Positions 1 through 64,000 of a stretch of DNA of 64,000 nt are shown piece after piece (the first letter of the stretch is position 1; every line of letters starts with the position of its first letter). The notes beneath the pieces were generated by a model. The model was given only the letters and a program-made list of their open reading frames with translations. It did no database searches and was not told the origin of the DNA. This stretch comes from Hysterangium stoloniferum (Eukaryota > Basidiomycota > Agaricomycetes > Hysterangiales > Hysterangiaceae): positions 805,655 through 869,654 of the forward strand of contig WHVD01000025.1 in NCBI GenBank assembly GCA_015178975.1, in the 5' to 3' direction. Made by a program: the position numbers and the translations under genes.

Positions 1-1830
1 ACGACCCCGCCAAGACAGAGCTTTTACGTGACTCCGGCACAAATGTTTCTTGTTATACTGCCGTCAACTACTCCACGATTTCCGACGCCGATGTCGCCCA
101 CATCGACCTGCCCGAACTTCCTGCTGCTGACCCCGACGATTTCATTTTTATTTATCTCACCAGCGGGTCCGTGTCTGGTATCCCAAAAGTCGTCCCGTTG
201 ACGAACAGATGGCTCTCGACTATTCAACATAAATCTGCGGCTGCCTTCGCTATTGGTGACTATAACACTCAAGACGTGTATATTTGGACGTAGGTCCCGT
301 TGCATTATCTCTGGAACTTTTCCCTAATCTAAATTCTATGTAGTGGATCGGTTTCACACTCCATGCAGATCTGTCGTGCGTGCTCACTCTCTTTAACTTA
401 ATCCCCTCATAGTTCACGATGCCTTTATCACCATCATCCAGTCTTGCAACTCATGTTCCACCGTGCTGGTTGTCTCATCCAACCCAACCGTATCGACTTC
501 AATTCGGAGGAGCTCGCCGATTTGATCAAAATTGCTGGCGCCAATCGCATTATCCAGTTCACCCCCATCCTTCGCACCCACCTCGAGGACGCTCAGCGCG
601 ACCCATCCTTACTGCAGCTCTTCAAGCAAATGAGGCAGATCACTTACGCAGGCATGCCGCTTGCGACTCAGTTGGAAGACTGGGCTGTTGATCAAGGAAT
701 CCCTATTACCGTATGTATTCCTTTCCTTTTTATACTATATATCTCAACTTGTCCCCCTTTCTTATAGAATAACTTGGGTTGTACAGAATGTGGTAAGCTT
801 CTATCTACCTACCACATCTTAGGCTTGTTCAACCATTGATTCAATGCCCACAGGCCAGCTGTTCACTTCCGTCATCGGCGACCGTCATCTCCAGGTCCTT
901 CCGAACATCTCCTATAAATTCGTCCCTGTCGGTCCAACATCAATCGATGGTGCAGACTATGCCCGTCTTCTCGAATTCTGGATTCTCCCTGATTCCCCTG
1001 ATCTCCCTGTCGCTGATCTCCGAACGCCTGATGGTGGATGGCGGAGCGGCGATCTGTTTGAGGAGATGGAGCCCGGGAAGTATATCTTCCGTGGGAGGGA
1101 TGAAGATTGGATTAAGAGCTTTTGGAGTGACAAGATTGACACGAGGTACATTGTGATTTTTTGTCGCGCTGTATTGGCTTTGGTGCTTACGTGGAATGTG
1201 GTGTTGTACAGGGGCATCGAAGACAACGTCTACACCACCTGCTCGGACATCGTTAGTAACTGCGTTGTTGTAGGCAATGGTCGTCCCTTTGTTGCGCTTT
1301 TCGTCGAGCCGAGCGTCCCCACGCCCGAAGTGGAGCATGAAAAGCTGAAGCGTGAAATTCTTAGTCGCATTTCGGAGTTCCACTCGTTATTGTACGTGTC
1401 CTTTTAGTTTCCACTCCTGAACATCCCCTTACACACGCACATACTTTCTCGTTCGGCTGAATGCTTATTATTATATAGATATCTACACGAACGTATTCAA
1501 GACCCCCGAATGATCAAAATTGTCCCTGCAAAATCCCTTCCTCGTACCGCTGCGAAAGGAAACATCAGGTAAGCGCACACCGTCCAGCCATCACACTCAC
1601 CAAAGCCACATCACACATTAACTAACCGTGCACATCTCTCCCATAGTCGTCGCCGCGTTGAACAAGAATTCGCCGCCGACCTCGAGGCGATGTATAACGC
1701 CATCTCTGTCGATGAGGTATTCGGATCCGTATTTGAAAGTACACCCAATCCCATCTCCAACGAAACAGCTTCACACGACGCCCCTGACACCTATCGAGAT
1801 GCGAGTGTTATATTGGCTGCGACGGCATAA
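1..1830 (+). CDS. Adenylate-forming (AMP-binding, NRPS-like) enzyme, 3' part
   Basis: The gene enters from the left edge. Readable exons are about 3-289, 344-379, 413-710, 768-792, 854-1145, 1212-1391, 1479-1568 and 1647-1830 (TAA), all with GT-AG borders. The protein shows the AMP-binding core YLTSGSVSGIPK, a GCTEC motif split over a 25-nt exon, the GDLFEEMEPGKYIFRGRDED block (A7/A8 region) and PRTAAKGNI, whose Lys matches the A10 catalytic lysine. Such domains activate a carboxylic acid as acyl-AMP. The stop comes about 60 residues after A10, so no carrier-protein or reductase domain follows; it is either a stand-alone ligase or a truncated NRPS-like enzyme. Splicing between 344 and 450 is uncertain: one donor choice keeps a single frame, but another gives a more family-like stretch followed by a frame break. 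Confidence 0.72.
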
Positions 1831-3094
1831 GCCGGAACACTCCAGTTATATTCCTCTGTATAGCTTTGTGGTTGTTTGGGTGACCGCATAGAGTTATGCG
1901 GTCGCGAGCGTAACCTCCTTGAAGGTTTCTTTTCACTGACAAGCGCGCCCCATGTTAGCTATACACTTTCTTGAATGTTTCCCATATTCTATCTATACTA
2001 TATATCCTAGCTACACCAATGCATATAGTGAAAGCCTTTCACCCCCTGATATTATTTATCTGATCCTGTACAAAGCACTTCAGCAAATTGTTTCACACTG
2101 CTTGAAGTAAGCGAGCCTGAGCTCGAATGTATCAAGGATAGAGGCCATAAAATGCTGGCGAAAGGAGAAAATAATCAAAAAGAACAGAAGTTTAGTTCAG
2201 GGCCAGCATCTGTGACTGCATTACATCTCACTTGTAGTTAGAGGTCGTACGTAGTAGCTACCAATAAAATAAAAAATAGAAATAAATAATACATAAAAAC
2301 TCTTTTCTTTAAATGAACCAAAGAGGGATCTGGAGACTTTTCGGACCAGAGGAAAGTGTTTGAGGCTCTGCCAGGGACTATACGCAGGTCAATACACGGA
2401 TGAAAGAATTTGTGGTTGAAATCCTATGCATCGTTCGCTCCACCGATGGTTGAACGTTCACATATCTCGTAAAACTGTCTTCCGCTCCAGGAGGGTGTTG
2501 AATAATAAAAGCATTACGACGGCCTGGATCAGCTTGAACACAGGAAACATAAATATGACCCACCTGTACAATTCAACATGTACGCTACCCATATGGCATT
2601 GTGAATCAAAAGTGTAACCTCTTCGTGAAGTTGTCACTCACTTAGAGTTCTCCTTACCGTAATGTGATTTCTACACCAGAGTGCTTAAGTTAGCGTTACA
2701 CGGATGTATGTAAATGGTTCGTGGATATGATCTTTTCCTTCAGGGTGGGGGGGGAGGTGAGAGTGCCCGTCCGGTACATGGGCAAGAGACAGACATAAGC
2801 GGATAATAAATGACATTTAATTGAATTTCTCGGAATTACGGATTTGCTGAGCTAATACCGGTCTGCACTGATAGAGGCGCCCGTACAGCGCCTAAACTGA
2901 TGTACTATAGCTCCACTGGGCGTTTTTTAATACCGCTCAGTAAATGAAGCGCAACCTTCCGATGTGTCCATATTTCCACGATTTCTATACGGGCCGAAGG
3001 CGATCTTTCAGAGTTGATCGCCGGAGGTGCATACCTCCTCTCTTACGCTGAAAAGGGGGAACGATCCCGTCTATCTAAGATATACCTTGGTTCT
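1831..3094. other. Intergenic, no gene seen
   Basis: 3' flank of the adenylating-enzyme gene followed by AT-rich, non-coding looking sequence. Only short open frames without family motifs are present. Confidence 0.5.
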
Positions 3095-3388
3095 TACCTT
3101 CCGGCCTAGCTCAATGCTTAATCTTATATAGATATCTCCAAGAACCCCCGACCCCCGAATGGTCAAAATTGTCCCTGAAAACTCTCTTCCCCGTCCCGCT
3201 GCGAAAACTGAGCAAACGCCGTCCATTCATCACTCACCAAACCCATCACTAGCCGCATTCCACATTAAGTAACCACGCACATTCGCCACCTCCCTTGTGG
3301 TCGTCGCATCGTAGAATGCCATCTCTGTGCATGGGGTATTCAGATCCGTATTCGAAAGTACACCCAATCCCATCCCCAACGAAACAGT
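3095..3388 (+). pseudogene. Decayed copy of the adenylating-enzyme 3' end
   Basis: Matches about 1447-1770, the last two exons and the intron between them, at the DNA level. Shared blocks include ATGGTCAAAATTGTCCCTG, the TATATAGATATCT splice-acceptor area and TACACCCAATCCCATC. The intron is still present, so this is a local DNA duplication rather than a reverse-transcribed copy. Small deletions destroy the frame, including loss of the sequence after the A10 lysine. There is no coding capacity. Confidence 0.75.
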
Positions 3389-4346
3389 TGCCGTTAAAGT
3401 CACAGGGATAAAAATGGAGACCCCACTTCAGATGACAACATCGCCAATCCTCGTTGAGCTAAGCCTCTTATATAAGTTACGTTTGGATAAGTGGAGATAA
3501 TGTTTATTCATATTGATCTGTATAGTAAGCAATATCAATTGTCGGTGCATATCATCAATAGGAAGATATCATGTGTGTAGATTTGTGTAGTGTTTGTCTA
3601 TGTATACGTAGATGGGGACATCGGTGAACATGGCAGCCTCAGGTACATTGACAGGAAACGTTGGTGGGCGAATGATTTTGGAGTCACTTGAGTGACAGTT
3701 CTGTATAGACAAGAAGATTGTCTAAGGCGCATAGATGCGCAGGTGTGCAGGAAATCATGAACGTTTGTTCCAAGTTCACATCGCCGCTTTCTTAAAATAG
3801 AACAAGCATAAATTAATAGTTTTTTTTTCGGGTCAGACAGCGCCGATAAAGAAGAACTTTGCAGAAGGCGAAACGAGAGACATGATGTATAGACGTCACG
3901 ATTAATACACCTCGCGACGGAAACCTTGTAAAAGACAGACCAGCAAGTGTAAGGAGTGTAAGGACATTCGTCATAGGGAGTGAGAAACGATCACCAAGAC
4001 ATCATAGATGATCATGATGTCGGTGCGGACGATGCGAACCCACTAACACCCATCCACAAGGCTATCTTTTCTTATATAAAGATATAGAAAGGAGGAAACT
4101 CCTCAAGTCTCCAAACCAATTACCACCCTCCACCGCACCCACCCGAAGATATGGGACTTGACAGACATCGAGAATGTCCCGTGATGCCCGCCAAAGTCAA
4201 TCGAAGTCTATTGTCAAGTACTGAATTTAGGTGGTGTTAAGATAAACGTTTCTGTAATACACTGGATTTTACACTATAATATGACAATGACCCGCATGTG
4301 TCTACTCCACCATCTTCACCTCGACGATACAATACATCCCAAATTG
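3389..4346. other. Intergenic, no gene seen
   Basis: AT-rich spacer between the decayed copy and the 3' end of the receptor gene. No gene, repeat array or RNA gene was recognised. Confidence 0.45.
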
Positions 4347-6425
4347 TTACTGCGCTGGCGCCTGCTTTGCAACGTTAGGAGGGGACGGCGTAGCAAAACG
4401 CATCTCCTCTAAACTTGCCGACAGTCCTTCGGATAGATCGCCCGTCGAGTCGTGTGCTTGCAGCCCATCCCTTACACTGGGAAAGCCCCAACCTGAAAAA
4501 CATTTGCGGTGAACCGAAGGCGCACCATCTGTTGTTGGAGTTGGAGCGACATCAATTGGTGTCTGAGAATTTGAGTGATCATGAGGATGAGAATGTATAG
4601 GAGCGCGAGTATGGGCCGGTGATGGAAGAACGACTGAAACAGACAGAGCTGGCTTTTCCGAAAATGTACCCCGAGGAGAGTCGATATCATGGGACATGAA
4701 ATCAACTGGTTTCTGCAAGAACTCGGCCCGAGCATCGCCTGGATAATCTGACCCGCGTCGTGAGATTACATCTTCTATGCCTTCTGGAGGCTTGCGGCCT
4801 TCGCGTGAGAAGACAGGCGGGGCGAATTTCATGTCATCGAGAGAACCTTTGGATGATATACTTAGTGACCGACGGGATAACAGTCGCGAGAATGGAAGCA
4901 GTGCGCGGAGCGAGACTATTTTACGCGTCGTCGAGTATAATATGGCATTTACGAACCCTGTATGGAAGTTAATACATTCTTCACATATATTAAGTGTATG
5001 TAACCAAATGGATCGTACCCGATAGTACGAAAATTGAGTCTGACACCATGGTGGCCGTGTATGGGACGGGATGCCCGAATATGACCATCCAGCGACAGAC
5101 GGCAATGGGAAGAACAACCATCGCATATGCCACCTACCAATTGTCGTGAGTTTCAAGTGAGACTCACAATTATCCCAACACTTACAGGGTACCTATGATT
5201 ATGTGGGTGAATGACAGCAGCAACTCTAATTTATGATCGTACCAAAGCATTTGTTTTCCTACAGCTGCCATCTGTGAGTTGTCGTGGTTGGCCATCCAGG
5301 GAGTAGTCGCCCGTTGTAGTCGAAAGGTATTACCATACCCTGATAAGTTTCCACGTAGGCGTAGAAAAATTAAACTGTAAAGAATGAAGCTCGAGAAAAC
5401 CGTAATGAACATCTATGGTTGGAAAGAGGGTGAGTAGCTCTCATGATTAATGTGTAGTAAACTCACAAATAGATATTCGTTGGTGAACTGTTCAATATGA
5501 TACTCTATCGTAGTGGACGGTTTAATTTAGGCTCTCGATCTTCGTAGTAGTTACTAACTGTCTGTGATCCAACACCAGTATACTGAAATACCCCAGAACG
5601 GCCCCCTCGCGGAATTCTGAATAATGACAGGCCCTATCATGACAATGAAGCCTATGAGAGCCCAAGCGCCTCCAAGAATGAAGGAGAATACTGAATTACT
5701 AATCCGCAGACGAAGGAATAGGAGGAAAAATGTGTGAAGAGCGATGATCTGCTAGAAAGTCAATTCTACAAGCCTTAGGGCTGAATGGCAAACCTACAAG
5801 CGACCTGATAACATATTCATAAGTGCTTAATGGCTAATAATATGATAGATGGTCTGACCAGATGGCTATGCCTATGTTGCCAGTCTGCTTCAAAGCAGCT
5901 ACATGTACATTAGAACACAAAGACAAGAGATTGGATTATGGAAAATGAAACCTTGCGTAGTACAAAAATGCCCGACCTCCACCCCCTGTAAACCACGGTA
6001 AAGTTAGAAGCCCTAGTCATGAGCTCTCGCGTCGCACCTCAATAAGAACCCATTTCAAATTCATCACGGAGCCCGCGGCTTGCAAAAGATCGCTAAGGAC
6101 TAGCGACAAAAAGCACGCGCCGACCTGAGACCTGACGAATTGGTGGCGCGTACGAAAGCCATCGATCTTGGAAGTTGGAGTTGTAAGGAGTAGGCTGGAT
6201 TGAGAAGACGCTAGCTTACCAGGATGGCGAGGAGAACAGCTGTTACAGAGCAAAGCGAGATGCCAGCAGCAACAGTAAGAGCCTTTTGACAATGGTCAGG
6301 ATGCATCGCACTATGCAAGTTTTTTTGCCTCGACTTACCAGTGGGCCACGGGACTGCTCATGCGTGTAACGCAGATTCACATTATCTCTCTCAGCCTGGG
6401 GGGCTGAATCGAACGGTATACGCAT
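4347..6425 (-). CDS. Git3-like seven-transmembrane G-protein-coupled receptor
   Basis: Plasma-membrane receptor of the fungal glucose/cAMP-receptor-like (Git3) group, expected to signal through a heterotrimeric G protein. Exons on the minus strand: 6425-6339, 6282-6220, 6166-6038, 5985-5952, 5898-5859, about 5751-5559, 5504-5467, 5412-5243, 5192-5186, 5133-5019 and 4957-4347. The start ATG at 6425 opens MRIPFDSAPQ before the first hydrophobic segment. Family-like landmarks are FLSLVLSDLLQAAG (TM2), a WCWIT motif after TM4, FSSFILYSLIF (TM5), MLWYPVAYAMVVLPIA (TM6) and SGFVNAILYSTTR (TM7 end). A Ser/Pro-rich cytoplasmic tail of about 190 residues follows. Exon 9 is only 7 nt. The junction between 5898-5859 and 5751 does not join in frame with a canonical pair, so one exon border or base there is unresolved. 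Ligand unknown. Confidence 0.83.
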
Positions 6426-9261
6426 ATTCACGGACCGTGATGGTCGTGGTATCACTCTTATTCTGCAAGAAAAATGCAGAAAGAATATACCACCAGAAAT
6501 AGCGTTGTTCCACACGAGCCATGATGGAAGGCGCAGCCAGCGTTTAGTACTTCAGCCCTCGGATTCCCGGAAGGATCTAAGATCGATAATGCAGGGTAGA
6601 TTGCAATATAGATTTATCAACATGATCGCCGATTGTCAGTGGAAGATGTGTCCTTATCAGGGCCAACTCCTCAGCGACAAGCTGCCAACTCCGAAAAACT
6701 CCCGTGATACCTTCTATTATGGCGCTGGCATGCCAGATATGGGGGGGAGGCGGTGTAGTATAAAAGCAAATTGTACAGTCGTACAGGTTCAGGAAGACTT
6801 CGATGTCAGAACGCCGCCCATATTGGAGGCAATGCATAGAATAGTAGGGAATAAGCACCAACGTTCTTCATGGGCGGATGTGATTGATTATGGTATGATT
6901 AGGACCAGGCTACCAAAAAGTGTCAGTATGACGAACACACGTTGTTGTTGTCATCCCTGGCCTTATCCAAACGATTATAAAAGGAGTCTGGTGATGTGCA
7001 GGATCGTCCAAATGCAGCCAGCAGTGTGTGAGGCTGGTAAAACGGCCGCTGGGCATCACCTGTCATGACGTTGGCAACACTTCGCGTGTGTCATCTGTCC
7101 ACGAACATACCAATAGGAAGACAGTGGCTTTGGAAAACATCACAGTGTAACCATGACCGCGACAATGGTGAGATTTGGTCAGCTTGCACCTTGGCTCAAT
7201 ACCACCACCCATTCCGAACGCTCCAACGCTTTGTTCTTTGCTTTCGACGAGGGGAATGCGTGTATTACGTTCACCGGAGACAAAGGAATACTCCCAAGTC
7301 ATAACGCCGATGCAACATTTTTGACTCTGACTTAAGGTGTTGTTTCTTGATATTAATTTGAAATGTGGCCATCACGGGTATCCATGGAATGGTTTTTGGT
7401 ACGTGATTTTGACATCAGTCAGTGTGTACGTATTTAATTCTGTCCCTTTTAGCCCAATATAACTACTTATAGTATGAGATGTCAATCCAGAATAAAATAA
7501 AATAAGGTTTAAGCATGCCTACTGCCGGTGCAATAAGCAAGCACAATAATACGCTGCCACCACTTAGCTTTAGTGAGGTCTTTTCCCAATGGCTCAATTG
7601 AACATGTAGCTTTGAAATATATGATGCCAGTAGTTCAACAATTCGTTCAGTTGAGGGTAGAAAAAAATTGATAGATACGAAGCAGTGTAGCACATGAGCC
7701 TCGCTTCTAACACGAGCTTTGTTGCCTACCCGCAAATGGAGTAATTTTGTGCGCGAATAAACTGGTTTAAGTTTGTTAATGTTTAATACTACGGACACTT
7801 TTTGTCGCTTCTTCAACTAACAATTGCATTCGTGAACAAGCTCACGGCCGATGTAATAATGTATATTAGATACTCTATCAGCAACATAAAGAGGAGATCA
7901 ATTTGACGCGAGCAAATATTTTCACTTGGGTTTGTGACGGGTTGTGGGGGAGTGGGCGATTCTTTGGAATTGCTTTGGAAGGACGTCTGCCACAGTCTAC
8001 GGGACTGTGCGACCGCCGAACATACCAGTCTTCAGGTGTGCACCTGATATATAATATAGGAACCACTAAGCTAGTGTGGTTTAGTAGTTCCCAACCGAAA
8101 TTAGCCATAACGGTCCTATAAGCCATTTCTAAAGTATTGACAATACAGCATGATCCCAAGGGAGATAATGGGGAAAACACTCCCATTACAAAGACCGCGG
8201 TCTAATTTATTAGTCCGTTCCTCTGTCCGTATTTGGTGAGCGGACCCCAGTGGAAGCGAATCCGGGGGGCCGCAGGCTCCATTGCACAAAGCATGCTGAT
8301 GGGGACATGAGCGAGCCCGAGTTGCCGTATTGCCGTGTATGAGCCATCTGTGTTATAACAGCTCCATGATTTGCAATCACCCTGTGACTGTCAATGATAC
8401 AGTGACGTTCATCATCTTGCTGTATGGACACTGACAAAATCTGATCCACCAGGGAAACCTGCTGGCCCTGGTACATGACCTGTCAGCTTTGGTGACTGTT
8501 GGTCATGGGTCAAAGCCTCCCTCCCCTGACAGGTGCACCACCCAACCATATACTACCTGCCACTGGGTCACCAAGATTCTCAGAGTTTGATGCATGTGTA
8601 GGTCGGCATGAATTGACTATCTTATCACTTCCTTTGGACCAGGCTCAGTAGTAGACTCCAAATCAGTAATTTTGGACAGGTGAAAGGGGTAGTGGTATCC
8701 CCCTGATGAGAGCTTTCATCAGCTTGAAACCATTACAGTCCATTTCCCCTAGCCATCCTCTACCCTAGCTGACAAAGTTCAATCTTCAGAGACAACTGAT
8801 AGTGGCAAGTGATAAGGTGGTGGTCTGCCCAGCAATACTCTGGTAGATGCTGGTGACTTTAGTGTTGCCTTGGTCACCTTGCTATGATATATATACAGTG
8901 CAGACCCATTTTGGAGACAGAATCTTCTCATGTGACTGAAACACTGACCTACCAGGTATTTCACTTTGCAGTCAATGCTACAGTATTCTTATGGTCCCAG
9001 GGTGAGCAGTTTGGCACAGAGCAAGAGATCCAGGTGACAATTGTCTGTTCTGTACATATTATATATTGAACCAAATGATCTTGAGTCCCTGCAAACTGTG
9101 CTGTCAGAGCAAAACCTGAAGGTTGAATGTGTTGGATATGGTTAGTTGACAGTCAAGACTCAACTTTAGAGCAGTGCAGATGTGTGACTGTCTCTCACAG
9201 TTTCTGTGTATATGGAATGTTAACAGCCATAGAGGATTGACTTCACTACTGAGTATCTAAA
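6426..9261. other. Gene-poor stretch upstream of the receptor
   Basis: Contains the receptor promoter and 5' leader, then about 2.5 kb with several short open frames on both strands. None shows a family motif, credible splice structure or repeat. I see no gene here. AT-rich tracts near 7440-7880 and low-complexity patches near 8500-9240 may be old transposon debris. Confidence 0.45.
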
Positions 9262-9465
9262 GAATTGGTAGCTCAGTGATAGAGTGTCTAGTCTGCATTA
9301 GAGATGGTCCCAGGTTCAATTCCTGGCCAGTCCAATATTTTCCAAAGAAAGGTGGTGCACCACAAAGCTTTGGGCTTGTCAACAGAGTGGATGGACATGG
9401 ACACAGAGTTGAGTGAAGCCAATTGCACGAGTTGCAGTATAAAACTGATTTATTTATTTCTGTAC
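9262..9465 (+). mobile_element. tRNA-derived SINE
   Basis: Positions 9262-9333 form a tRNA-like head. It has a GAATTGG/CCAGTCC acceptor stem with one mismatch, an A-box-like TAGCTCAGTGATAGAGT and D-arm, a T-arm with CCAGG/CCTGG stem, and a B-box GGTTCAATTCC. The anticodon stem is weak and the anticodon would be TGC (Ala-like). A body of about 110 bases unrelated to tRNA follows, ending in a short ATTT-rich tail. This is the layout of an RNA polymerase III transcribed SINE, moved by a LINE's enzymes. It is not a working tRNA gene because of the poor anticodon stem and the attached body. Confidence 0.6.
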
Positions 9466-9628
9466 CTATCACTGTGAATTTTATGCTTTACAGTAACAGT
9501 ACAATAGATCGGATAAGAAAGTTCCGGATCCGTGACAGAAACTCTTATTCAACGGACCAGTAAGGTAATACTATTATACAAGAATTAACACAATCTGGAA
9601 TGCAAACCGAGCATTGGACACTTACCCA

Positions 9629-10207
9629 TTACAAGTTCCCAGTATTGTTGAATATATCAGTAACGATCTCCTTGATCTTTGCGAAACCTTCAGATGATAA
9701 TATATCTAAATCCCATTCTCTAGCTAGGAAGTCTGCAGGGAGAATACGATCCACAGGTTCCGGGGAGAGTATAGTCGCAGGTGCAACCGAGGATGCGTCC
9801 TTGTGGCCACAATAGATGCGCATCGCAGTACCGAGAAGGCTGAGGCCCCACAGACGGGGCGTAGGGCAATCGTGGAGCATGAACCGGTACCTATCACGCA
9901 ACTGTTGGTCTGCACGATAACGGTATTCCGCCTTTTCCAGCCAACTATCGTCCTTGACCTCGACAATGAGCACTGGTCGATCGTTCTGGTCGAACACAAC
10001 AATGAACACAATGAAGTCAACCGTCTCCCTGCTCTTCTCTGTGGGAGGGTTCTGAGGTGCAACGTAGAAGGTGAAGTTGCTTCCGAAGCAATAGTTCAAG
10101 AGTTTGTCGTACGGTCCATAATAGCGATTCTCAACATGTTTCGCACGGGCGTGGTCGAAGATAGTAACTAGACCAGCTGGCCAAGAGTTGTCTGTGAGAA
10201 AAGACAT
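9629..10207 (-). CDS. Hypothetical 192-aa protein, PD-(D/E)XK nuclease-like
   Basis: Intronless ORF starting at ATG 10207 and ending at 9629. The middle reads VDFIVFIVVFD, then a short turn, then VLIVEVKDD: an Asp-bearing strand followed by a strand with E-x-K. This is the layout of the PD-(D/E)XK phosphodiesterase core. The C-terminal half has aromatic/charged helices and ends DIFNNTGNL. No signal peptide or membrane segment is evident. Single-exon proteins of this look recur in repeat-rich Agaricomycete genomes, but I cannot name the family with certainty. It stands alone between a SINE and a copied gene flank. Nuclease function is inference from the motif only. Confidence 0.5.
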   Translation of the reverse strand: MSFLTDNSWPAGLVTIFDHARAKHVENRYYGPYDKLLNYCFGSNFTFYVAPQNPPTEKSRETVDFIVFIVVFDQNDRPVLIVEVKDDSWLEKAEYRYRADQQLRDRYRFMLHDCPTPRLWGLSLLGTAMRIYCGHKDASSVAPATILSPEPVDRILPADFLAREWDLDILSSEGFAKIKEIVTDIFNNTGNL

Positions 10208-10732
10208 GATGTCTCAAAAAAAAAAAAGTAGTGGTGGCAAGAACGACATTCCCAGGGGGGGGGTTACATAAGCTTTTCACATGCATTCAAAGGTCTTGTA
10301 ACGGCGAGATGCGTGACATTGGGTATTTCCCACTGTCGTAGTACTGATGTGCTTCTATCTGATAGTTGATGGCCGATAGCTTTGCATAGTTATACCGCCG
10401 TTTTATCATGTTATACGGACTCCCAATTATGGCCGGCAGCCTCTGGAACTTTCCTTTATGGTTGGCTAAATAGGATGCATAGGAACAGTGTTGCCGTTTA
10501 TACCAGAAAAGGACAAAGATGTCCTGAAGGAAACCGAAAGGTTCTTTTCCTTTCTTATGTTTTCATTCACAATCCTATCTCCGTAGGTGAACCAATGCTC
10601 AGATGAAATAACTACGGTGACTTCTTCTCCGTACAGCCTCCAGCTGTCCAACACGACCACTCTTTAAAACGGCATGGCGGAAGGATTGAAGGAATATTTA
10701 CTTACTCTAGTTGATTTTTAGAACACTGATGT
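10208..10732. other. Upstream flank of the 192-aa ORF, no gene seen
   Basis: Begins with an A12 run directly upstream of the ORF start and a G9 run. The rest holds only short, motif-free frames. Confidence 0.45.
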
Positions 10733-11144
10733 ACACTTAACACTGATCAGGAAGCAATGGTGTTTCCTATGATTATGTATATATTACTAGTATAAATCAC
10801 GTCAATAGTAACCGCTCCCCCACTGGCTCTACAAAGGGATGCAAGGTCAACGCCACCAAGGCTGGCGAACCATGGCAATTATAAAAAGGTTTCAGGTGGC
10901 AGGCAGGCAGGCAAATTTATCTCAATTCTTGAAACTCTACATCAACATGATTTAGATTCTTGATTGAAATGAGCATGTTTAAAACCCTAAAGAATGCAGA
11001 TGGCGCAAATTGCATCCAAGACAAGGAGGATGGACCAATAAAAAAAAACGAAAAGAAAAACCAGGTAATATAAACAAAGGTCTCATGTCAAAGTATAAAA
11101 TAAAAGCAAAAAAAAGACAAAAAACCAAAAAAGGGGACTTTGGA
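10733..11144 (+). repeat. Copied segment, paralogue of 22344-22779
   Basis: About 410 bases that align closely with the 3' flank of the SKT5-like gene. Shared blocks include ACACTTAACACTGATCA, CTCCCCCACTGGCTCTACA, GGTGGCAGGCAGGCA, GGATGGACCAATAAAAAAAA and the closing AAAGGGG-ACTTTGG. The other copy lies next to the gene's stop codon, so this copy is probably the daughter. No TIR or LTR borders are seen. Confidence 0.85.
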
Positions 11145-11499
11145 AGTTGTAGACAGTTTGCTTGTCCATTGTAAACCTAACAACAAGTGCAGGCTACTTC
11201 TTAGGATGACAGTGGATTAGCATACCAGTCAAAAATATCATTTCAATGACAGTGTCATATGGCTCATTAGCTGTAGCCTCAACTATCCCAACCACTTTTG
11301 TGCTTCCATCCATGTATGGAACATGAAACTGAACATCTATCAGAGTGTGAAATATGTTTAAAAAAATGGAATCATATGTAACACACTCAGAATGGATAAG
11401 GCAGGTGCTGCTGCCTTTTGTTGGTATCTGTCTTGCGGTCCACACTATCACACTGACCTTTTAGACTTGATTTCTTCACTGTAGCAGGACTAGTTGAGT
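11145..11499. other. Unassigned spacer
   Basis: Between the copied segment and the truncated Gypsy-B. A 85-codon minus frame (11194-11451) is present but has no recognisable motif. It may be the remnant of whatever Gypsy-B was joined to. Confidence 0.35.
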
Positions 11500-14400
11500 C
11501 AATGGGTGTCTGATTTTGACTCATATGAGTGTAAATGGAGGTGAAGACATGTCACAGTGTGACAACTGCACATAGTCCAAAATGGACAATATCACAGCAA
11601 GCACATAGTCTGAGGCATCAGTTTCCACAATGAGTTGAATGTTGGGCTTCCAGTGCGACAAAATAGGGGCAGATGTAAACGTACTTTTCAATTCTCAGAA
11701 TGCCATTCGGCATTCTTCGGAGAAATTCCACGAGGTGTCTTTACGAGTAAGATGAGTGAGCGGAATGGTAATTTTTGAGTAGTTGTGAATGAAACAATGA
11801 TAAAAATTGGCGAAGCCTAAAAAGGATTGAATATCTTTAACCTTTCAGGGTTCCGGCCATTCTTGAATGACTTGAATTTTGGAGTCGTCCATGTGGAGAC
11901 CGTTGGGTCCCATCATGAAACCTAAATATTCAACTGTGTTGACATCAAAAGAACATTTTTTACCATTTGTGAAAAGACCATGTTTTCGGAGTCTTCACAG
12001 GACTTCACGAACGTGTTCATCATGAAGTGTAGGATCTTTGGAGAATATGAGGATGTCATCTAAGTACACAATGACAAAGACATCGAGGAGGTCAGAAAAG
12101 ATGTTGTTGATAAAACATTGAAAGACCAACGGAGCATTGGTGAGGCTGAAAGGCATCACTAACCATTTGAAGGAGCCATAGTGAGTGCGAAAAGCCGTTT
12201 CCCATTCGTCGCCTTCGGCGATCCAAACCAAATGATAGGTGTGCTTGAGGTCTATCTTTGTATAGATTCGGGCCTTCCGGGGGGCATTGAGTAAATTGGA
12301 GATTAGTGGTAATGGGTACTTATCTTTTCGAGTGATCGCATTTAGTCCTCAAAAGTCAATGCAAAGCCGAAGGGAACCATCCTTTTTCCGAACGAATAGG
12401 ACAGGGGCTCCATAAGGAGACTTTGAGGGTCAGATAAATCCTATAGCCAAATGTTCATCCAAGAAATCTTGGATAGCCAATAACTTGGACTGCGAGAGAG
12501 GATAAACTGGGCCTAGGGGCGGATGTGAACCTTCTTCAATATCAAATTTCAAATCATAAGGCCTGTGAGGGGCAAGTCGATCAGCTTTTTGTTTACTGAA
12601 GACATCTGCAAATTCATGGTATTTTTCTGGAACACCTTCCAAATCTGCGATCGGTTCGGTCACTGGGGATGCAAAGTGACTGGTGTCTTCATCAACTTTA
12701 AGATTGACTGTAAATGCTCGGGAGCCGTCCAACTTGATGGCTCTCATAAAAGCTGCAGCGTTTATTAGAGAGATGGGTGGCGGAGAGCTCGGATTTGCCA
12801 CAGGGGCTGGAGGTGCTGTAGAGGCCATATTTGCCAAAACAGGCGGAAATGGACCAGTCGTATCGGGTGCCAACGGGGTTCGGAAATGGATACTGCCCAA
12901 TACCCAATCAATCAATGGATTGTAGTGGGTGAGCCAGTTACATATGTCCTAGAACTATGGAGCAGCTTGGGTCCAACTGTGTTACAAAAAATATAACTGT
13001 CTGAAAGGTTCCACACAGGAACCAAAGTCAGAGTTTGCAGGCTTGCAAGATTACAGAGTTTGAGGTACCATCAAAGAGTCGGAGTGGAATCAGATCTATT
13101 GCATAGGTTTTTAACTGATTTTTTTGGGAAAAACTTGTATCTATAAACCAATGGGTTGAACCTGAATCTATGAGAGCTCGAAAGGTGAGACTCCCGAGGT
13201 TCCGAAGTAAGATTTATAAACAAGGAATTAGGATCATACAGGGCGGATGTGTTAAGATGTCAATTTTCCGGTGTGCGGGGAGATTCTACACAACTCTCCA
13301 ACCGCATGGAATCCAGAGAGTTGCTTAATCTTTTTTTGACTCGGCAGCTGGCTTAGCCAGTTGTGAGGTCGTGGCCGTATTGGCTGATCGGGCTTTTGTG
13401 ACCTTCGGGCATGCAGCGACTCAGTGTCCGGGATCTGCACACAACAAACAAAGGTTGTTGTCCATTCGGCATTGCTTTTCCTATGGTAGGAGCTTGCCGT
13501 CGGAGCTGAGTTTGCCAATTAAGTCAGGTTTGTCTTTATCTTGAGACTTATTTGACTGTTTGCCCTTGCCTTTTTTGTCGTTAGAACCCTTGTTTTCAGA
13601 CTTCTTATTGGAGTTCGAGTTGCTACTATTGTTGGTGTTTTGATTACCAGAATTGTTGGCATTCTTATTGTCCGATGATTTTTTGTCTGATGGGTTTTCG
13701 CGACTAATTTCTGAATGTTGTTCCCAGTATTGGGCATCCGCATTTTGGGCCTTTAGATGCATGAGGGGGAGAGTCTTTGGTTTGCCGGTCTCTCCTTTGG
13801 AAACTTCATCTTTGAGGCGAGATGGGAGGCTGGAGTAAAACTGGTAATGGAGGGCTGAATCGCCCCAGTCGCAATGTGCGGCGAGGTTGTTGAACTGGAC
13901 GATGTAATTGGTGATGTGCTGGGTGTCTTTCATTTTGAGATTAGAAAGCGTGGTTTCAGCATCGCCTGTTTGGTTGTAGGGACCAAAGTTTGTTTCAAGT
14001 TCCTCAACAAAGGCATCCCAATCGTGAAGCCAATCGGGATCTTTGGAGGTGAGGCCGGAGAATGTGGGTTCAAACCAGGCTGCTGCGGAATCCTTAAGGT
14101 ACGAGAGTGCAAAATTTACCTTTCGGTCATCCGTTGCAAATGCAGCTGGGTGGTCCCGAAAATTGAATTGACATTGCATAAGAAATGTCAGCAATTTCTT
14201 CAGGTTTGAGCCGGTAAACAGTTCATGTTTGTTGACTCAGGTTTGCCCAGGTTCTTTTTCCTTGGTATTGTTTTTAAGGAATTCATTAAAGGATCCTAGG
14301 GTACCTGAGAACAATTCCCATGTTTCGTCGGGATCGAGAACCGGTTTTTGTTTCACAGACTTCTTAGAACCACTGGCCTGAGGTATGGGTTGATCACCAT

Positions 14401-14632
14401 CCTCGGGTTCGGGTTCCGGAGCTGATTGATTATTATCCCCTTTGGGTGCTTTGGGTTCGGTTGCTTCAGTAACTTCTTCAGCATCGCCCGTAATTTCCAC
14501 AAAGTGGGATTCTTCAGAGGGTCCTGGTTGTGGGGTTCTCAGAGTAGCTTGGGCTGTATACAGGAAAGGAGACTTGAGAGTGGAAGATTCTGCTTCGCCA
14601 CTTGGCTTGGCATCTCTTTTTCTCGGAGGCAT
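11500..14632 (-). pseudogene. Gypsy-B gag-pol remnant
   Basis: The gag start is ATG 14632 (MPPRKRDAKP). Gag continues through 14194-13481 (LTFLMQCQFNFRDHPAAF, an Asn/Lys-rich linker) to a CCHC knuckle, CLLC...H...C, near 13430 that contains a TGA. Pol then shows GVPEKYHEFADVFSKQKAD, the YLDDILIFS catalytic box at about 12050, and a TDASDY RNase H start near 11610. The Gypsy-C counterparts line up block for block. Several stop codons lie between the open pieces, so it makes no enzyme. Gag would form the particle; pol would reverse-transcribe and integrate. Confidence 0.85.
13331..13337 (-). promoter_or_regulatory. Candidate -1 ribosomal frameshift site (A7) in Gypsy-B
   Basis: Gag frame reads GAG TCA AAA AAA GAT TAA, so the heptamer is A AAA AAA in the X XXY YYZ register. 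The gag stop is two codons later, and pol lies in the -1 frame. Gypsy-C has the same arrangement at 52545-52551. Inference; no structure prediction was run. Confidence 0.5.
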
Positions 14633-14656
14633 GATTAACGGAAAGTGCGAGTGTGA

Positions 14657-14667
14657 AATCAGAATAT
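14657..14667 (-). promoter_or_regulatory. Self-complementary primer-binding site of Gypsy-B
   Basis: Two bases inside the 5' LTR, the transcript reads ATATTCTGATT. This is the exact 11-base complement of AATCAGAATAT inside the same LTR (14965-14975). A TGG-type tRNA primer site is absent. This is the arrangement used by Tf1-like self-primed elements. Confidence 0.65.
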
Positions 14668-14669
14668 AT

Positions 14670-15410
14670 TGTTAAGAACTGAAAACTGACTAATGTCGGT
14701 AGGCTGACGGGGACCAATCGGAAGGACTTGGCTTCAGCTTATGTGCTGCGCCCTCACAATTATCCATTGGGTGTCCTTAAATTTTGGATGGGTGGAGACT
14801 AGTCCTAATGAATACCTCTCAGCAAAACTACCGATTGGAACCGAAGGATAAGTCGAGTGTTGGGCCAAGGGGTTGGAGACCAAGAGTGGGCAAGCGCATG
14901 TGGAGGCAGATAGTAGAGTACTTAGTATGAGACTGCTAGAGGTGTAAGAGGGTATTCTGAGTCGATATTCTGATTGCCTAGTAACTACAACTACAATGGG
15001 TTCATATACAAGTATTCAGTGTCTAGGAGATACTAACTAGGAGAAGAGTGGAAAACAGTATTGACAAATAAGCTTGACTAGGAACGGGAAGGTTACGATT
15101 AGTTCGGAGGCCATGAGATAACCGAGAGCAGAATTACAAGAAAAGGAAATAGTCCGAGGGTTACAAGTATATATAGACATATGTGAAACATAGAGTAGAA
15201 CAGATCATCATAATAAAAGGGATGTATCAGAGTTTAACCAGATAGTACGAGTATATTTTGAAGGGGCATAAATGGAGTTTGATCACCATGAAGGCATACG
15301 TCAGCATCAGGAAGCTGATGGTTTCCAATGTGAAGACTTGAACGATGACTTGAATTGTCAATAGGAGGCGATAACCTCGGGGACCGTCAGGTTGCAACAC
15401 GGTCGTAACA
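14670..15410 (-). repeat. fam1 LTR (5' LTR of Gypsy-B)
   Basis: 741 bp. In transcript orientation it begins TGTTACGACCGTG and ends TTCTTAACA. It matches the solo LTRs at 17243-18716, 17970-18698 and 39800-41108. It holds the U5 block with GCACATAAGCTGAAGCC and the AATCAGAATAT motif that pairs with the primer site. Confidence 0.9.
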
Positions 15411-15658
15411 GGCAGCATAGGAACCAACTTTGCAGCAGGTATATAAAGTGCCAATGACAGCGGAACAGGCATATCCTTGCTGACATCAGGAGGAGGGTGT
15501 CTGACTGTAAATGTCATTTCAGGAGTCGAGATAGATGCATCCATGATCAATGCAAGCTATGTGTCCCCTGACATAACATCAGAATCGAGCATTTTCTCTC
15601 CCACACCTGACAACAATGACATAGACCAGGTGAGGATCACCTTGATGCTGTTCTCCAG
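15411..15658. other. Short spacer, no gene seen
   Basis: A 61-codon frame at 15477-15662 is open up to the EDK-repeat ORF, but no legitimate intron joins the two. Confidence 0.35.
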
Positions 15659-16402
15659 ATGAAGCCAGACTGGATGGAAGAGTCCTTTGGATGGGCAGAA
15701 GACAAGGAAGACAAGGAAGACAAGGAAGACAAGGAGGACAAGCAAGACAAGCAAGACAAGCAAGACAAGCAAGACAAGCAAGACAAGGAGACAAGGAAGA
15801 CAAGGAAGGACAAGGAAGACAAGGAAGACAAGGAAGACAAGGAAGACAAGGAAGACAAGGAAGACAAGGAAGACAAGGAAGACAAGGAAGACAAGGAAGA
15901 CAAGGAAGACAAGGAAGACAAGGAAGACAAGGAAGACAAGGAAGACAAGGAAGACAAGGAAGACAAGGAAGACAAGGAAGACAAGGAAGACAAGGAAGAC
16001 AAGGAAGACAAGGAAGACAAGGAAGACAAGGAAGACAAGGAAGACAAGGAAGACAAGGAAGACAAGGAAGACAAGGAAGACAAGGAAGACAAGGAAGACA
16101 AGGAAGACAAGGAAGACAAGGAAGACAAGGAGGACAAGGAGGACAAGGAGGACAAGGAAGACAAGGAAGACAAGGAAGACAAGGAAGACAAGGAAGACAA
16201 GGAAGACAAGGAAGACAAGGAGGACAAGGAGGACAAGGAGGACAAGGAAGACAAGGAGGACAAGGAGGACAAGGAAGACAAGGAAGATGACACAGGGTTC
16301 TCTGCCATTTTGGGTGGGATGGAGAATGGCTTCCAGACCAATGAGCTTGATGAGCATATAATGACAGGGCCATTCACTGATTCTTCTGATGAGGATGATT
16401 GA
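15659..16402 (+). CDS. Doubtful ORF made mostly of EDK repeats
   Basis: 247 codons: a short head ([16 protein letters not shown]), about 65 Glu-Asp-Lys repeats with a few Gln variants, and an acidic tail ending FTDSSDEDD. The repeat has no stop in any of the six frames, so openness is not evidence of coding. The non-repetitive tail (about 38 residues, acidic) looks somewhat protein-like and could be the end of a real exon. No family is recognised. I treat it as a minisatellite that may sit in a degraded gene. Confidence 0.2.
15703..16287. repeat. 9-bp minisatellite (GACAAGGAA)n
   Basis: About 65 units of GACAAGGAA, with GACAAGCAA variants at 15740-15790 and GACAAGGAG variants at 16130-16270. 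The variants are clustered, showing local spread of new unit types. Confidence 0.95.
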
Positions 16403-16954
16403 CCCCATTCATGAGTGAATGAGAGCTTTTATTATGACCATTGCCTCTGATGTCACTAGAGTGCTAGTGGGATTCAATGCCTATTGAAGAAATATACATA
16501 GATTAGGATAGAAAAAAAAAACACTGGTGACAAAGAAGTAGTCTTTATGTTCAATAGGACATATTAAGCCTCATAACTGGATATATTTACATGCCATACA
16601 CGAGATTAGTTCCACAAGCTTAAATGCCAATCGGGCAAGAATTGAACATCATTGTATGATCAACAACAGTTGGAGACTATTTTAAACATGAATAATTTAA
16701 AATGTGGGTTTTCTTATTTGCTTATATGTTACTACATTTGATGTTTGGGGTAGAAAACCATGGACCAGGCCACAATGCTGCTATAGGTAAGGATCTTCCA
16801 ATACCATCATATTTTAAACTTGCATTACTTACTTTTATACCGTAGGAAGGGTCTGGGCCAAAATATGTCAGGCATTACTAATTTAATACATTACTTAAGC
16901 ACACTTCAATAAAGGAGACTCAGATTCAGCTTGGTTCATCAATATCACGCTGGG
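16403..16954. other. AT-rich spacer, no gene seen
   Basis: No motif-bearing frame. Coding similarity to integrase starts at about 16955. Confidence 0.4.
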
Positions 16955-17242
16955 CCCCACTCATGATACAATCACATCCTTGCAACTAGCAGAATGTTTC
17001 ATTATTCATGTATTTTCCAAACATGGTGTTCCATCTCATGTAACTTCCAATTGAGGTTCCAAGTTCATTTCCCATTTCTTCAAAGCTCTCAGAAAGCTCT
17101 TGATACAAAATTACACTTCACCTCAGGATATCATCCAGAAGGTGACAGACAAATGGAACATGTCAGCCAAACTCTGGAACAATACCTCCACCATTTATTG
17201 CAACTATCAAAAGGACAATTGGAAATCCCTTCTTCTGCTCAT

Positions 17243-18716
17243 TGTTAAGAACTGAAAACTAACTAAAGTCAGTTGGCTGACAGGGACCGATTGGAAGGAC
17301 TTAGCTTCAGCTTATGTGCTGTGCCCCCACAAATATCCGTTGAATGTCCTTAAATTTCGGACGGGCGAAGACTAATCCTAATGAGTTCCTTTCAGTGTAA
17401 TACCGATCGGGACCGAAGGTTAAGTCGAGTGTCGGGCCAAGGGGTCAGGGACCGAGAGTGAGCGAGCACACACAAAGGCGGAAGACGGAATTCTTAGTAT
17501 GAGACTTCTGGAGGCATAAGAGGGTATTCTGAGTCAATATTCTGATTGCCTAGTAACTACAACTACAGTGGGTTCATATACAAGTAACAGGTGTCTAGAA
17601 AATACTAACTGGGAGAAGAGCGGAACACGGTATTGACAAATAAACTTGACTAGGAATGGGAGGTTACTATTGGTTTGGAGGCCATGAAATAACCGAGAGC
17701 GGAATTACAAAGAAAGGAAATAGTTTGAGGGTTACAAATATATATAGACATATGTGAAACATAGGATAGAGCAGATCATCATAATAAAAGGGATTTATCA
17801 GAGTTTAACCAGATAGTTCGAGTATATTTTGATGTGGGCGTAAACAGATTTTGATCACTGCAAAAGTGTACGTCAGCATCAGGGGCCGATGGTTTCCAAT
17901 GTGATGACTTGAATGGTAACTTGAATCGTCGATAGGTGGTGATAACCTCGGGGACCGATAGGGCTGCGATGTTACGACCGTGTCGCAACCCTATCAGTCC
18001 CGAGGTTATCGCTACTTATCAACATTTTCAAGTCACCACTTTGGAAACCATCAGCCCCTGAAGCTGACGTATGTTTTCGCGATGATCAAACTCCGTTTAC
18101 ACCCACGTCAAAATAACTCATATTGTCTGGTTAAACTTTTGATACGTCCCTTTTATTATGTTGATCCGTTCAATCCTATGTTTCACATATGTCTATCTAT
18201 ATTTGTAGTCCTTGAACTATTTCCTTTTATCGTAATTCCACTCTCGATTATCATCGGCCTCCGAACTAATCATAAACTTCCCATTCCTAGTCAAGCTTAT
18301 TGTTAATACCGTTTTCCGCCCTTCTCCCTGTTAGTATTTTCTAGACACCTGTTACTTATATATGAACCCACTGTAGTTGTAGTTACTAGGCAATCAGAAT
18401 ATCGACTTAGAATACCCTCATATGTATGTCCGTAACAGTCTCATACTAAGAATCCCCCCATCCACCTTCGCGTGCACTCACCCACTCCCAGCCCTGACCC
18501 CTTGGCCCGACACTCGACTTGTCCTTCGGTCCCGATCGGTACCTCGCCGAAAGGAACTCTTTAGGATTAGTCTTCGCCCGTCCGAAATCTAAGGACACCC
18601 TACAGATATTTGCGAGGGTGCAGCACATAAGCTGAAGCCAAGTCCTTCCGATTGGTCCCTGTCGGCCACCGACATTAGTCAGTTTTCAGTTCTTAACATG
18701 CGACACAGTTGTAACA
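17243..18716 (+). repeat. fam1 solo LTR (outer), in Gypsy-A integrase
   Basis: Begins TGTTAAGAACTG at 17243 and ends GTTGTAACA at 18716. It is flanked by the 5-bp target duplication CTCAT (17238-17242 and 18717-18721). Without the inner LTR it is about 740 bp. On this strand it lies in the antisense orientation. Confidence 0.95.
17970..18698 (+). repeat. fam1 solo LTR (inner), inverted, inside the outer LTR
   Basis: 729 bp from TGTTACGACCGTG to TTCTTAACA, flanked by the 5-bp duplication TGCGA (17965-17969 and 18699-18703). It is inserted 13 bp before the end of the outer LTR in opposite orientation. This makes an almost perfect palindrome of about 1.45 kb. Confidence 0.95.
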
Positions 18717-19496
18717 CTCATGGAATTTGCTTACAATAACTCTCCAAATGCCATTACCAGCATCTCTCCCTTTTTCACCAATAAAGGATACAATCCTAAT
18801 TTCACAATACATCATGAATGAGATCTTGCATCCACTCATGCTCAAGAATTTATTACTGACCTTGATGAGTTACACCAGGAACTTCAGAAAGCTATTTCTT
18901 CCACTCAGGAACATTATCAATGTTCCATGGATAAAAACAGAATCCTGCCTCCTAACTTCAAGACTAGAGACCATGTTTTTGTAAAAGCTCAATTCTTCTG
19001 AACTAGCTGACCTTCCAAAAAACTTGCTGAGAAATTCTTAGGTCCTTTCGAAATCATAGCACAAGCTAGCTCACTTTCTGGGACTCTCTGACTTCCCAAT
19101 AGTATGTGAGCAGTTCATCCCATTTTCCACATTTCCATGTTAGAACCTTGTGACAACATCCTGGAACATATTCAACCTCTGCCTTCTCCAGTCATCATTG
19201 ACAGAGAACCTGAATTCAAAGTTTCCAAGATTTTGGACTCTAAAATCAACAATCACTGACATACTTGTAAATTGTTTTATTTAGTCAAATGGGCAGGCTA
19301 TGAAGGTACTGATGAAGAAACTTCGTGGATATTGGCCACAGAACTTGGACATGCTATAGAAATTGTAACTGACTTCCACACCACTTATCCTAGTAAACCT
19401 GGACCTTTATCGGGACTCTGATTCCTGTTCCCTTTCTGTCTGTCTTGTTTTCTGACCTCTTCTGATCATTTCTGACACTTCCAATATTACTCCCTT

Positions 19497-20506
19497 TCAC
19501 AGAAGATTTTCAGGTTCACACCAAGAAATTTTGTGCAAGTCAATTATTAAAAAAAATAAAAAATCCAAGAAAAGGCATTCCAGATGATGAATTGGAACTT
19601 CCAGAGACAAAATGAATTCTTGGAGAAGGTAATGGTCAGTATCTATGGTATCTCTGAGGAGCCTGATACTGGCATCACCTTCTACACTCAGCTCTACAGT
19701 TTCCAAAGGCTTGGTTGTTTCCAAGGTTTCTGCAACTGCTATTTTTTCTGCCTTTTTGACCTTTTGGAGTCCACTTCATGGCAAGAGTGCATGGAATTTT
19801 GTTTACTGCACATAGGTAACAGGTTCTGCCCCATTTTACCTTCTGTCTCCAACAAGTAATGCCCTGACTCACACATTGCTGACATGGAACTTCATGGGCA
19901 GTCTCCATACATTCCAGAGCCCTGGTCTTTTGTTTTGGTTTTGGATATTTAGTTATTTTCCAGAACTCTTACAAATTACTTACTTAGGACTCAAAGGCCC
20001 AGCCTCTTCCTCCTCATCCACTTCATCGGCTTTCCACTGTTGTTTTTCCATTATTGAAGACACATGGAAGTTTACTGGTTCACTTACCTTTCCATCCCAT
20101 TTCTCTTTCCATCCCATTTCTCTTTCCATCCCATTTCTCTTTCCATCCCATTTCTCTTTCCATCCCATTTCTCTTTCCATCCCATTTCTCTTTCCATCCC
20201 ATTTCTCTTTCCATCCCATTTCTCTTTCCATCCCATTTCTCTTTTAGCCTCTACTCTTCTGCCTTGGCATCCTGCCATTTCTTTTCCACCTCATCCCACA
20301 GCCTCTGATCCTCTGCTATGTTCCAAAACCATTCCCTCCTCTGCTCCTCCTTCTCTTTCTCCACCTTAACATGCTCCAACTCATGTTTTTCCACCTCTTC
20401 CACCTCTCTCAACTCCTGCATTAACTCTTTCACCTCCTCCTCTTGTTGTTGCCTTATGTACCTTCTCTATCCTCTGTTATTTGCATTGAAGTTCTTCAAC
20501 TTTTGA
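19497..20506 (-). pseudogene. Gypsy-A antisense accessory ORF (coiled coil + Zn2Cys6-like), decayed
   Basis: On the strand opposite to pol, in order: a Glu/Lys-rich helix (20433-20251; ELREVEEVEKHELEHVKVEK), a 17-bp minisatellite reading as Lys/Trp/Glu/Met repeats, an acidic linker (DEVDEEEEAG), then a cysteine cluster at 19908-19675. The cluster pattern is C-x2-C-x6-C-x10-C-x2-C-x6-C (CQQCVSQGITC, then CYLCAVNKIPC). A helical tail at 19724-19497 ends it. Frames change between pieces, so it is dead. Gypsy-C carries the same ORF at the same place (47605-48604). The spacing fits the fungal Zn(II)2Cys6 DNA-binding cluster. Function in the element is unknown. Confidence 0.6.
20092..20243. repeat. 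17-bp minisatellite
   Basis: Nine head-to-tail copies of CCATCCCATTTCTCTTT, nearly identical. Because 17 is not a multiple of 3, the reading frame rotates and each frame gives a 17-residue protein repeat. Confidence 0.95.
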
Positions 20507-20704
20507 CATTTCAGCAATTTTGGCTTCTGAATCTTCCAGAGTGATGGTAAATAAAGGATGATGAATTGACATGCAAGTCATGGTTAAAGAAAGAAAAATT
20601 GCTATTTGAATATTTGGAAGTTTTTATACTCAGATCAGCAGCCAAAACTCTCCACTTCCAAACAGTTCAACGCTCAGTAGCTAATCACCTTTATGGGACT
20701 TCAG

Positions 20705-21128
20705 TGTTATGACCAGAATTCCCGCCGGACTCCGGGCACTAACTTATATGCACCTGCACCCTATACACACCAATTGTCAGTTTACCAGAATTCCTGCCAG
20801 ACTCTGTACATCAGAGTTGTCCACGTTCGACTTTGTTACATTGTGTATCAGTCACCCACTGGACTCTGTCCCTGTCTATGTCTGACCTCGTCCCACGCAT
20901 CAGTCACCAGACCCTGCTCGGAAAACCCGTCATCTCTCTAACTGAGCCCCATTCCCATTTTAGTCAAATGACCTGTCACGATTTGGACTCTGCTCCCACT
21001 CCGTTTCCTGTTATGGTTTATGATTTGTCATGATTTGGACTCCACTCCGTTCTGTCGCATCTATCTCTCTTATTTATCTCGACTCCCAACCTCTCAACCC
21101 ACGACCTCTGACCTACGATCCCTTGACC
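20705..21128 (+). repeat. Damaged fam3 LTR
   Basis: Starts TGTTATGACCAGAATTCCCG and follows the fam3 LTR, for example at 41334 onward. It lacks about 240 internal bases near 21052 and its own 3' end. An imperfect direct repeat of about 33 bp (CTCAGTA-CTAATCACCT-TATGGGACTTCAG) flanks it on both sides. Confidence 0.75.
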
Positions 21129-21169
21129 AACACTCAGTACCTAATCACCTCTATGGGACTTCAGCCTAA

Positions 21170-21178
21170 AAGGGGGGT
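21170..21178 (+). promoter_or_regulatory. Polypurine tract of Gypsy-A
   Basis: AAAAGGGGGG directly upstream of the fam2 LTR at 21181, the expected plus-strand primer site. It shows that fam2 is the 3' LTR of Gypsy-A. Confidence 0.65.
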
Positions 21179-21180
21179 AT

Positions 21181-21712
21181 TGTTATGACCCATTCCCAGA
21201 TACTTCAATCTTCCATAATTACCTTTAATGTTCCTTAACCTTCTGACCTGACTTCTGACCATGGAACATTTATGTATAATTCCTGTACTTCTGAACCTCA
21301 TCCTTGTTCCACATTTGGTAACTTGTCCAACAAGTATTCATTCATTTGCTTGTTGTATTCCCATTTCAGAATACTTACCCTAATCTGTCTTATTATGATC
21401 CTAGTTTGTAGTACAATAATGAAAGAACTTATATTAGTTTCCATGAATTTGTACTTTACTTTAGATCTGATATCAACTTAGTTTCTTATTTCTTATTTCT
21501 TTCTGTAGCTCAATATTCAGAACTCTTCAGAACTCTGAATATCCATAATCTTCCAGTGTAAATCCTGTCTCTGAAATTAAGGACATTCTGAGCATTTGCA
21601 TAGGGGCACAGCACATAAGCTGAAGACAACATCCTGACCCTATCTAGAAGTTCCTGAGTTCCCAGTTATTTTCCAATAGTTCTGGAATAGGTTCCCAACA
21701 CGGCACTTAGCA
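21181..21712 (+). repeat. fam2 LTR (3' LTR of Gypsy-A)
   Basis: 532 bp from TGTTATGACCCATTCC to GGCACTTAGCA. Same family as the solo LTR at 44143-44706 and the broken LTR at 34734-41294. Confidence 0.85.
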
Positions 21713-22343
21713 CTTGACAGGGAATCAAACCTACAAGGTCAATTCCTTAGAATGAGTCCTTGTCGTTGCCCTCCTTGAGCCACCTGATGTAAGGCTGTTG
21801 GTATCAGCCTCACTCAGTCAGCAACGGACAGGACAAAGTTCTCTTTGTTGATCATAAGGGGAGAACATGATAGCTATCTGGTAGGGGGGTGGAATAACTA
21901 ACTACCCTCGGAAAGGACAATTGTCAATCTAATATACCTGCAGTCAACAATGGAGCGGTGTTAATTGGGGTTTTAGGAACAAGAAATAGGAAGAACAAAA
22001 GGGGTCAAGGCGGAGAGGTGAGACCGTAGATTTTAATCGAGTCGGAGGAACAATGTGATGGCGATTGGGAGATAATGATAGCACGATCGGCGATGAGGTC
22101 CATGTGGTAATGCGGTCAGGATTACACCTGACCACTACCTTGATTGCAACTGACTTTCCTCTACTTAACTCTGTTCTATACTCTACTTAGCTAGTATTGC
22201 ACTATATTTAAGATGTATGTGGCTTGAGTGCTATTGGTGGTTCATCCTAAAGCCAACATCAGGGATGTGGGAATGTCTATGCCACCTATCTAGACCCTAA
22301 ATATCTATATAGTAACCTTTCGAGAAAGTAGTGTGTCTGCCAC
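21713..22343. other. Spacer, no gene seen
   Basis: Short frames only. A GGTTTGATTCC-like B-box occurs on the minus strand near 21725, but no convincing tRNA fold surrounds it. Confidence 0.4.
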
Positions 22344-22779
22344 ACACTTAACACTGATCACGAAGCAGTCATCTTTCCTATGATTATATATATATTACTA
22401 GTATAAATTGTGTCAATATTAACCGCTCCCCCACTGGCTCTACAGAGGGATAGAATACAGGGCAAGGTCGACGCCACCAAGGCTGGCTGGCAAACCATGG
22501 CAATTGTAAAAAGGTTTCGGGTGGCAGGCAGGCAAATCTATCTCAGTTCTATGTGAAACTCTACATCGACATGATTTAGATTCTTGATTGAAGAGTACGT
22601 TTAAAACCCTAAAGAACGCAGATGGTGCAAATTGCATCCAGGACGAGGAGGATGGACCAATAAAAAAAAGGGAAAAGAAAAACCAGGTAATATAAGCAAA
22701 AGGTATCGTGTCAAAGTATAAAATAAAAGCAAAAAAAAAAAACAAAAGACAAAAAACCGAAAAAAGGGGGGACTTTGGG
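22344..22779 (-). repeat. Copied segment at the 3' flank of the SKT5-like gene
   Basis: Paralogue of 10733-11144, about 430 bases, ending about 100 bases from the stop codon of the SKT5-like gene. It probably includes that gene's 3' UTR and terminator. Its place beside an intact gene suggests this is the source copy. Confidence 0.85.
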
Positions 22780-22882
22780 CAATTTCAATAACAAATCTCG
22801 AATTCGACACGGAACAAAAAGGCGCATTTCTTTCTCTTGCTTCCATTTCATCCGAACAAAAACAAACATTACCATCCCCACA

Positions 22883-25867
22883 TCACATGATCACACAATC
22901 CTTTTCCTCCGCCTTCCCGCTCTGGAAACCCATCTCAGCAAACGTCGCTGGACCACTGGAGTGCTGGCGAGGCGGCTGCGGCGGCTGCCCTGGTGGAGGC
23001 TGTTGAAATGCGGCCGGAGGCCCTCCCATCCCAGAACCAGGCCCGGGTCCGCCCGGAACACTCCCTTCGAAACTCGCCTGGCTCGGATGTCTCCGATTCG
23101 GCGGCCGTCCCTGTGCTCTTCCGCCCTGCAGCCCGGATGGTGCGGCGGTGCCTGTGCTGGGAGGGGGTGTGCCTGCAGGCGATGGCGAGTCGACGAGGGA
23201 GTAACGGGTTGCAGTTGCGGGAGCATGTTCGAGTGGGGGGCGCGGGCGGGCTTTCGGGGAGGCATTAAGAGGTGGGTATGGTGCTCCTTGGGGCTGCTGC
23301 TGCTGCCTGCTGGGGAGCTGTTGTTGTTGTGGTTGTTGTTGATAAGAGGCTAGGGGCGGTGGCGCCTGGGTCTGCGCCGGAGGCTGGGGCTGACCTGGAG
23401 CATTGCTGTAGCCTGGCCCAGCTCCAGCTTGAGCAGCGATACGACCGACGACGACGTCGCCGCTCCCAGCAGCACCTGCCCCTGCACCAGCGGGAACGGC
23501 GACCCGCCCTTGTTTGACTGCGTCCATGCGGGCTTGTGTGCGTCGCCTGATGAGCTTGTCGTCTGTAATCTTGTCGTGCTCAGTTCGGGAGAGGGATTGT
23601 GGTGAAGGAAGAGAGAGGGCGTTGAGGCGAGCAGGTGCGTCTGTGTTTCCGTGTTCAATAGACTGAGAGGAGCGAGCGAGTGAGGATACATGTCCCGATG
23701 CAAATGTGAATCCAATGCATACCTTTGCATACCATCGCCTTGCTGCGTCAACGTCCTTAGGACCTCCGATTCCGACCTCGGCATAATAGCCTAGTGCGAA
23801 CTCTGCGCTTCCAAGTCCTTTACGCGCAGCCTGAGAAGAAGCTCATGTATTAGCATTCGCACGTCGATGCCACGAGACCATGGAACTTACCTTGTCAGCA
23901 AATGTTACGGCCAACACCTCATCTTTCTCGAACGCACCCTCAGCACCACAGAGGAACCACTTTGAGAGAGCCATGTCTGCTTCTGGCTCGCCCTGTTGGG
24001 ATGCAAGTCTACACGTGGAAAGAGTGGCATCAGCATTTTATCGGACGACGGAAAGAAAGAAAAGGCTCGGGAGCGAACCGACGATCTGAGGAAGTAGGAC
24101 ACTCACGAATAATATTGAACACTCAACAAGGGATCACTCGGGAATGGCTCAACTGCATACTCATATGCATGTCCGAGCTTATACTGGGCAGCGCCAAAGC
24201 CAAAGTATGCGCTTCGTTCGACATACTTACGGGCTTCGAGGAGAAGCGTAGATCCTAATCATCGATGACAAACATAAACAAGGGACAAAATTAAAGGAAG
24301 GAAAGCGAAAACAGACCTCGGGGAATCAATCCAGCGATAACGCCTGGTTCAACGGCAACTTGGGCAAACTCGCCGAGGAGAATCAAGCCGTAGACATACG
24401 CCGGTTGTGGCGTCTCAATCGTCGCAAGCTGTGCAGCACGTTGAAGGAGGGGAAGGGCCTCTGCTTGAGAAACGGGAAGGCCGAGTTGGCCAAGGAGAAG
24501 AGCCATGCCCATGCGCTACCCAGGGCAGCCGTCAGCACAGCACAATGCAGGGACATAAGAACAACTCACATAACAGCAACTCTCTACGCCCGCCTTGACG
24601 CCCCTCTCGAAACAGTCCCTCGCTCGGGCCAGATCACCGACACCTTCGTAGTCCCTCCCAAGTCTGAACCATGCCTTGTGCCATCCACTTCTCGCACTCG
24701 CTTCGAAATCCTTGAATGCTTCTCTGGGAGTTTTGGGGAATATTTCTGAACAGCTGCCTGATGCATGCAGTAGACCTCTCAAGTACAGTGCCTCTGGCGG
24801 ATGAGGAGAAGCAGTGGGTGATAGGATAGAGAGGAGACCTGTGGCTGCACTGTGGAGAAGGGTACGGAGAACAGGGTCGGAGATGTGGGTTGATGGGCCT
24901 GTAGCAGCGTCGGAGGGGGGGTGGAGGCGGTCAACGATGAAGAGAACGTCTCGGATCCAAGGCAGAGGGGGGGGAGAGTTGAGTGGGAAGGATGCTTGGG
25001 CGGCGGCGAGGGATTCGAGGGTTGGCATAGGAGCGGTGAGTTCGGGGAGGGGGGATGTGCGATTTGGACCTGAAGGTGGAATTTGAGAGGGTGGGAGGGA
25101 AGAGGGTGCGGGACCGGGAGCGGCGCCGTAGGGATTAGGGTGGGGCGATGGCTGGACACTGCTAGATCTTGGTGGGTAAGTCGGGGCGCTGTTGAGAGAC
25201 ATATTCTCCATGGCATTAGGAAGACCATACACTTGCGACTGGGGGGGTTGACTACCGTATACGAATCCGGATCCATTGGGCGGCGGTAGACTTGCATAAG
25301 AGGATCGTTGAGACTGTGAAGGGAGAAAACCTCCTGGGTTTTGCACATGCGGCTGAGGAATTGGAGTGTGGCTTTGGGGGGGTGGAGGACCGGAATAGCC
25401 GGCCTGAGACTGAGGGCGTGCAAAACCGCCAGGGTAGCCTGGGTTACCTGCGCCGGGCGGTAATGGAAGGGGCGATGAGCGTCGGTACGGACCGTATTGT
25501 GACTGTTGGTGCTGGTGTTGAGAGGAGAAGGGCTGGTTGGGGTGCAATGAAGAACCGCGAGCTGGACCGTTGACGTTGTATCCATAACTTCCTGCTGATT
25601 CATCCAATGTTCTCGCCATCTAAATGGGCGCGATATCAGCACGAAATGGAGTGGGTTATTTGACATGAAGCAAGATCCGGGACTCACATCAGCGGGGAGA
25701 GAGGGCATCGCGCGTTCAGGCATCGGGGCCAGCATCGGGTGCTGTTTCTCAGGCTGAAAGTTGGGAGGCAACGGGGGGATGGGAGGTGCTGGATTGGAAT
25801 TTTGACGTCGTGGTTGGTTGTGAAAGCTTTGAGGTAGAGGAGGAACTGTAGGCGGGGCGTAAGACAT
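22883..25867 (-). CDS. SKT5/Chs4-like chitin synthase activator with Sel1 repeats and CAAX end
   Basis: Seven exons on the minus strand join in frame: 25867-25688, 25619-24570, 24515-24317, 24254-24107, 24008-23891, 23830-23723 and 23662-22883 (about 860 aa). Proteins of this family recruit and activate chitin synthase at the bud neck, septum or tip membrane. The N-terminal 250 residues are Pro/Ser/Gln-rich. Sel1-type helical repeats follow, seen as ALYLRGLLHASG, AFKDFEASARSGWHKAWFRLG, ARDCFERGVKAG, AQYKLGHAYEYA, ADMALSKWFLCGAEG and AEFALGYYAEVGIGG. The tail is again Pro/Gln-rich. The last four residues are CVIM, a CAAX box for farnesylation, which is typical of Chs4/SKT5. It diverges from the kelch gene on its right. 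Confidence 0.87.
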
Positions 25868-26546
25868 GGTCGTCGTGGTCGTCGTTGGCGGGGGAGGAAA
25901 AAGCGCTTATGGGTGGGTGTGGACGTGGAAAGCTGGACTTGGGGGAGTTGCTTGGTGAGTTCTTATGCGTAATATAAAGTATTTAGTGAGCAGTGCATGC
26001 CGGACGGGCCTTCAGCGGCTATGTTGCACAGGCGCACTGGCCAATCGACATCGATTATCATGATCACATACCCTCTGCCTTGACGTTTAGCTACATGTCC
26101 ATCCCATTATTGGTTTCGGTGGTCGCCTCGAGCACACGAGGCTGTGATCGATGTGCACAGCCATCGCTGCGGAGGCTGTGTTTTCTGAATCACTACATAG
26201 ACTCGAGGGCATATCGGGGGGCGAGGGCGAAGGGGTTACTATGCCCGTGTGTGTAAAACTAATAACGACTAATGGATATCACATCCCCAATCTGATAATG
26301 GCGGCTCAAGATGTTCCCCCCAGGCTGCAACCCATCACGATCTCCACGGCGGTTCCTGACCTGTTTCAGTAAAACAATTTTCAGCCTGAATATAAGTTCA
26401 CTCCTGCCAAGTTACTCGGGAAGACTTTATAAAATCCAGAGAATATCCGCGTTCAGTGCGAAACCACAGTCCAGATCTTAGTTTTTCGGGGTTCTTATAT
26501 CATTTCTGCACGTGATCTCCACTCCAGCTCCTAGTTAAGAGGTCCC
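25868..26546. promoter_or_regulatory. Shared divergent promoter region
   Basis: 679 bases between the SKT5-like start (-) and the kelch-protein start (+). Both promoters must lie here. No clear TATA box or long repeat is seen, and the short frames inside it show no motif. Confidence 0.6.
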
Positions 26547-29487
26547 ATGGCGAAGAAGAAGGGTGCCGCCGCAGTAGCATCCAAGGCTGCCTCTAAAGCT
26601 GCCAAGAAAGCAAAGGCAGTAAAGAAGGTAGAGAAAAAGGAGAAGAAGAAGAAAGTCCAGGACGAGTCTGACCTCGACTCTGATGATGATTTGGAGGGTA
26701 TTTTGGACAAGGTCTGTCCCAAAGTACTTTTACATGCTAATCATGTCTTATTTTCTCTTAGTAGATGAGGCGCGAATGGGAAGAAGCCCATGCCGTGACT
26801 GAGGAGACCGTTGCGGGGCCGCCCAGCAGACGTGCTAATGCGACCTTGACCGCGTGTCCCAGTGGCAACCATCTCTGGTGTATAGGAGGTGAATTCTTCA
26901 GTGAAGATGGCAAGGCAGTCAGTTGCCCACCCCCCTGCAGTAAATAAATCATTCACCCTTTTCACTGCTAAAGCATTTTTATAATGACGTCTACCGATAT
27001 TCGCCTGAGAAGGTATATTATATTTCGAAATACTATTCGAGGTCTTCCTATCACACCCTACAGGACGAATGGCGCCGCTTCACCTCCCCTACATGCCCCG
27101 GTCCACGTTCCGCCCATGCTGTAGCCGCCATCCCCGCATCCGGCGGAAAATTGTTCCTCTTTGGTACGTCCATAGCTGCAACAGCTCATGTACTCATCGT
27201 AAACCACCCCCCAGGCGGTGAATTTTCATCTCTCCATCAAACCACATTCCATCATTATCGCGACTTCTGGTCCTTTGATATTTCCTCTCATACCTGGGAG
27301 CGGATAGACACCAAGGTGAAGCCTAGCGCACGATCTGGATGTCGGTACGTTGATATTTTTATGACAGCCCTCCCGTCTCAACCCTTTTCACCAAGAATGG
27401 CAGTGTGGAAGCATTTCATAGTTCTATTCGGCGGCTTTTATGACCCTGGAATACGGAGTGTGTCTCATGATTATCAGGTCTCATCCCACTAATTCGATCG
27501 TCTGATCAGCCAATTATCTCAATGACCTATGGCTCTTTGATACCCAGGAATACACTTGGCAACAGGTTGAATTGCGCGATACAGACCGAAAACCTTCGCA
27601 AGTGTTTCAGTCGCACATTTATTCCCAATGTCGCATTAAAACGTTCACAGACCCCGCAGCGGATTTTCATTCTTACCAACAGCAGACGGTATCGTCCTCC
27701 ACGGTGCGCATTGATAGTAGCTTGTCCAACGCGCTCTCATACCAAAGTAGGGGGCTATTGTAAGGAATATATTAAAGGAAAGAGGGCCGTTGGCATCGCA
27801 CTCCAAGACACTTGGTTTTTAAAGTATGTTCATTTCCATTCAGCTCAGCTCCTTCCCCACATCCGCGCTCTTACGCTTCTATTTCCATGTAGAATGACTA
27901 CTGACCTGAAATTGATCAAATGGGAACGAAGAAAAAAGTCAGGATACGCGCCGTCGTTGAGGTCAGGATGTACGATGGCGTTATGGCAAACAAGGAGTGT
28001 TGGTGTGCTATTTGGCGGCGTCTTTGACGAGGATAAAGGAGAAGAAGGATTGGAAAGCACGTTTTATAATGATTTGTGAGTGCATGCTGTGATATTTTTG
28101 TCCAGCTGCATTCTCTTGGGTTATCTTGTTAATTTCATATTGCTAAACTTGACTGTTCTGGTAGATATGCCTACCAGATGAGTGGGAATGGAAGATGGTC
28201 GAGTCTGACTTTAAGGAAGCCGAAGAAGACGAAGCAAGTGCCGCCGCAAAAGAAGAAGCAATATGCTCTTCCTCATCCTGTCGCATCTCCTGCCCGACAT
28301 TATACATCTATGGACGAGGATGGAGAACAGGAAGGGTATGAAGATGACGAGCACCTGCACTCCGTGCGTATTCCTACTATATAAGACTTTTTTTCACTGA
28401 TATCGTCAAGGCGCATGATTCACACCCTCCTCCTGCATCAACACGGGTCGTACCTGTCGAAGGTACAAGCACCATCGATGTTGAAGACCAAATTGACCCA
28501 AACGATCCGTCCCTTACTGTCCCCCTTGTCCGATATAACGCTATGCTCTCCGTATTGCGAAATACGCTGTACATGTACGTATCGTGGTATGCACTGCTAT
28601 TCATGCTACAACAAACCCATGGGCCACAAAATTCACAGTTATGGCGGCATCTTTGAGTCGCACTCACGGGAATATACGCTCGACGACTTTCATGCCTTGA
28701 ATCTCGATAAGATGGACCGTTATGTATGCTTGAAGCAGAGCGAAGTTGTTATCGGGGCGGATGACGAGAGTAGTGATGACGAGGATGACGATGACGATGA
28801 CGGGGACGATGACGGAGAGGGGGATAGCGAGGAGGACAATGAAGGCGACGGAGAAAAAATAGTTAACAGGCATGTTGCTGACAGCGACGAAGAAGACGAC
28901 GGCGCAAAAACAAATGAGAGCGATGACAACCAAGTACCAATCGTCCAAACGCCCGAGGAGATTCAACGTGATAAGGTGGGTCAAGAGATGTTTAGTGTCT
29001 AACATGATTGGCGAATGCATCGGCCAGGATGAACTACGGAAGCTCGCTACCAGTTTTATGGGTGTTTCCAAGGATAATGGAACGCGGTCTGAGGAAGATG
29101 CAATTAGTACCCCACTCCCAGGGGAGACGTTAGCCTTGTTTTATGCTCGATCGCGTGAGTGGTTGCTGAAAAGGCTTGACATCCTACTAAGCTGCCATTT
29201 CCAGGAGAATATTGGGCTCAAAAGGCTCTAGAAAAGAGTGATAATAGAGGTAAGATGCTACGGAGGGATGGATTTTCACTGGCAGAAGAAAGATACGGTT
29301 TGTCCCCTGTATATTATTATGAGATGAGTTTCTGATGCCTTTCAATTTGATAGCGAGCTATAAGCCGATATTGGAGGAAGTTCAAAAGATCCTTGCAGAG
29401 GCTGGGTTGGATGAGGATGAGATGAAGCGAGCTGGGGCAGCGGGTTCTGGCAAAGGTGGAGATGTGGGGAATCGGAATAGGCGGTGA
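26547..29487 (+). CDS. Kel3/KLHDC4-like kelch-repeat protein
   Basis: Sixteen exons join in one frame to about 699 aa: 26547-26711, 26765-26917, 26974-27012, 27064-27163, 27215-27344, 27396-27457, 27510-27597, 27651-27703, 27751-27823, 27893-28075, 28165-28363, 28411-28574, 28639-28975, 29028-29154, 29205-29297 and 29354-29487. The N-terminus is Ala/Lys-rich (MAKKKGAAAV) and then acidic. Kelch blades follow, with LFLFGGEF, YRDFWSFDISSHTWERI, FIVLFGGFYDPG, YLNDLWLFDTQEYTWQQV, GIVLHGGYCKEY, GVLFGGVFDEDKG and YGGIFESHSREYTLDDFHAL. An Asp/Glu stretch is next, then a C-terminal domain like DUF4110 (LFYARSREYWAQKALEK). This order matches the Kel3/KLHDC4 family, whose role is poorly known. Intron 7 uses a GC-AG border (GCAAGT at 27598). 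Confidence 0.9.
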
Positions 29488-30331
29488 ATGTGGTTCTATT
29501 CTTTGTTTCTTTACTTTTCGGTACATGTACATATGATGCTGCGAAAAGGCAAGGCGAGGCCATCTTTTATTGTAAATGGGCTCATAACGAGTGGGGGGAT
29601 TTTTGTTGCTAGACAGGCTCCATCCTTGATTTTAACTATACTGAATATAAATTTATTAAAACTGCAATATACACCCCTCAGATAAAAATCCGCGATGTTG
29701 CCTACGCAGTAATCGATTTCGCTCTTACCCTCCACCATTTCCCAATTGTCATACGATATCTAAAAATTGGTGGCGGCCCGGAGTTCTTGCAGTTGTTGTT
29801 TTACACGCGCTTACCGGGTCGTTCGTGACTCTATTGCGTCGCCACCGCTCTTTTGCGTTGACCAGAAAAGATCGGGCCGTGCTCAAGCCGGCGAAGGCGA
29901 AAATACATAAAGTAAACTAATTGGTCCAAATCAACCGAGTACCACAGGTGACCCAGTTTGACTCATCCTGCGTGAGTCTTGGGAAAAAGTCGCTCTTGAT
30001 AGTAGGCTTTGTGACTATCGAGACTACTTGTGCCGTGATTACGCTCTCGCTGATATTACCTATGGGTCGCGCAGCAGAGGGATTGATTGACGTTATGTTT
30101 GTCCAGCAGCAACTGACCATCCACTATATCCGGGGATGAGATACACCTTTTCAAAACCGCGTTTACTTGTCAATCATCTTTATTAAAAACCGAGGGAACT
30201 GAAAAAAGAGGACATATGAATCGTCAAAATTGTAAGGTAGCTAGGCCAAAGGCAATTGAGCAAGACTAGGTATGAATGCGGCAAAAAGCAGAAAGAAGCA
30301 AACGAGTGCAGCAAAAAAATTTAGTCATAAA
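29488..30331. other. Tail-to-tail spacer, no gene seen
   Basis: Holds the 3' ends of two convergent genes. AT-rich stretches near 29630-29680 and 30180-30330 could serve as polyadenylation regions. No coding motif. Confidence 0.5.
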
Positions 30332-33300
30332 TCATGGGGTAAATGATCCTGTTAAATGGATCTTCCTCGACGAGCTCCCGACAAAGACTTGGAATGCACC
30401 TTTTGGTACTTCCCATTTCTGGGTGACCACGTTCCTAGGAAGTCGCAAAGCATGAATATGGGGCAGAGGCGATAGAAAATGGGTACATCGATCAACTCAC
30501 CAAATACTAATGTCTTTCTCTCTCAGTGTAACAGTGATGCTCGCCTTCTTTCCCTTCTTGATAAACGTCCGGTCGAATCCTCTCAACAGCTTCGGAGGCT
30601 GGTTGGCACCAGGGGGGAACCCGAGGTATACCTGGCTTACTTCGTTTCCATCAGTTCCGCCGGTATTTTGGATACTGTAGGTGACTTTGAAGGCGACATC
30701 GTAGAGGGCGGCAGGGCCGCCTGGAGAGTGTTCGACAGGGGATGTGATGGCAGGAGGGGCAGTAGTAGTGTTTGAGGCGGGAGGGTTGGTGCTGTTGGCG
30801 ATGGGAGGGCTGGTGATGTTGGTGATGGGAGGAAGAGTGATATTGGTGATGGGAGGAAGAGTGACGCTGGTGATGGGAGGGTGGGTGGCACTGCCGGAAG
30901 GCATACCAGATGATATACTCGATGCAGGAGGGCTGGCGTGTGTAGACGGCGTGCCGGGGACGCCAGAAGGCTTGCTGGCGATGGGTGACAGCGTGCTACC
31001 AACCGGCGTTGAAGGCTTAGGGGCCGATGCAGGAGTTTGCGCCGCAGGAGCAACAGCTGGCAATACGTCGCTGTTCCTCCGTCGCTTCCCTCCGACTTTG
31101 CGTATGCTCAACCCGCTGTATGAGAACTCGGTGTAACTCAAGCCAAAGCCAAACTCAAAACGCGGCACGATCCCGTTGGCATCGAAGTGTCTAATAAATG
31201 AATGCTCGTAAGTACGCTAAACGAAGACGGGAAGAACAGCCGTCAGACCTGTAATCGATCTTCACGCCTTCCTCATAGGTGAGTTGGGGGGTCGTCATCG
31301 AGCTTGCGTAGAGGACATCAACGCCATAATCGCTTCGTTGCTTGGGGACGGTATAGGGCAACCTCGCACTGGGGTTCACACCGCCAAACAAGATATCAAC
31401 GATGGCGTTGCCAGATTCTTGCCCGGGAATCCCAGCATTGAGGACGGCTGTGATGTTGGGGTTGTCGAACCATGATTCTACGAGAACCGGGCCGACGATG
31501 TGCATGACAACGATGGTGTTGGAGCAAGCGGAAGTTGTGGTGGAGATGAGGTCTTCGCCGCCGTGCCAGAGGGTAAGATTGTTGCGGTCTCCAGCATTAC
31601 CGTCAACAGTAATGTAGCCTAGAAAGGAACGATGGACGATTCAACGTTGTTGCCATTGGTGAGATAAGGAACCAGGCAAGAACATACCTTCTCCCGAATC
31701 GGCATTAACAAAGACAAGACAAACATCTGCCTGACTGGAAACGCTAGTGACTTGGGCATGGTTAAAATCGTTCAGGACGACTTCAATAGGGATAGTCGGG
31801 TTTTGGGAATGTACGAAATTCTGTATGGCAGAGGCGGGGTCGATGAGATATGGGAACTGCGGGCAAGTGAATTTGTTAGTGATACACCATTTAGAGAAAA
31901 GGAACATGATGATATACGTTTGCGGTTCCGGATCCCCATCCCATTGCTAAAGTTCCTTGATTGCATCCACGGTCGCTACAACCATTGGGGCCATCAAGAT
32001 TTGGGCCAGCGTCCGAACCGAGAATGGCAATACCTGGAAGGTGCAATTAGCATGCTGTGACGATCGGGACGGTTGACACGCACGTTTGATATTCTTGGTG
32101 CTCAAGGGGAGAGCGTTATGAGTATTTTTCAGCAAGACAGTACTCGCTGAGCCAATCTCCCTAATCAACTTGTAATGATCTGCCTGCACGCTAAACACAC
32201 CGGATTAGGGAAACCCTTCAACCGTAGAAGAAGAAAACACCCACTTAATATGCTCATTAACAAGCATCCCGCCAGAGAAGGTGTCCTCGGTGGTGTAATC
32301 AAAATTAAGGGCAGGGTAGCCATTATCCTGACCAAGTTTGAAGAATGCAGTCATGGAACGGGTTACCATGTCGTCGAGACGCTCGACGGAGACGCTGCCG
32401 TTGTTGACCTGTTAAGGAATGAGAAGACGTCGATAGTTTAAATGGAAACATACTGCTTCTATCAAGTTGCTACCCCACCAGGAGTTAGTTGTGTTGGTGG
32501 GAACAAAACCTTGCGGACCTTGGCCGTAAGCCATGAAGCCTGGCATGTTCATGTCGAGACCAGCTATTGCTGGCTATAGAAGAGGAACATGGCCACCAGT
32601 GAGCGTCATTGAAGCCAAGCGATGGAGATTAAATGTACCTGAACACCGTTGATCATAGCTGCCCAGTCACTGACGATAAAGCCTTGGAAGTCTAACTCTT
32701 CCTTCAGTACGCCATTCAGAAGTTTACTGCTTTGGCAGGTCTGGGTTTGGTTAAGCTTGTTGTACGAACACCTGCACATATTCAAACTCGAGACCTAGCA
32801 CGGGGATAAGGAAGCGCAACTTACATCACAGAGCCAACACCCGCCCGGACAGCTTCGGCGAATGGCCATAGATATACTTCGTGTAACGTCTGGTCGTCAA
32901 GATTTGAAGAGTAGATCTGTGCTGCTTGGGAGCCGCCACGAAAATGTTCTTGTTCATTGGCGATGCTAAGGCAAGATATCAGTGTTGGGAAAAAAAGCTA
33001 GTGAAGCGGTCATGTGCGCGTAATGAGGACACAACAGTAGATGAGGACAAGTAAAAAGAGCCGCTCATGATAGGCAAAAGATGCAAGAGAAAGAGAAGAG
33101 AGGAAATAATAGACAAAGTAGCTCACAGATGCTTCACACATGAAATGACGCCCTGGCTTTGGTAACCCTTTACGGTCTCCGCCGTCCCAACACCGGCGAG
33201 GAAAGGATCTGCACCGAATCCCTCCCAGTTCCTACCACCGGCAGCTACTCGTCCCAAATTCGTCATCGGACCTAGAGCGACGTTAACACCCTTTCCGCGA

Positions 33301-33906
33301 TGTTCTGCGCCCATTGCTATTCCGCGTGCGTTCATGAGAGAGGCGTCGAATGTAGCTGCGACGTTGATGGCTGCTGGGCTGTAGAGTGGTAAATATTGTG
33401 GCAAGAATTGGGTAGATGAAGTAGTAATACTGTGTACGTACAATGCAGATACGAAATCGGCGTTGCGAACCCCTAAGGGAGAATCTTGCAAGCAGAAACC
33501 GGGGAATCCAAGCCTGGTTACGGCCTGTAGCAAGGGGGTTAAGTGGAGTGGAAGGAAACTGTGAAAGGAGATTTGGGACTGACGCCAGTATTTCCAACGC
33601 ATCGACCTGATGTACCAACGCCTGTGGTTAAATTGACCTTTTCCTCCAAGGTAAGTCCAGAGACGAACTGGCGTGCTTTGTTGACAGCACCAGCCCAGTC
33701 CGCATCCCCTGCGACCGGTTTCGCGGGAATGACCTAAACAGTCTTATTAGAAGTGGCCATGGATGTTTAAACGGTAAGATTACAATCTCAGAGACCCACT
33801 GCTCAAACCCTGGTGGAGCAGCATCTGGAAAACCGGTTGTAACGTCTGCATTGGCAAAGTAGAAATGCAAATGAGCGATGAGCAAGAGCCCTTGATGAAG
33901 ATGCAT
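30332..33906 (-). CDS. Secreted GH3 beta-glucosidase with Fn3-like C-terminus
   Basis: Fourteen exons on the minus strand join in frame to about 905 aa: 33906-33784, 33733-33584, 33524-33442, 33378-33127, 32965-32825, 32771-32639, 32573-32454, 32408-32241, 32183-32084, 32033-31918, 31856-31688, 31618-31249, 31190-30501 and 30434-30332. It hydrolyses cellobiose and other beta-glucosides outside the cell. It begins with a hydrophobic leader ([20 protein letters not shown]). GH3 signatures follow: [44 protein letters not shown] and [10 protein letters not shown], where Asp is the expected nucleophile. The second GH3 domain ([30 protein letters not shown]) and [13 protein letters not shown] come next, then a fibronectin-III-like end. 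An unusual Pro/Thr/Ser-rich insert of about 110 residues splits the join to the last domain. Confidence 0.92.
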
Positions 33907-34733
33907 TGTTTGGATAAAGAGCGTGGATCCACGACGTGACGGTCGCGGTTTTGGTGATGACGGTTAAAAAAGGCAGCGCAAGAGACCCCGCTGCCGCATG
34001 CTTCGAGAAGCATGACCATTCAATACAATGAATTAACGTAACGGAATTCAGTAGCGTGACCAACGGCCGATGCGGTTTGTCACGTGCTCCAGCTAACTCT
34101 GTCACGCCCGACACGTCGCGCGAGCCTCTTGTCACGCGTCCAACCAATTCCGGTCCGCTACACGCTACGCCTGGTGGAAACGGCACCAGCCTTATTCCCA
34201 GTCTCCCGTCTACGGACAAACATCAGTCATATGTTGGGATCAATGCAGATCCCATAGGCAGGGGACCCGGATAATGTGGACAACTCTTTACACCCATTAT
34301 TACTTGTTCGATTCCTGCTTACTTTGCTCAACTATATACATTCTAAAATGAACTATATTTGTATCTGGAAACTGTCCAGATAATTGTTTAGAATATAAAA
34401 ATGTTCTGTGCATTTTAAAAACTTTGAAGATTCTCAGGAAAACTTTATAGTATCCACAAATGATAGAGGCCAGGTCAGCAAAACTCAGACAATTTGGTCT
34501 AATAGTGGATGATGAAAATACAGAGTAGTATAATGTATATCTAAGTATTTAACAATAATACAGATGTAAAGATGTATTATTAAAATTTTGAAAAAAATAG
34601 TCCTCCATTATTCATTGAGTATTAAAGCTTTCTATGTTATATTATGTAATACCAAACACTGTTCCAACTATCTTGTTCTGAGTTCAGTGTGTATATAATC
34701 CAATGGGAATGGCACTTGTTGTAGCAAGGGCTC
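33907..34733. other. Promoter side of the GH3 gene, no other gene seen
   Basis: 5' flank of the beta-glucosidase; from about 34280 it becomes AT-rich. No coding motif was found. Confidence 0.5.
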
Positions 34734-35111
34734 TGTTATGATCCATTCCTGGATATTTCAATATTCCAATATAACCTTCCATTCTCAAATATTCCAATAT
34801 TCTGATGTATTCTCTGCCTTGGGAAACCACCTAATCTCTGGACACACTGAACTTTGCCCTTGTTCCATACAGTGACTCAAAAAACCCTTCACATGTTTTG
34901 TACTTCAGACTTATATCCCTGATAACTCAAAGAATCAAAATGCAAAAATATCAAGAATATTTGTGAATATGCTCTATCATATCTAGTGTGAAGGGTATGC
35001 ACATATTATGGTTGGACTATCAAACAATACACATATTACTTGATAGTATTTTCTATATGTTATTTCTATGTTTCTATTTTCTATGCTCTTTGAGTATAGC
35101 CCTATTTCTTA

Positions 35112-36697
35112 CAGTGACCCAAAAAAGCATCCAGATGTTTGGTGAAATTGGAAAGATGGGTTTGTAGCTCCAGAAATAAAATAGATAAAATTCTGAATAA
35201 ATCAGAGGTAAGAGGTATACATCTGACCTACATGATGACATAAGCATGACATCATAGCTTTCCTTATCAGGGAAGTAGGAAATGAACAATGGACATGGTG
35301 CATCTGGACATTTTTTTTGCTCTGTCAACTGATACATGAAACTCAACTAAGGTTCATATAACTGTGGGAATTTCTGGTTAGGTTCAACAATGTCATATGA
35401 CCACATGTTTAATTTACATGAACCTTTGCCTCAATTCACCCCCCCACCACATGATGAAGAAGCACTCTACTGAAACAAGGCTCTCTGTCATTTCTCTTCT
35501 CCAGGAGGGTCACTCCTGCAGAACAATTGCTTCTAAACTTCATATTGGGCACTCTACAGTATCAGAAATTCGCTCCCAACTCCCTGGTCCACTTCCAACA
35601 CCTTCCAGAGGTTGTCCTCCCAAACTCTCCCCCAGGGATCATCACCACCTGGCTTGTTCTATCACCTCTGGACAGGTTGATAATGCCTCCCAAGCCAAGT
35701 CCCACCTCTCCCTCAATGTCTGCACACAGACAATTAGAAATGCATTGAAGAAAGAGAATTTGAAGGCTGTGGTGAAGGCCAAAAGACCTCTTCTTGCCTG
35801 TCGACACATCAAGGCTCGATATGAGTTTGCTATCAAGTACCAGCATTGGACTGAGGAGGACTGGTTTAGGGTTATCTTCTCAGATGAGACCAAAATCAAT
35901 CGTTTGGGCTCTGATGGGAGGTTGTGGGTATGGAAAAGACCAGGTTCTGCACTCACTCAGCAGCATATCAATGGAACTATCAAATTTGGAGGGGGGAGTC
36001 TAATGATTTGGGGATGTATGACAGCACATGGTGTGGGGTACATGTGCAAGATAGATAGGAGGATGGATGGGGAGATGTACAAGGACATATTGGAGGACTA
36101 CATCTTCAAAACAGTGGAGTATTATGGGATGGACAGGGAAAGGTTTGTCTTCCAGCAGGACAATGACCCTAAACACACTTGCAAGTTGGCCAAGGATTGG
36201 TTCAAGGACCATCAGGTGGAGGCTTTAGACTGGCCTGCACAGTCTCCAGACCTGAATCCAATAGAACACTTATGGTGGGAGTTGAAGAGAAGGCTTGGAA
36301 CATACCCTGAGGCACCCAAGAGCATATTGGAGCTCTGGGAGAGAGTGGAGGTGGAATGGGAGGGTATTCCAAGGGAGAAATGCCTTGAATTGATCAAGAG
36401 CATGCCTAGAAGGGTTGCTGCAGTACTAAAGGCCAAGGGGGGTACACTAAATACTGAAACTGGTAAAAACTAGTAATTAATTACAAGAGCAAAAAAAGTG
36501 TCCGGATGCACCATGTCCATTATTAATTTCCTACTTTCCTGATAAGGAAGGCTATGGTATTATGCTTATGTCATCATGTAGGTCAGATGTATACCTCTTA
36601 CCTCTGATTTATTCAGAATTTTATCTATTTTATTTCTGGAGCTGTAAACCCATCTTTCCAATTTCACCAAACATCCGGACACTTTTTTGGGTCACTG
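35112..36697 (+). mobile_element. Tc1-1, structurally intact Tc1/mariner element
   Basis: 1,586 bp, flanked by TA (35110-35111 and 36698-36699). Ends are CAGTGACCCAAAAAAGCATC and its inverse. The terminal inverted repeats are about 175 bp with only scattered mismatches (35112-35290 and 36523-36697). One uninterrupted transposase ORF lies between them. Confidence 0.95.
35397..36473 (+). CDS. Tc1-type DD34E transposase, intact
   Basis: Cut-and-paste transposase, 358 aa from ATG 35397; in-frame ATGs at 35451/35454 give a more typical start (MMKKHSTETRLSV). The N-terminal half has the paired helix-turn-helix type region (LSVISLLQEGHSCRTIASKL, then HSTVSEIRSQ). The catalytic part shows VIFSDETKI (first Asp), FQQDNDPKHTC (second Asp) and SPDLNPIEHLWWELKRRL (Glu). 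The second Asp and the Glu are separated by 34 residues, the DD34E spacing of Tc1. No stop or frameshift is present, so the protein could be active. The closest relative in the window is the broken transposase of Tc1-2. Confidence 0.95.
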   Translation: MTTCLIYMNLCLNSPPHHMMKKHSTETRLSVISLLQEGHSCRTIASKLHIGHSTVSEIRSQLPGPLPTPSRGCPPKLSPRDHHHLACSITSGQVDNASQAKSHLSLNVCTQTIRNALKKENLKAVVKAKRPLLACRHIKARYEFAIKYQHWTEEDWFRVIFSDETKINRLGSDGRLWVWKRPGSALTQQHINGTIKFGGGSLMIWGCMTAHGVGYMCKIDRRMDGEMYKDILEDYIFKTVEYYGMDRERFVFQQDNDPKHTCKLAKDWFKDHQVEALDWPAQSPDLNPIEHLWWELKRRLGTYPEAPKSILELWERVEVEWEGIPREKCLELIKSMPRRVAAVLKAKGGTLNTETGKN

Positions 36698-37342
36698 TAG
36701 TTCAAAACTCTGTGTATACTTGTGGCGTGCTCAGTGCCAAAAGAGACAGACACTTTTTTACCCAACAGACACCACCTCATAATGACTCAGAATGTCAAAC
36801 AGTGAGAGGTGTCCAGGGTGACGTCTCAGCTACTAAGCCAGTAGCATTACTAACAAACTGTTAGCTTCAGGACTCAAACCACGAAGGTTGAATCCCTTAC
36901 TCCTACTACTGCGCTCATCGATACCACTATCGATTTGTGCTGCTCTTACTCTTCCTAAGATAACCGATACCTCATTGGTTATCTTTCCTTTCTCAGTCTG
37001 TGAGCTGTACCAGGACGGTCAACTCCCCTATTTTCTTCACTAGCCATCGGGAGCAACTGCACAATTGCTCTAGTGACGTGTATCATGTCTTCTTACTAGT
37101 ACTGTTAGTCTAGTAAGCTCTAGTATTGTACTCGATAGTCGATACTTGCTCATCGTGCTTAAATAGTCAATATTCTTTGTATATTGAGCGGTCAGAATCC
37201 AGCAACTCTTCACATCTAGATTATGGAAGTATGGTGCCATTACATAAGATCCAAATATGGAAATATTACAAATATTTATATACAAGAGACTCATGCGAAG
37301 GGTTTTTTTGCTGACCACTCTGACCCACAAAACTACTTATAT

Positions 37343-39197
37343 TCAGTACTTGGTATAGCCACCCTTTGCCTTCAACACAGCTGCAACCTGTTAAGGAGTG
37401 CACAGAGCTTATCAGAGGGTTTCCAGAGAAACCCATGGGAAAGCCAGTAGGACTTGGCTTCAGCTTATAGGCTGCACCCTCGCAAGATTGTGTTGTCCAA
37501 TTTCAGACAGGTGGACGGGAATCCCGGGGCATCCGGGAGTAGTTGGTGGGTTGAGAGGTTGGGTGGTGATGGATCAGAGGTTGAGCAATAGATAGGTCAG
37601 AGCCCATAGGCTCCAATGAGATAAATAGTGGTGTGTTTCACAGAGAGGGATAGAGTGGGAAATATAATGAGATTACTGGGGGAAATCTAAGCTGAAAACT
37701 TAGTTGATTTTCTGGCCAGATTGTATGTACAACATTAGCTAGTTTATATAGACTGCAGAGTATATGCAATACCAAATCCAGTAATAATGAGATCCAAACA
37801 AGTAATCATGAAAGGAGATAAGTAAACACCAAATTTGGGGTTAGGAACAGAATGGAACAGAGTGGAGTCCAAAACGTGACAGGTCATTAGACCAAAATGG
37901 GATTGGGGCAGGAGCAGAGTCTGAAATGTGACAGGTCATTTGACCATAATGGGAACAGGGATCAGATAGAGAGCTGATGGGTTTTCCGAGAAGAGTCTGG
38001 TGGCTGATGTGTGGGACAGGGTCGAGAATAGACAGGGATGGCGTGTATGGGGTCTGGGCAGGTATTCCGGTGACTGGTACATGAGATAACGAAAGGTTGG
38101 GCATGGACAGGTCTGATGTCTGGGTTCTGGCGGGTATTCCAGTAAACTGATAATTGGTGCATAAAGGGTGCAGGTGCATATATAGTAATGCCCGGAGTCC
38201 AGCGAGTTTTCCAGTCATGACACAACACTCCTAGGCATACTCTCAATCAAATTCTGACACACCTCTGCATCAATCTTGTTCCACTCCTCCTCCACCCTTT
38301 CCCACAACTCCAGTATCTCTTTTGGTTCAACCTCATACTCTCCCAGCCTCTTCTTGATATGATCCTACAAGTGTTCAATGGGGTTGAGGTCTGGAGACTG
38401 TGCTGGCCATGGGAGGACATTGAAATTATTATTTTGAAACCAAGTCTGGGCCTTCTTGCAAGTATGCTTGGGGTCATTATCTTGCTGGAAGATGACATCA
38501 TCCACAGATTTTCCATAATAGTTGAAGCTGGCTTGAAGGTCCCCCTCCATAATCTTGAGATAAAGGTCTCCATTAATTCTCCCATCTATCTTGCAAGCAT
38601 ACCCAGGTCCTTCCCACAGCATGCACCCCCTTACCATCATAGATCCTCCTCCAAACTTCTGAGTCCCCTGAACCAGCCTGTTACTCAAGCCCTCCCCAGT
38701 CTTTTTCCAGGCCCACTTCCTCCCATCTGACCCAACCTGTTGATTTTGGTTTCATCAGACCACACCACCTTCTTCCAGTCCTCAACAGTGCAATTCTGAT
38801 GTGCTATAGCAAAGTCCATCCTTGCCTTCTTATGCTTCTTGCTAAGAAGGGGCTGTTTCTTCTTTATCACACCCTTCATCCCAACCATCTTGAGATGATT
38901 GCACACAGTTTGGGTAGAAATGGACTAGTTGGTGAGATTCCTAAGGGCTTTGGTCACATCAACAGCAGTGTCAGCCTTCCCAGAGCTGATGAGACACTGT
39001 GCATAGTGAATGTTGGTAGGGGAAAGCTTTGGGGGATGACCACCAATGGACTTAGGGAGATGAGAACAATGCTTAGAGCAAAGCTTTGAGACTGTGCCAA
39101 TGCTATGACCAGTAGAAACTGCAATGTGGCTAGCTGAATGACCAGCATCAAGCAGTGAGAGGATATGATTCTGGCTGGCAAGAGACAAAGTGTGCAT
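37343..39197 (-). pseudogene. Tc1-2 transposase remnant, cut by a fam3 LTR
   Basis: Starts near ATG 39197 (MHTLSLASQNHILSLLDAGH). It continues with VWSDETKINRLG, FQQDNDPKHTCKKA and SPDLNPIEHL, so the DDE residues are still visible. Stops occur after ALRNLTN, after the Gly-rich stretch near 38690 and after NPIEHL. The fam3 LTR at 37389-38222 lies between MPRSVV and VAAVLKAKGG. The frame ends at 37343. Confidence 0.85.
37389..38222 (-). repeat. fam3 solo LTR inside the Tc1-2 transposase
   Basis: 834 bp. On the minus strand it starts TGTCATGACTGG and ends ACTCCTTAACA. It is flanked by CAACC and CAACA, a 5-bp target duplication with one change. Reading across the duplication restores the transposase frame locally. 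Confidence 0.85.
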
Positions 39198-39799
39198 CTT
39201 GGGAATTGGGGTATTACTAGTTGCTAAAGGTGATATATTTATACTCCAGTACAACATGTTCATGTGACATCACGTGATTTTGTTGATATGAACCTAATTG
39301 GAGGTAAACAATCAACAAGGTCACATGACTATAAGTATTTATAGTCATCAAAGTTGCCAACAAAAAAAAACCCTTCACATAAGTCTCTTGTATATAAATA
39401 TTTCTAATATTTCCATATTTGGAGCTTATGTAATGGCACCATACTTCCATAATCTAGATATGATAGAGTATATTCACAAATATTCTTGATATTTTTGCAT
39501 TTTTATTATTTGAGTTATCAGGGATATAAGTCTGAAGTACAAAACATGCAAAGGGTTTTTTGAGTCACTGTATTTGGTAACTTGTCCATTGACAAGTATT
39601 CATTCATTTGTTTGTTATGTTCCTAATTCAGAACTTCTATCCTAATCCATTCTTATTGTGATCCCAATCTGTAATACAATAGCCAGAGGATCTATATTAA
39701 TTTCCATGCATTTGTACTTACATCTTAGATCTGATATTGACCCGGTTAGCTTATTTCTCTTCTCTTTCTGTATACTCAATATTTGAAACTCTTTGGAAC

Positions 39800-41108
39800 T
39801 GTTACGACCGTGTCGTAACCCATGTCGCAACCCGATGGTCTCTGAGAATACTACAGTCTATCGATGTTCCAAGTTATTGATCAAGTCATCATTTCGGCAA
39901 CCTTCGGAATACCGACACTGACGTATACCTTCACGGCAATCAAACCTCATTTACGCCCCTGTCAAAATATACTCTACCATCTGGTTATGCTTTGATACGT
40001 CCCCTTTCATTATGATGATCCGTTTTACTCTATGTTTCACATATGCCCATATATACCTGTAGCCCATGGACTATTCCCTTTTCTTGTAATCCCGCTCTCG
40101 GCTAAATCTTGGCTTCCGATCTTATTGTAACCTTCCGGTTCCTAGTCAAGCTTATTTGTCAATGCTGTTTTCCGCTCTTCCCTTAGTTAGTAGTTTCTAG
40201 ACGCTGATAACTCGTATATAAGACCCGCTGTAATGTAACTACTGGACAATCAGAATATCGACTTAGAATATCGACTTAGATCGACTTATATACCCCTCTA
40301 ATTTCTGACTCCATTATCTATTCACAAACACCACATTCCGACTCCATCCGATTTACGATCCAATTTACATTTACAACTTCAACCTCTAATCTCTCTCAGT
40401 CTCCGACTCTCTCAGTCTCCGACTCTTTCAGTCTCCGACTCTCTCAGTCTCCGACTCTTTCAGTCTCCGACTCTCTCAGTCTCCGACTCTCTCAGTCTCC
40501 GACTCTCTCAGTCTCCGACTCTCTCAGTCTCCGACTCTCTCAGTCTCCGACTCTCTCAGTCTCCGACTCTCTCAGTCTCCGACTCTCTCAGTCTCCGACT
40601 CTCAATCTCCGACTCTCAGTCCCCGACTCTCAGTCTCCGACTCTCTCAGTCTCCGACTCTCTCAGTCTCCGACTCTCTCAGTCTCCGACTCTCTCAGTCT
40701 CCGACTCTCTCAGTCTCCGACTCTCTCAGTCTCCGACTCTCAGTCCCCGACTCTCAATCTCCGACTCTCAGTCCCCGACTCTCAGTCTCCGACTCTCAGT
40801 CTCCGACTCTCAGTCTCCGACTCTCAGTCTCCGACTCTCAGTCTCCGACTCTCAGTCTCCGACTCTCAGTCTCCGACTCTCAGTCTCCGACTCTTGGTCT
40901 CCGACCCCTCAGCCCAACCCTCGACTGATCCTTCGGTTTCCGATCGGTAGTTTACCGAGAGGTTTACTTGAAAGGACTAGTTTCTGCCCACCCGAAATTT
41001 AAGGACACCTGACGGTAACTTGCGAGGGCGCAGCACATAAGCTGAAGCCAAGTCCTTCCGTTCGGTCCCTGTCGGTCTGCCGACATCCGTCAGTTTCTGC
41101 TCTTAACA
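39800..41108 (+). repeat. fam1 solo LTR enlarged by a minisatellite
   Basis: Starts TGTTACGACCGTG and ends GCTCTTAACA, flanked by the 5-bp duplication GGAAC (39795-39799 and 41109-41113). At 1,309 bp it is about 570 bp longer than other fam1 LTRs because of the array at 40393-40892. Confidence 0.95.
40393..40892. repeat. 14-bp/12-bp minisatellite in the fam1 LTR
   Basis: About 37 units of CTCTCAGTCTCCGA, with a 12-bp derivative CTCAGTCTCCGA in the second half and CTCAGTCCCCGA variants. The other fam1 LTRs carry only one or two diverged units at this spot. Confidence 0.95.
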
Positions 41109-41333
41109 GGAACTCTGAATATCCATACGCTCTCTGACACTTATCATTCCTCTGAAATTAAGGACATCTGAGTGTTTGCATAGAGGTGCAGCACATATGT
41201 AAGCTGAAGCCAAGCCCTGACCCTACCTGGAAGTATCCAAATTCCCAGTTATTTCCTGATAGTTCCAAAATAGTTCCTGATGCGGAACTTAACAGATCTC
41301 ACACTTATGACTTGCTCATCATGGATCCCAAAT

Positions 41334-42165
41334 TGTTACGACTGGAATTCCTGCCAGACTCCAGGCACTAACTTATATGCACCCACACACTATACACACC
41401 CATTGTCAGTTCACCGGAATTCCCGCCAGACTCCATACATCAGACTTGTCTACGTTCAACTTCATTACATCATGTATCAGTCACCAGAATTCCCGCCAGA
41501 CTCCGTCCCTGTCTATGTATGTCCGACCTCATCCCATGCATCAGTCACTGGACCCCGCTTGGAAAACCCATCATCACCCTAACTAAGCCCCATTCCCATT
41601 TTAGTCAAATGACCTGTCACGATTTGGACTCCGCCCCCACTCTGTTTCCCATTATGGTTTATGATTTGTCACAATTTGGACTCCACTCTGTTCTGTTCCA
41701 TTTCTAACACCAAATTTGGTGTTTACTATTCTTGTTTTATGTTTTGCTAGTTTCGTTTCATTATTACTGGATTTGGTATGTTATTCATTCCATGGTCTAT
41801 ATAGTCTGGCAGATGTTGTACATACAATCCAGTCAGAAAATCGGCTTAGATTCCCCCCAGTAATCTAATACCTTTTCTGCTCTAAACTCCTCCTTGAATC
41901 ACACTGCTCTTGCTAGTTGGAGCCCACGGGCTCCGATGCATCTATCTCTCTTATTTATCTTGGCTCCTGACCTCTCGACCCACGACCTCCGACCTACGAC
42001 CCCTCGACCCACAAACCCCACCCAGACTCCCTGGGATTCCCATCCGCCTGTCTGAAATTGGACAACACGATCTCACAAGGGCGCAGCCTATAAGCTGAAG
42101 CCAAGTCCTACCAGATATCCCACGGGTTTCTCCAGAAACCCACCGTGTACATACCCACCCTAACA
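41334..42165 (+). repeat. fam3 solo LTR
   Basis: 832 bp from TGTTACGACTGG to CCACCCTAACA, flanked by the exact 5-bp duplication CAAAT (41329-41333 and 42166-42170). It contains the CCAGTCAGAAAAT motif and the U5 block. Confidence 0.95.
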
Positions 42166-43821
42166 CAAATGTAAAGCTACCAAAGGACCATCTCAACTTC
42201 AATCCCTTTGCAACTCTACACCACCCAGCCTGACACTCTAGCTTAGCTGTTGCTGATGACATGTAGGGATTCCTGAAGAAGCAAAGTGAGTGCAAAGAAA
42301 TCAATGTAAGCAACAGGACTAATACATGTGGAGTGGGAGGTGGATGGGTGAAATAAGGCAGAGTAGAGGTGAAAGTGACAACAAGGGTGGGTATGTCACA
42401 TATTTCAACCAAGTTCCTACTGGCAGTATATAAGGACTGGATTTTGAGATTGATATAATATACTAGGATCTGTGGTTTTTATAGAAATAATGTGGAGGTG
42501 AATGGGAGTTATGTAGAGCCAGAAAATAACATACAATCTGCTAACCTATAGCTCCACATAATTTTTACATTCACTATGTTGTTAGGGTAATAATAGGATA
42601 TATTATTTTGCCACCAAATTCTATCTATTAATATTAAACTGGCACCTCTGACAATGCAATCAGTTCCTTCTCTTCATCTTCCCAGTCATCCTGACTGCCC
42701 TAGACCTTGTTTTCTGTTCTCCTTTCTTGCCTTCCCACTCTCAGCCACCACCACTTCCCAAGTACTTGGGTATTGCTCTGGATCTGTACACTTCGACCTG
42801 CAATGGTTCAAATGATGAGCAGGGGGCTTCCAGTGACATTGGATGTGTTGCAAGTGGTGGCACCTGATCTTTGGGCACAATGGGGATAGGGGTTAGAGGG
42901 AGCAGGTGGACTCATAAGTGGGTTGATTTCTGGAAGGAGAAGCATGTTGAATTGGTCCCATCATTTTGGACCCCCCATGACTTGTTTCTCACTAGAAAAC
43001 CCTCATCATCTCATTATCAGAGCCTCCACTGATGTCATTACCCCCACAGCACCCCCAATACTTGTTTCTAGTACACTCCAGCCCCATTCGATCTCTGCTC
43101 CATCTACTCCTTTTTCCATCTCCACATATACTCTTATTTGCCACCTAGTATTGATTCTCAGTACCATGTATTAGTTTTTATCTTTCCCCACCTCATCATC
43201 ACTTCCCTTTGATCTGTCCTACACTTTGCTTCTCTTATAAGCCTTCTGATCACCATCTCAATATAGTATAAAGTTCTTTCCATGTACACTACAGTTCTTC
43301 AGTTTGAATATCAACTTAGATTAGCCCCTCTTAGTTTTTTGCCTTTTCCCCTCATCACTATATTCTTAAAGAGTAGTCTCTGGCAAGCCATGACTCTCTA
43401 CTCTTTGACTCTTAGTGACTTGGCCCCCCAGTCAATTAAGCTAAGTGTTGATTTCTACTCCTGTCATACTCTTTGCTCTGTTTGAAATACTGGAGCAACC
43501 TGATAGTTTGTGTGAGGGTATAAGTTGAAGCCAACCTCTATGGTTATAGAGCTGGACCTCCTGACTAGTACAATCTCTATTGTCAGCCCCCTGATTTAAC
43601 TTGTTTCCTATCATCAGCCCTCTGACTTAGAGCATTCCTCCTCTTCCTGGCTTAGATCTTAACAGCAATGTTGGGGGACTGTCTGAGTTGTCACCATCTG
43701 AGTTGTGGTAACTAGGACTACCAGTGCTGACATTCTCCCTGTCATGTATTGTAGTTACTAATTGATCTTCTGAGTGTAATCCAGTAGCTTTGAGTGCAGC
43801 CAGAATTGTCTTTGTTGAGTT
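42166..43821. other. LTR-like debris, no gene seen
   Basis: Around 43200-43667 the sequence resembles the 3' part of the LTR families (GGGTATAAGTTGAAGCCAAC, then an end CTTAGATCTTAACA). A matching 5' end was not found. Short frames elsewhere show no motif. Confidence 0.4.
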
Positions 43822-45645
43822 TCATGGCTGCTGCAAGATGACTGTAGTGTTTGTATTGGTTCCACTGTAAAGTTGTTCATTCCACAGGTTCAACATTTTC
43901 TTGACTATGCCATTATTGACTAGAAGGAACTCGAGGTATGTATGTATAAAAATCTTCCTCATAATCAATATGTACATGTTGCCAAACCCTGACACTGAAA
44001 GTGTGCATCATGCAACAGGGCAAAATGAGCCTGTAAAACAAACAAATAATTAGTAAGTTAAACATAGTTAAAGTGCATCATTTACACAGATTGCAGTTGC
44101 AGCAATAGCTCCTGGGGTAATTTCAGATATACCCCACTTACTTGTTATGACCTGTTCCCAGATACTTCAACATCCGATATTATCCAAAACATCCAACTTT
44201 CCACCCCAAGTCTCTGATCCAACTTCCCACCTCAATATCTGATCCTGACTCCTGACTACAAAACATTTATAGTTCCCATACTTCTGGATCTCATCCTTGT
44301 TCTGCATTTGGTAACTTGTCGGCTGACAAGTATTTACTCATTTGCTTGTTGTATTCCTGTTTCAGAACACTACTGAATCTGTCTTATTGTGATCTTAGTT
44401 TGTGATACAATAACAAGAGAACTTATATTAGTTTCCACAAATTTGTACTTTACCTTAGATCTGATATTGACTTAGTTTCTTATACCTTCCTTCATTCTGT
44501 ACACTTGATATTCAGAACTCTTTGGAACTCTGAATATTTGTATACTTCCAATGTAAATCCCATCTCTAAAATTAAGGACTTCCGAGTCTTTGCATAGAGG
44601 TGCAGCACATAAGCTAAAGCCAATGTCCTGACCCTATTTGAAGGTTCCTGAGTTCCTGGTCACTTTCCAATAGTTCTGGAATAAGTTCCCGACATGGCAC
44701 TTAACATTATTTGGTCGGTGCAGTGAGCCTAGGTCACATATAATTGCTTTGTAAACCTGTAGATACTGTTCCTAAGTTGAAAATAAAAATACTTAGATAC
44801 AGATCACTCACCTGAATGAGGAACAATTTCTTGATGTCAATTTTACTGCAGTAGTCATGGTGAAGGATAGGTGTAAAAGGTTCATACTAGCTTTCACCCA
44901 CCCAATAAGCTCACAATATTTTTTTCATGCCAGTTGTGGTTTGCAAAATCAGCTATGTTGGGTATGTTGAAGAGGTGTGGGCCACAGATGCAACAAACAT
45001 GGGCAACAGCATCAGAATGGGCCTGGTTCATTCCCTCCTTGAACTAGGTATAATCAGTGAAGATAAAAGAATAAAAATGAAAAGAGACTTACATGGGTCT
45101 GAAAATACAAGTTTTTGACCAGCTCTGGGTCACAGTAGTCATGTGGGAGAGCCTTCAGCAGGTCAAGGTACTCTCCCTGTTGCTTACCCTCTATGTTTTT
45201 GAATTGGTCATCCAGATGGTATTTAGGGTCTGGGGTGGTCTTTAACAGTACTTCCATATTTCCAATCCAGAGGACATACATCAGGGTGTACTTGCCAGCA
45301 ATCTGACAGATCCTCTCTGCAACCATGTCCTTGCCCTGGCTCATGACACTGTTCATAGGTCCAGTGGTGGCTGCATCTGTGTTGAGGGCAGGAGTGGTGG
45401 CTGCATGGGTTGCTACAGCTAGCTGCCTCTTCAAGTCAATGTTCTGGTGTTTGAGCTCATTGAAATGGGCCTGTGTGTCAGTATTCATGAGAATAAACCT
45501 ATATATAGAAATCCAGGGATGAGTGGCTGTTAGTGCTGATAAGACTGTAGCACACCTGCTCATTCTGTTGAGCATCATGGTCCAAATTGCTGCTGCTGTA
45601 GAGGGCAAGCTGGTCCACTTCATCCTCAAGTTCATCACTTGGCAT
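43822..45645 (-). pseudogene. Broken gene of a conserved Agaricomycete family, split by a fam2 LTR
   Basis: Minus-strand pieces join through GT-AG introns. They are MPSDELEDEVDQLALYSSS (45645), then AHFNELKHQNIDLKRQ and MVAERICQIAGKYTLMYVLW, then a Cys/His-containing exon ending near 44900. Next come KIDIKKLFLIQ and EQYLQVYKAIICDLGSLHRP. The fam2 LTR follows, then KWGISEITPGAIAATAIC, AHFALLHDAHFQCQG and a tail ending VKKMLNLWNEQLY (stop 43822). Removing the LTR and one target duplication restores the frame at RPNKWG. At least three small frameshifts remain, so it is dead. The order resembles the abundant, often transposon-associated Agaricomycete proteins grouped near DUF6532. That naming is from memory and weak. 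Confidence 0.6.
44143..44706 (+). repeat. fam2 solo LTR
   Basis: 564 bp from TGTTATGACCTGTTCC to GGCACTTAACA, flanked by TTACT and TTATT (5-bp duplication with one change). It sits inside a coding exon of the broken gene. Confidence 0.9.
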
Positions 45646-45902
45646 GCTTTTGTTATGTTATCCAGGGAGCTGGAAGAGTTGGATATTTGCTGATGGCATT
45701 GGCCTATAATAGCTAGGATCTTAGGAGAGGTGGTTGTGGTAGATAATACTTATGTGCAGCCATGAGCCAGGCATGACTGGAGTAGTACACACACCAGTCT
45801 CACAATAATTAATGTAATTAATGTGATAAGAATTATTTGCACACTTTGTGAGTTAAAAAAATTAAGGGCATACATCTAATAATACAAGTATGAACCCAGA
45901 GA
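45646..45902. other. Short spacer
   Basis: Upstream flank of the broken gene. No feature recognised. Confidence 0.4.
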
Positions 45903-46564
45903 TGTTGTCAGGAACTGGAAAACCTGCCAGCCTCCGGGCCTCCGGGCCTCCGGGCCTCCGGGCCCCCGGACCCCGTCCTACATGCTCCCGACCCTCTATA
46001 TTGTATAGTTACAACCGGAGTTCCCGCCGGAGCCCGCATGTCGACTTGTTTATGCCTGACTCTGTACGCACCCCACCTGTCTGCACCTAACCCTCTGTCT
46101 CATACACCAGTCCTCAGACTCCACCGGACTCCGGACTCCACTCTATGTACACCCGACACTCTGTGTCTTATGTACCAGTCACCGGACTCCAACCGGACTC
46201 CTGGAACCCCTCTAACAGAGCATAGAACCCCGCTCCTGTTATCTGTCTCTGCGTCTCACACACCAGTCATCGGAAAACCCACCAGACCCCACCGGACCTC
46301 CTGCACATCAAACCTGTCTATACCTGACACTATCTTGTGCACCAAGTCACCGGACTCCGACCGGACTTCCGGAACCCCTCTAACTGAGCCCCGCTCCAGT
46401 TACGGTTAAATGATCTGTCATGATTCGTTCTCCGCTCCCGTTCCGTTCCGTCCCTAATTCCCAGTTTAGTATTTACTTGTTTCGTTTTATGTTTAATAGT
46501 TCTGCCTCTCATTAATACCAGATTTGGTATTATTACATTTCACAGTCTATATAAGTCTGCTATA
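45903..46564 (+). repeat. Old fam3-like LTR, truncated by Gypsy-C
   Basis: Starts TGTTGTCAGGAACTGG. It shows fam3 traits: repeated GCCTCCGG units, an ACCAGATTTGGTATT block and TATATAAGTCTGC. It stops at 46564, where the 3' LTR of Gypsy-C begins. The missing part should lie beyond the right edge, on the far side of Gypsy-C. Confidence 0.65.
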
Positions 46565-47394
46565 TGTTAGGATACACACACAGGCCGGGTTTCCGGAGAA
46601 ACCCGCGGGATATCCGGTAGGACTTGGCTTGAGCTTATAGGCTGCGCCCTCGCTAGATCATGTTGTCCAATTTCAAATGGACGGACAGGGATCCCGGGGA
46701 GTCCGGGCGGGGTTCGTACGTCGTAGGTTGTAAGTCAGGGGTTGTGGGTTGTAAGTCGAAGGTCGTGGGTTGTAAGTCGAGATAGTTGAGAGAGATAGAT
46801 GTGCTGGAGCCCGTGGGCTCCGACTAGTGCGAGCGATGTGAATCAAGTAAGGTTTTAGAGCAGAAAATGTTATTGGATTACTGGGGGGAATCTAAGCTAA
46901 TTTTCTAACTGGATTGTATGTACAACATCTGCCAGTTTATATAGACCATGGAGTGAATGACATACCAAATCCAGTAATGGCGAAACGAAACTAACAAAAC
47001 ATGAAACGGGAATAGTAAACACCAAATTGGTGTTAGGAACGGAGCGGAGTCCGAATCGTGACAAAGCATAACCCATAACGGGAAATGGAGCGGGAGCGGA
47101 GTCCTAAATCGTGACAGGTCATTTGACTAAAATGGGAACGGGGCTCAATTAGAGTGGTGACGGGATTCTAAGCGGGATCCGGTGACTGATGCGTGGGACG
47201 AAGACGGACATAGACAGAGACGGAGTCCGGGGGAAGTCTGGTGACTGGTGTGTGTTGTATTGAGGTTGAACGTAACTAGTCTTGACGTGACGGAGTCTGG
47301 GTGGGAAATCCTATAAACAGACGATTGGTGCTTGGAGCGCATGGGGGCGTACGGGTTAGTGCCCAGAGTCTGGCGGGATTGTCCGGTCGTAACA
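46565..47394 (-). repeat. fam3 LTR (3' LTR of Gypsy-C)
   Basis: 830 bp. On the minus strand it starts TGTTACGACCGG and ends GTGTGTATCCTAACA. It contains imperfect 19-21-bp repeats of GTGGGTTGTAAGTCG near 46725-46790. Confidence 0.92.
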
Positions 47395-47397
47395 GTA

Positions 47398-47407
47398 TCC
47401 TCCCTTT
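47398..47407 (-). promoter_or_regulatory. Polypurine tract of Gypsy-C
   Basis: AAAGGGAGGA on the minus strand, three bases before the 3' LTR; the expected plus-strand primer site. Confidence 0.6.
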
Positions 47408-47604
47408 ATGCCGAAGCCCCAAAGAGGCTCTAGACCTAGATAAGGTTCTTGTCGGCTACACGCATGTGTCAAAAGTCATGTCGGTTACATGTATGTGTCA
47501 AAGAGTCATGTGATCTGGAAGGTAAGGTTCAAATGCGACGAGCCTATATATAAATTTGAAAAAATACAAATTTCTTCTTCTTTATTACCCCCATCATTGA
47601 TAGC

Positions 47605-48604
47605 ATGGGACCAAAGCCCATGCTGCACAAGCCTACGCCAACCGCTGGGCCCTCCACACGCAGTGAGTATCAGGCACCACTCTCCACTGCCCAAATCTTG
47701 GCGGAGCGGGATGAGCAATGGTGACAGCGAGAAGAGGTGGAACGAGAAGCCCGGGAGGTTGAGGAGGCCCTGAATAGGGAATACCAGGCAGCCATGGCTG
47801 CAGAGGAAGAGGCTGTGAGGCAGAAGCAGAGGGAGGAGGAGGAGGCTGCGCGAGTGGCCACGGAGAAGGCCAGGGTAGTGGCAGAGAAAGCCCAGGTGGC
47901 TGTGGAGAGAGTCGCAGTAGTTGCAGGGAAGGTAAGTCCCATAGTTTCAACTTGTCGCTTTTTTTTGACTTGGCATTTTCAGCGCAAGGTGGCGGAAGTC
48001 AAGTTGGAGTCCGAGGGGGAGCCAGAGAGCCCAACAAGGTGAGTCTCGGGTCCGTGGGTATACTGTGGAGCTAACCGTATCAACAGAAAGCAAGGAAGGC
48101 GGCGCCAGTCCGCCTACCGACTCGGAACGACCCGCAGTGTTCTGGTTGTAATGACTGGAACACTGAGTGCAATTGGAAGTCCAGCCGGGCCTGGGGTGTT
48201 ATCAGTGCGTGCACCTCAAGGTGAGGTGCTCGCTTGTTCACGAGCAGGCCACGGGGTCGGGTTCACGGGAGAATAGCGGGTCGGATGGGTACCCCAGTTT
48301 GGAAGAAGCCTTGGGACAGATTGCCGAGGGCATTGAAGCCCAGAACGAGTTGCTCCGGAAGAGCAACAAAGTCAGCATCATTATGGCGAATGATCTCCGT
48401 GCAATCCGTGGGGACCACTTCAAGTTCCTGATGGAGTATGCCAGCTTTGTATATGACAAGCTGGAGGACGGGAGTTCCAAGGAGGCCGGGTCAGATGAGG
48501 AGGAGGTGCCTGTGGAGATCGCGGAGCTACCCGAGGAGATGAATGAGGTGGGAAAAGCTGAGGTGGAAAAGAGGCAGGGAAAAAAGATAGCCCCATCAAT
48601 GTAG
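47605..48604 (+). pseudogene. Gypsy-C antisense accessory ORF (coiled coil + Zn2Cys6-like), lightly damaged
   Basis: Strand opposite to gag-pol, tail-to-tail with pol. ATG 47605 opens MGPKPMLHKPTPTAGPSTRS. A TGA at 47722-47724 interrupts a long charged Ala/Glu/Arg coiled coil (EREAREVEEALNREYQAAMA onward). Two small introns fit GT-AG (47932-47982 and 48039-48086). A cysteine cluster follows, CSGCNDWNTEC then CYQCVHLKVRC about nine residues later, that is C-x2-C-x6-C-x9-C-x2-C-x6-C. Frame changes occur just before it and within its linker. A helical tail (LEEALGQIAEGIEAQNELLR) and an acidic end stop at 48604. Gypsy-A carries a relative at the same location. The spacing fits the fungal Zn(II)2Cys6 cluster, so DNA binding in the nucleus is the natural guess. 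The 3' LTR lies 210 bases upstream and may supply the promoter. Confidence 0.65.
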
Positions 48605-48814
48605 ATGAAGAATAGAAGTAAAAACTTAATAATAATTTGAACATAAAGTAAAGCGTGAAAAACATAAAAAATAAAAGTCAAAGCCAAAGTCCACGGAGAG
48701 TCCGCTTAAAGACTTGACAAGACATGTCAGAACCTGTAAAAGCAAAGAGAGACATAGGGTGACAGGGAATAATGAAAATGAGTCCAAACGTAACACGGGG
48801 TCAGCGGAGTGCGG

Positions 48815-51800
48815 TTAGAGAGAAGATAATGGTCCAGGTTTGAGTGGGTAAGCTGTATGAAAGTCAGTAACGATTTCCATGGCATTACCGAGTTCCGTGG
48901 CCAAAATCCATGAGTTCTCTTCAATGGTGCCCTCGTAACCCGCCCACTTGACCAAGTAAAGCAGTTTACAAGTGCGTTGACGCTTATCAATTTTTGAATC
49001 TAAAATCTGTGAGATTTCAAACTTGGGTTCTCCGTCAATAACGACAGGAGGATGCGGAGATTGCACGCGATCCGGGATAGTGTTAGCAGTACAAGGTCCT
49101 AACATAGAAACATGAAATACCGGGTGTACCGCGCACATGCTATCCGGAAGCTGTAGAGTCCAAGAAACTGAACCTACTTGTGCGATAATTTCAAACGGGC
49201 CTAAATATTTTTCAGCAAGCTTCTTTGATGGACGGGTAGTCCGGAAGAATTGAGCTTTGACATAAACACGGTCGCCAATCTTGAAGTTGGGTGGTGGGAT
49301 CTGGTGTTTGTCCGCTGAATGTTGGTATTGCTCTTGGGCAGACAATATTGCAGTCCGGAGTTCCTCGTGGAGCTCGTGGAGGTCCATGGTGAACTCTTGA
49401 GCGCGAACAGAGGCGAGATTTCGTTCTGGATGTACTGTAATATTTGGATTATATCCTTTATTTGCAAAGAATGGGGAAATGCCAGTAGTGGCCGAAGGTG
49501 CATTGTTGTAAGCAAACTCTGCAAGTGGTAACAAGGTCTTCCAATTGTCCTTTTGGTAGTTGCAATATACGCGGAGGTATTGTTCCAATGTCTGGTTGAC
49601 GCGTTCGCTTTGTCTGTCACCTTCCGGATGATGTCCGGACGTGAAATGTAATGTCATGTCCAAGGATTTTCCGAGGGATCTAAAGAAGTGAGACACGAAC
49701 TCTGATCCTTGATCGGAAGTCACATGGGACGGAACTCTGTGCTTGGAAAATACATGGATAATAAAAGGTTCCGCTAGCTGCACGGACGTAATTGTATCAT
49801 AAGTAGGGATGAATATACCTTGTTTTGAGAATCTGTCAACAACGACTAGAATAGCAGAAAAGCCTTCGGAATCCGGTAGGTGTTCAATGAAATCCATAGA
49901 TATAGAATTCCACAGGTGTTCCAGTACCGGGAGTTGTTTCAAAAGGCCGTATGGCTTGTGTCGCTGAGATTTCGAGTGGGGACAAGTAGTGCAAGATTTA
50001 CAATAGTGCTTAACGAATCCACGGAGTCTGGGCCAAGTGTATTCTCTTCTTATTAATGATAGAGTTTTGTTGTACCCGAAATGTCCTGAGGGTGGATGAT
50101 CATGTTTGTATTGAAGGATCCTGAGGTGGAGGCTGTCGGAGTCCGGTACATAGATGCGATCGTCAAGCCTAATGAAACCATGTTGATCAAGAGACCACCG
50201 AGGTTGATCGGGGTCCACGGGATTGTCCAGATGAGCTTTAGTAACTGGGTCTAGCGGAATTGCCGATAGAATATCTTGATGTAACTTCTCGATATCCATA
50301 ATGGTAATTCCATGGACAATGGGATTGACGAGGAAAGTTGCGCGGACCGATGCGGTAAGCTGTTGATTCGTGAAAATAGGTTTCAGGGTGTGCAGATTTA
50401 CCGTTGCATAGTCGTTGCTCCCCTCTTTAGGATAGACGTCCCATTGTCTAGTTAAAGCGTCGGGTTTGCCGCTGAGACGGTCGGGTCGAAAGCGGATAAT
50501 CATGTTGAAAGCAGATAGATATTCAGACCAGCGGGCCTGCCGGTGGGTCAAAAGTTTTGTGGTAGAAAAGTATTCCAGGTTTTTGTGATCTGTTACAACG
50601 TCAATAGGAGCTCCTGAACCTTCCAAATAGTGTCGCCATGCTTTGAAAGCTGAGAATATTGCCAGAAGTTCTTTATCATGAATGTCGTAGTTGAGCTCTG
50701 CTCCGGTAAAAGTCCGGGACAGAAAAGCCACGGGGTGGACTTCTCTGTCGGAGTCCTGGATAGACAGAATGGCTCCAAGTGCATAATCCAAGGCATCCAT
50801 TTCAACAATGAGCGGGAAGTCCGGTTTCCAATGCAACAGAATAGGAGCTGTAGAAAAAGAATTTTTAAAAGATTGAAAGCTTTTTGACACTTATCATTAA
50901 AATTCCACGGAGTACCCTTACGTGTAAGATGGGTAAGGGGTACCGTGATGTTGGAATATCCATGGATAAAACATCTGTAAAAATTGGCAAAGCCGAGGAA
51001 GGATTGTATATCTTTAACTTTTCGGGGTTCGGGCCAATCTTTGATGACTTGTACTTTAGTTTCATCCATTCGGAGTCCATCAGGTCCTATCATGACACCT
51101 AGGTATTCCACAGAGTCCATGTCAAAAGTACATTTTTTACCATTTGCGAATAAACCATGTTGTCTGAGCCTCTGGAGAACTTCACGGACTTGTTTGTCGT
51201 GTTCCGCAGGATTCTCGGAGTAGATAAGAATGTCATCCAAGTAAACAATGACGCATACATCGAGCATGTCGGAGAAAATGTCGTTGATAAAATGCTGAAA
51301 AACAGATGGAGCATTGGTGAGTCCAAAGGGGATCACCAACCACTCAAAGGCCCCATAATGGGTTCTAAAAGTGGTTTCCCATTCATTGCCCGCGGCGATC
51401 CAGACCAAATGATAGGCATGCTTGAGATCTATTTTGGTGTAAATCTGGGCATTCCACGGAGCATCGAGCAGATCAGATATAAGTGGGAGTGGATATTTAT
51501 CCTTTTTGGTGACAGCATTGAGTCCTCTAAAATCAACACAAAGTCGAAGGGATCCATCATTTTTTCTGACAAACAGAACAGGTGCTCCAAAAGGAGACTT
51601 TGAGGGTCGGATAAAACCTATGGACAAATGTTCATACAGGAAATCACGGATTGCGGATAGTTCCATGGACGAAAGCGGGTAAATATGTCCTAGGGGTGGC
51701 TGGGCGCCATCTTCAAGATCGATTTTTAAGTCGTATTCTCTGTGAGGCGGAAGCCGGTCAGCTTTTCGCTTGCTAAAAACATCCGTGAAGTCATGATATT

Positions 51801-52530
51801 TCTCCGGGACACCTTCTAGGTCAGCGGCTTGCTCAGATTCAGATACTGGGGTTGAAAAACATCCAGTTGCTTCATCAATTTTTAAGTTGATAGTGAACAC
51901 CTGGGACCCATCCATTTTTGAAGCCCTAATAAAAGCTGCAGCATTAATCAGAGAAATGGACGGAGGTGCCGTGGGTTCTGGGGAAGCCATTGGTGCCGTA
52001 GGGATCACAGGAGTCCTCGAGACTGTAGGTGCCGGGAAGGCCATGGGTGCCGTGGAGGCCGGGTCGGGCACAGTTTCCTCGGCCACCATGGGAGTCTGGA
52101 ATGTTATACTGTTAGCTATCCAGTCAATCAATGGATTGTAGCGGGTAAGCCAGTTATGTCCTAGGACCACCGAGCAACTTGAGTCTAACTGGGTCACATA
52201 GAAAGTGACCAATTGAGATGTTCCACAAGGGAAATTGATGGGTAAATCACAAGCTTGGGTAACAACCGAATTACTTGTGCCATCGAAGAGGCGGAGTGCG
52301 ACGGGATTTATCGAATAAGTTGACAAAGAATTTTTTTGTGTGAATTTTGTATCTAAAAAACAATGAGTTGAGCTGGAATCTATGAGAGCTGAAAAAACGA
52401 ATTTTGGAATCATATTAGACATAAGTTTAATGAAAAATGAATCAGAATGTGAAAGAGCGGATGCGTTGAGGCGAGTGAACTCTTGAATGTGTGGAGAGGC
52501 AACGCAACCCCTAACCCGCACGGAGTCCAT
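48815..52530 (-). pseudogene. Gypsy-C pol (protease, RT, RNase H, integrase, chromodomain), one frameshift
   Basis: Two open pieces, 52530-50593 and 50890-48815, continue one another; a single missing base at about 50880 (after CQKAF) breaks pol. In order: protease near 52390 (ALIDSSSTHCFLD, where DSG would be usual), RT with YLDDILIYS near 51240, RNase H (DALDYALGAIL) near 50800, and the integrase zinc region (H...H...CKSCTTC) near 50000. The DDE core follows, with MDFIEHLPDSEGF, SDQGSEF and SERVNQTLE (49880-49590). A chromodomain (LLYLVKWAGYEGTIEENSW) near 48930 and a stop at 48815 end it. Pol lies in the -1 frame after gag. Apart from the one frameshift it looks recently active. Confidence 0.92.
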
Positions 52531-52538
52531 GGGGTTGC

Positions 52539-53831
52539 TTACTCTTTTTTCGAGTCAGAAGCCAGTTTGTCCTTTGACAGGGTTTCCATGGAGGCCTTGG
52601 CTGTTCGACCCTTTGAAGAGTTTGCTTTTGCCAGCGGACATTCCAGGACTCGATGACTGGGTTTCCCGCACAAGAGACAGAGGTTGTTGTCCATACGACG
52701 TTGTCTTTCTTGTGGAGTCAATTTGCCATCGGGTCCGAGTTTGCCTGAGAGGTCGGGTTTTCCGGCTTGCTTGCCGGACTGTTGACCCTTGTTGTTGTCC
52801 TTATTGTCCTTATTGTTGTTGTTGTTTGAAGACTTTTTATCGTTCTTCTTGTCGGATTGGGTGGAGTTCTGGTTGCTGGTTGATGAATTATTGTTATTGT
52901 TTTTATTGTCCTTGGACCTGTTTACTTTGTCCGTGGAGGTCTCGCAGGCAACTTCTGCGCGACGTTCCCAATAACGTGCGTCTGCATTTTGAGCTTTGAG
53001 GTGCATACGGGACAGGGTTTTTGGCTTGCCATCTTCTCCTTTTGAGACTTCGCCTTTAAGGCGGGACGGCAGACCGGCGTAGAATTGGTGGCGGAGAGCG
53101 GGATCGCCCCACTGACAACGAGCTGCAAGATTATTGAATTGGACGATGTAGTCCACAATGCACTGCGTGTCCTTCATACGAAGATTTGTGAGACTATTCT
53201 CGGCTTCTCCTGTCAGGTCATATGGGCTGAAGTTCGTTTCAAGCTCCTCAACAAAAGCCTCCCAATTTTCAAGCCAGAGCAGCTCTTCCTCGGAAATCCC
53301 GCTAAAAGCCGGTTCGAACCATTTCAACACAGATCCCGACAGATATGAAAGTGCATAGTTGACTTTTCGGGAGTCCGTGGAGAATGCAGCAGCACGATCA
53401 CGGAAGTTGAAGCGACATTGCAGGAGGAAAGTAGAGAGTTTGTTTGGGTTGGAACCCGTGAAGGGTTCCGGAGCATTGACTTTTGACCGTGGAGGTTCTT
53501 GTTCCTTTTTCTTTCGTTCTTCGAGCAGGTGCGTCATAAATTTATCTATAGTGCCTGCTAAAAATTCAGAAGTAGGATCCCCCAAGTGTGGTCGTTGAAC
53601 AGGCGGAGGATTTTCAAGAGGGATTTCGACACCTTTGCCCTTGTCGGGGGCCATGGAATCATCCTTGTGCTCGGATTCATCCTGGTTTTCCGGGACTTCT
53701 TCGATACGGGCTTCTTCCATGGTTTCCAACTGGTTCGCAAGTGTCTGACTGGTATACAGAGTTAACGGGGAATGAAGAGTCGACGGTCCAGATAATGATG
53801 ACTGTGCACGTGTACTTCTTCTTGGTGGCAT
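52539..53831 (-). CDS. Gypsy-C Gag, intact
   Basis: 430 aa from ATG 53831 (MPPRRSTRAQ). It forms the retrotransposon particle and binds the RNA. It has an acidic N-terminal region, a capsid-like part (PEPFTGSNPNKLSTFLLQCR, FRDRAAAFSTDSRKVNYALS, then NWEAFVEELETNFSPYD), an Asn/Lys/Ser low-complexity linker and a CCHC zinc knuckle (CLLCGKPSHRVLEC). It ends DSKKE two codons after an A6 run. Gypsy-B gag matches it throughout. The leader upstream is interrupted by the solo LTR-D, only 20 bases before the ATG, so expression from the 5' LTR is probably impaired. Confidence 0.92.
   Translation of the reverse strand: MPPRRSTRAQSSLSGPSTLHSPLTLYTSQTLANQLETMEEARIEEVPENQDESEHKDDSMAPDKGKGVEIPLENPPPVQRPHLGDPTSEFLAGTIDKFMTHLLEERKKKEQEPPRSKVNAPEPFTGSNPNKLSTFLLQCRFNFRDRAAAFSTDSRKVNYALSYLSGSVLKWFEPAFSGISEEELLWLENWEAFVEELETNFSPYDLTGEAENSLTNLRMKDTQCIVDYIVQFNNLAARCQWGDPALRHQFYAGLPSRLKGEVSKGEDGKPKTLSRMHLKAQNADARYWERRAEVACETSTDKVNRSKDNKNNNNNSSTSNQNSTQSDKKNDKKSSNNNNNKDNKDNNKGQQSGKQAGKPDLSGKLGPDGKLTPQERQRRMDNNLCLLCGKPSHRVLECPLAKANSSKGRTAKASMETLSKDKLASDSKKE
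52545..52551 (-). promoter_or_regulatory. Candidate -1 ribosomal frameshift site in Gypsy-C
   Basis: Gag frame reads TCG AAA AAA GAG TAA. A -1 slip on G AAA AAA leads straight into the open pol frame. Gypsy-B has A AAA AAA at the same place. Confidence 0.45.
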
Positions 53832-54438
53832 AATGAAAACAATCTGCTAGTGTGATGTATTAGCCTTATTTTAATACTATTTTCCGAAAAAGGAGTCCAA
53901 TGCTCTATCAAAATGTGCAAATACTCAATTCACTGCAAGGTAAAATAATTTAAGTATTTGATATTAATCAGTGGCAGCCTAAATAGACTTAGAACCCCTG
54001 AAGTCAAGAGTTTACTTGAATATATGCACCCTACTTCGCAAAGAAGGTTTTGAGAGCTGCTTGTGCAAGCTTGTTCTTTTTCTGTAAAAACACTACTAAA
54101 ATATGAATAACAATTCACTGATTCCGAAACTAGATTCGACTTCGATTCTAGCTAGTTTATATATATTTTATACTATTTATCAAACAGTAAAAATATTTAT
54201 AAACAGGTCAAAAGATTAGATATAGAATAAAACGCTATTTGGCTAATATATGCTTTATTTACACTAACCTACAGGGTCTACTGTGATACTAACTTATCAG
54301 GATCTTAATGTAGTCTTAAGGATTCTGCAAGAATATTCTCAGTATTTATTTATGCCAAAAACCGGGTAGAAATTAGAATATATGTATTTCTAATCTCAAT
54401 ATAACCTAAAATATTTATTACTTTAACTGATAACCAAC

Positions 54439-54672
54439 AACTCAACTAGAGGTGGATTAGTAATAAAGGATAGCCAGCTACTCAACTAAGAGGTGGCAAA
54501 AGAGGAACAAGTTGTTTGTCAGAAGCTCAACTAGAGGTGACAAGGGGGTAGGATTATTACCAGAAGCTCAACTAGAGGTGGCAAAGGGATCCTGAGATAG
54601 CTTAGGTCAGCAGCTCAACTAGAGGTGACTAAGTGTTTGTATATATTTATCCAACAGCCCAACTAGGGGTGG
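54439..54672. repeat. Regularly spaced 16-bp motif array in LTR-D (solo copy)
   Basis: Six copies of AGCTCAACTAGAGGTG-like sequence start near 54439, 54481, 54524, 54565, 54612 and 54657, a period of 40-47 bases. The spacers differ from each other. Confidence 0.85.
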
Positions 54673-54989
54673 AATATTACTGCTGATGCAGTGGCACACT
54701 GATGTGGTGTAGTAAATGGGTTAAAATGAGTTATATTTCAGTGGTGGAGCAGAGCTCCTTATATACAGTAAAATCTTAGACATGGGAGAATGTTCTAGCT
54801 ACTTGTTTTACCTATTTTTAGCTATTTTACCTGGAATCTGCTGGAATATTCCAGGAGTTTCTGCTACTTTCCATTGTAGCATATATGCTGATGTAATGTT
54901 CTCGCGCGTCGCGAAGTTGCTGATTTCGTGCGCGCGCTGATTACATAATTTTCCCGCGCGTGTCGCGTTTGTGACAAGTCGTCGCATTT

Positions 54990-55132
54990 TGTGACGACGG
55001 TCACTTGTTGTGACGACAGTCACTGTTGTGACGAATGTCACCGTTGTGACGAATGTCACCGTTGTGACGAATGTCACCGTTGTGACGAATGTCACCGTTG
55101 TGACGAATGTCACCTTTTGTGACGAATATTCC
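54990..55132. repeat. 18-bp palindromic minisatellite, short array
   Basis: About seven units of CGTTGTGACGAATGTCAC and its GACAG variant. Each unit contains the inverted pair GTGAC/GTCAC. Confidence 0.95.
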
Positions 55133-55386
55133 CGCGCGTTGTGCAATAAGCGCCAAAAGGCCGACTTCGAAGATTTTTAGTTAAAAAAGAATAAACAGTA
55201 GAATTTCGATAGTTCTCCCAAATTAAATCATAAAAATATGAAATAAATTGTAAAAATCAGGTTAAATTCAGGAGAATATTGTACAATAATTTCGTCGCAA
55301 TATAAGTACATTTGAACTTGTTTTTATCAATTTGTTTAGGGGGAGATTGGTTAAAAATCGGAAAAACCTAAAAATACATAACAGCT

Positions 55387-55397
55387 AGTCAGAAAAT
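55387..55397 (-). promoter_or_regulatory. Self-complementary primer-binding site of Gypsy-C
   Basis: Two bases inside the 5' LTR the transcript reads ATTTTCTGACT. This is the exact complement of AGTCAGAAAAT in the same LTR (plus strand ATTTTCTGACT at 55755-55765). Same geometry as in Gypsy-B. Confidence 0.65.
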
Positions 55398-55399
55398 AC

Positions 55400-56076
55400 T
55401 GTTAGGATACACACACAGGCTGGGTTTCTGGAGAAACCCACGGGATATCCGGTAGGACTTGGCTTCAGCTTATAGGCTGCACCCTCGCTAGATTGTGTTG
55501 TCCAATTTCAAACGGCGGACAGGGATCCCGGGGAGTCCGGGTGGGGTTCGTGGGTCGTAGGTGGTAAGTCGGGGGTCGTGGGTTGTAAGTCTAAGGTCGT
55601 GGGTTGTAAGTCGAAGGTTGTGGGTTGTAAGTCGAGATAGTTGAGAGAGATAGATGCACCGGAGCCCGTGAGCTCCGACTAGTGCGAGCGATGTGAATCA
55701 AGTAAGGTTTTAGAGCGGAAAATGTTATTAGATAACTGGGGGGAATCTAAGCTAATTTTCTGACTGGATTGTATGTACAACATCTGCTAGTTTATATAGA
55801 CCATGGAATGAATGACATACCAAATCCAGTAATGGTGAAATGAAACTAACAAAACATGAAACGGGAATAGTAAACACCAAATTGGTGTTAGGAACAGAAC
55901 AGAATGGAGCGGAGTCCGAATCATGACAAAGCATAACCCATAATGGGAAACGGAGTGGGAGCGGAGTCCTAAATTGTGACAGGTCATTTGACTAAAATGG
56001 GAACGGGGCTCAATTAGAGTGGTGACGGGATTCTAAGCGGGATCCGGTGACTGATGCGTGGGATGAAGACGGACAT
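55400..56076 (-). repeat. fam3 LTR (5' LTR of Gypsy-C), interrupted by Gypsy-D
   Basis: 677 of about 830 bp are present and match 46565 onward. Gypsy-D is inserted after GACAT (56072-56076), the left copy of its target duplication. The remainder should follow Gypsy-D outside the window. Confidence 0.9.
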
Positions 56077-56662
56077 TGTGATGTATTAGCCTTATTTTAA
56101 TACTATTTTCCAAAAAAGGAGTCCAATGCTCTATCAAAATGTGCAAATACTCAATTCACTGCAAGGTAAAATAATTTAAGTATTTGATATTAATCAGTGG
56201 CAGCCTAAATAGACTTAGAACCCCTGAAGTCAAGAGTTTACTTGAATATATGCACCCTACTTCGCAAAGAAGGTTTTGAGAGCTGCTTGTGCAAGCTTGT
56301 TCTTTTTCTGTAAAAACACTACTAAAATATGAATAACAATTCACTGATTCCGAAACTAGATTCGCCTTCGATTCTAGCTAGTTTATATATATTTTATACT
56401 ATTTATCAAACAGTAAAAATATTAATAAACAGGTCAAAAGATTAGATATAGAATAAAACACTATTTGGCTAATATATGCTTTATTTACACTAACCTACAG
56501 GGTCTACTGTGATACTAACTTATCAGGATCTTAATGTAGTCTTAAGGATTCTGCAAGAATATTCTCAGTATTTGTTTATGCCAAAAACCGGGTAGAAATT
56601 AGAATATATGTATTTCTAATCTCAATATAACCTAAAATATTTATTACTTTAATTTATAGCCA

Positions 56663-56898
56663 ACAACTCAACTAGAGGTGGATTAGTAATAAAGGATAGC
56701 CAGCTACTCAACTAAGAGGTGGCAAAAAGAGAACAAGTTGTTTGTCAGAAGCTCAACTAGAGGTGACAAGGGGGTAGGATTATTACCAGAAGCTCAACTA
56801 GAGGTGGCAAAGGGATCCTGAGATAGCTTAGGTCAGCAGCTCAACTAGAGGTGACTAAGTGTTTGTATATATTTATCCAACAGCCCAACTAGGGGTGG
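56663..56898. repeat. Regularly spaced 16-bp motif array in LTR-D (3' LTR)
   Basis: The same six CTCAACTAGAGGTG-type motifs as at 54439-54672, with the same 40-47 base period. Confidence 0.85.
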
Positions 56899-57221
56899 AA
56901 TATAACTGCTGATGCAGTGGCACACTGATGTGGTGTAGTAAATGGGTTAAAAATAAGTTATATTTCAGTGGTGGAGCAGAGCTCCTTATATACAGTAAAA
57001 TCTGAGACATGGGAGAATGTTCTAGCTACTTGTTTTACCTATTTTTAGCTATTTTACCTGGAATCTGCTGGAATATTCCAGGAGTTTCTGCTACTTTCCA
57101 TTGTAGCATATATGCTGATGTAATGTTCTCGCGCGTCGCGAAGTTGCTGATTTCGTGCGCGCGCTGATTACATAATTTTCCCGCGCGTGTCGCGTTTGTG
57201 ACAAGTCGTCGCATTTTGTGA

Positions 57222-57790
57222 CGACGGTCACTTGTTGTGACGACAGTCACCGTTGTGACGACAGTCACCGTTGTGACGACAGTCACCGTTGTGACGACAG
57301 TCACCGTTGTGACGACAGTCACCGTTGTGACGACAGTCACTTGTTGTGACGACAGTCACCATTGTGACGAATGTCACCGTTGTGACGAATGTCACCGTTG
57401 TGACGAATGTCACCGTTGTGACGAATGTCACCGTTGTGACGAATGTCACCGTTGTGACGAATGTCACCGTTGTGACGAATGTCACCGTTGTGACGAATGT
57501 CACCGTTGTGACGAATGTCACCGTTGTGACGAATGTCACCGTTGTGACGAATGTCACCGTTGTGACGAATGTCACCGTTGTGACGAATGTCACCGTTGTG
57601 ACGAATGTCACCGTTGTGACGAATGTCACCGTTGTGACGAATGTCACCGTTGTGACGAATGTCACCGTTGTGACGAATGTCACCGTTGTGACGAATGTCA
57701 CCGTTGTGACGAATGTCACCGTTGTGACGAATGTCACCGTTGTGACGAATGTCACCGTTGTGACGAATGTCACCGTTGTGACGAATATTC
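57222..57790. repeat. 18-bp palindromic minisatellite, long array
   Basis: About 31 units. The first block is the GTGACGACAGTCAC type, then the GTGACGAATGTCAC type. Open frames on both strands reading Thr-Val-Thr-Phe-Val-Thr or Cys-His-Arg-Cys-Asp-Glu are by-products of the 18-base period. Confidence 0.95.
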
Positions 57791-58045
57791 CCGCGCGTTG
57801 TGCAATAAGCGCCAGAAGGCCGACTTCGAAGATTTTTAGTTAAAAAAGAATAAACAGTAGAATTTCGATAGTTCTCCCAAATTAAATCATAAAAATATGA
57901 AATAAATTGTAAAAATCAGGTTAAATTCAGGAGAATATTGTACAATAATTTCGTCGCAATATAAGTACATTTGAACTTGTTTTTATCAATTTGTTTAGGG
58001 GGAGATTGGTTAAAAATCGGAAAAACCTAAAAATACATAACAAAA

Positions 58046-58060
58046 TCCCCTCTCTTTTTT
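58046..58060 (-). promoter_or_regulatory. Polypurine tract of Gypsy-D
   Basis: AAAAAAGAGAGGGGA on the minus strand, ending three bases before the 3' LTR. Confidence 0.75.
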
Positions 58061-58147
58061 GACTAGATGTCTTCTTCGAAAAGGCTGTCGTTGGAGATGT
58101 CATTATGAAGAATTCGAAAGAATCTTCTAGCATATATGTGAGACTGC

Positions 58148-61100
58148 TTAGTGTTTTAGATAGTTCTTGGCCCGGTGTGTCATTTCCCAGGCTCTCAAGA
58201 TCTCTGGCGCATTTTTTAGATCTCTTCGGGTTAACCATTCATCAAAATTAGGTGAGTACCCTACGAATCTTACTTTATATAATAAATTCTTGCGACCGCT
58301 TCGGGATTTTGACCATTTTTGGTCAATTATTGCCTCGACTTCATATTCAGGCATTTCTTCAAAATCTTCCCGGTTCAGATGCTTTCTCGGTCGACTTCCG
58401 AATTCTTCTGGTGAGTTTTGGTAAGATTCTAAATGCGCAATATTTAGAATTGGGTGAGTGCCGTATGAAGCTGGCATTCGCAGTCTATATGCTAACCGAC
58501 TTATTTTCTCTAGAATCTCGAACGGTCCGTCATACTTCATTAATAACTTTTGGCCTTTTCCTTTCACATTTCGCAATAGGTTTAAGGAATGGGGATTTAT
58601 TAGCACTAAATCTCCCACTTCAAATTGAATGGTGAGTCGTCCCTGATTATAATACTTCTTTTGGAAAATCTGACCCAGATTAAGCGCCTCTCTCGCTATA
58701 CTGCGGTTTGCCTGAAACTCTTCGATCATTTGGTCAGCGGCATCGCTTAATCCTTTAAACTTATGTGAGTCATTTGTTTCCGTATTTTCATCATTAATTA
58801 TCTCATTGTTTGGTCTTGTTACACCTTCCGGCTCTGGGGAAAGATAGTTGAGCCGCGTTAGAGGCTGGAAGCCAAACAACAAAAATGCCGGTGAGAATTT
58901 CGTTATAGAATGAACACTAGTGTTATATGCTAACGAAAAACTATCTAAAATTTTAGCCCAATCGTTTCGTTCTGGCCCAACGTAAGCTCTAAGCGCTACT
59001 TCGAGGATTTGGTTCATTATTTCGGTTTGACCATCCGCTTGTGGATGATAGGCCGTGGTAAGTGCTCTTTTTATATTCAATTGAGCACATACTGACTCCC
59101 AAAATTTGCCTGTCCATTTCCGATCGCGATCCGATATAATTTGTCTCGGGAGGCCATAGTGTGTCACTATATGCTTGAACACTAAACGGCCGGTTTCTTC
59201 CTCATTGATGGTGGTTTTACAAGGTATGATAATTGCATATTTAGTTAATTTATCAACAATTACTAATATGTTATCAAACCCTTCGCTTTCCGGCAATTCC
59301 GGTATAAAGTCCATGGTAATGACTTCAAATGGCCGGGTTGGGATTGGGATAGTCTGTAAAAGTCCTATAGGTGCGTGTCTTCTTACTTTTGACTTTTGAC
59401 ATATATCACAAGTTCTCACATACTCTAGGATTGATCTCGACATTCGTGGCCAGTAGTAACCACTAGCAATCCGATTGTAAGTTTTATGATATCCTGCATG
59501 AGCGCCTTCACTTAGCTCATTATGGGCTTCACTTATAATCTCTAGATGCTTTTGTTTTGGTACACATAGACGTAATGTACCTAGAGAATCTTCATAATAT
59601 ATCAAATTGTCATTTCCTAATGAATATTGAGGGAATCTTGGGTTTTCCCAATTAGACTCAAGTTTTAAATTCTCTAAGACTTCTTGGAAATAGCTATCTC
59701 CTTGATATCCCTCAACAAATTCTCTTATTTCTTCATCTCCTATGCCAATTAACACACTATATGCATGTGTGCTATTATAGGGTAAGTCTATGCTTCCTAT
59801 ATTTGAGTTCTCTAGCTTAATATCTAAGCTTATTGCCTGCTCTGGCTGCTCAAACTCAAATTCAGTATTCTTTGAGCATAAGAACAATACTTCTGATTCA
59901 AATCCCGGTCCAATCTCTTCATAAAGATTTCCTAGTGAGTCTGTTTCATTCTCTTGTAACTCCACAGATTTAACTAAGTCTTTAATTGGACCATCTTCAT
60001 TGGGAAATCTTCTTCTAAGCCTTGATATTGGGTCTACATTTGAATGTACCCTTCCTGCTCTATGGACTATCTTCAAATCTGGATATGCTGCAAATACTGT
60101 TCCCCAGGTAAGTAATCTTCTGTTGATATTCTGGAAGGTTTTACTCCAGGTTAATGCAGCATGATCTGTGATTGCCCATATCTTTTCTCCTTCCAGGTAA
60201 GGCTGGAACTTTATCAAGCCATCTTTAAGTGCTAAAGCCTCCCTCTCTGTGGGGGAATAGTTCTTTTCAGCTGGCTTCAAAGTTCTTGACCAGTAAGCAA
60301 TCACTCTTTCAACATGAACAATTGTATCTTCAAAATTCTCAGCCCAATTACCATTCTCTGGTAGATCATCTCCTTCTTTACTTATTGATACAACTAACTG
60401 AGGTATCTTTTCTCCTTTATCATAGGCTAGTTTTAGCTTAGTGTAATTTTTAGTACCCAACAGATCTAATATCCTGATTGGTTGTACTTGTTGTAATATA
60501 GCTGCTATGCCAATATCACAAGCATCACTATAAACCCTATAGCCTAAACCTCTGATAGCATAAGCTCTAACTGGAGCTGAACTTAATGCCTTCTTTGCTA
60601 ACTCAAAGGCATTTCTTTGGGCCTCTCCCCAAGTCCATTTGACATCTTTTTTAAGCAACTGGAATAATGGATTAACTATCCAGGCATAAAATGGAATGTA
60701 AGCTGAAAAGTAAACCATCATTCCTAAGAACATTTGTAGCTCATGGACTGACTTGGGATTTTCTAATTGTACAATTGCTTCTACCTTCTCCTTATGAGTA
60801 GATAGTCCTAATCTTGAAACTTTCTGTCCTAGTAGTTTCAATGATTGATACCCAAAATGACATTTACTTGGAGATAATGTTATCTTAGACTTAATAATGG
60901 CTTTAAGTACTAAATCAACATGTTTCAAATGATCATTAAATGTCAAGGAGTATATCACTATATCATCAATATAGACTAATGCAAAAATCCATAAGAATGG
61001 TGCTAAAATATTTTGCATTACTCTTTGAAATACTGCCGGTCCATTTCTAAATCCAAATGGCATTCTCAAAAATTGAAATAAGCCTCTATGTGTCCTAAAG

Positions 61101-63157
61101 GCTGTTTTCTCTTTATCTTTTATTGCTATTTCAAGTTGAGTAAATCCTGCTAAAGCATCCAAAGTGGATAACCATTGTGAACCGGATAAGGATTGTAATA
61201 TATCCTCCTGTCTTGGTAATGGGAATTCATCAGGTATAACTTGTGCATTCAATTTTCTAAAGTCAATAACCATTCTTGGTTTAGAATTTCTGTAGGTAAT
61301 GAATGCTGGAGCCCCCCAAGGGCTTTTAGATGGTTCAATTACCCTTAATTTGACCCACTTATCCATTTGCTCATCAATAATTTCTCTACTCTTTGGTGAG
61401 GCAAAGAATGGTGGCATAGAAATTTCTTTAGTCCCTTCTCTTAATGGTATTTCAACTTTAGCATCATAGGATCCTAGTCTTCCATCAAGTCCAAAGGCAT
61501 CTTGGTTTTCAACCAATAATTTCTTGAATTTTTCAGACTGTTCCTCATTTAGATCTTTGGATAAATCTACTTCTGTTAATAAATCTTCTTTTGGAACTAA
61601 ATCTTGAGGAATCTCTGCAGTCTTTGGACCTCCTTCTAGTTCTCCGGGACTATTATTATTTTCTGATTTTTCTGAACTAGATTTCAGTAACTGATCTGCT
61701 ATACTTTGGATCATGAATGCATGTGCTTGCAATCTATTTAATTCTTCACTATCCATACTTTCTGATGTATCCAACCAAGTATTTGGATTGTGAGAATAAC
61801 CTAACACTTGTCCTTTATGTATTCTGATAGGAAATGAAGAGAAATTTGAAATATATAATTTTGGATTTTCTTTTGTTATAATTGAATCTGGTGCTGCATA
61901 GAAATCTTCTTCTCCTCTATTAGATATGAAGATCTTTTCTATGTAGGCTGTATTTGAATCTTTTGGAAACTGTAATGTTACAGGAATAGAACTAACTGAA
62001 AAAGGTGAAATACATAAATCAATAGAAGCCTTGACAGAATGATTGTTATTTTCTTTAACATTCTTCTTATCTTTTTTAGATTGTCTTTTACTCATGTTTT
62101 TGGCTGTTATTTCGGAGTATTTTGATCTTACATTAACATGAAATGATTGTCCTTTTTCATCTTGAAAACTTGATCCAATTGAATTTTCAACTTTCATTTT
62201 TCTATCACAGGAACTAAATATCAATTCAGCTCCTGTTTCATTCCTTATAATAGATAGAGCATACTGATCAGCAAAATCATTTCCCAAAATAAATGGAGTT
62301 GTCATCCCCTTAACTACATAGGCTTCAACCTTTAATTCTACAGGGCCTTCATTTGTATCAAAATATAAAGGAATGGATACAAATCCTGATATGGTAGAAG
62401 ATCCTGTTACTTGAATTAAATTGACCTTTTGTCCAGTTTTTATCTTAGGTGGATTATTTAGTTTGTTCAATGCTGATTGAGATATCAAAGTAATATCTGC
62501 TCCAGAGTCTATTATGATTCTGATTTGATTTTGTCCATAATTATTAAGCCATGCCTTAGTAGCCATAGCCTGCGCACCAAGAAAGGCACATCCGGGTGGG
62601 CGTGACATTAACCCTTTTAATGATAAAATATTGTTTTTAGTCTCAGAAATAAGTTGAGTAACATAAGATCTGGTCTTGAACATGCCATTTCTAAATTTCT
62701 GAGATATATCTTGTTTTTCAAAGGTTTGTCTGGCTTCTAACTTGCTCAGAGATTCATTAGAATCTAGGGATCCCCTCAGAGAAGACTGTGGCTTCATTTT
62801 CAAAGTATCTGAGCCACACTCCAAATCCATTACAGCATTCACCTGAAGGGCCTTATGAAAATCCGGTTTTTCTTCCTCCTCTGAACTATCTGATGATTCT
62901 AACTTTATTAAGTCTTTACTAGAATCATTTTGAGGGGGATTTTCATCTTCTGAACTAGCATTTAGATAGGCTTCTTCATATTCTTCCATGGCCTTGATAT
63001 ACTCTTCATCATGGACAATTAAATTTGCTTTGGCATTTCTAGAACCCTTTCTAGAATACTTGCACTCATTATCCCAATGTTTAGGACTGCCACAATGTCT
63101 GCATGGTCTAGCTCCTTTGCTTTCAAGGAGTAGAACCTTTGGAAATTGTTCTATCAT
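58148..63157 (-). CDS. Gypsy-D Pol polyprotein with nucleocapsid knuckle, intact 1,669 codons
   Basis: An uninterrupted ORF. A CCHC knuckle (CRHCGSPKHWDNEC) lies near residue 19-32. An acidic linker and the aspartic protease (IIIDSGADITLIS, near 217) follow. Then come RT with ALVYIDDIVIYS (near 729), RNase H starting VYSDACDIGIAAIL (near 879) and the integrase zinc region (H...H...CDICQKSK, near 1212-1245). The DDE core has TMDFIPELPESEGF, SDRDRKW and ADGQTEIMNQ (near 1282-1380). A chromodomain (LLYKVRFVGYSPNFDEWLTRRD) occupies residues 1605-1655. All catalytic residues are present. The first ATG lies within the gag end, so pol is made as part of a Gag-Pol product. Likely a recently active copy. 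Confidence 0.93.
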   Translation of the reverse strand: MIEQFPKVLLLESKGARPCRHCGSPKHWDNECKYSRKGSRNAKANLIVHDEEYIKAMEEYEEAYLNASSEDENPPQNDSSKDLIKLESSDSSEEEEKPDFHKALQVNAVMDLECGSDTLKMKPQSSLRGSLDSNESLSKLEARQTFEKQDISQKFRNGMFKTRSYVTQLISETKNNILSLKGLMSRPPGCAFLGAQAMATKAWLNNYGQNQIRIIIDSGADITLISQSALNKLNNPPKIKTGQKVNLIQVTGSSTISGFVSIPLYFDTNEGPVELKVEAYVVKGMTTPFILGNDFADQYALSIIRNETGAELIFSSCDRKMKVENSIGSSFQDEKGQSFHVNVRSKYSEITAKNMSKRQSKKDKKNVKENNNHSVKASIDLCISPFSVSSIPVTLQFPKDSNTAYIEKIFISNRGEEDFYAAPDSIITKENPKLYISNFSSFPIRIHKGQVLGYSHNPNTWLDTSESMDSEELNRLQAHAFMIQSIADQLLKSSSEKSENNNSPGELEGGPKTAEIPQDLVPKEDLLTEVDLSKDLNEEQSEKFKKLLVENQDAFGLDGRLGSYDAKVEIPLREGTKEISMPPFFASPKSREIIDEQMDKWVKLRVIEPSKSPWGAPAFITYRNSKPRMVIDFRKLNAQVIPDEFPLPRQEDILQSLSGSQWLSTLDALAGFTQLEIAIKDKEKTAFRTHRGLFQFLRMPFGFRNGPAVFQRVMQNILAPFLWIFALVYIDDIVIYSLTFNDHLKHVDLVLKAIIKSKITLSPSKCHFGYQSLKLLGQKVSRLGLSTHKEKVEAIVQLENPKSVHELQMFLGMMVYFSAYIPFYAWIVNPLFQLLKKDVKWTWGEAQRNAFELAKKALSSAPVRAYAIRGLGYRVYSDACDIGIAAILQQVQPIRILDLLGTKNYTKLKLAYDKGEKIPQLVVSISKEGDDLPENGNWAENFEDTIVHVERVIAYWSRTLKPAEKNYSPTEREALALKDGLIKFQPYLEGEKIWAITDHAALTWSKTFQNINRRLLTWGTVFAAYPDLKIVHRAGRVHSNVDPISRLRRRFPNEDGPIKDLVKSVELQENETDSLGNLYEEIGPGFESEVLFLCSKNTEFEFEQPEQAISLDIKLENSNIGSIDLPYNSTHAYSVLIGIGDEEIREFVEGYQGDSYFQEVLENLKLESNWENPRFPQYSLGNDNLIYYEDSLGTLRLCVPKQKHLEIISEAHNELSEGAHAGYHKTYNRIASGYYWPRMSRSILEYVRTCDICQKSKVRRHAPIGLLQTIPIPTRPFEVITMDFIPELPESEGFDNILVIVDKLTKYAIIIPCKTTINEEETGRLVFKHIVTHYGLPRQIISDRDRKWTGKFWESVCAQLNIKRALTTAYHPQADGQTEIMNQILEVALRAYVGPERNDWAKILDSFSLAYNTSVHSITKFSPAFLLFGFQPLTRLNYLSPEPEGVTRPNNEIINDENTETNDSHKFKGLSDAADQMIEEFQANRSIAREALNLGQIFQKKYYNQGRLTIQFEVGDLVLINPHSLNLLRNVKGKGQKLLMKYDGPFEILEKISRLAYRLRMPASYGTHPILNIAHLESYQNSPEEFGSRPRKHLNREDFEEMPEYEVEAIIDQKWSKSRSGRKNLLYKVRFVGYSPNFDEWLTRRDLKNAPEILRAWEMTHRAKNYLKH

Positions 63158-64000
63158 CCCTAGGGAATTGAGGCTTGCCTATAGTAGTTGAAGCACCAAT
63201 AAGGTTAGTTCTGGCAGACTGGAAGAAATTCCTCCTGCTTGAACCTTGATCAGGACCTGGTAGATTAGATCTAGAAGTCCTTGGTGCATCACGCATCATT
63301 TGTTCAAGCTGCCTTACTCTTCTATCTAGTACATTATCATGACTTGGGAATGGAGTATGCTCCAATGCTTCTTCATGATATTTAATTGCTGCTGCAAATT
63401 CTACTAAGTCCTTGCAACGATGTACATCTAAGATAGTTGTCCAGAATTTAGGTGCTCCATTCATTACTTCCATCATAACTTCTGAATCACTCATGCTATA
63501 CACTAGACTAAGTAATTCGATTTTCTGATGTAGTAATTGCTTGGTGATTCTGTTGTATATCCAGCTTCTCTGTAGTGTGCTCTGTTCGCTCGGCTCTTTT
63601 GTCTATCAAGCCAGGCTCGGTTCATATAGTATGTGCATACTACATCTCGAAGTGTACCCCAATTCTGCATTGCTTCTCTTCTATAACTACTTGGTAAAGA
63701 CCAGAACCATAAATCTGCATCCTTCTCAAGTCTAGTGGGTACAACTTCTCCTAGCTGGTTATATATGCTTGTACTACGCTCTGATAAGTTGTTTATCTTC
63801 AAAACCCATTTTGCAAGTGTGTCAGGATCACCATCCCATTTGGGTACAACATCAGACTTCAACTTAAGATCAAAGTGAGCTCCTTTGTCTTCTTGTTTAG
63901 CCCTAGATAATTCTGACAGTCTCCTAATACCCTTAGGTCTATGGGATTTATCCTCAGGTGAGCTATCACTACTTCCTGGATCTCCAGGAGGCTGAGGACT
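63123..64000 (-). CDS. Gypsy-D Gag, partial at the edge, with two frame changes
   Basis: Open from the right edge (PQPPGDPGSSDSSPEDKSHR) through KWDGDPDTLAKWVLKINNL and WFWSLPSSYRREAMQNWG to about 63510. There the frame must move by one base near AGAAAATCG to reach LLSLVYSMSDSEVMMEVMNG (63503-63123). A second change near 63125-63160 returns to the frame of the knuckle and pol. The middle piece has QLEQMMRDAPRTSRSNLPG. The two shifts cancel, so they could be paired indels, sequence errors or real recoding. Gag would form the particle. The start lies beyond the window. Confidence 0.75.

What the first reader, a model, noticed from the sequence alone, without database searches (positions are those of the whole stretch)
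47605..48604. Antisense ORF with a Zn(II)2Cys6-type cluster inside a gypsy retrotransposon
Gypsy-C carries, between pol and its 3' LTR and on the opposite strand, an intron-containing ORF with a coiled coil and the pattern C-x2-C-x6-C-x9-C-x2-C-x6-C. This is the spacing of fungal transcription-factor clusters. A retroelement-encoded DNA-binding protein could control the element's own LTR, target choice or neighbouring genes.
Basis: partly seen in the sequence, partly recalled or inferred. Interest (0 to 1): 0.85.

Follow-up and report, generated by a model that had tools for sequence, protein, structure and literature searches.

The report
Retrotransposon antisense zinc-cluster gene cassette
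A jumping genetic element of a truffle-like fungus carries, on its opposite strand, a real intron-containing gene for a six-cysteine protein, and this gene differs strongly between copies whose other parts are almost identical, as if elements swap versions of it.

Summary
The antisense gene is real, but the window's own copy is dead. The host is Hysterangium stoloniferum. The gene occurs in two diverged chromodomain gypsy families, A (Gypsy-C) and B (a second element in this window). Both have a TATA box 55-60 nt before the ATG, three exons, two phase-0 introns and the same order of parts: charged helix, basic patch, C-x2-C-x6-C-x9/10-C-x2-C-x6-C, helix, acidic tail. Purifying selection is clear: dN/dS is 0.17-0.22 between A1 and A2, and all six cysteines persist at 22-30% protein identity between A and B. 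The Zn_clus profile does not decide membership: one of ten cysteine-preserving shuffles scores higher than the natural motifs. No homologue was found outside this species. Unexpected: subtypes almost identical in LTR, leader and pol carry strongly diverged versions of just this transcription unit. Of 82 transversions fixed between A1 and t3, 81 lie between the TATA box and the stop-codon region. The gene behaves as an exchangeable, divergent cassette. Antisense accessory genes are known (Boty brtn, Grande, Retand), so this is a new variant of a known kind. An element-encoded nuclear regulator is the best reading; expression, binding and target are untested.

The parts
46565..47394 (-). 3' LTR of Gypsy-C (element on - strand), ends TGTTA...TAACA
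   Evidence: terminal motifs and repeat with the 5' LTR
47395..47410 (-). purine-rich stretch next to the 3' LTR, likely polypurine tract
   Evidence: sequence; inference
47453..47499 (+). two direct repeats CGGYT-N6-ATGTGTC upstream of the antisense TATA; a candidate regulatory site, similar word in the leader of family B
   Evidence: inference
47545..47553 (+). TATA box of the antisense gene, 60 nt before the ATG
   Evidence: inference from sequence
47605..47931 (+). exon 1 of the antisense gene (charged, coiled-coil-like); broken in this copy
47932..47982 (+). intron 1, GT-AG in 30 of 30 loci
47983..48038 (+). exon 2
48039..48086 (+). intron 2, GT-AG in 30 of 30 loci
48087..48615 (+). exon 3: basic patch, six-cysteine motif, helix, acidic tail (family frame; disrupted here)
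48138..48229 (+). six-cysteine Zn(II)2Cys6-like motif (disrupted here)
48815..52530 (-). pol of Gypsy-C: protease, RT, RNase H, integrase, chromodomain (two overlapping ORFs)
   Evidence: Pfam
52539..53831 (-). gag of Gypsy-C
   Evidence: Pfam
55396..56076 (-). part of the 5' LTR, 90.5% identical to the 3' LTR
19708..20572 (-). antisense gene of a second gypsy element (family B, element on + strand); broken; same exon layout; a later piece of the gene lies inverted at 19563-19655 (+)
19789..19884 (-). six-cysteine motif of the family B gene

Best explanation
The region is a decayed copy of an accessory gene that these chromodomain Ty3/gypsy elements carry in antisense between pol and the 3' LTR. 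Shown by sequence: a TATA box in the leader between LTR and ATG, three exons, two phase-0 introns, conserved six-cysteine motif, purifying selection, two diverged element families. Inferred: it is transcribed from its own promoter towards pol and spliced. Its introns survive retrotransposition because the element's genomic RNA carries their complement and cannot splice them. The protein enters the nucleus by its basic patch, dimerises by its helices and binds DNA by a zinc cluster, most likely at CGG-containing repeats beside the antisense TATA or in the LTR, and so sets the element's own transcription. The gene is exchanged between element lineages as a cassette. Subtypes share an almost identical backbone but carry deeply diverged versions, as expected if a new version lets an element escape control by resident copies. 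The last step, escape, is the least certain.
For: Open spliced frame in 4 of 30 A1 loci, in the 4 t3 loci checked, 294 aa each, and in 2 of 5 family B loci spliced. GT-AG kept in 30/30 at both introns. Non-CpG variants: singletons N:S 106:45, variants shared by three or more copies N:S 23:51, Fisher p = 3e-8. dN/dS 0.17-0.22 in 4 A1-A2 pairs (dS 0.84-0.95) and 0.16-0.22 in 4 B pairs. Four of five other frames have pN/pS of 0.85 or more; the fifth mirrors third positions and contains stops. A against B: 22-30% identity in exon 3, all six cysteines invariant in 19 sequences, against 65% for 248 residues of the integrase C-terminus. Within A the zinc motif is the most constrained part, pN/pS 0.14 against 0.26-0.39 for six other parts. 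Cassette: fixed transversions, A1 against t3, 81 of 82 between TATA and just past the stop, 1 in 1265 nt of pol, 0 in LTR and leader. Same shape in all 6 comparisons of 4 types and, more weakly, in B.
Against: No RNA, binding or localisation data. At CpG sites shared and single variants do not differ in the way expected from selection (N:S 107:74 shared, 20:19 single); I set these aside as recurrent decay. Zn_clus profile not passed and not discriminating. Both structure models low confidence, zinc motif unresolved. The lysine that contacts DNA in classical clusters (recalled) is missing from the first half-cluster; one sits in the second half. LTR U3 type and gene type are not tightly linked: A1 and t3 share U3 but differ in gene, which speaks against version-specific LTR recognition. 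Divergence between versions is spread over the protein with dN/dS well below 1, so there is no direct sign of positive selection. No homologue found outside this species.
Confidence: 0.55

Rival explanations
1. The protein is an anti-silencing factor, as VANC proteins are for Arabidopsis VANDAL transposons: it binds repeats in non-coding parts of the element and lifts DNA methylation, and its versions diverge in an arms race.
For: Copies show heavy change at CpG sites, which suggests methylation. A conserved pair of repeats lies in the non-coding leader. VANC proteins evolve different target spectra and their targets often form tandem repeats (abstract of PMC5735166).
Against: No homology to VANC was tested. 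The leader hardly changes between versions (leader transversions 0-1.7%), whereas VANC targets vary considerably between related elements (same abstract).
Confidence: 0.2
2. The cassette pattern is neutral mosaicism: a few template switches between old, diverged lineages placed different gene versions on one successful backbone, without selection for diversity. (This competes with the cassette part of the best explanation, not with the regulator part.)
For: For A1 against t3 a single replacement event would suffice. dN/dS is below 1 in the pairs tested.
Against: All 6 comparisons among 4 types, and family B more weakly, are deep at the same place, with ends near TATA and stop; chance break points would scatter.
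Confidence: 0.35
3. The protein helps integration rather than transcription: it guides or partners the chromodomain integrase.
For: Linked to chromodomain pol in family A and to the integrase C-terminus of family B.
Against: pol is nearly identical among elements whose antisense proteins differ strongly, so no co-variation.
Confidence: 0.08
4. Only the antisense RNA matters (for example as a source of small RNA); the ORF is incidental.
For: Antisense transcripts of retroelements can act as RNA (PMC7264820 section 8).
Against: Codon-level purifying selection, kept splice sites and kept cysteines.
Confidence: 0.03

Closest known systems
[quoted passage not shown]
   Same: Place, orientation, presence in most copies, own promoter reported for Grande gene23, nuclear or DNA-binding role suspected (PMC7264820 sections 5, 7, 8; PMC11963269 abstract and discussion)
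   Different: Fungal chromodomain element; six-cysteine motif; two conserved introns (the word 'intron' occurs in neither paper's text); divergent cassette on a uniform backbone
brtn of Boty-like retrotransposons in Botrytis cinerea (Zhao et al. 2011)
   Same: Antisense additional gene in a fungal gypsy element; a gag-pol with chromodomain is described for a Boty-like element (passages in PMC7264820, PMC8365987, PMC4227169)
   Different: Ascomycete; the original paper (seen only as a citation) and its sequence were not read, so no comparison of proteins was possible
Fungal Zn(II)2Cys6 transcription factors (Pfam PF00172; PPR1, PDB 1pyi)
   Same: Cysteine spacing; a profile alignment places the motif on that of PPR1 with the six cysteines in register, though not significantly (E 2.7); helix and acidic tail follow
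   Different: Profile score below cut-off and not better than shuffles; classical basic first half missing; encoded antisense in a retrotransposon
Ty1 copy number control and divergent gag of Ty1' (Czaja et al. 2020, PMC7055915, abstract)
   Same: A divergent module on an otherwise related retrotransposon, acquired by recombination, that matters for self-restriction
   Different: There gag, sense strand, restriction shown; here an antisense gene, effect unknown
HTLV-1 HBZ (recalled; an HTLV antisense promoter is mentioned in PMC7264820 section 8)
   Same: Spliced antisense gene near the 3' LTR for a DNA-binding type regulator (recalled)
   Different: bZIP protein (recalled), promoter in the LTR; sequences not compared

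Membership tests
Zn(II)2Cys6 binuclear cluster (PF00172) | C-x2-C-x6-C-x5-12-C-x2-C-x6-8-C (recalled) | tested here: met
   families A (x9) and B (x10)
Zn(II)2Cys6 binuclear cluster (PF00172) | Pfam gathering score 21 | tested here: not met
   natural motifs 12.5-14.6 bits; of two full proteins one 7.7 bits, one no hit; shuffles up to 17.2
Zn(II)2Cys6 binuclear cluster (PF00172) | basic residues of the first half-cluster, Lys four after Cys2 (recalled) | tested here: not met
   Asn there in A and B; Lys four after Cys5 instead
Zn(II)2Cys6 binuclear cluster (PF00172) | two-zinc fold | tested here: inconclusive
   AlphaFold2 models mean pLDDT 51 and 53, motif unresolved
Zn(II)2Cys6 binuclear cluster (PF00172) | zinc and DNA binding | not testable with these tools
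   needs protein
antisense additional ORF between pol and 3' LTR (aORF-3R) | position and orientation | tested here: met
antisense additional ORF between pol and 3' LTR (aORF-3R) | present in many copies with coding conservation | tested here: met
   (capped lists); the share of elements that lack it was not measured
antisense additional ORF between pol and 3' LTR (aORF-3R) | transcribed from its own promoter | not testable with these tools
   TATA box present in A and B; no RNA held
brtn of Boty | homology to BRTN protein | not tested
   sequence not seen in the passages read
Ty1-like copy number control | version-specific self-restriction | not testable with these tools
   needs an experiment

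The most novel reading that the evidence does not exclude
The antisense transcription unit is an exchangeable specificity module of a retrotransposon population, comparable to phage immunity regions. Each burst carries a deeply diverged version of a DNA-binding self-regulator (or anti-silencer) on an otherwise uniform, recombining backbone, with diversity kept because rare versions escape control by resident copies.
Probability: 0.27. Interest if true: 0.92.

Novelty: new variant of a known kind. Interest (0 to 1): 0.74.

Why it matters
Antisense accessory genes of LTR retrotransposons have been described since the 1990s (citations in PMC7264820) and their function is still unknown. Here is one with a testable domain (six cysteines, CGG-containing repeats beside its promoter), clear codon-level selection and an evolutionary signature that separates it from the rest of the element. 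If the versions prove specific, retrotransposons would have an immunity-like module system of the kind known from phages. The introns also give a clean way to tell antisense mRNA from DNA and genomic RNA in sequencing data.

Tried and rejected
Chance ORF: rejected by selection and splice-site tests. Pfam and PDB profile evidence for Zn_clus: not used as support, because shuffles score as well and the PPR1 match is not significant. Half-cluster order swap: rotated motifs scored 16.4 (A) and 13.3 (B) bits against 14.0 and 12.5 in natural order; too small to mean anything. Structure: two low-confidence models, not searched against fold libraries. Viral contigs: one scan with a family B exon 3, no relative. 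Public proteins: only three H. stoloniferum models, P0001-P0003, at E <= 10; none with family B. Those searches need shared 5-residue words and limit length, and transposon genes are often left out of annotation, so absence elsewhere is not shown. CpG decay as the cause of the divergent gene: rejected, because transversions show it.

Values that look contrary and why: within-A1, t4 and t7 pol values and the t4-t7 pol transversions (7.8%) are inflated by loci whose flanks leave the element (for example L011), which counts fixed differences, finds 0 in pol for t4-t7. In one search one reverse frame of the spliced A sequence is also free of stops in L057, but its pN/pS is 1.29-1.41. In family B two pairs show little excess (L061-L062 and L063-L066: third-position transversions 2.3% in the gene, 1.5% in pol). 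Rows dropped: one search drops segments covered below 60%; one search drops segments covered below 70% or differing by 45% or more; sites with fewer than 3 of 4 t3 or 20 of 30 A1 letters; sites covered in fewer than 60% of a type's loci; L065 pol and L063 LTR do not align in family B.

Papers: searches (listings seen: titles and starts of abstracts); none listed a zinc-cluster antisense gene in a retrotransposon, nor one for Hysterangium.

Full report
What the window holds. The window is part of a 111-Mb genome in 554 contigs. Two annotated proteins of Hysterangium stoloniferum lie on contigs of exactly the lengths of contigs here (P0001: 1976920 = C334; P0003: 1501424 = C2), and P0001 matches C334 at 99% over residues 65-201. 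The host is therefore that ectomycorrhizal fungus (order Hysterangiales; PMC7550596, passage). Gypsy-C runs on the - strand: 3' LTR 46565-47394, pol 48815-52530 with protease, reverse transcriptase, RNase H, integrase and chromodomain, gag 52539-53831, partial 5' LTR 55396-56076, 90.5% identical to the 3' LTR. The antisense gene lies between pol and the 3' LTR, on the + strand.

The observation. In this copy the reading frame has an in-frame stop in exon 1 and several frame disruptions, one between the third and fourth cysteine. The pattern is nevertheless real in the family. A DNA search of the genome found 723 candidates, of which 40 were scored, at 83-88% identity apart from the window's own copy. 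Of the 30 loci cut out (the window's own included), 4 are open over 301-304 aa. Both introns keep GT and AG in 30 of 30. The six cysteines are the only ones of the majority frame, and 28 of 30 (first) and 30 of 30 (others) are kept by column.

Selection. Among variants outside CpG sites, those seen in one copy are N:S 106:45 (2.4:1), near what random change gives (2.7-3.8:1). Those shared by at least three copies are 23:51 (Fisher p = 3.2e-8). At CpG sites there is no such contrast (20:19 single, 107:74 shared); these sites decay repeatedly and were set aside. Shared changes mostly predate insertion, so the gene was under selection while the element multiplied. Pairwise dN/dS is 0.17-0.22 between subtypes A1 and A2 (dS 0.84-0.95), 0.16-0.22 for four pairs within family B (dS 0.35-0.64; three of the five B copies contain stops, those codons left out), and 0.17-0.44 within subtypes. 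Reading the same alignments in the other frames gives pN/pS of 0.85-2.12 in four frames; the fifth (0.32-0.35) shares third positions with the true frame and contains 3-9 stops.

A second family. A scan of the window for the motif in one frame found one case, at 19789-19884 (-), and none in 100 shuffles. [quoted passage not shown] That copy is broken too, and a later piece of its gene lies inverted. A genome search with 62 residues around it gave 433 candidates, 150 scored, many with about 220 open codons. Six stretches were read. Five could be spliced (two of them fully open) and show the same build as family A: TATA 55 nt before the ATG, exon 1 charged and helical, a short exon 2, exon 3 with basic patch, six cysteines and acidic tail, two phase-0 introns at matching places, though the second donor is less regular in two copies. 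Exon 3 of A and B is 22-30% identical, yet all six cysteines are invariant in the 19 sequences aligned. The integrase C-terminus of the window's B element is 65% identical to that of Gypsy-C over 248 residues. The gene is thus probably older than the split of the two families, or has moved between them.

Is it a Zn(II)2Cys6 protein? The spacing fits. The profile does not decide: natural motifs score 12.5-14.6 bits against a cut-off of 21, and of ten motifs with non-cysteine residues shuffled, two also hit, at 17.2 and 11.1 bits. A profile search of solved structures places the motif on PPR1 with the six cysteines in register, but at E 2.7. AlphaFold2 gave two poor models (mean pLDDT 51 and 53), with a long helix after the motif in B. 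Within family A the motif is the most constrained part (pN/pS 0.14 against 0.26-0.39 for the other six parts, one copy per type, 8 types). The lysine of the classical first half-cluster (recalled) is absent, and one occurs at the same place in the second half. I call it Zn(II)2Cys6-like, not a member.

The unexpected part. Comparing an A2 copy of type t3 (L057) with three A1 copies, identity is 92-94% in the LTR, 95-97% in the leader, and 95% in 1.2 kb of pol for two copies (83% for L019), but 75-81% in the exons and 58-83% in the introns (sliding windows). Most of gag-pol of a t3 element is 94.6% identical to the window's over 4142 nt. CpG decay cannot be the cause: third-position transversions are 11-16% in the gene and 1.3-1.6% in pol for five of the six between-type pairings tabulated (t3-t7: 11.6% and 5.0%), and A1-t3 pol transversions (0.7%) equal those within A1 (0.7%). 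Of 82 transversions fixed between 30 A1 and 4 t3 loci, 81 lie between the TATA box and just past the stop codon, 1 in 1265 nt of pol, none in 709 nt of LTR and leader. With looser rules, all six comparisons of four types show the same: 23-79 in 956-981 nt of gene, 0-5 in 1265 nt of pol, 0 in the leader. U3 of the LTR differs between two classes (A1 and t3 against t4 and t7; 4-9 fixed transversions in 263 nt), so U3 and gene type are not tightly linked. Family B shows a weaker version: third-position transversions are 2.3-6.8% in the gene (15 pairs of 6 loci) against 0-0.9% in the LTR (10 pairs that align) and 0-2.3% in 234-260 nt of pol (10 pairs that align). The antisense transcription unit, ends included, is therefore a cassette whose versions are much older than the backbone they sit on.

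How it most likely works. Shown: gene structure, selection, cassette. Inferred: antisense mRNA from the own TATA promoter; splicing; nuclear entry; zinc-dependent DNA binding; action on the element. The introns can persist because the genomic RNA of the element carries their complement and offers no splice sites. A candidate target is CGGYT-N6/7-ATGTGTC, twice in the A leader and once in the B leader at nearly equal distance from the LTR; 45 of 67 loci held carry it. A shared two-part word of this kind arose in 79 of 5000 shuffles, two or more matches to the A form with one mismatch allowed arose in 3 of 100 shuffles of the window, and I found it by eye, so it is a lead only. A self-regulator whose versions must differ to escape resident copies would explain deep versions on a uniform backbone. 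Ty1 offers a parallel, where a divergent gag acquired by recombination changes copy number control (PMC7055915, abstract). An anti-silencing factor like VANC (PMC5735166, abstract) is the main functional rival. Neutral mosaicism is the main rival for the cassette.

Known and new. [quoted passage not shown] their function is unknown and a regulatory role has been proposed (PMC7264820, sections 5, 7, 8; PMC11963269, abstract and discussion). New here, as far as I could see: a basidiomycete case, a six-cysteine motif, conserved introns, codon-level selection in two families, and cassette evolution. Protein searches found no relative outside this species, with the limits stated. Nine literature searches listed nothing of this kind.

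Noticed in passing
58262-61354 (-): A third gypsy pol, only 28-34% identical to that of Gypsy-C; no antisense six-cysteine gene was detected by tblastn.
   Followed up: partly
11575-14632 (-): A truncated gypsy fragment with gag 48% and most of RT 69% identical to Gypsy-C; its 3' end is missing, so an antisense gene cannot be looked for.
   Followed up: partly
19563-19655 (+): A piece of the family B antisense gene lies inverted inside the second element.
   Followed up: no
20705-21055: A piece of an LTR similar to one at 41334-41696 (84.6%) lies nested in the leader of the family B element.
   Followed up: no
53851-55125 and 56077-57352: A 1.28-kb direct repeat (97.9%) flanks the partial 5' LTR of Gypsy-C; perhaps another nested element.
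   Followed up: no
LTR U3 of L031-L060: Two U3 classes among family A elements (A1 and t3 against t4, t7 and others), only partly linked to the gene version.
   Followed up: partly
G000, hits: Many copies, a good part with identical scores, lie within a few kb of contig starts or ends, perhaps because recent identical copies break the assembly.
   Followed up: no
P0002: The annotated protein runs from exon 2 into the middle of exon 3 without the six-cysteine part; its exon 1-2 junction fits intron 1.
   Followed up: no
35397-36473 (+): A 358-aa ORF that looks like a Tc1/mariner-type transposase (recalled, not tested); similar fragments at 38247-39263 (-).
   Followed up: no
15659-16402: Long simple repeat open in several frames on both strands.
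   Followed up: no
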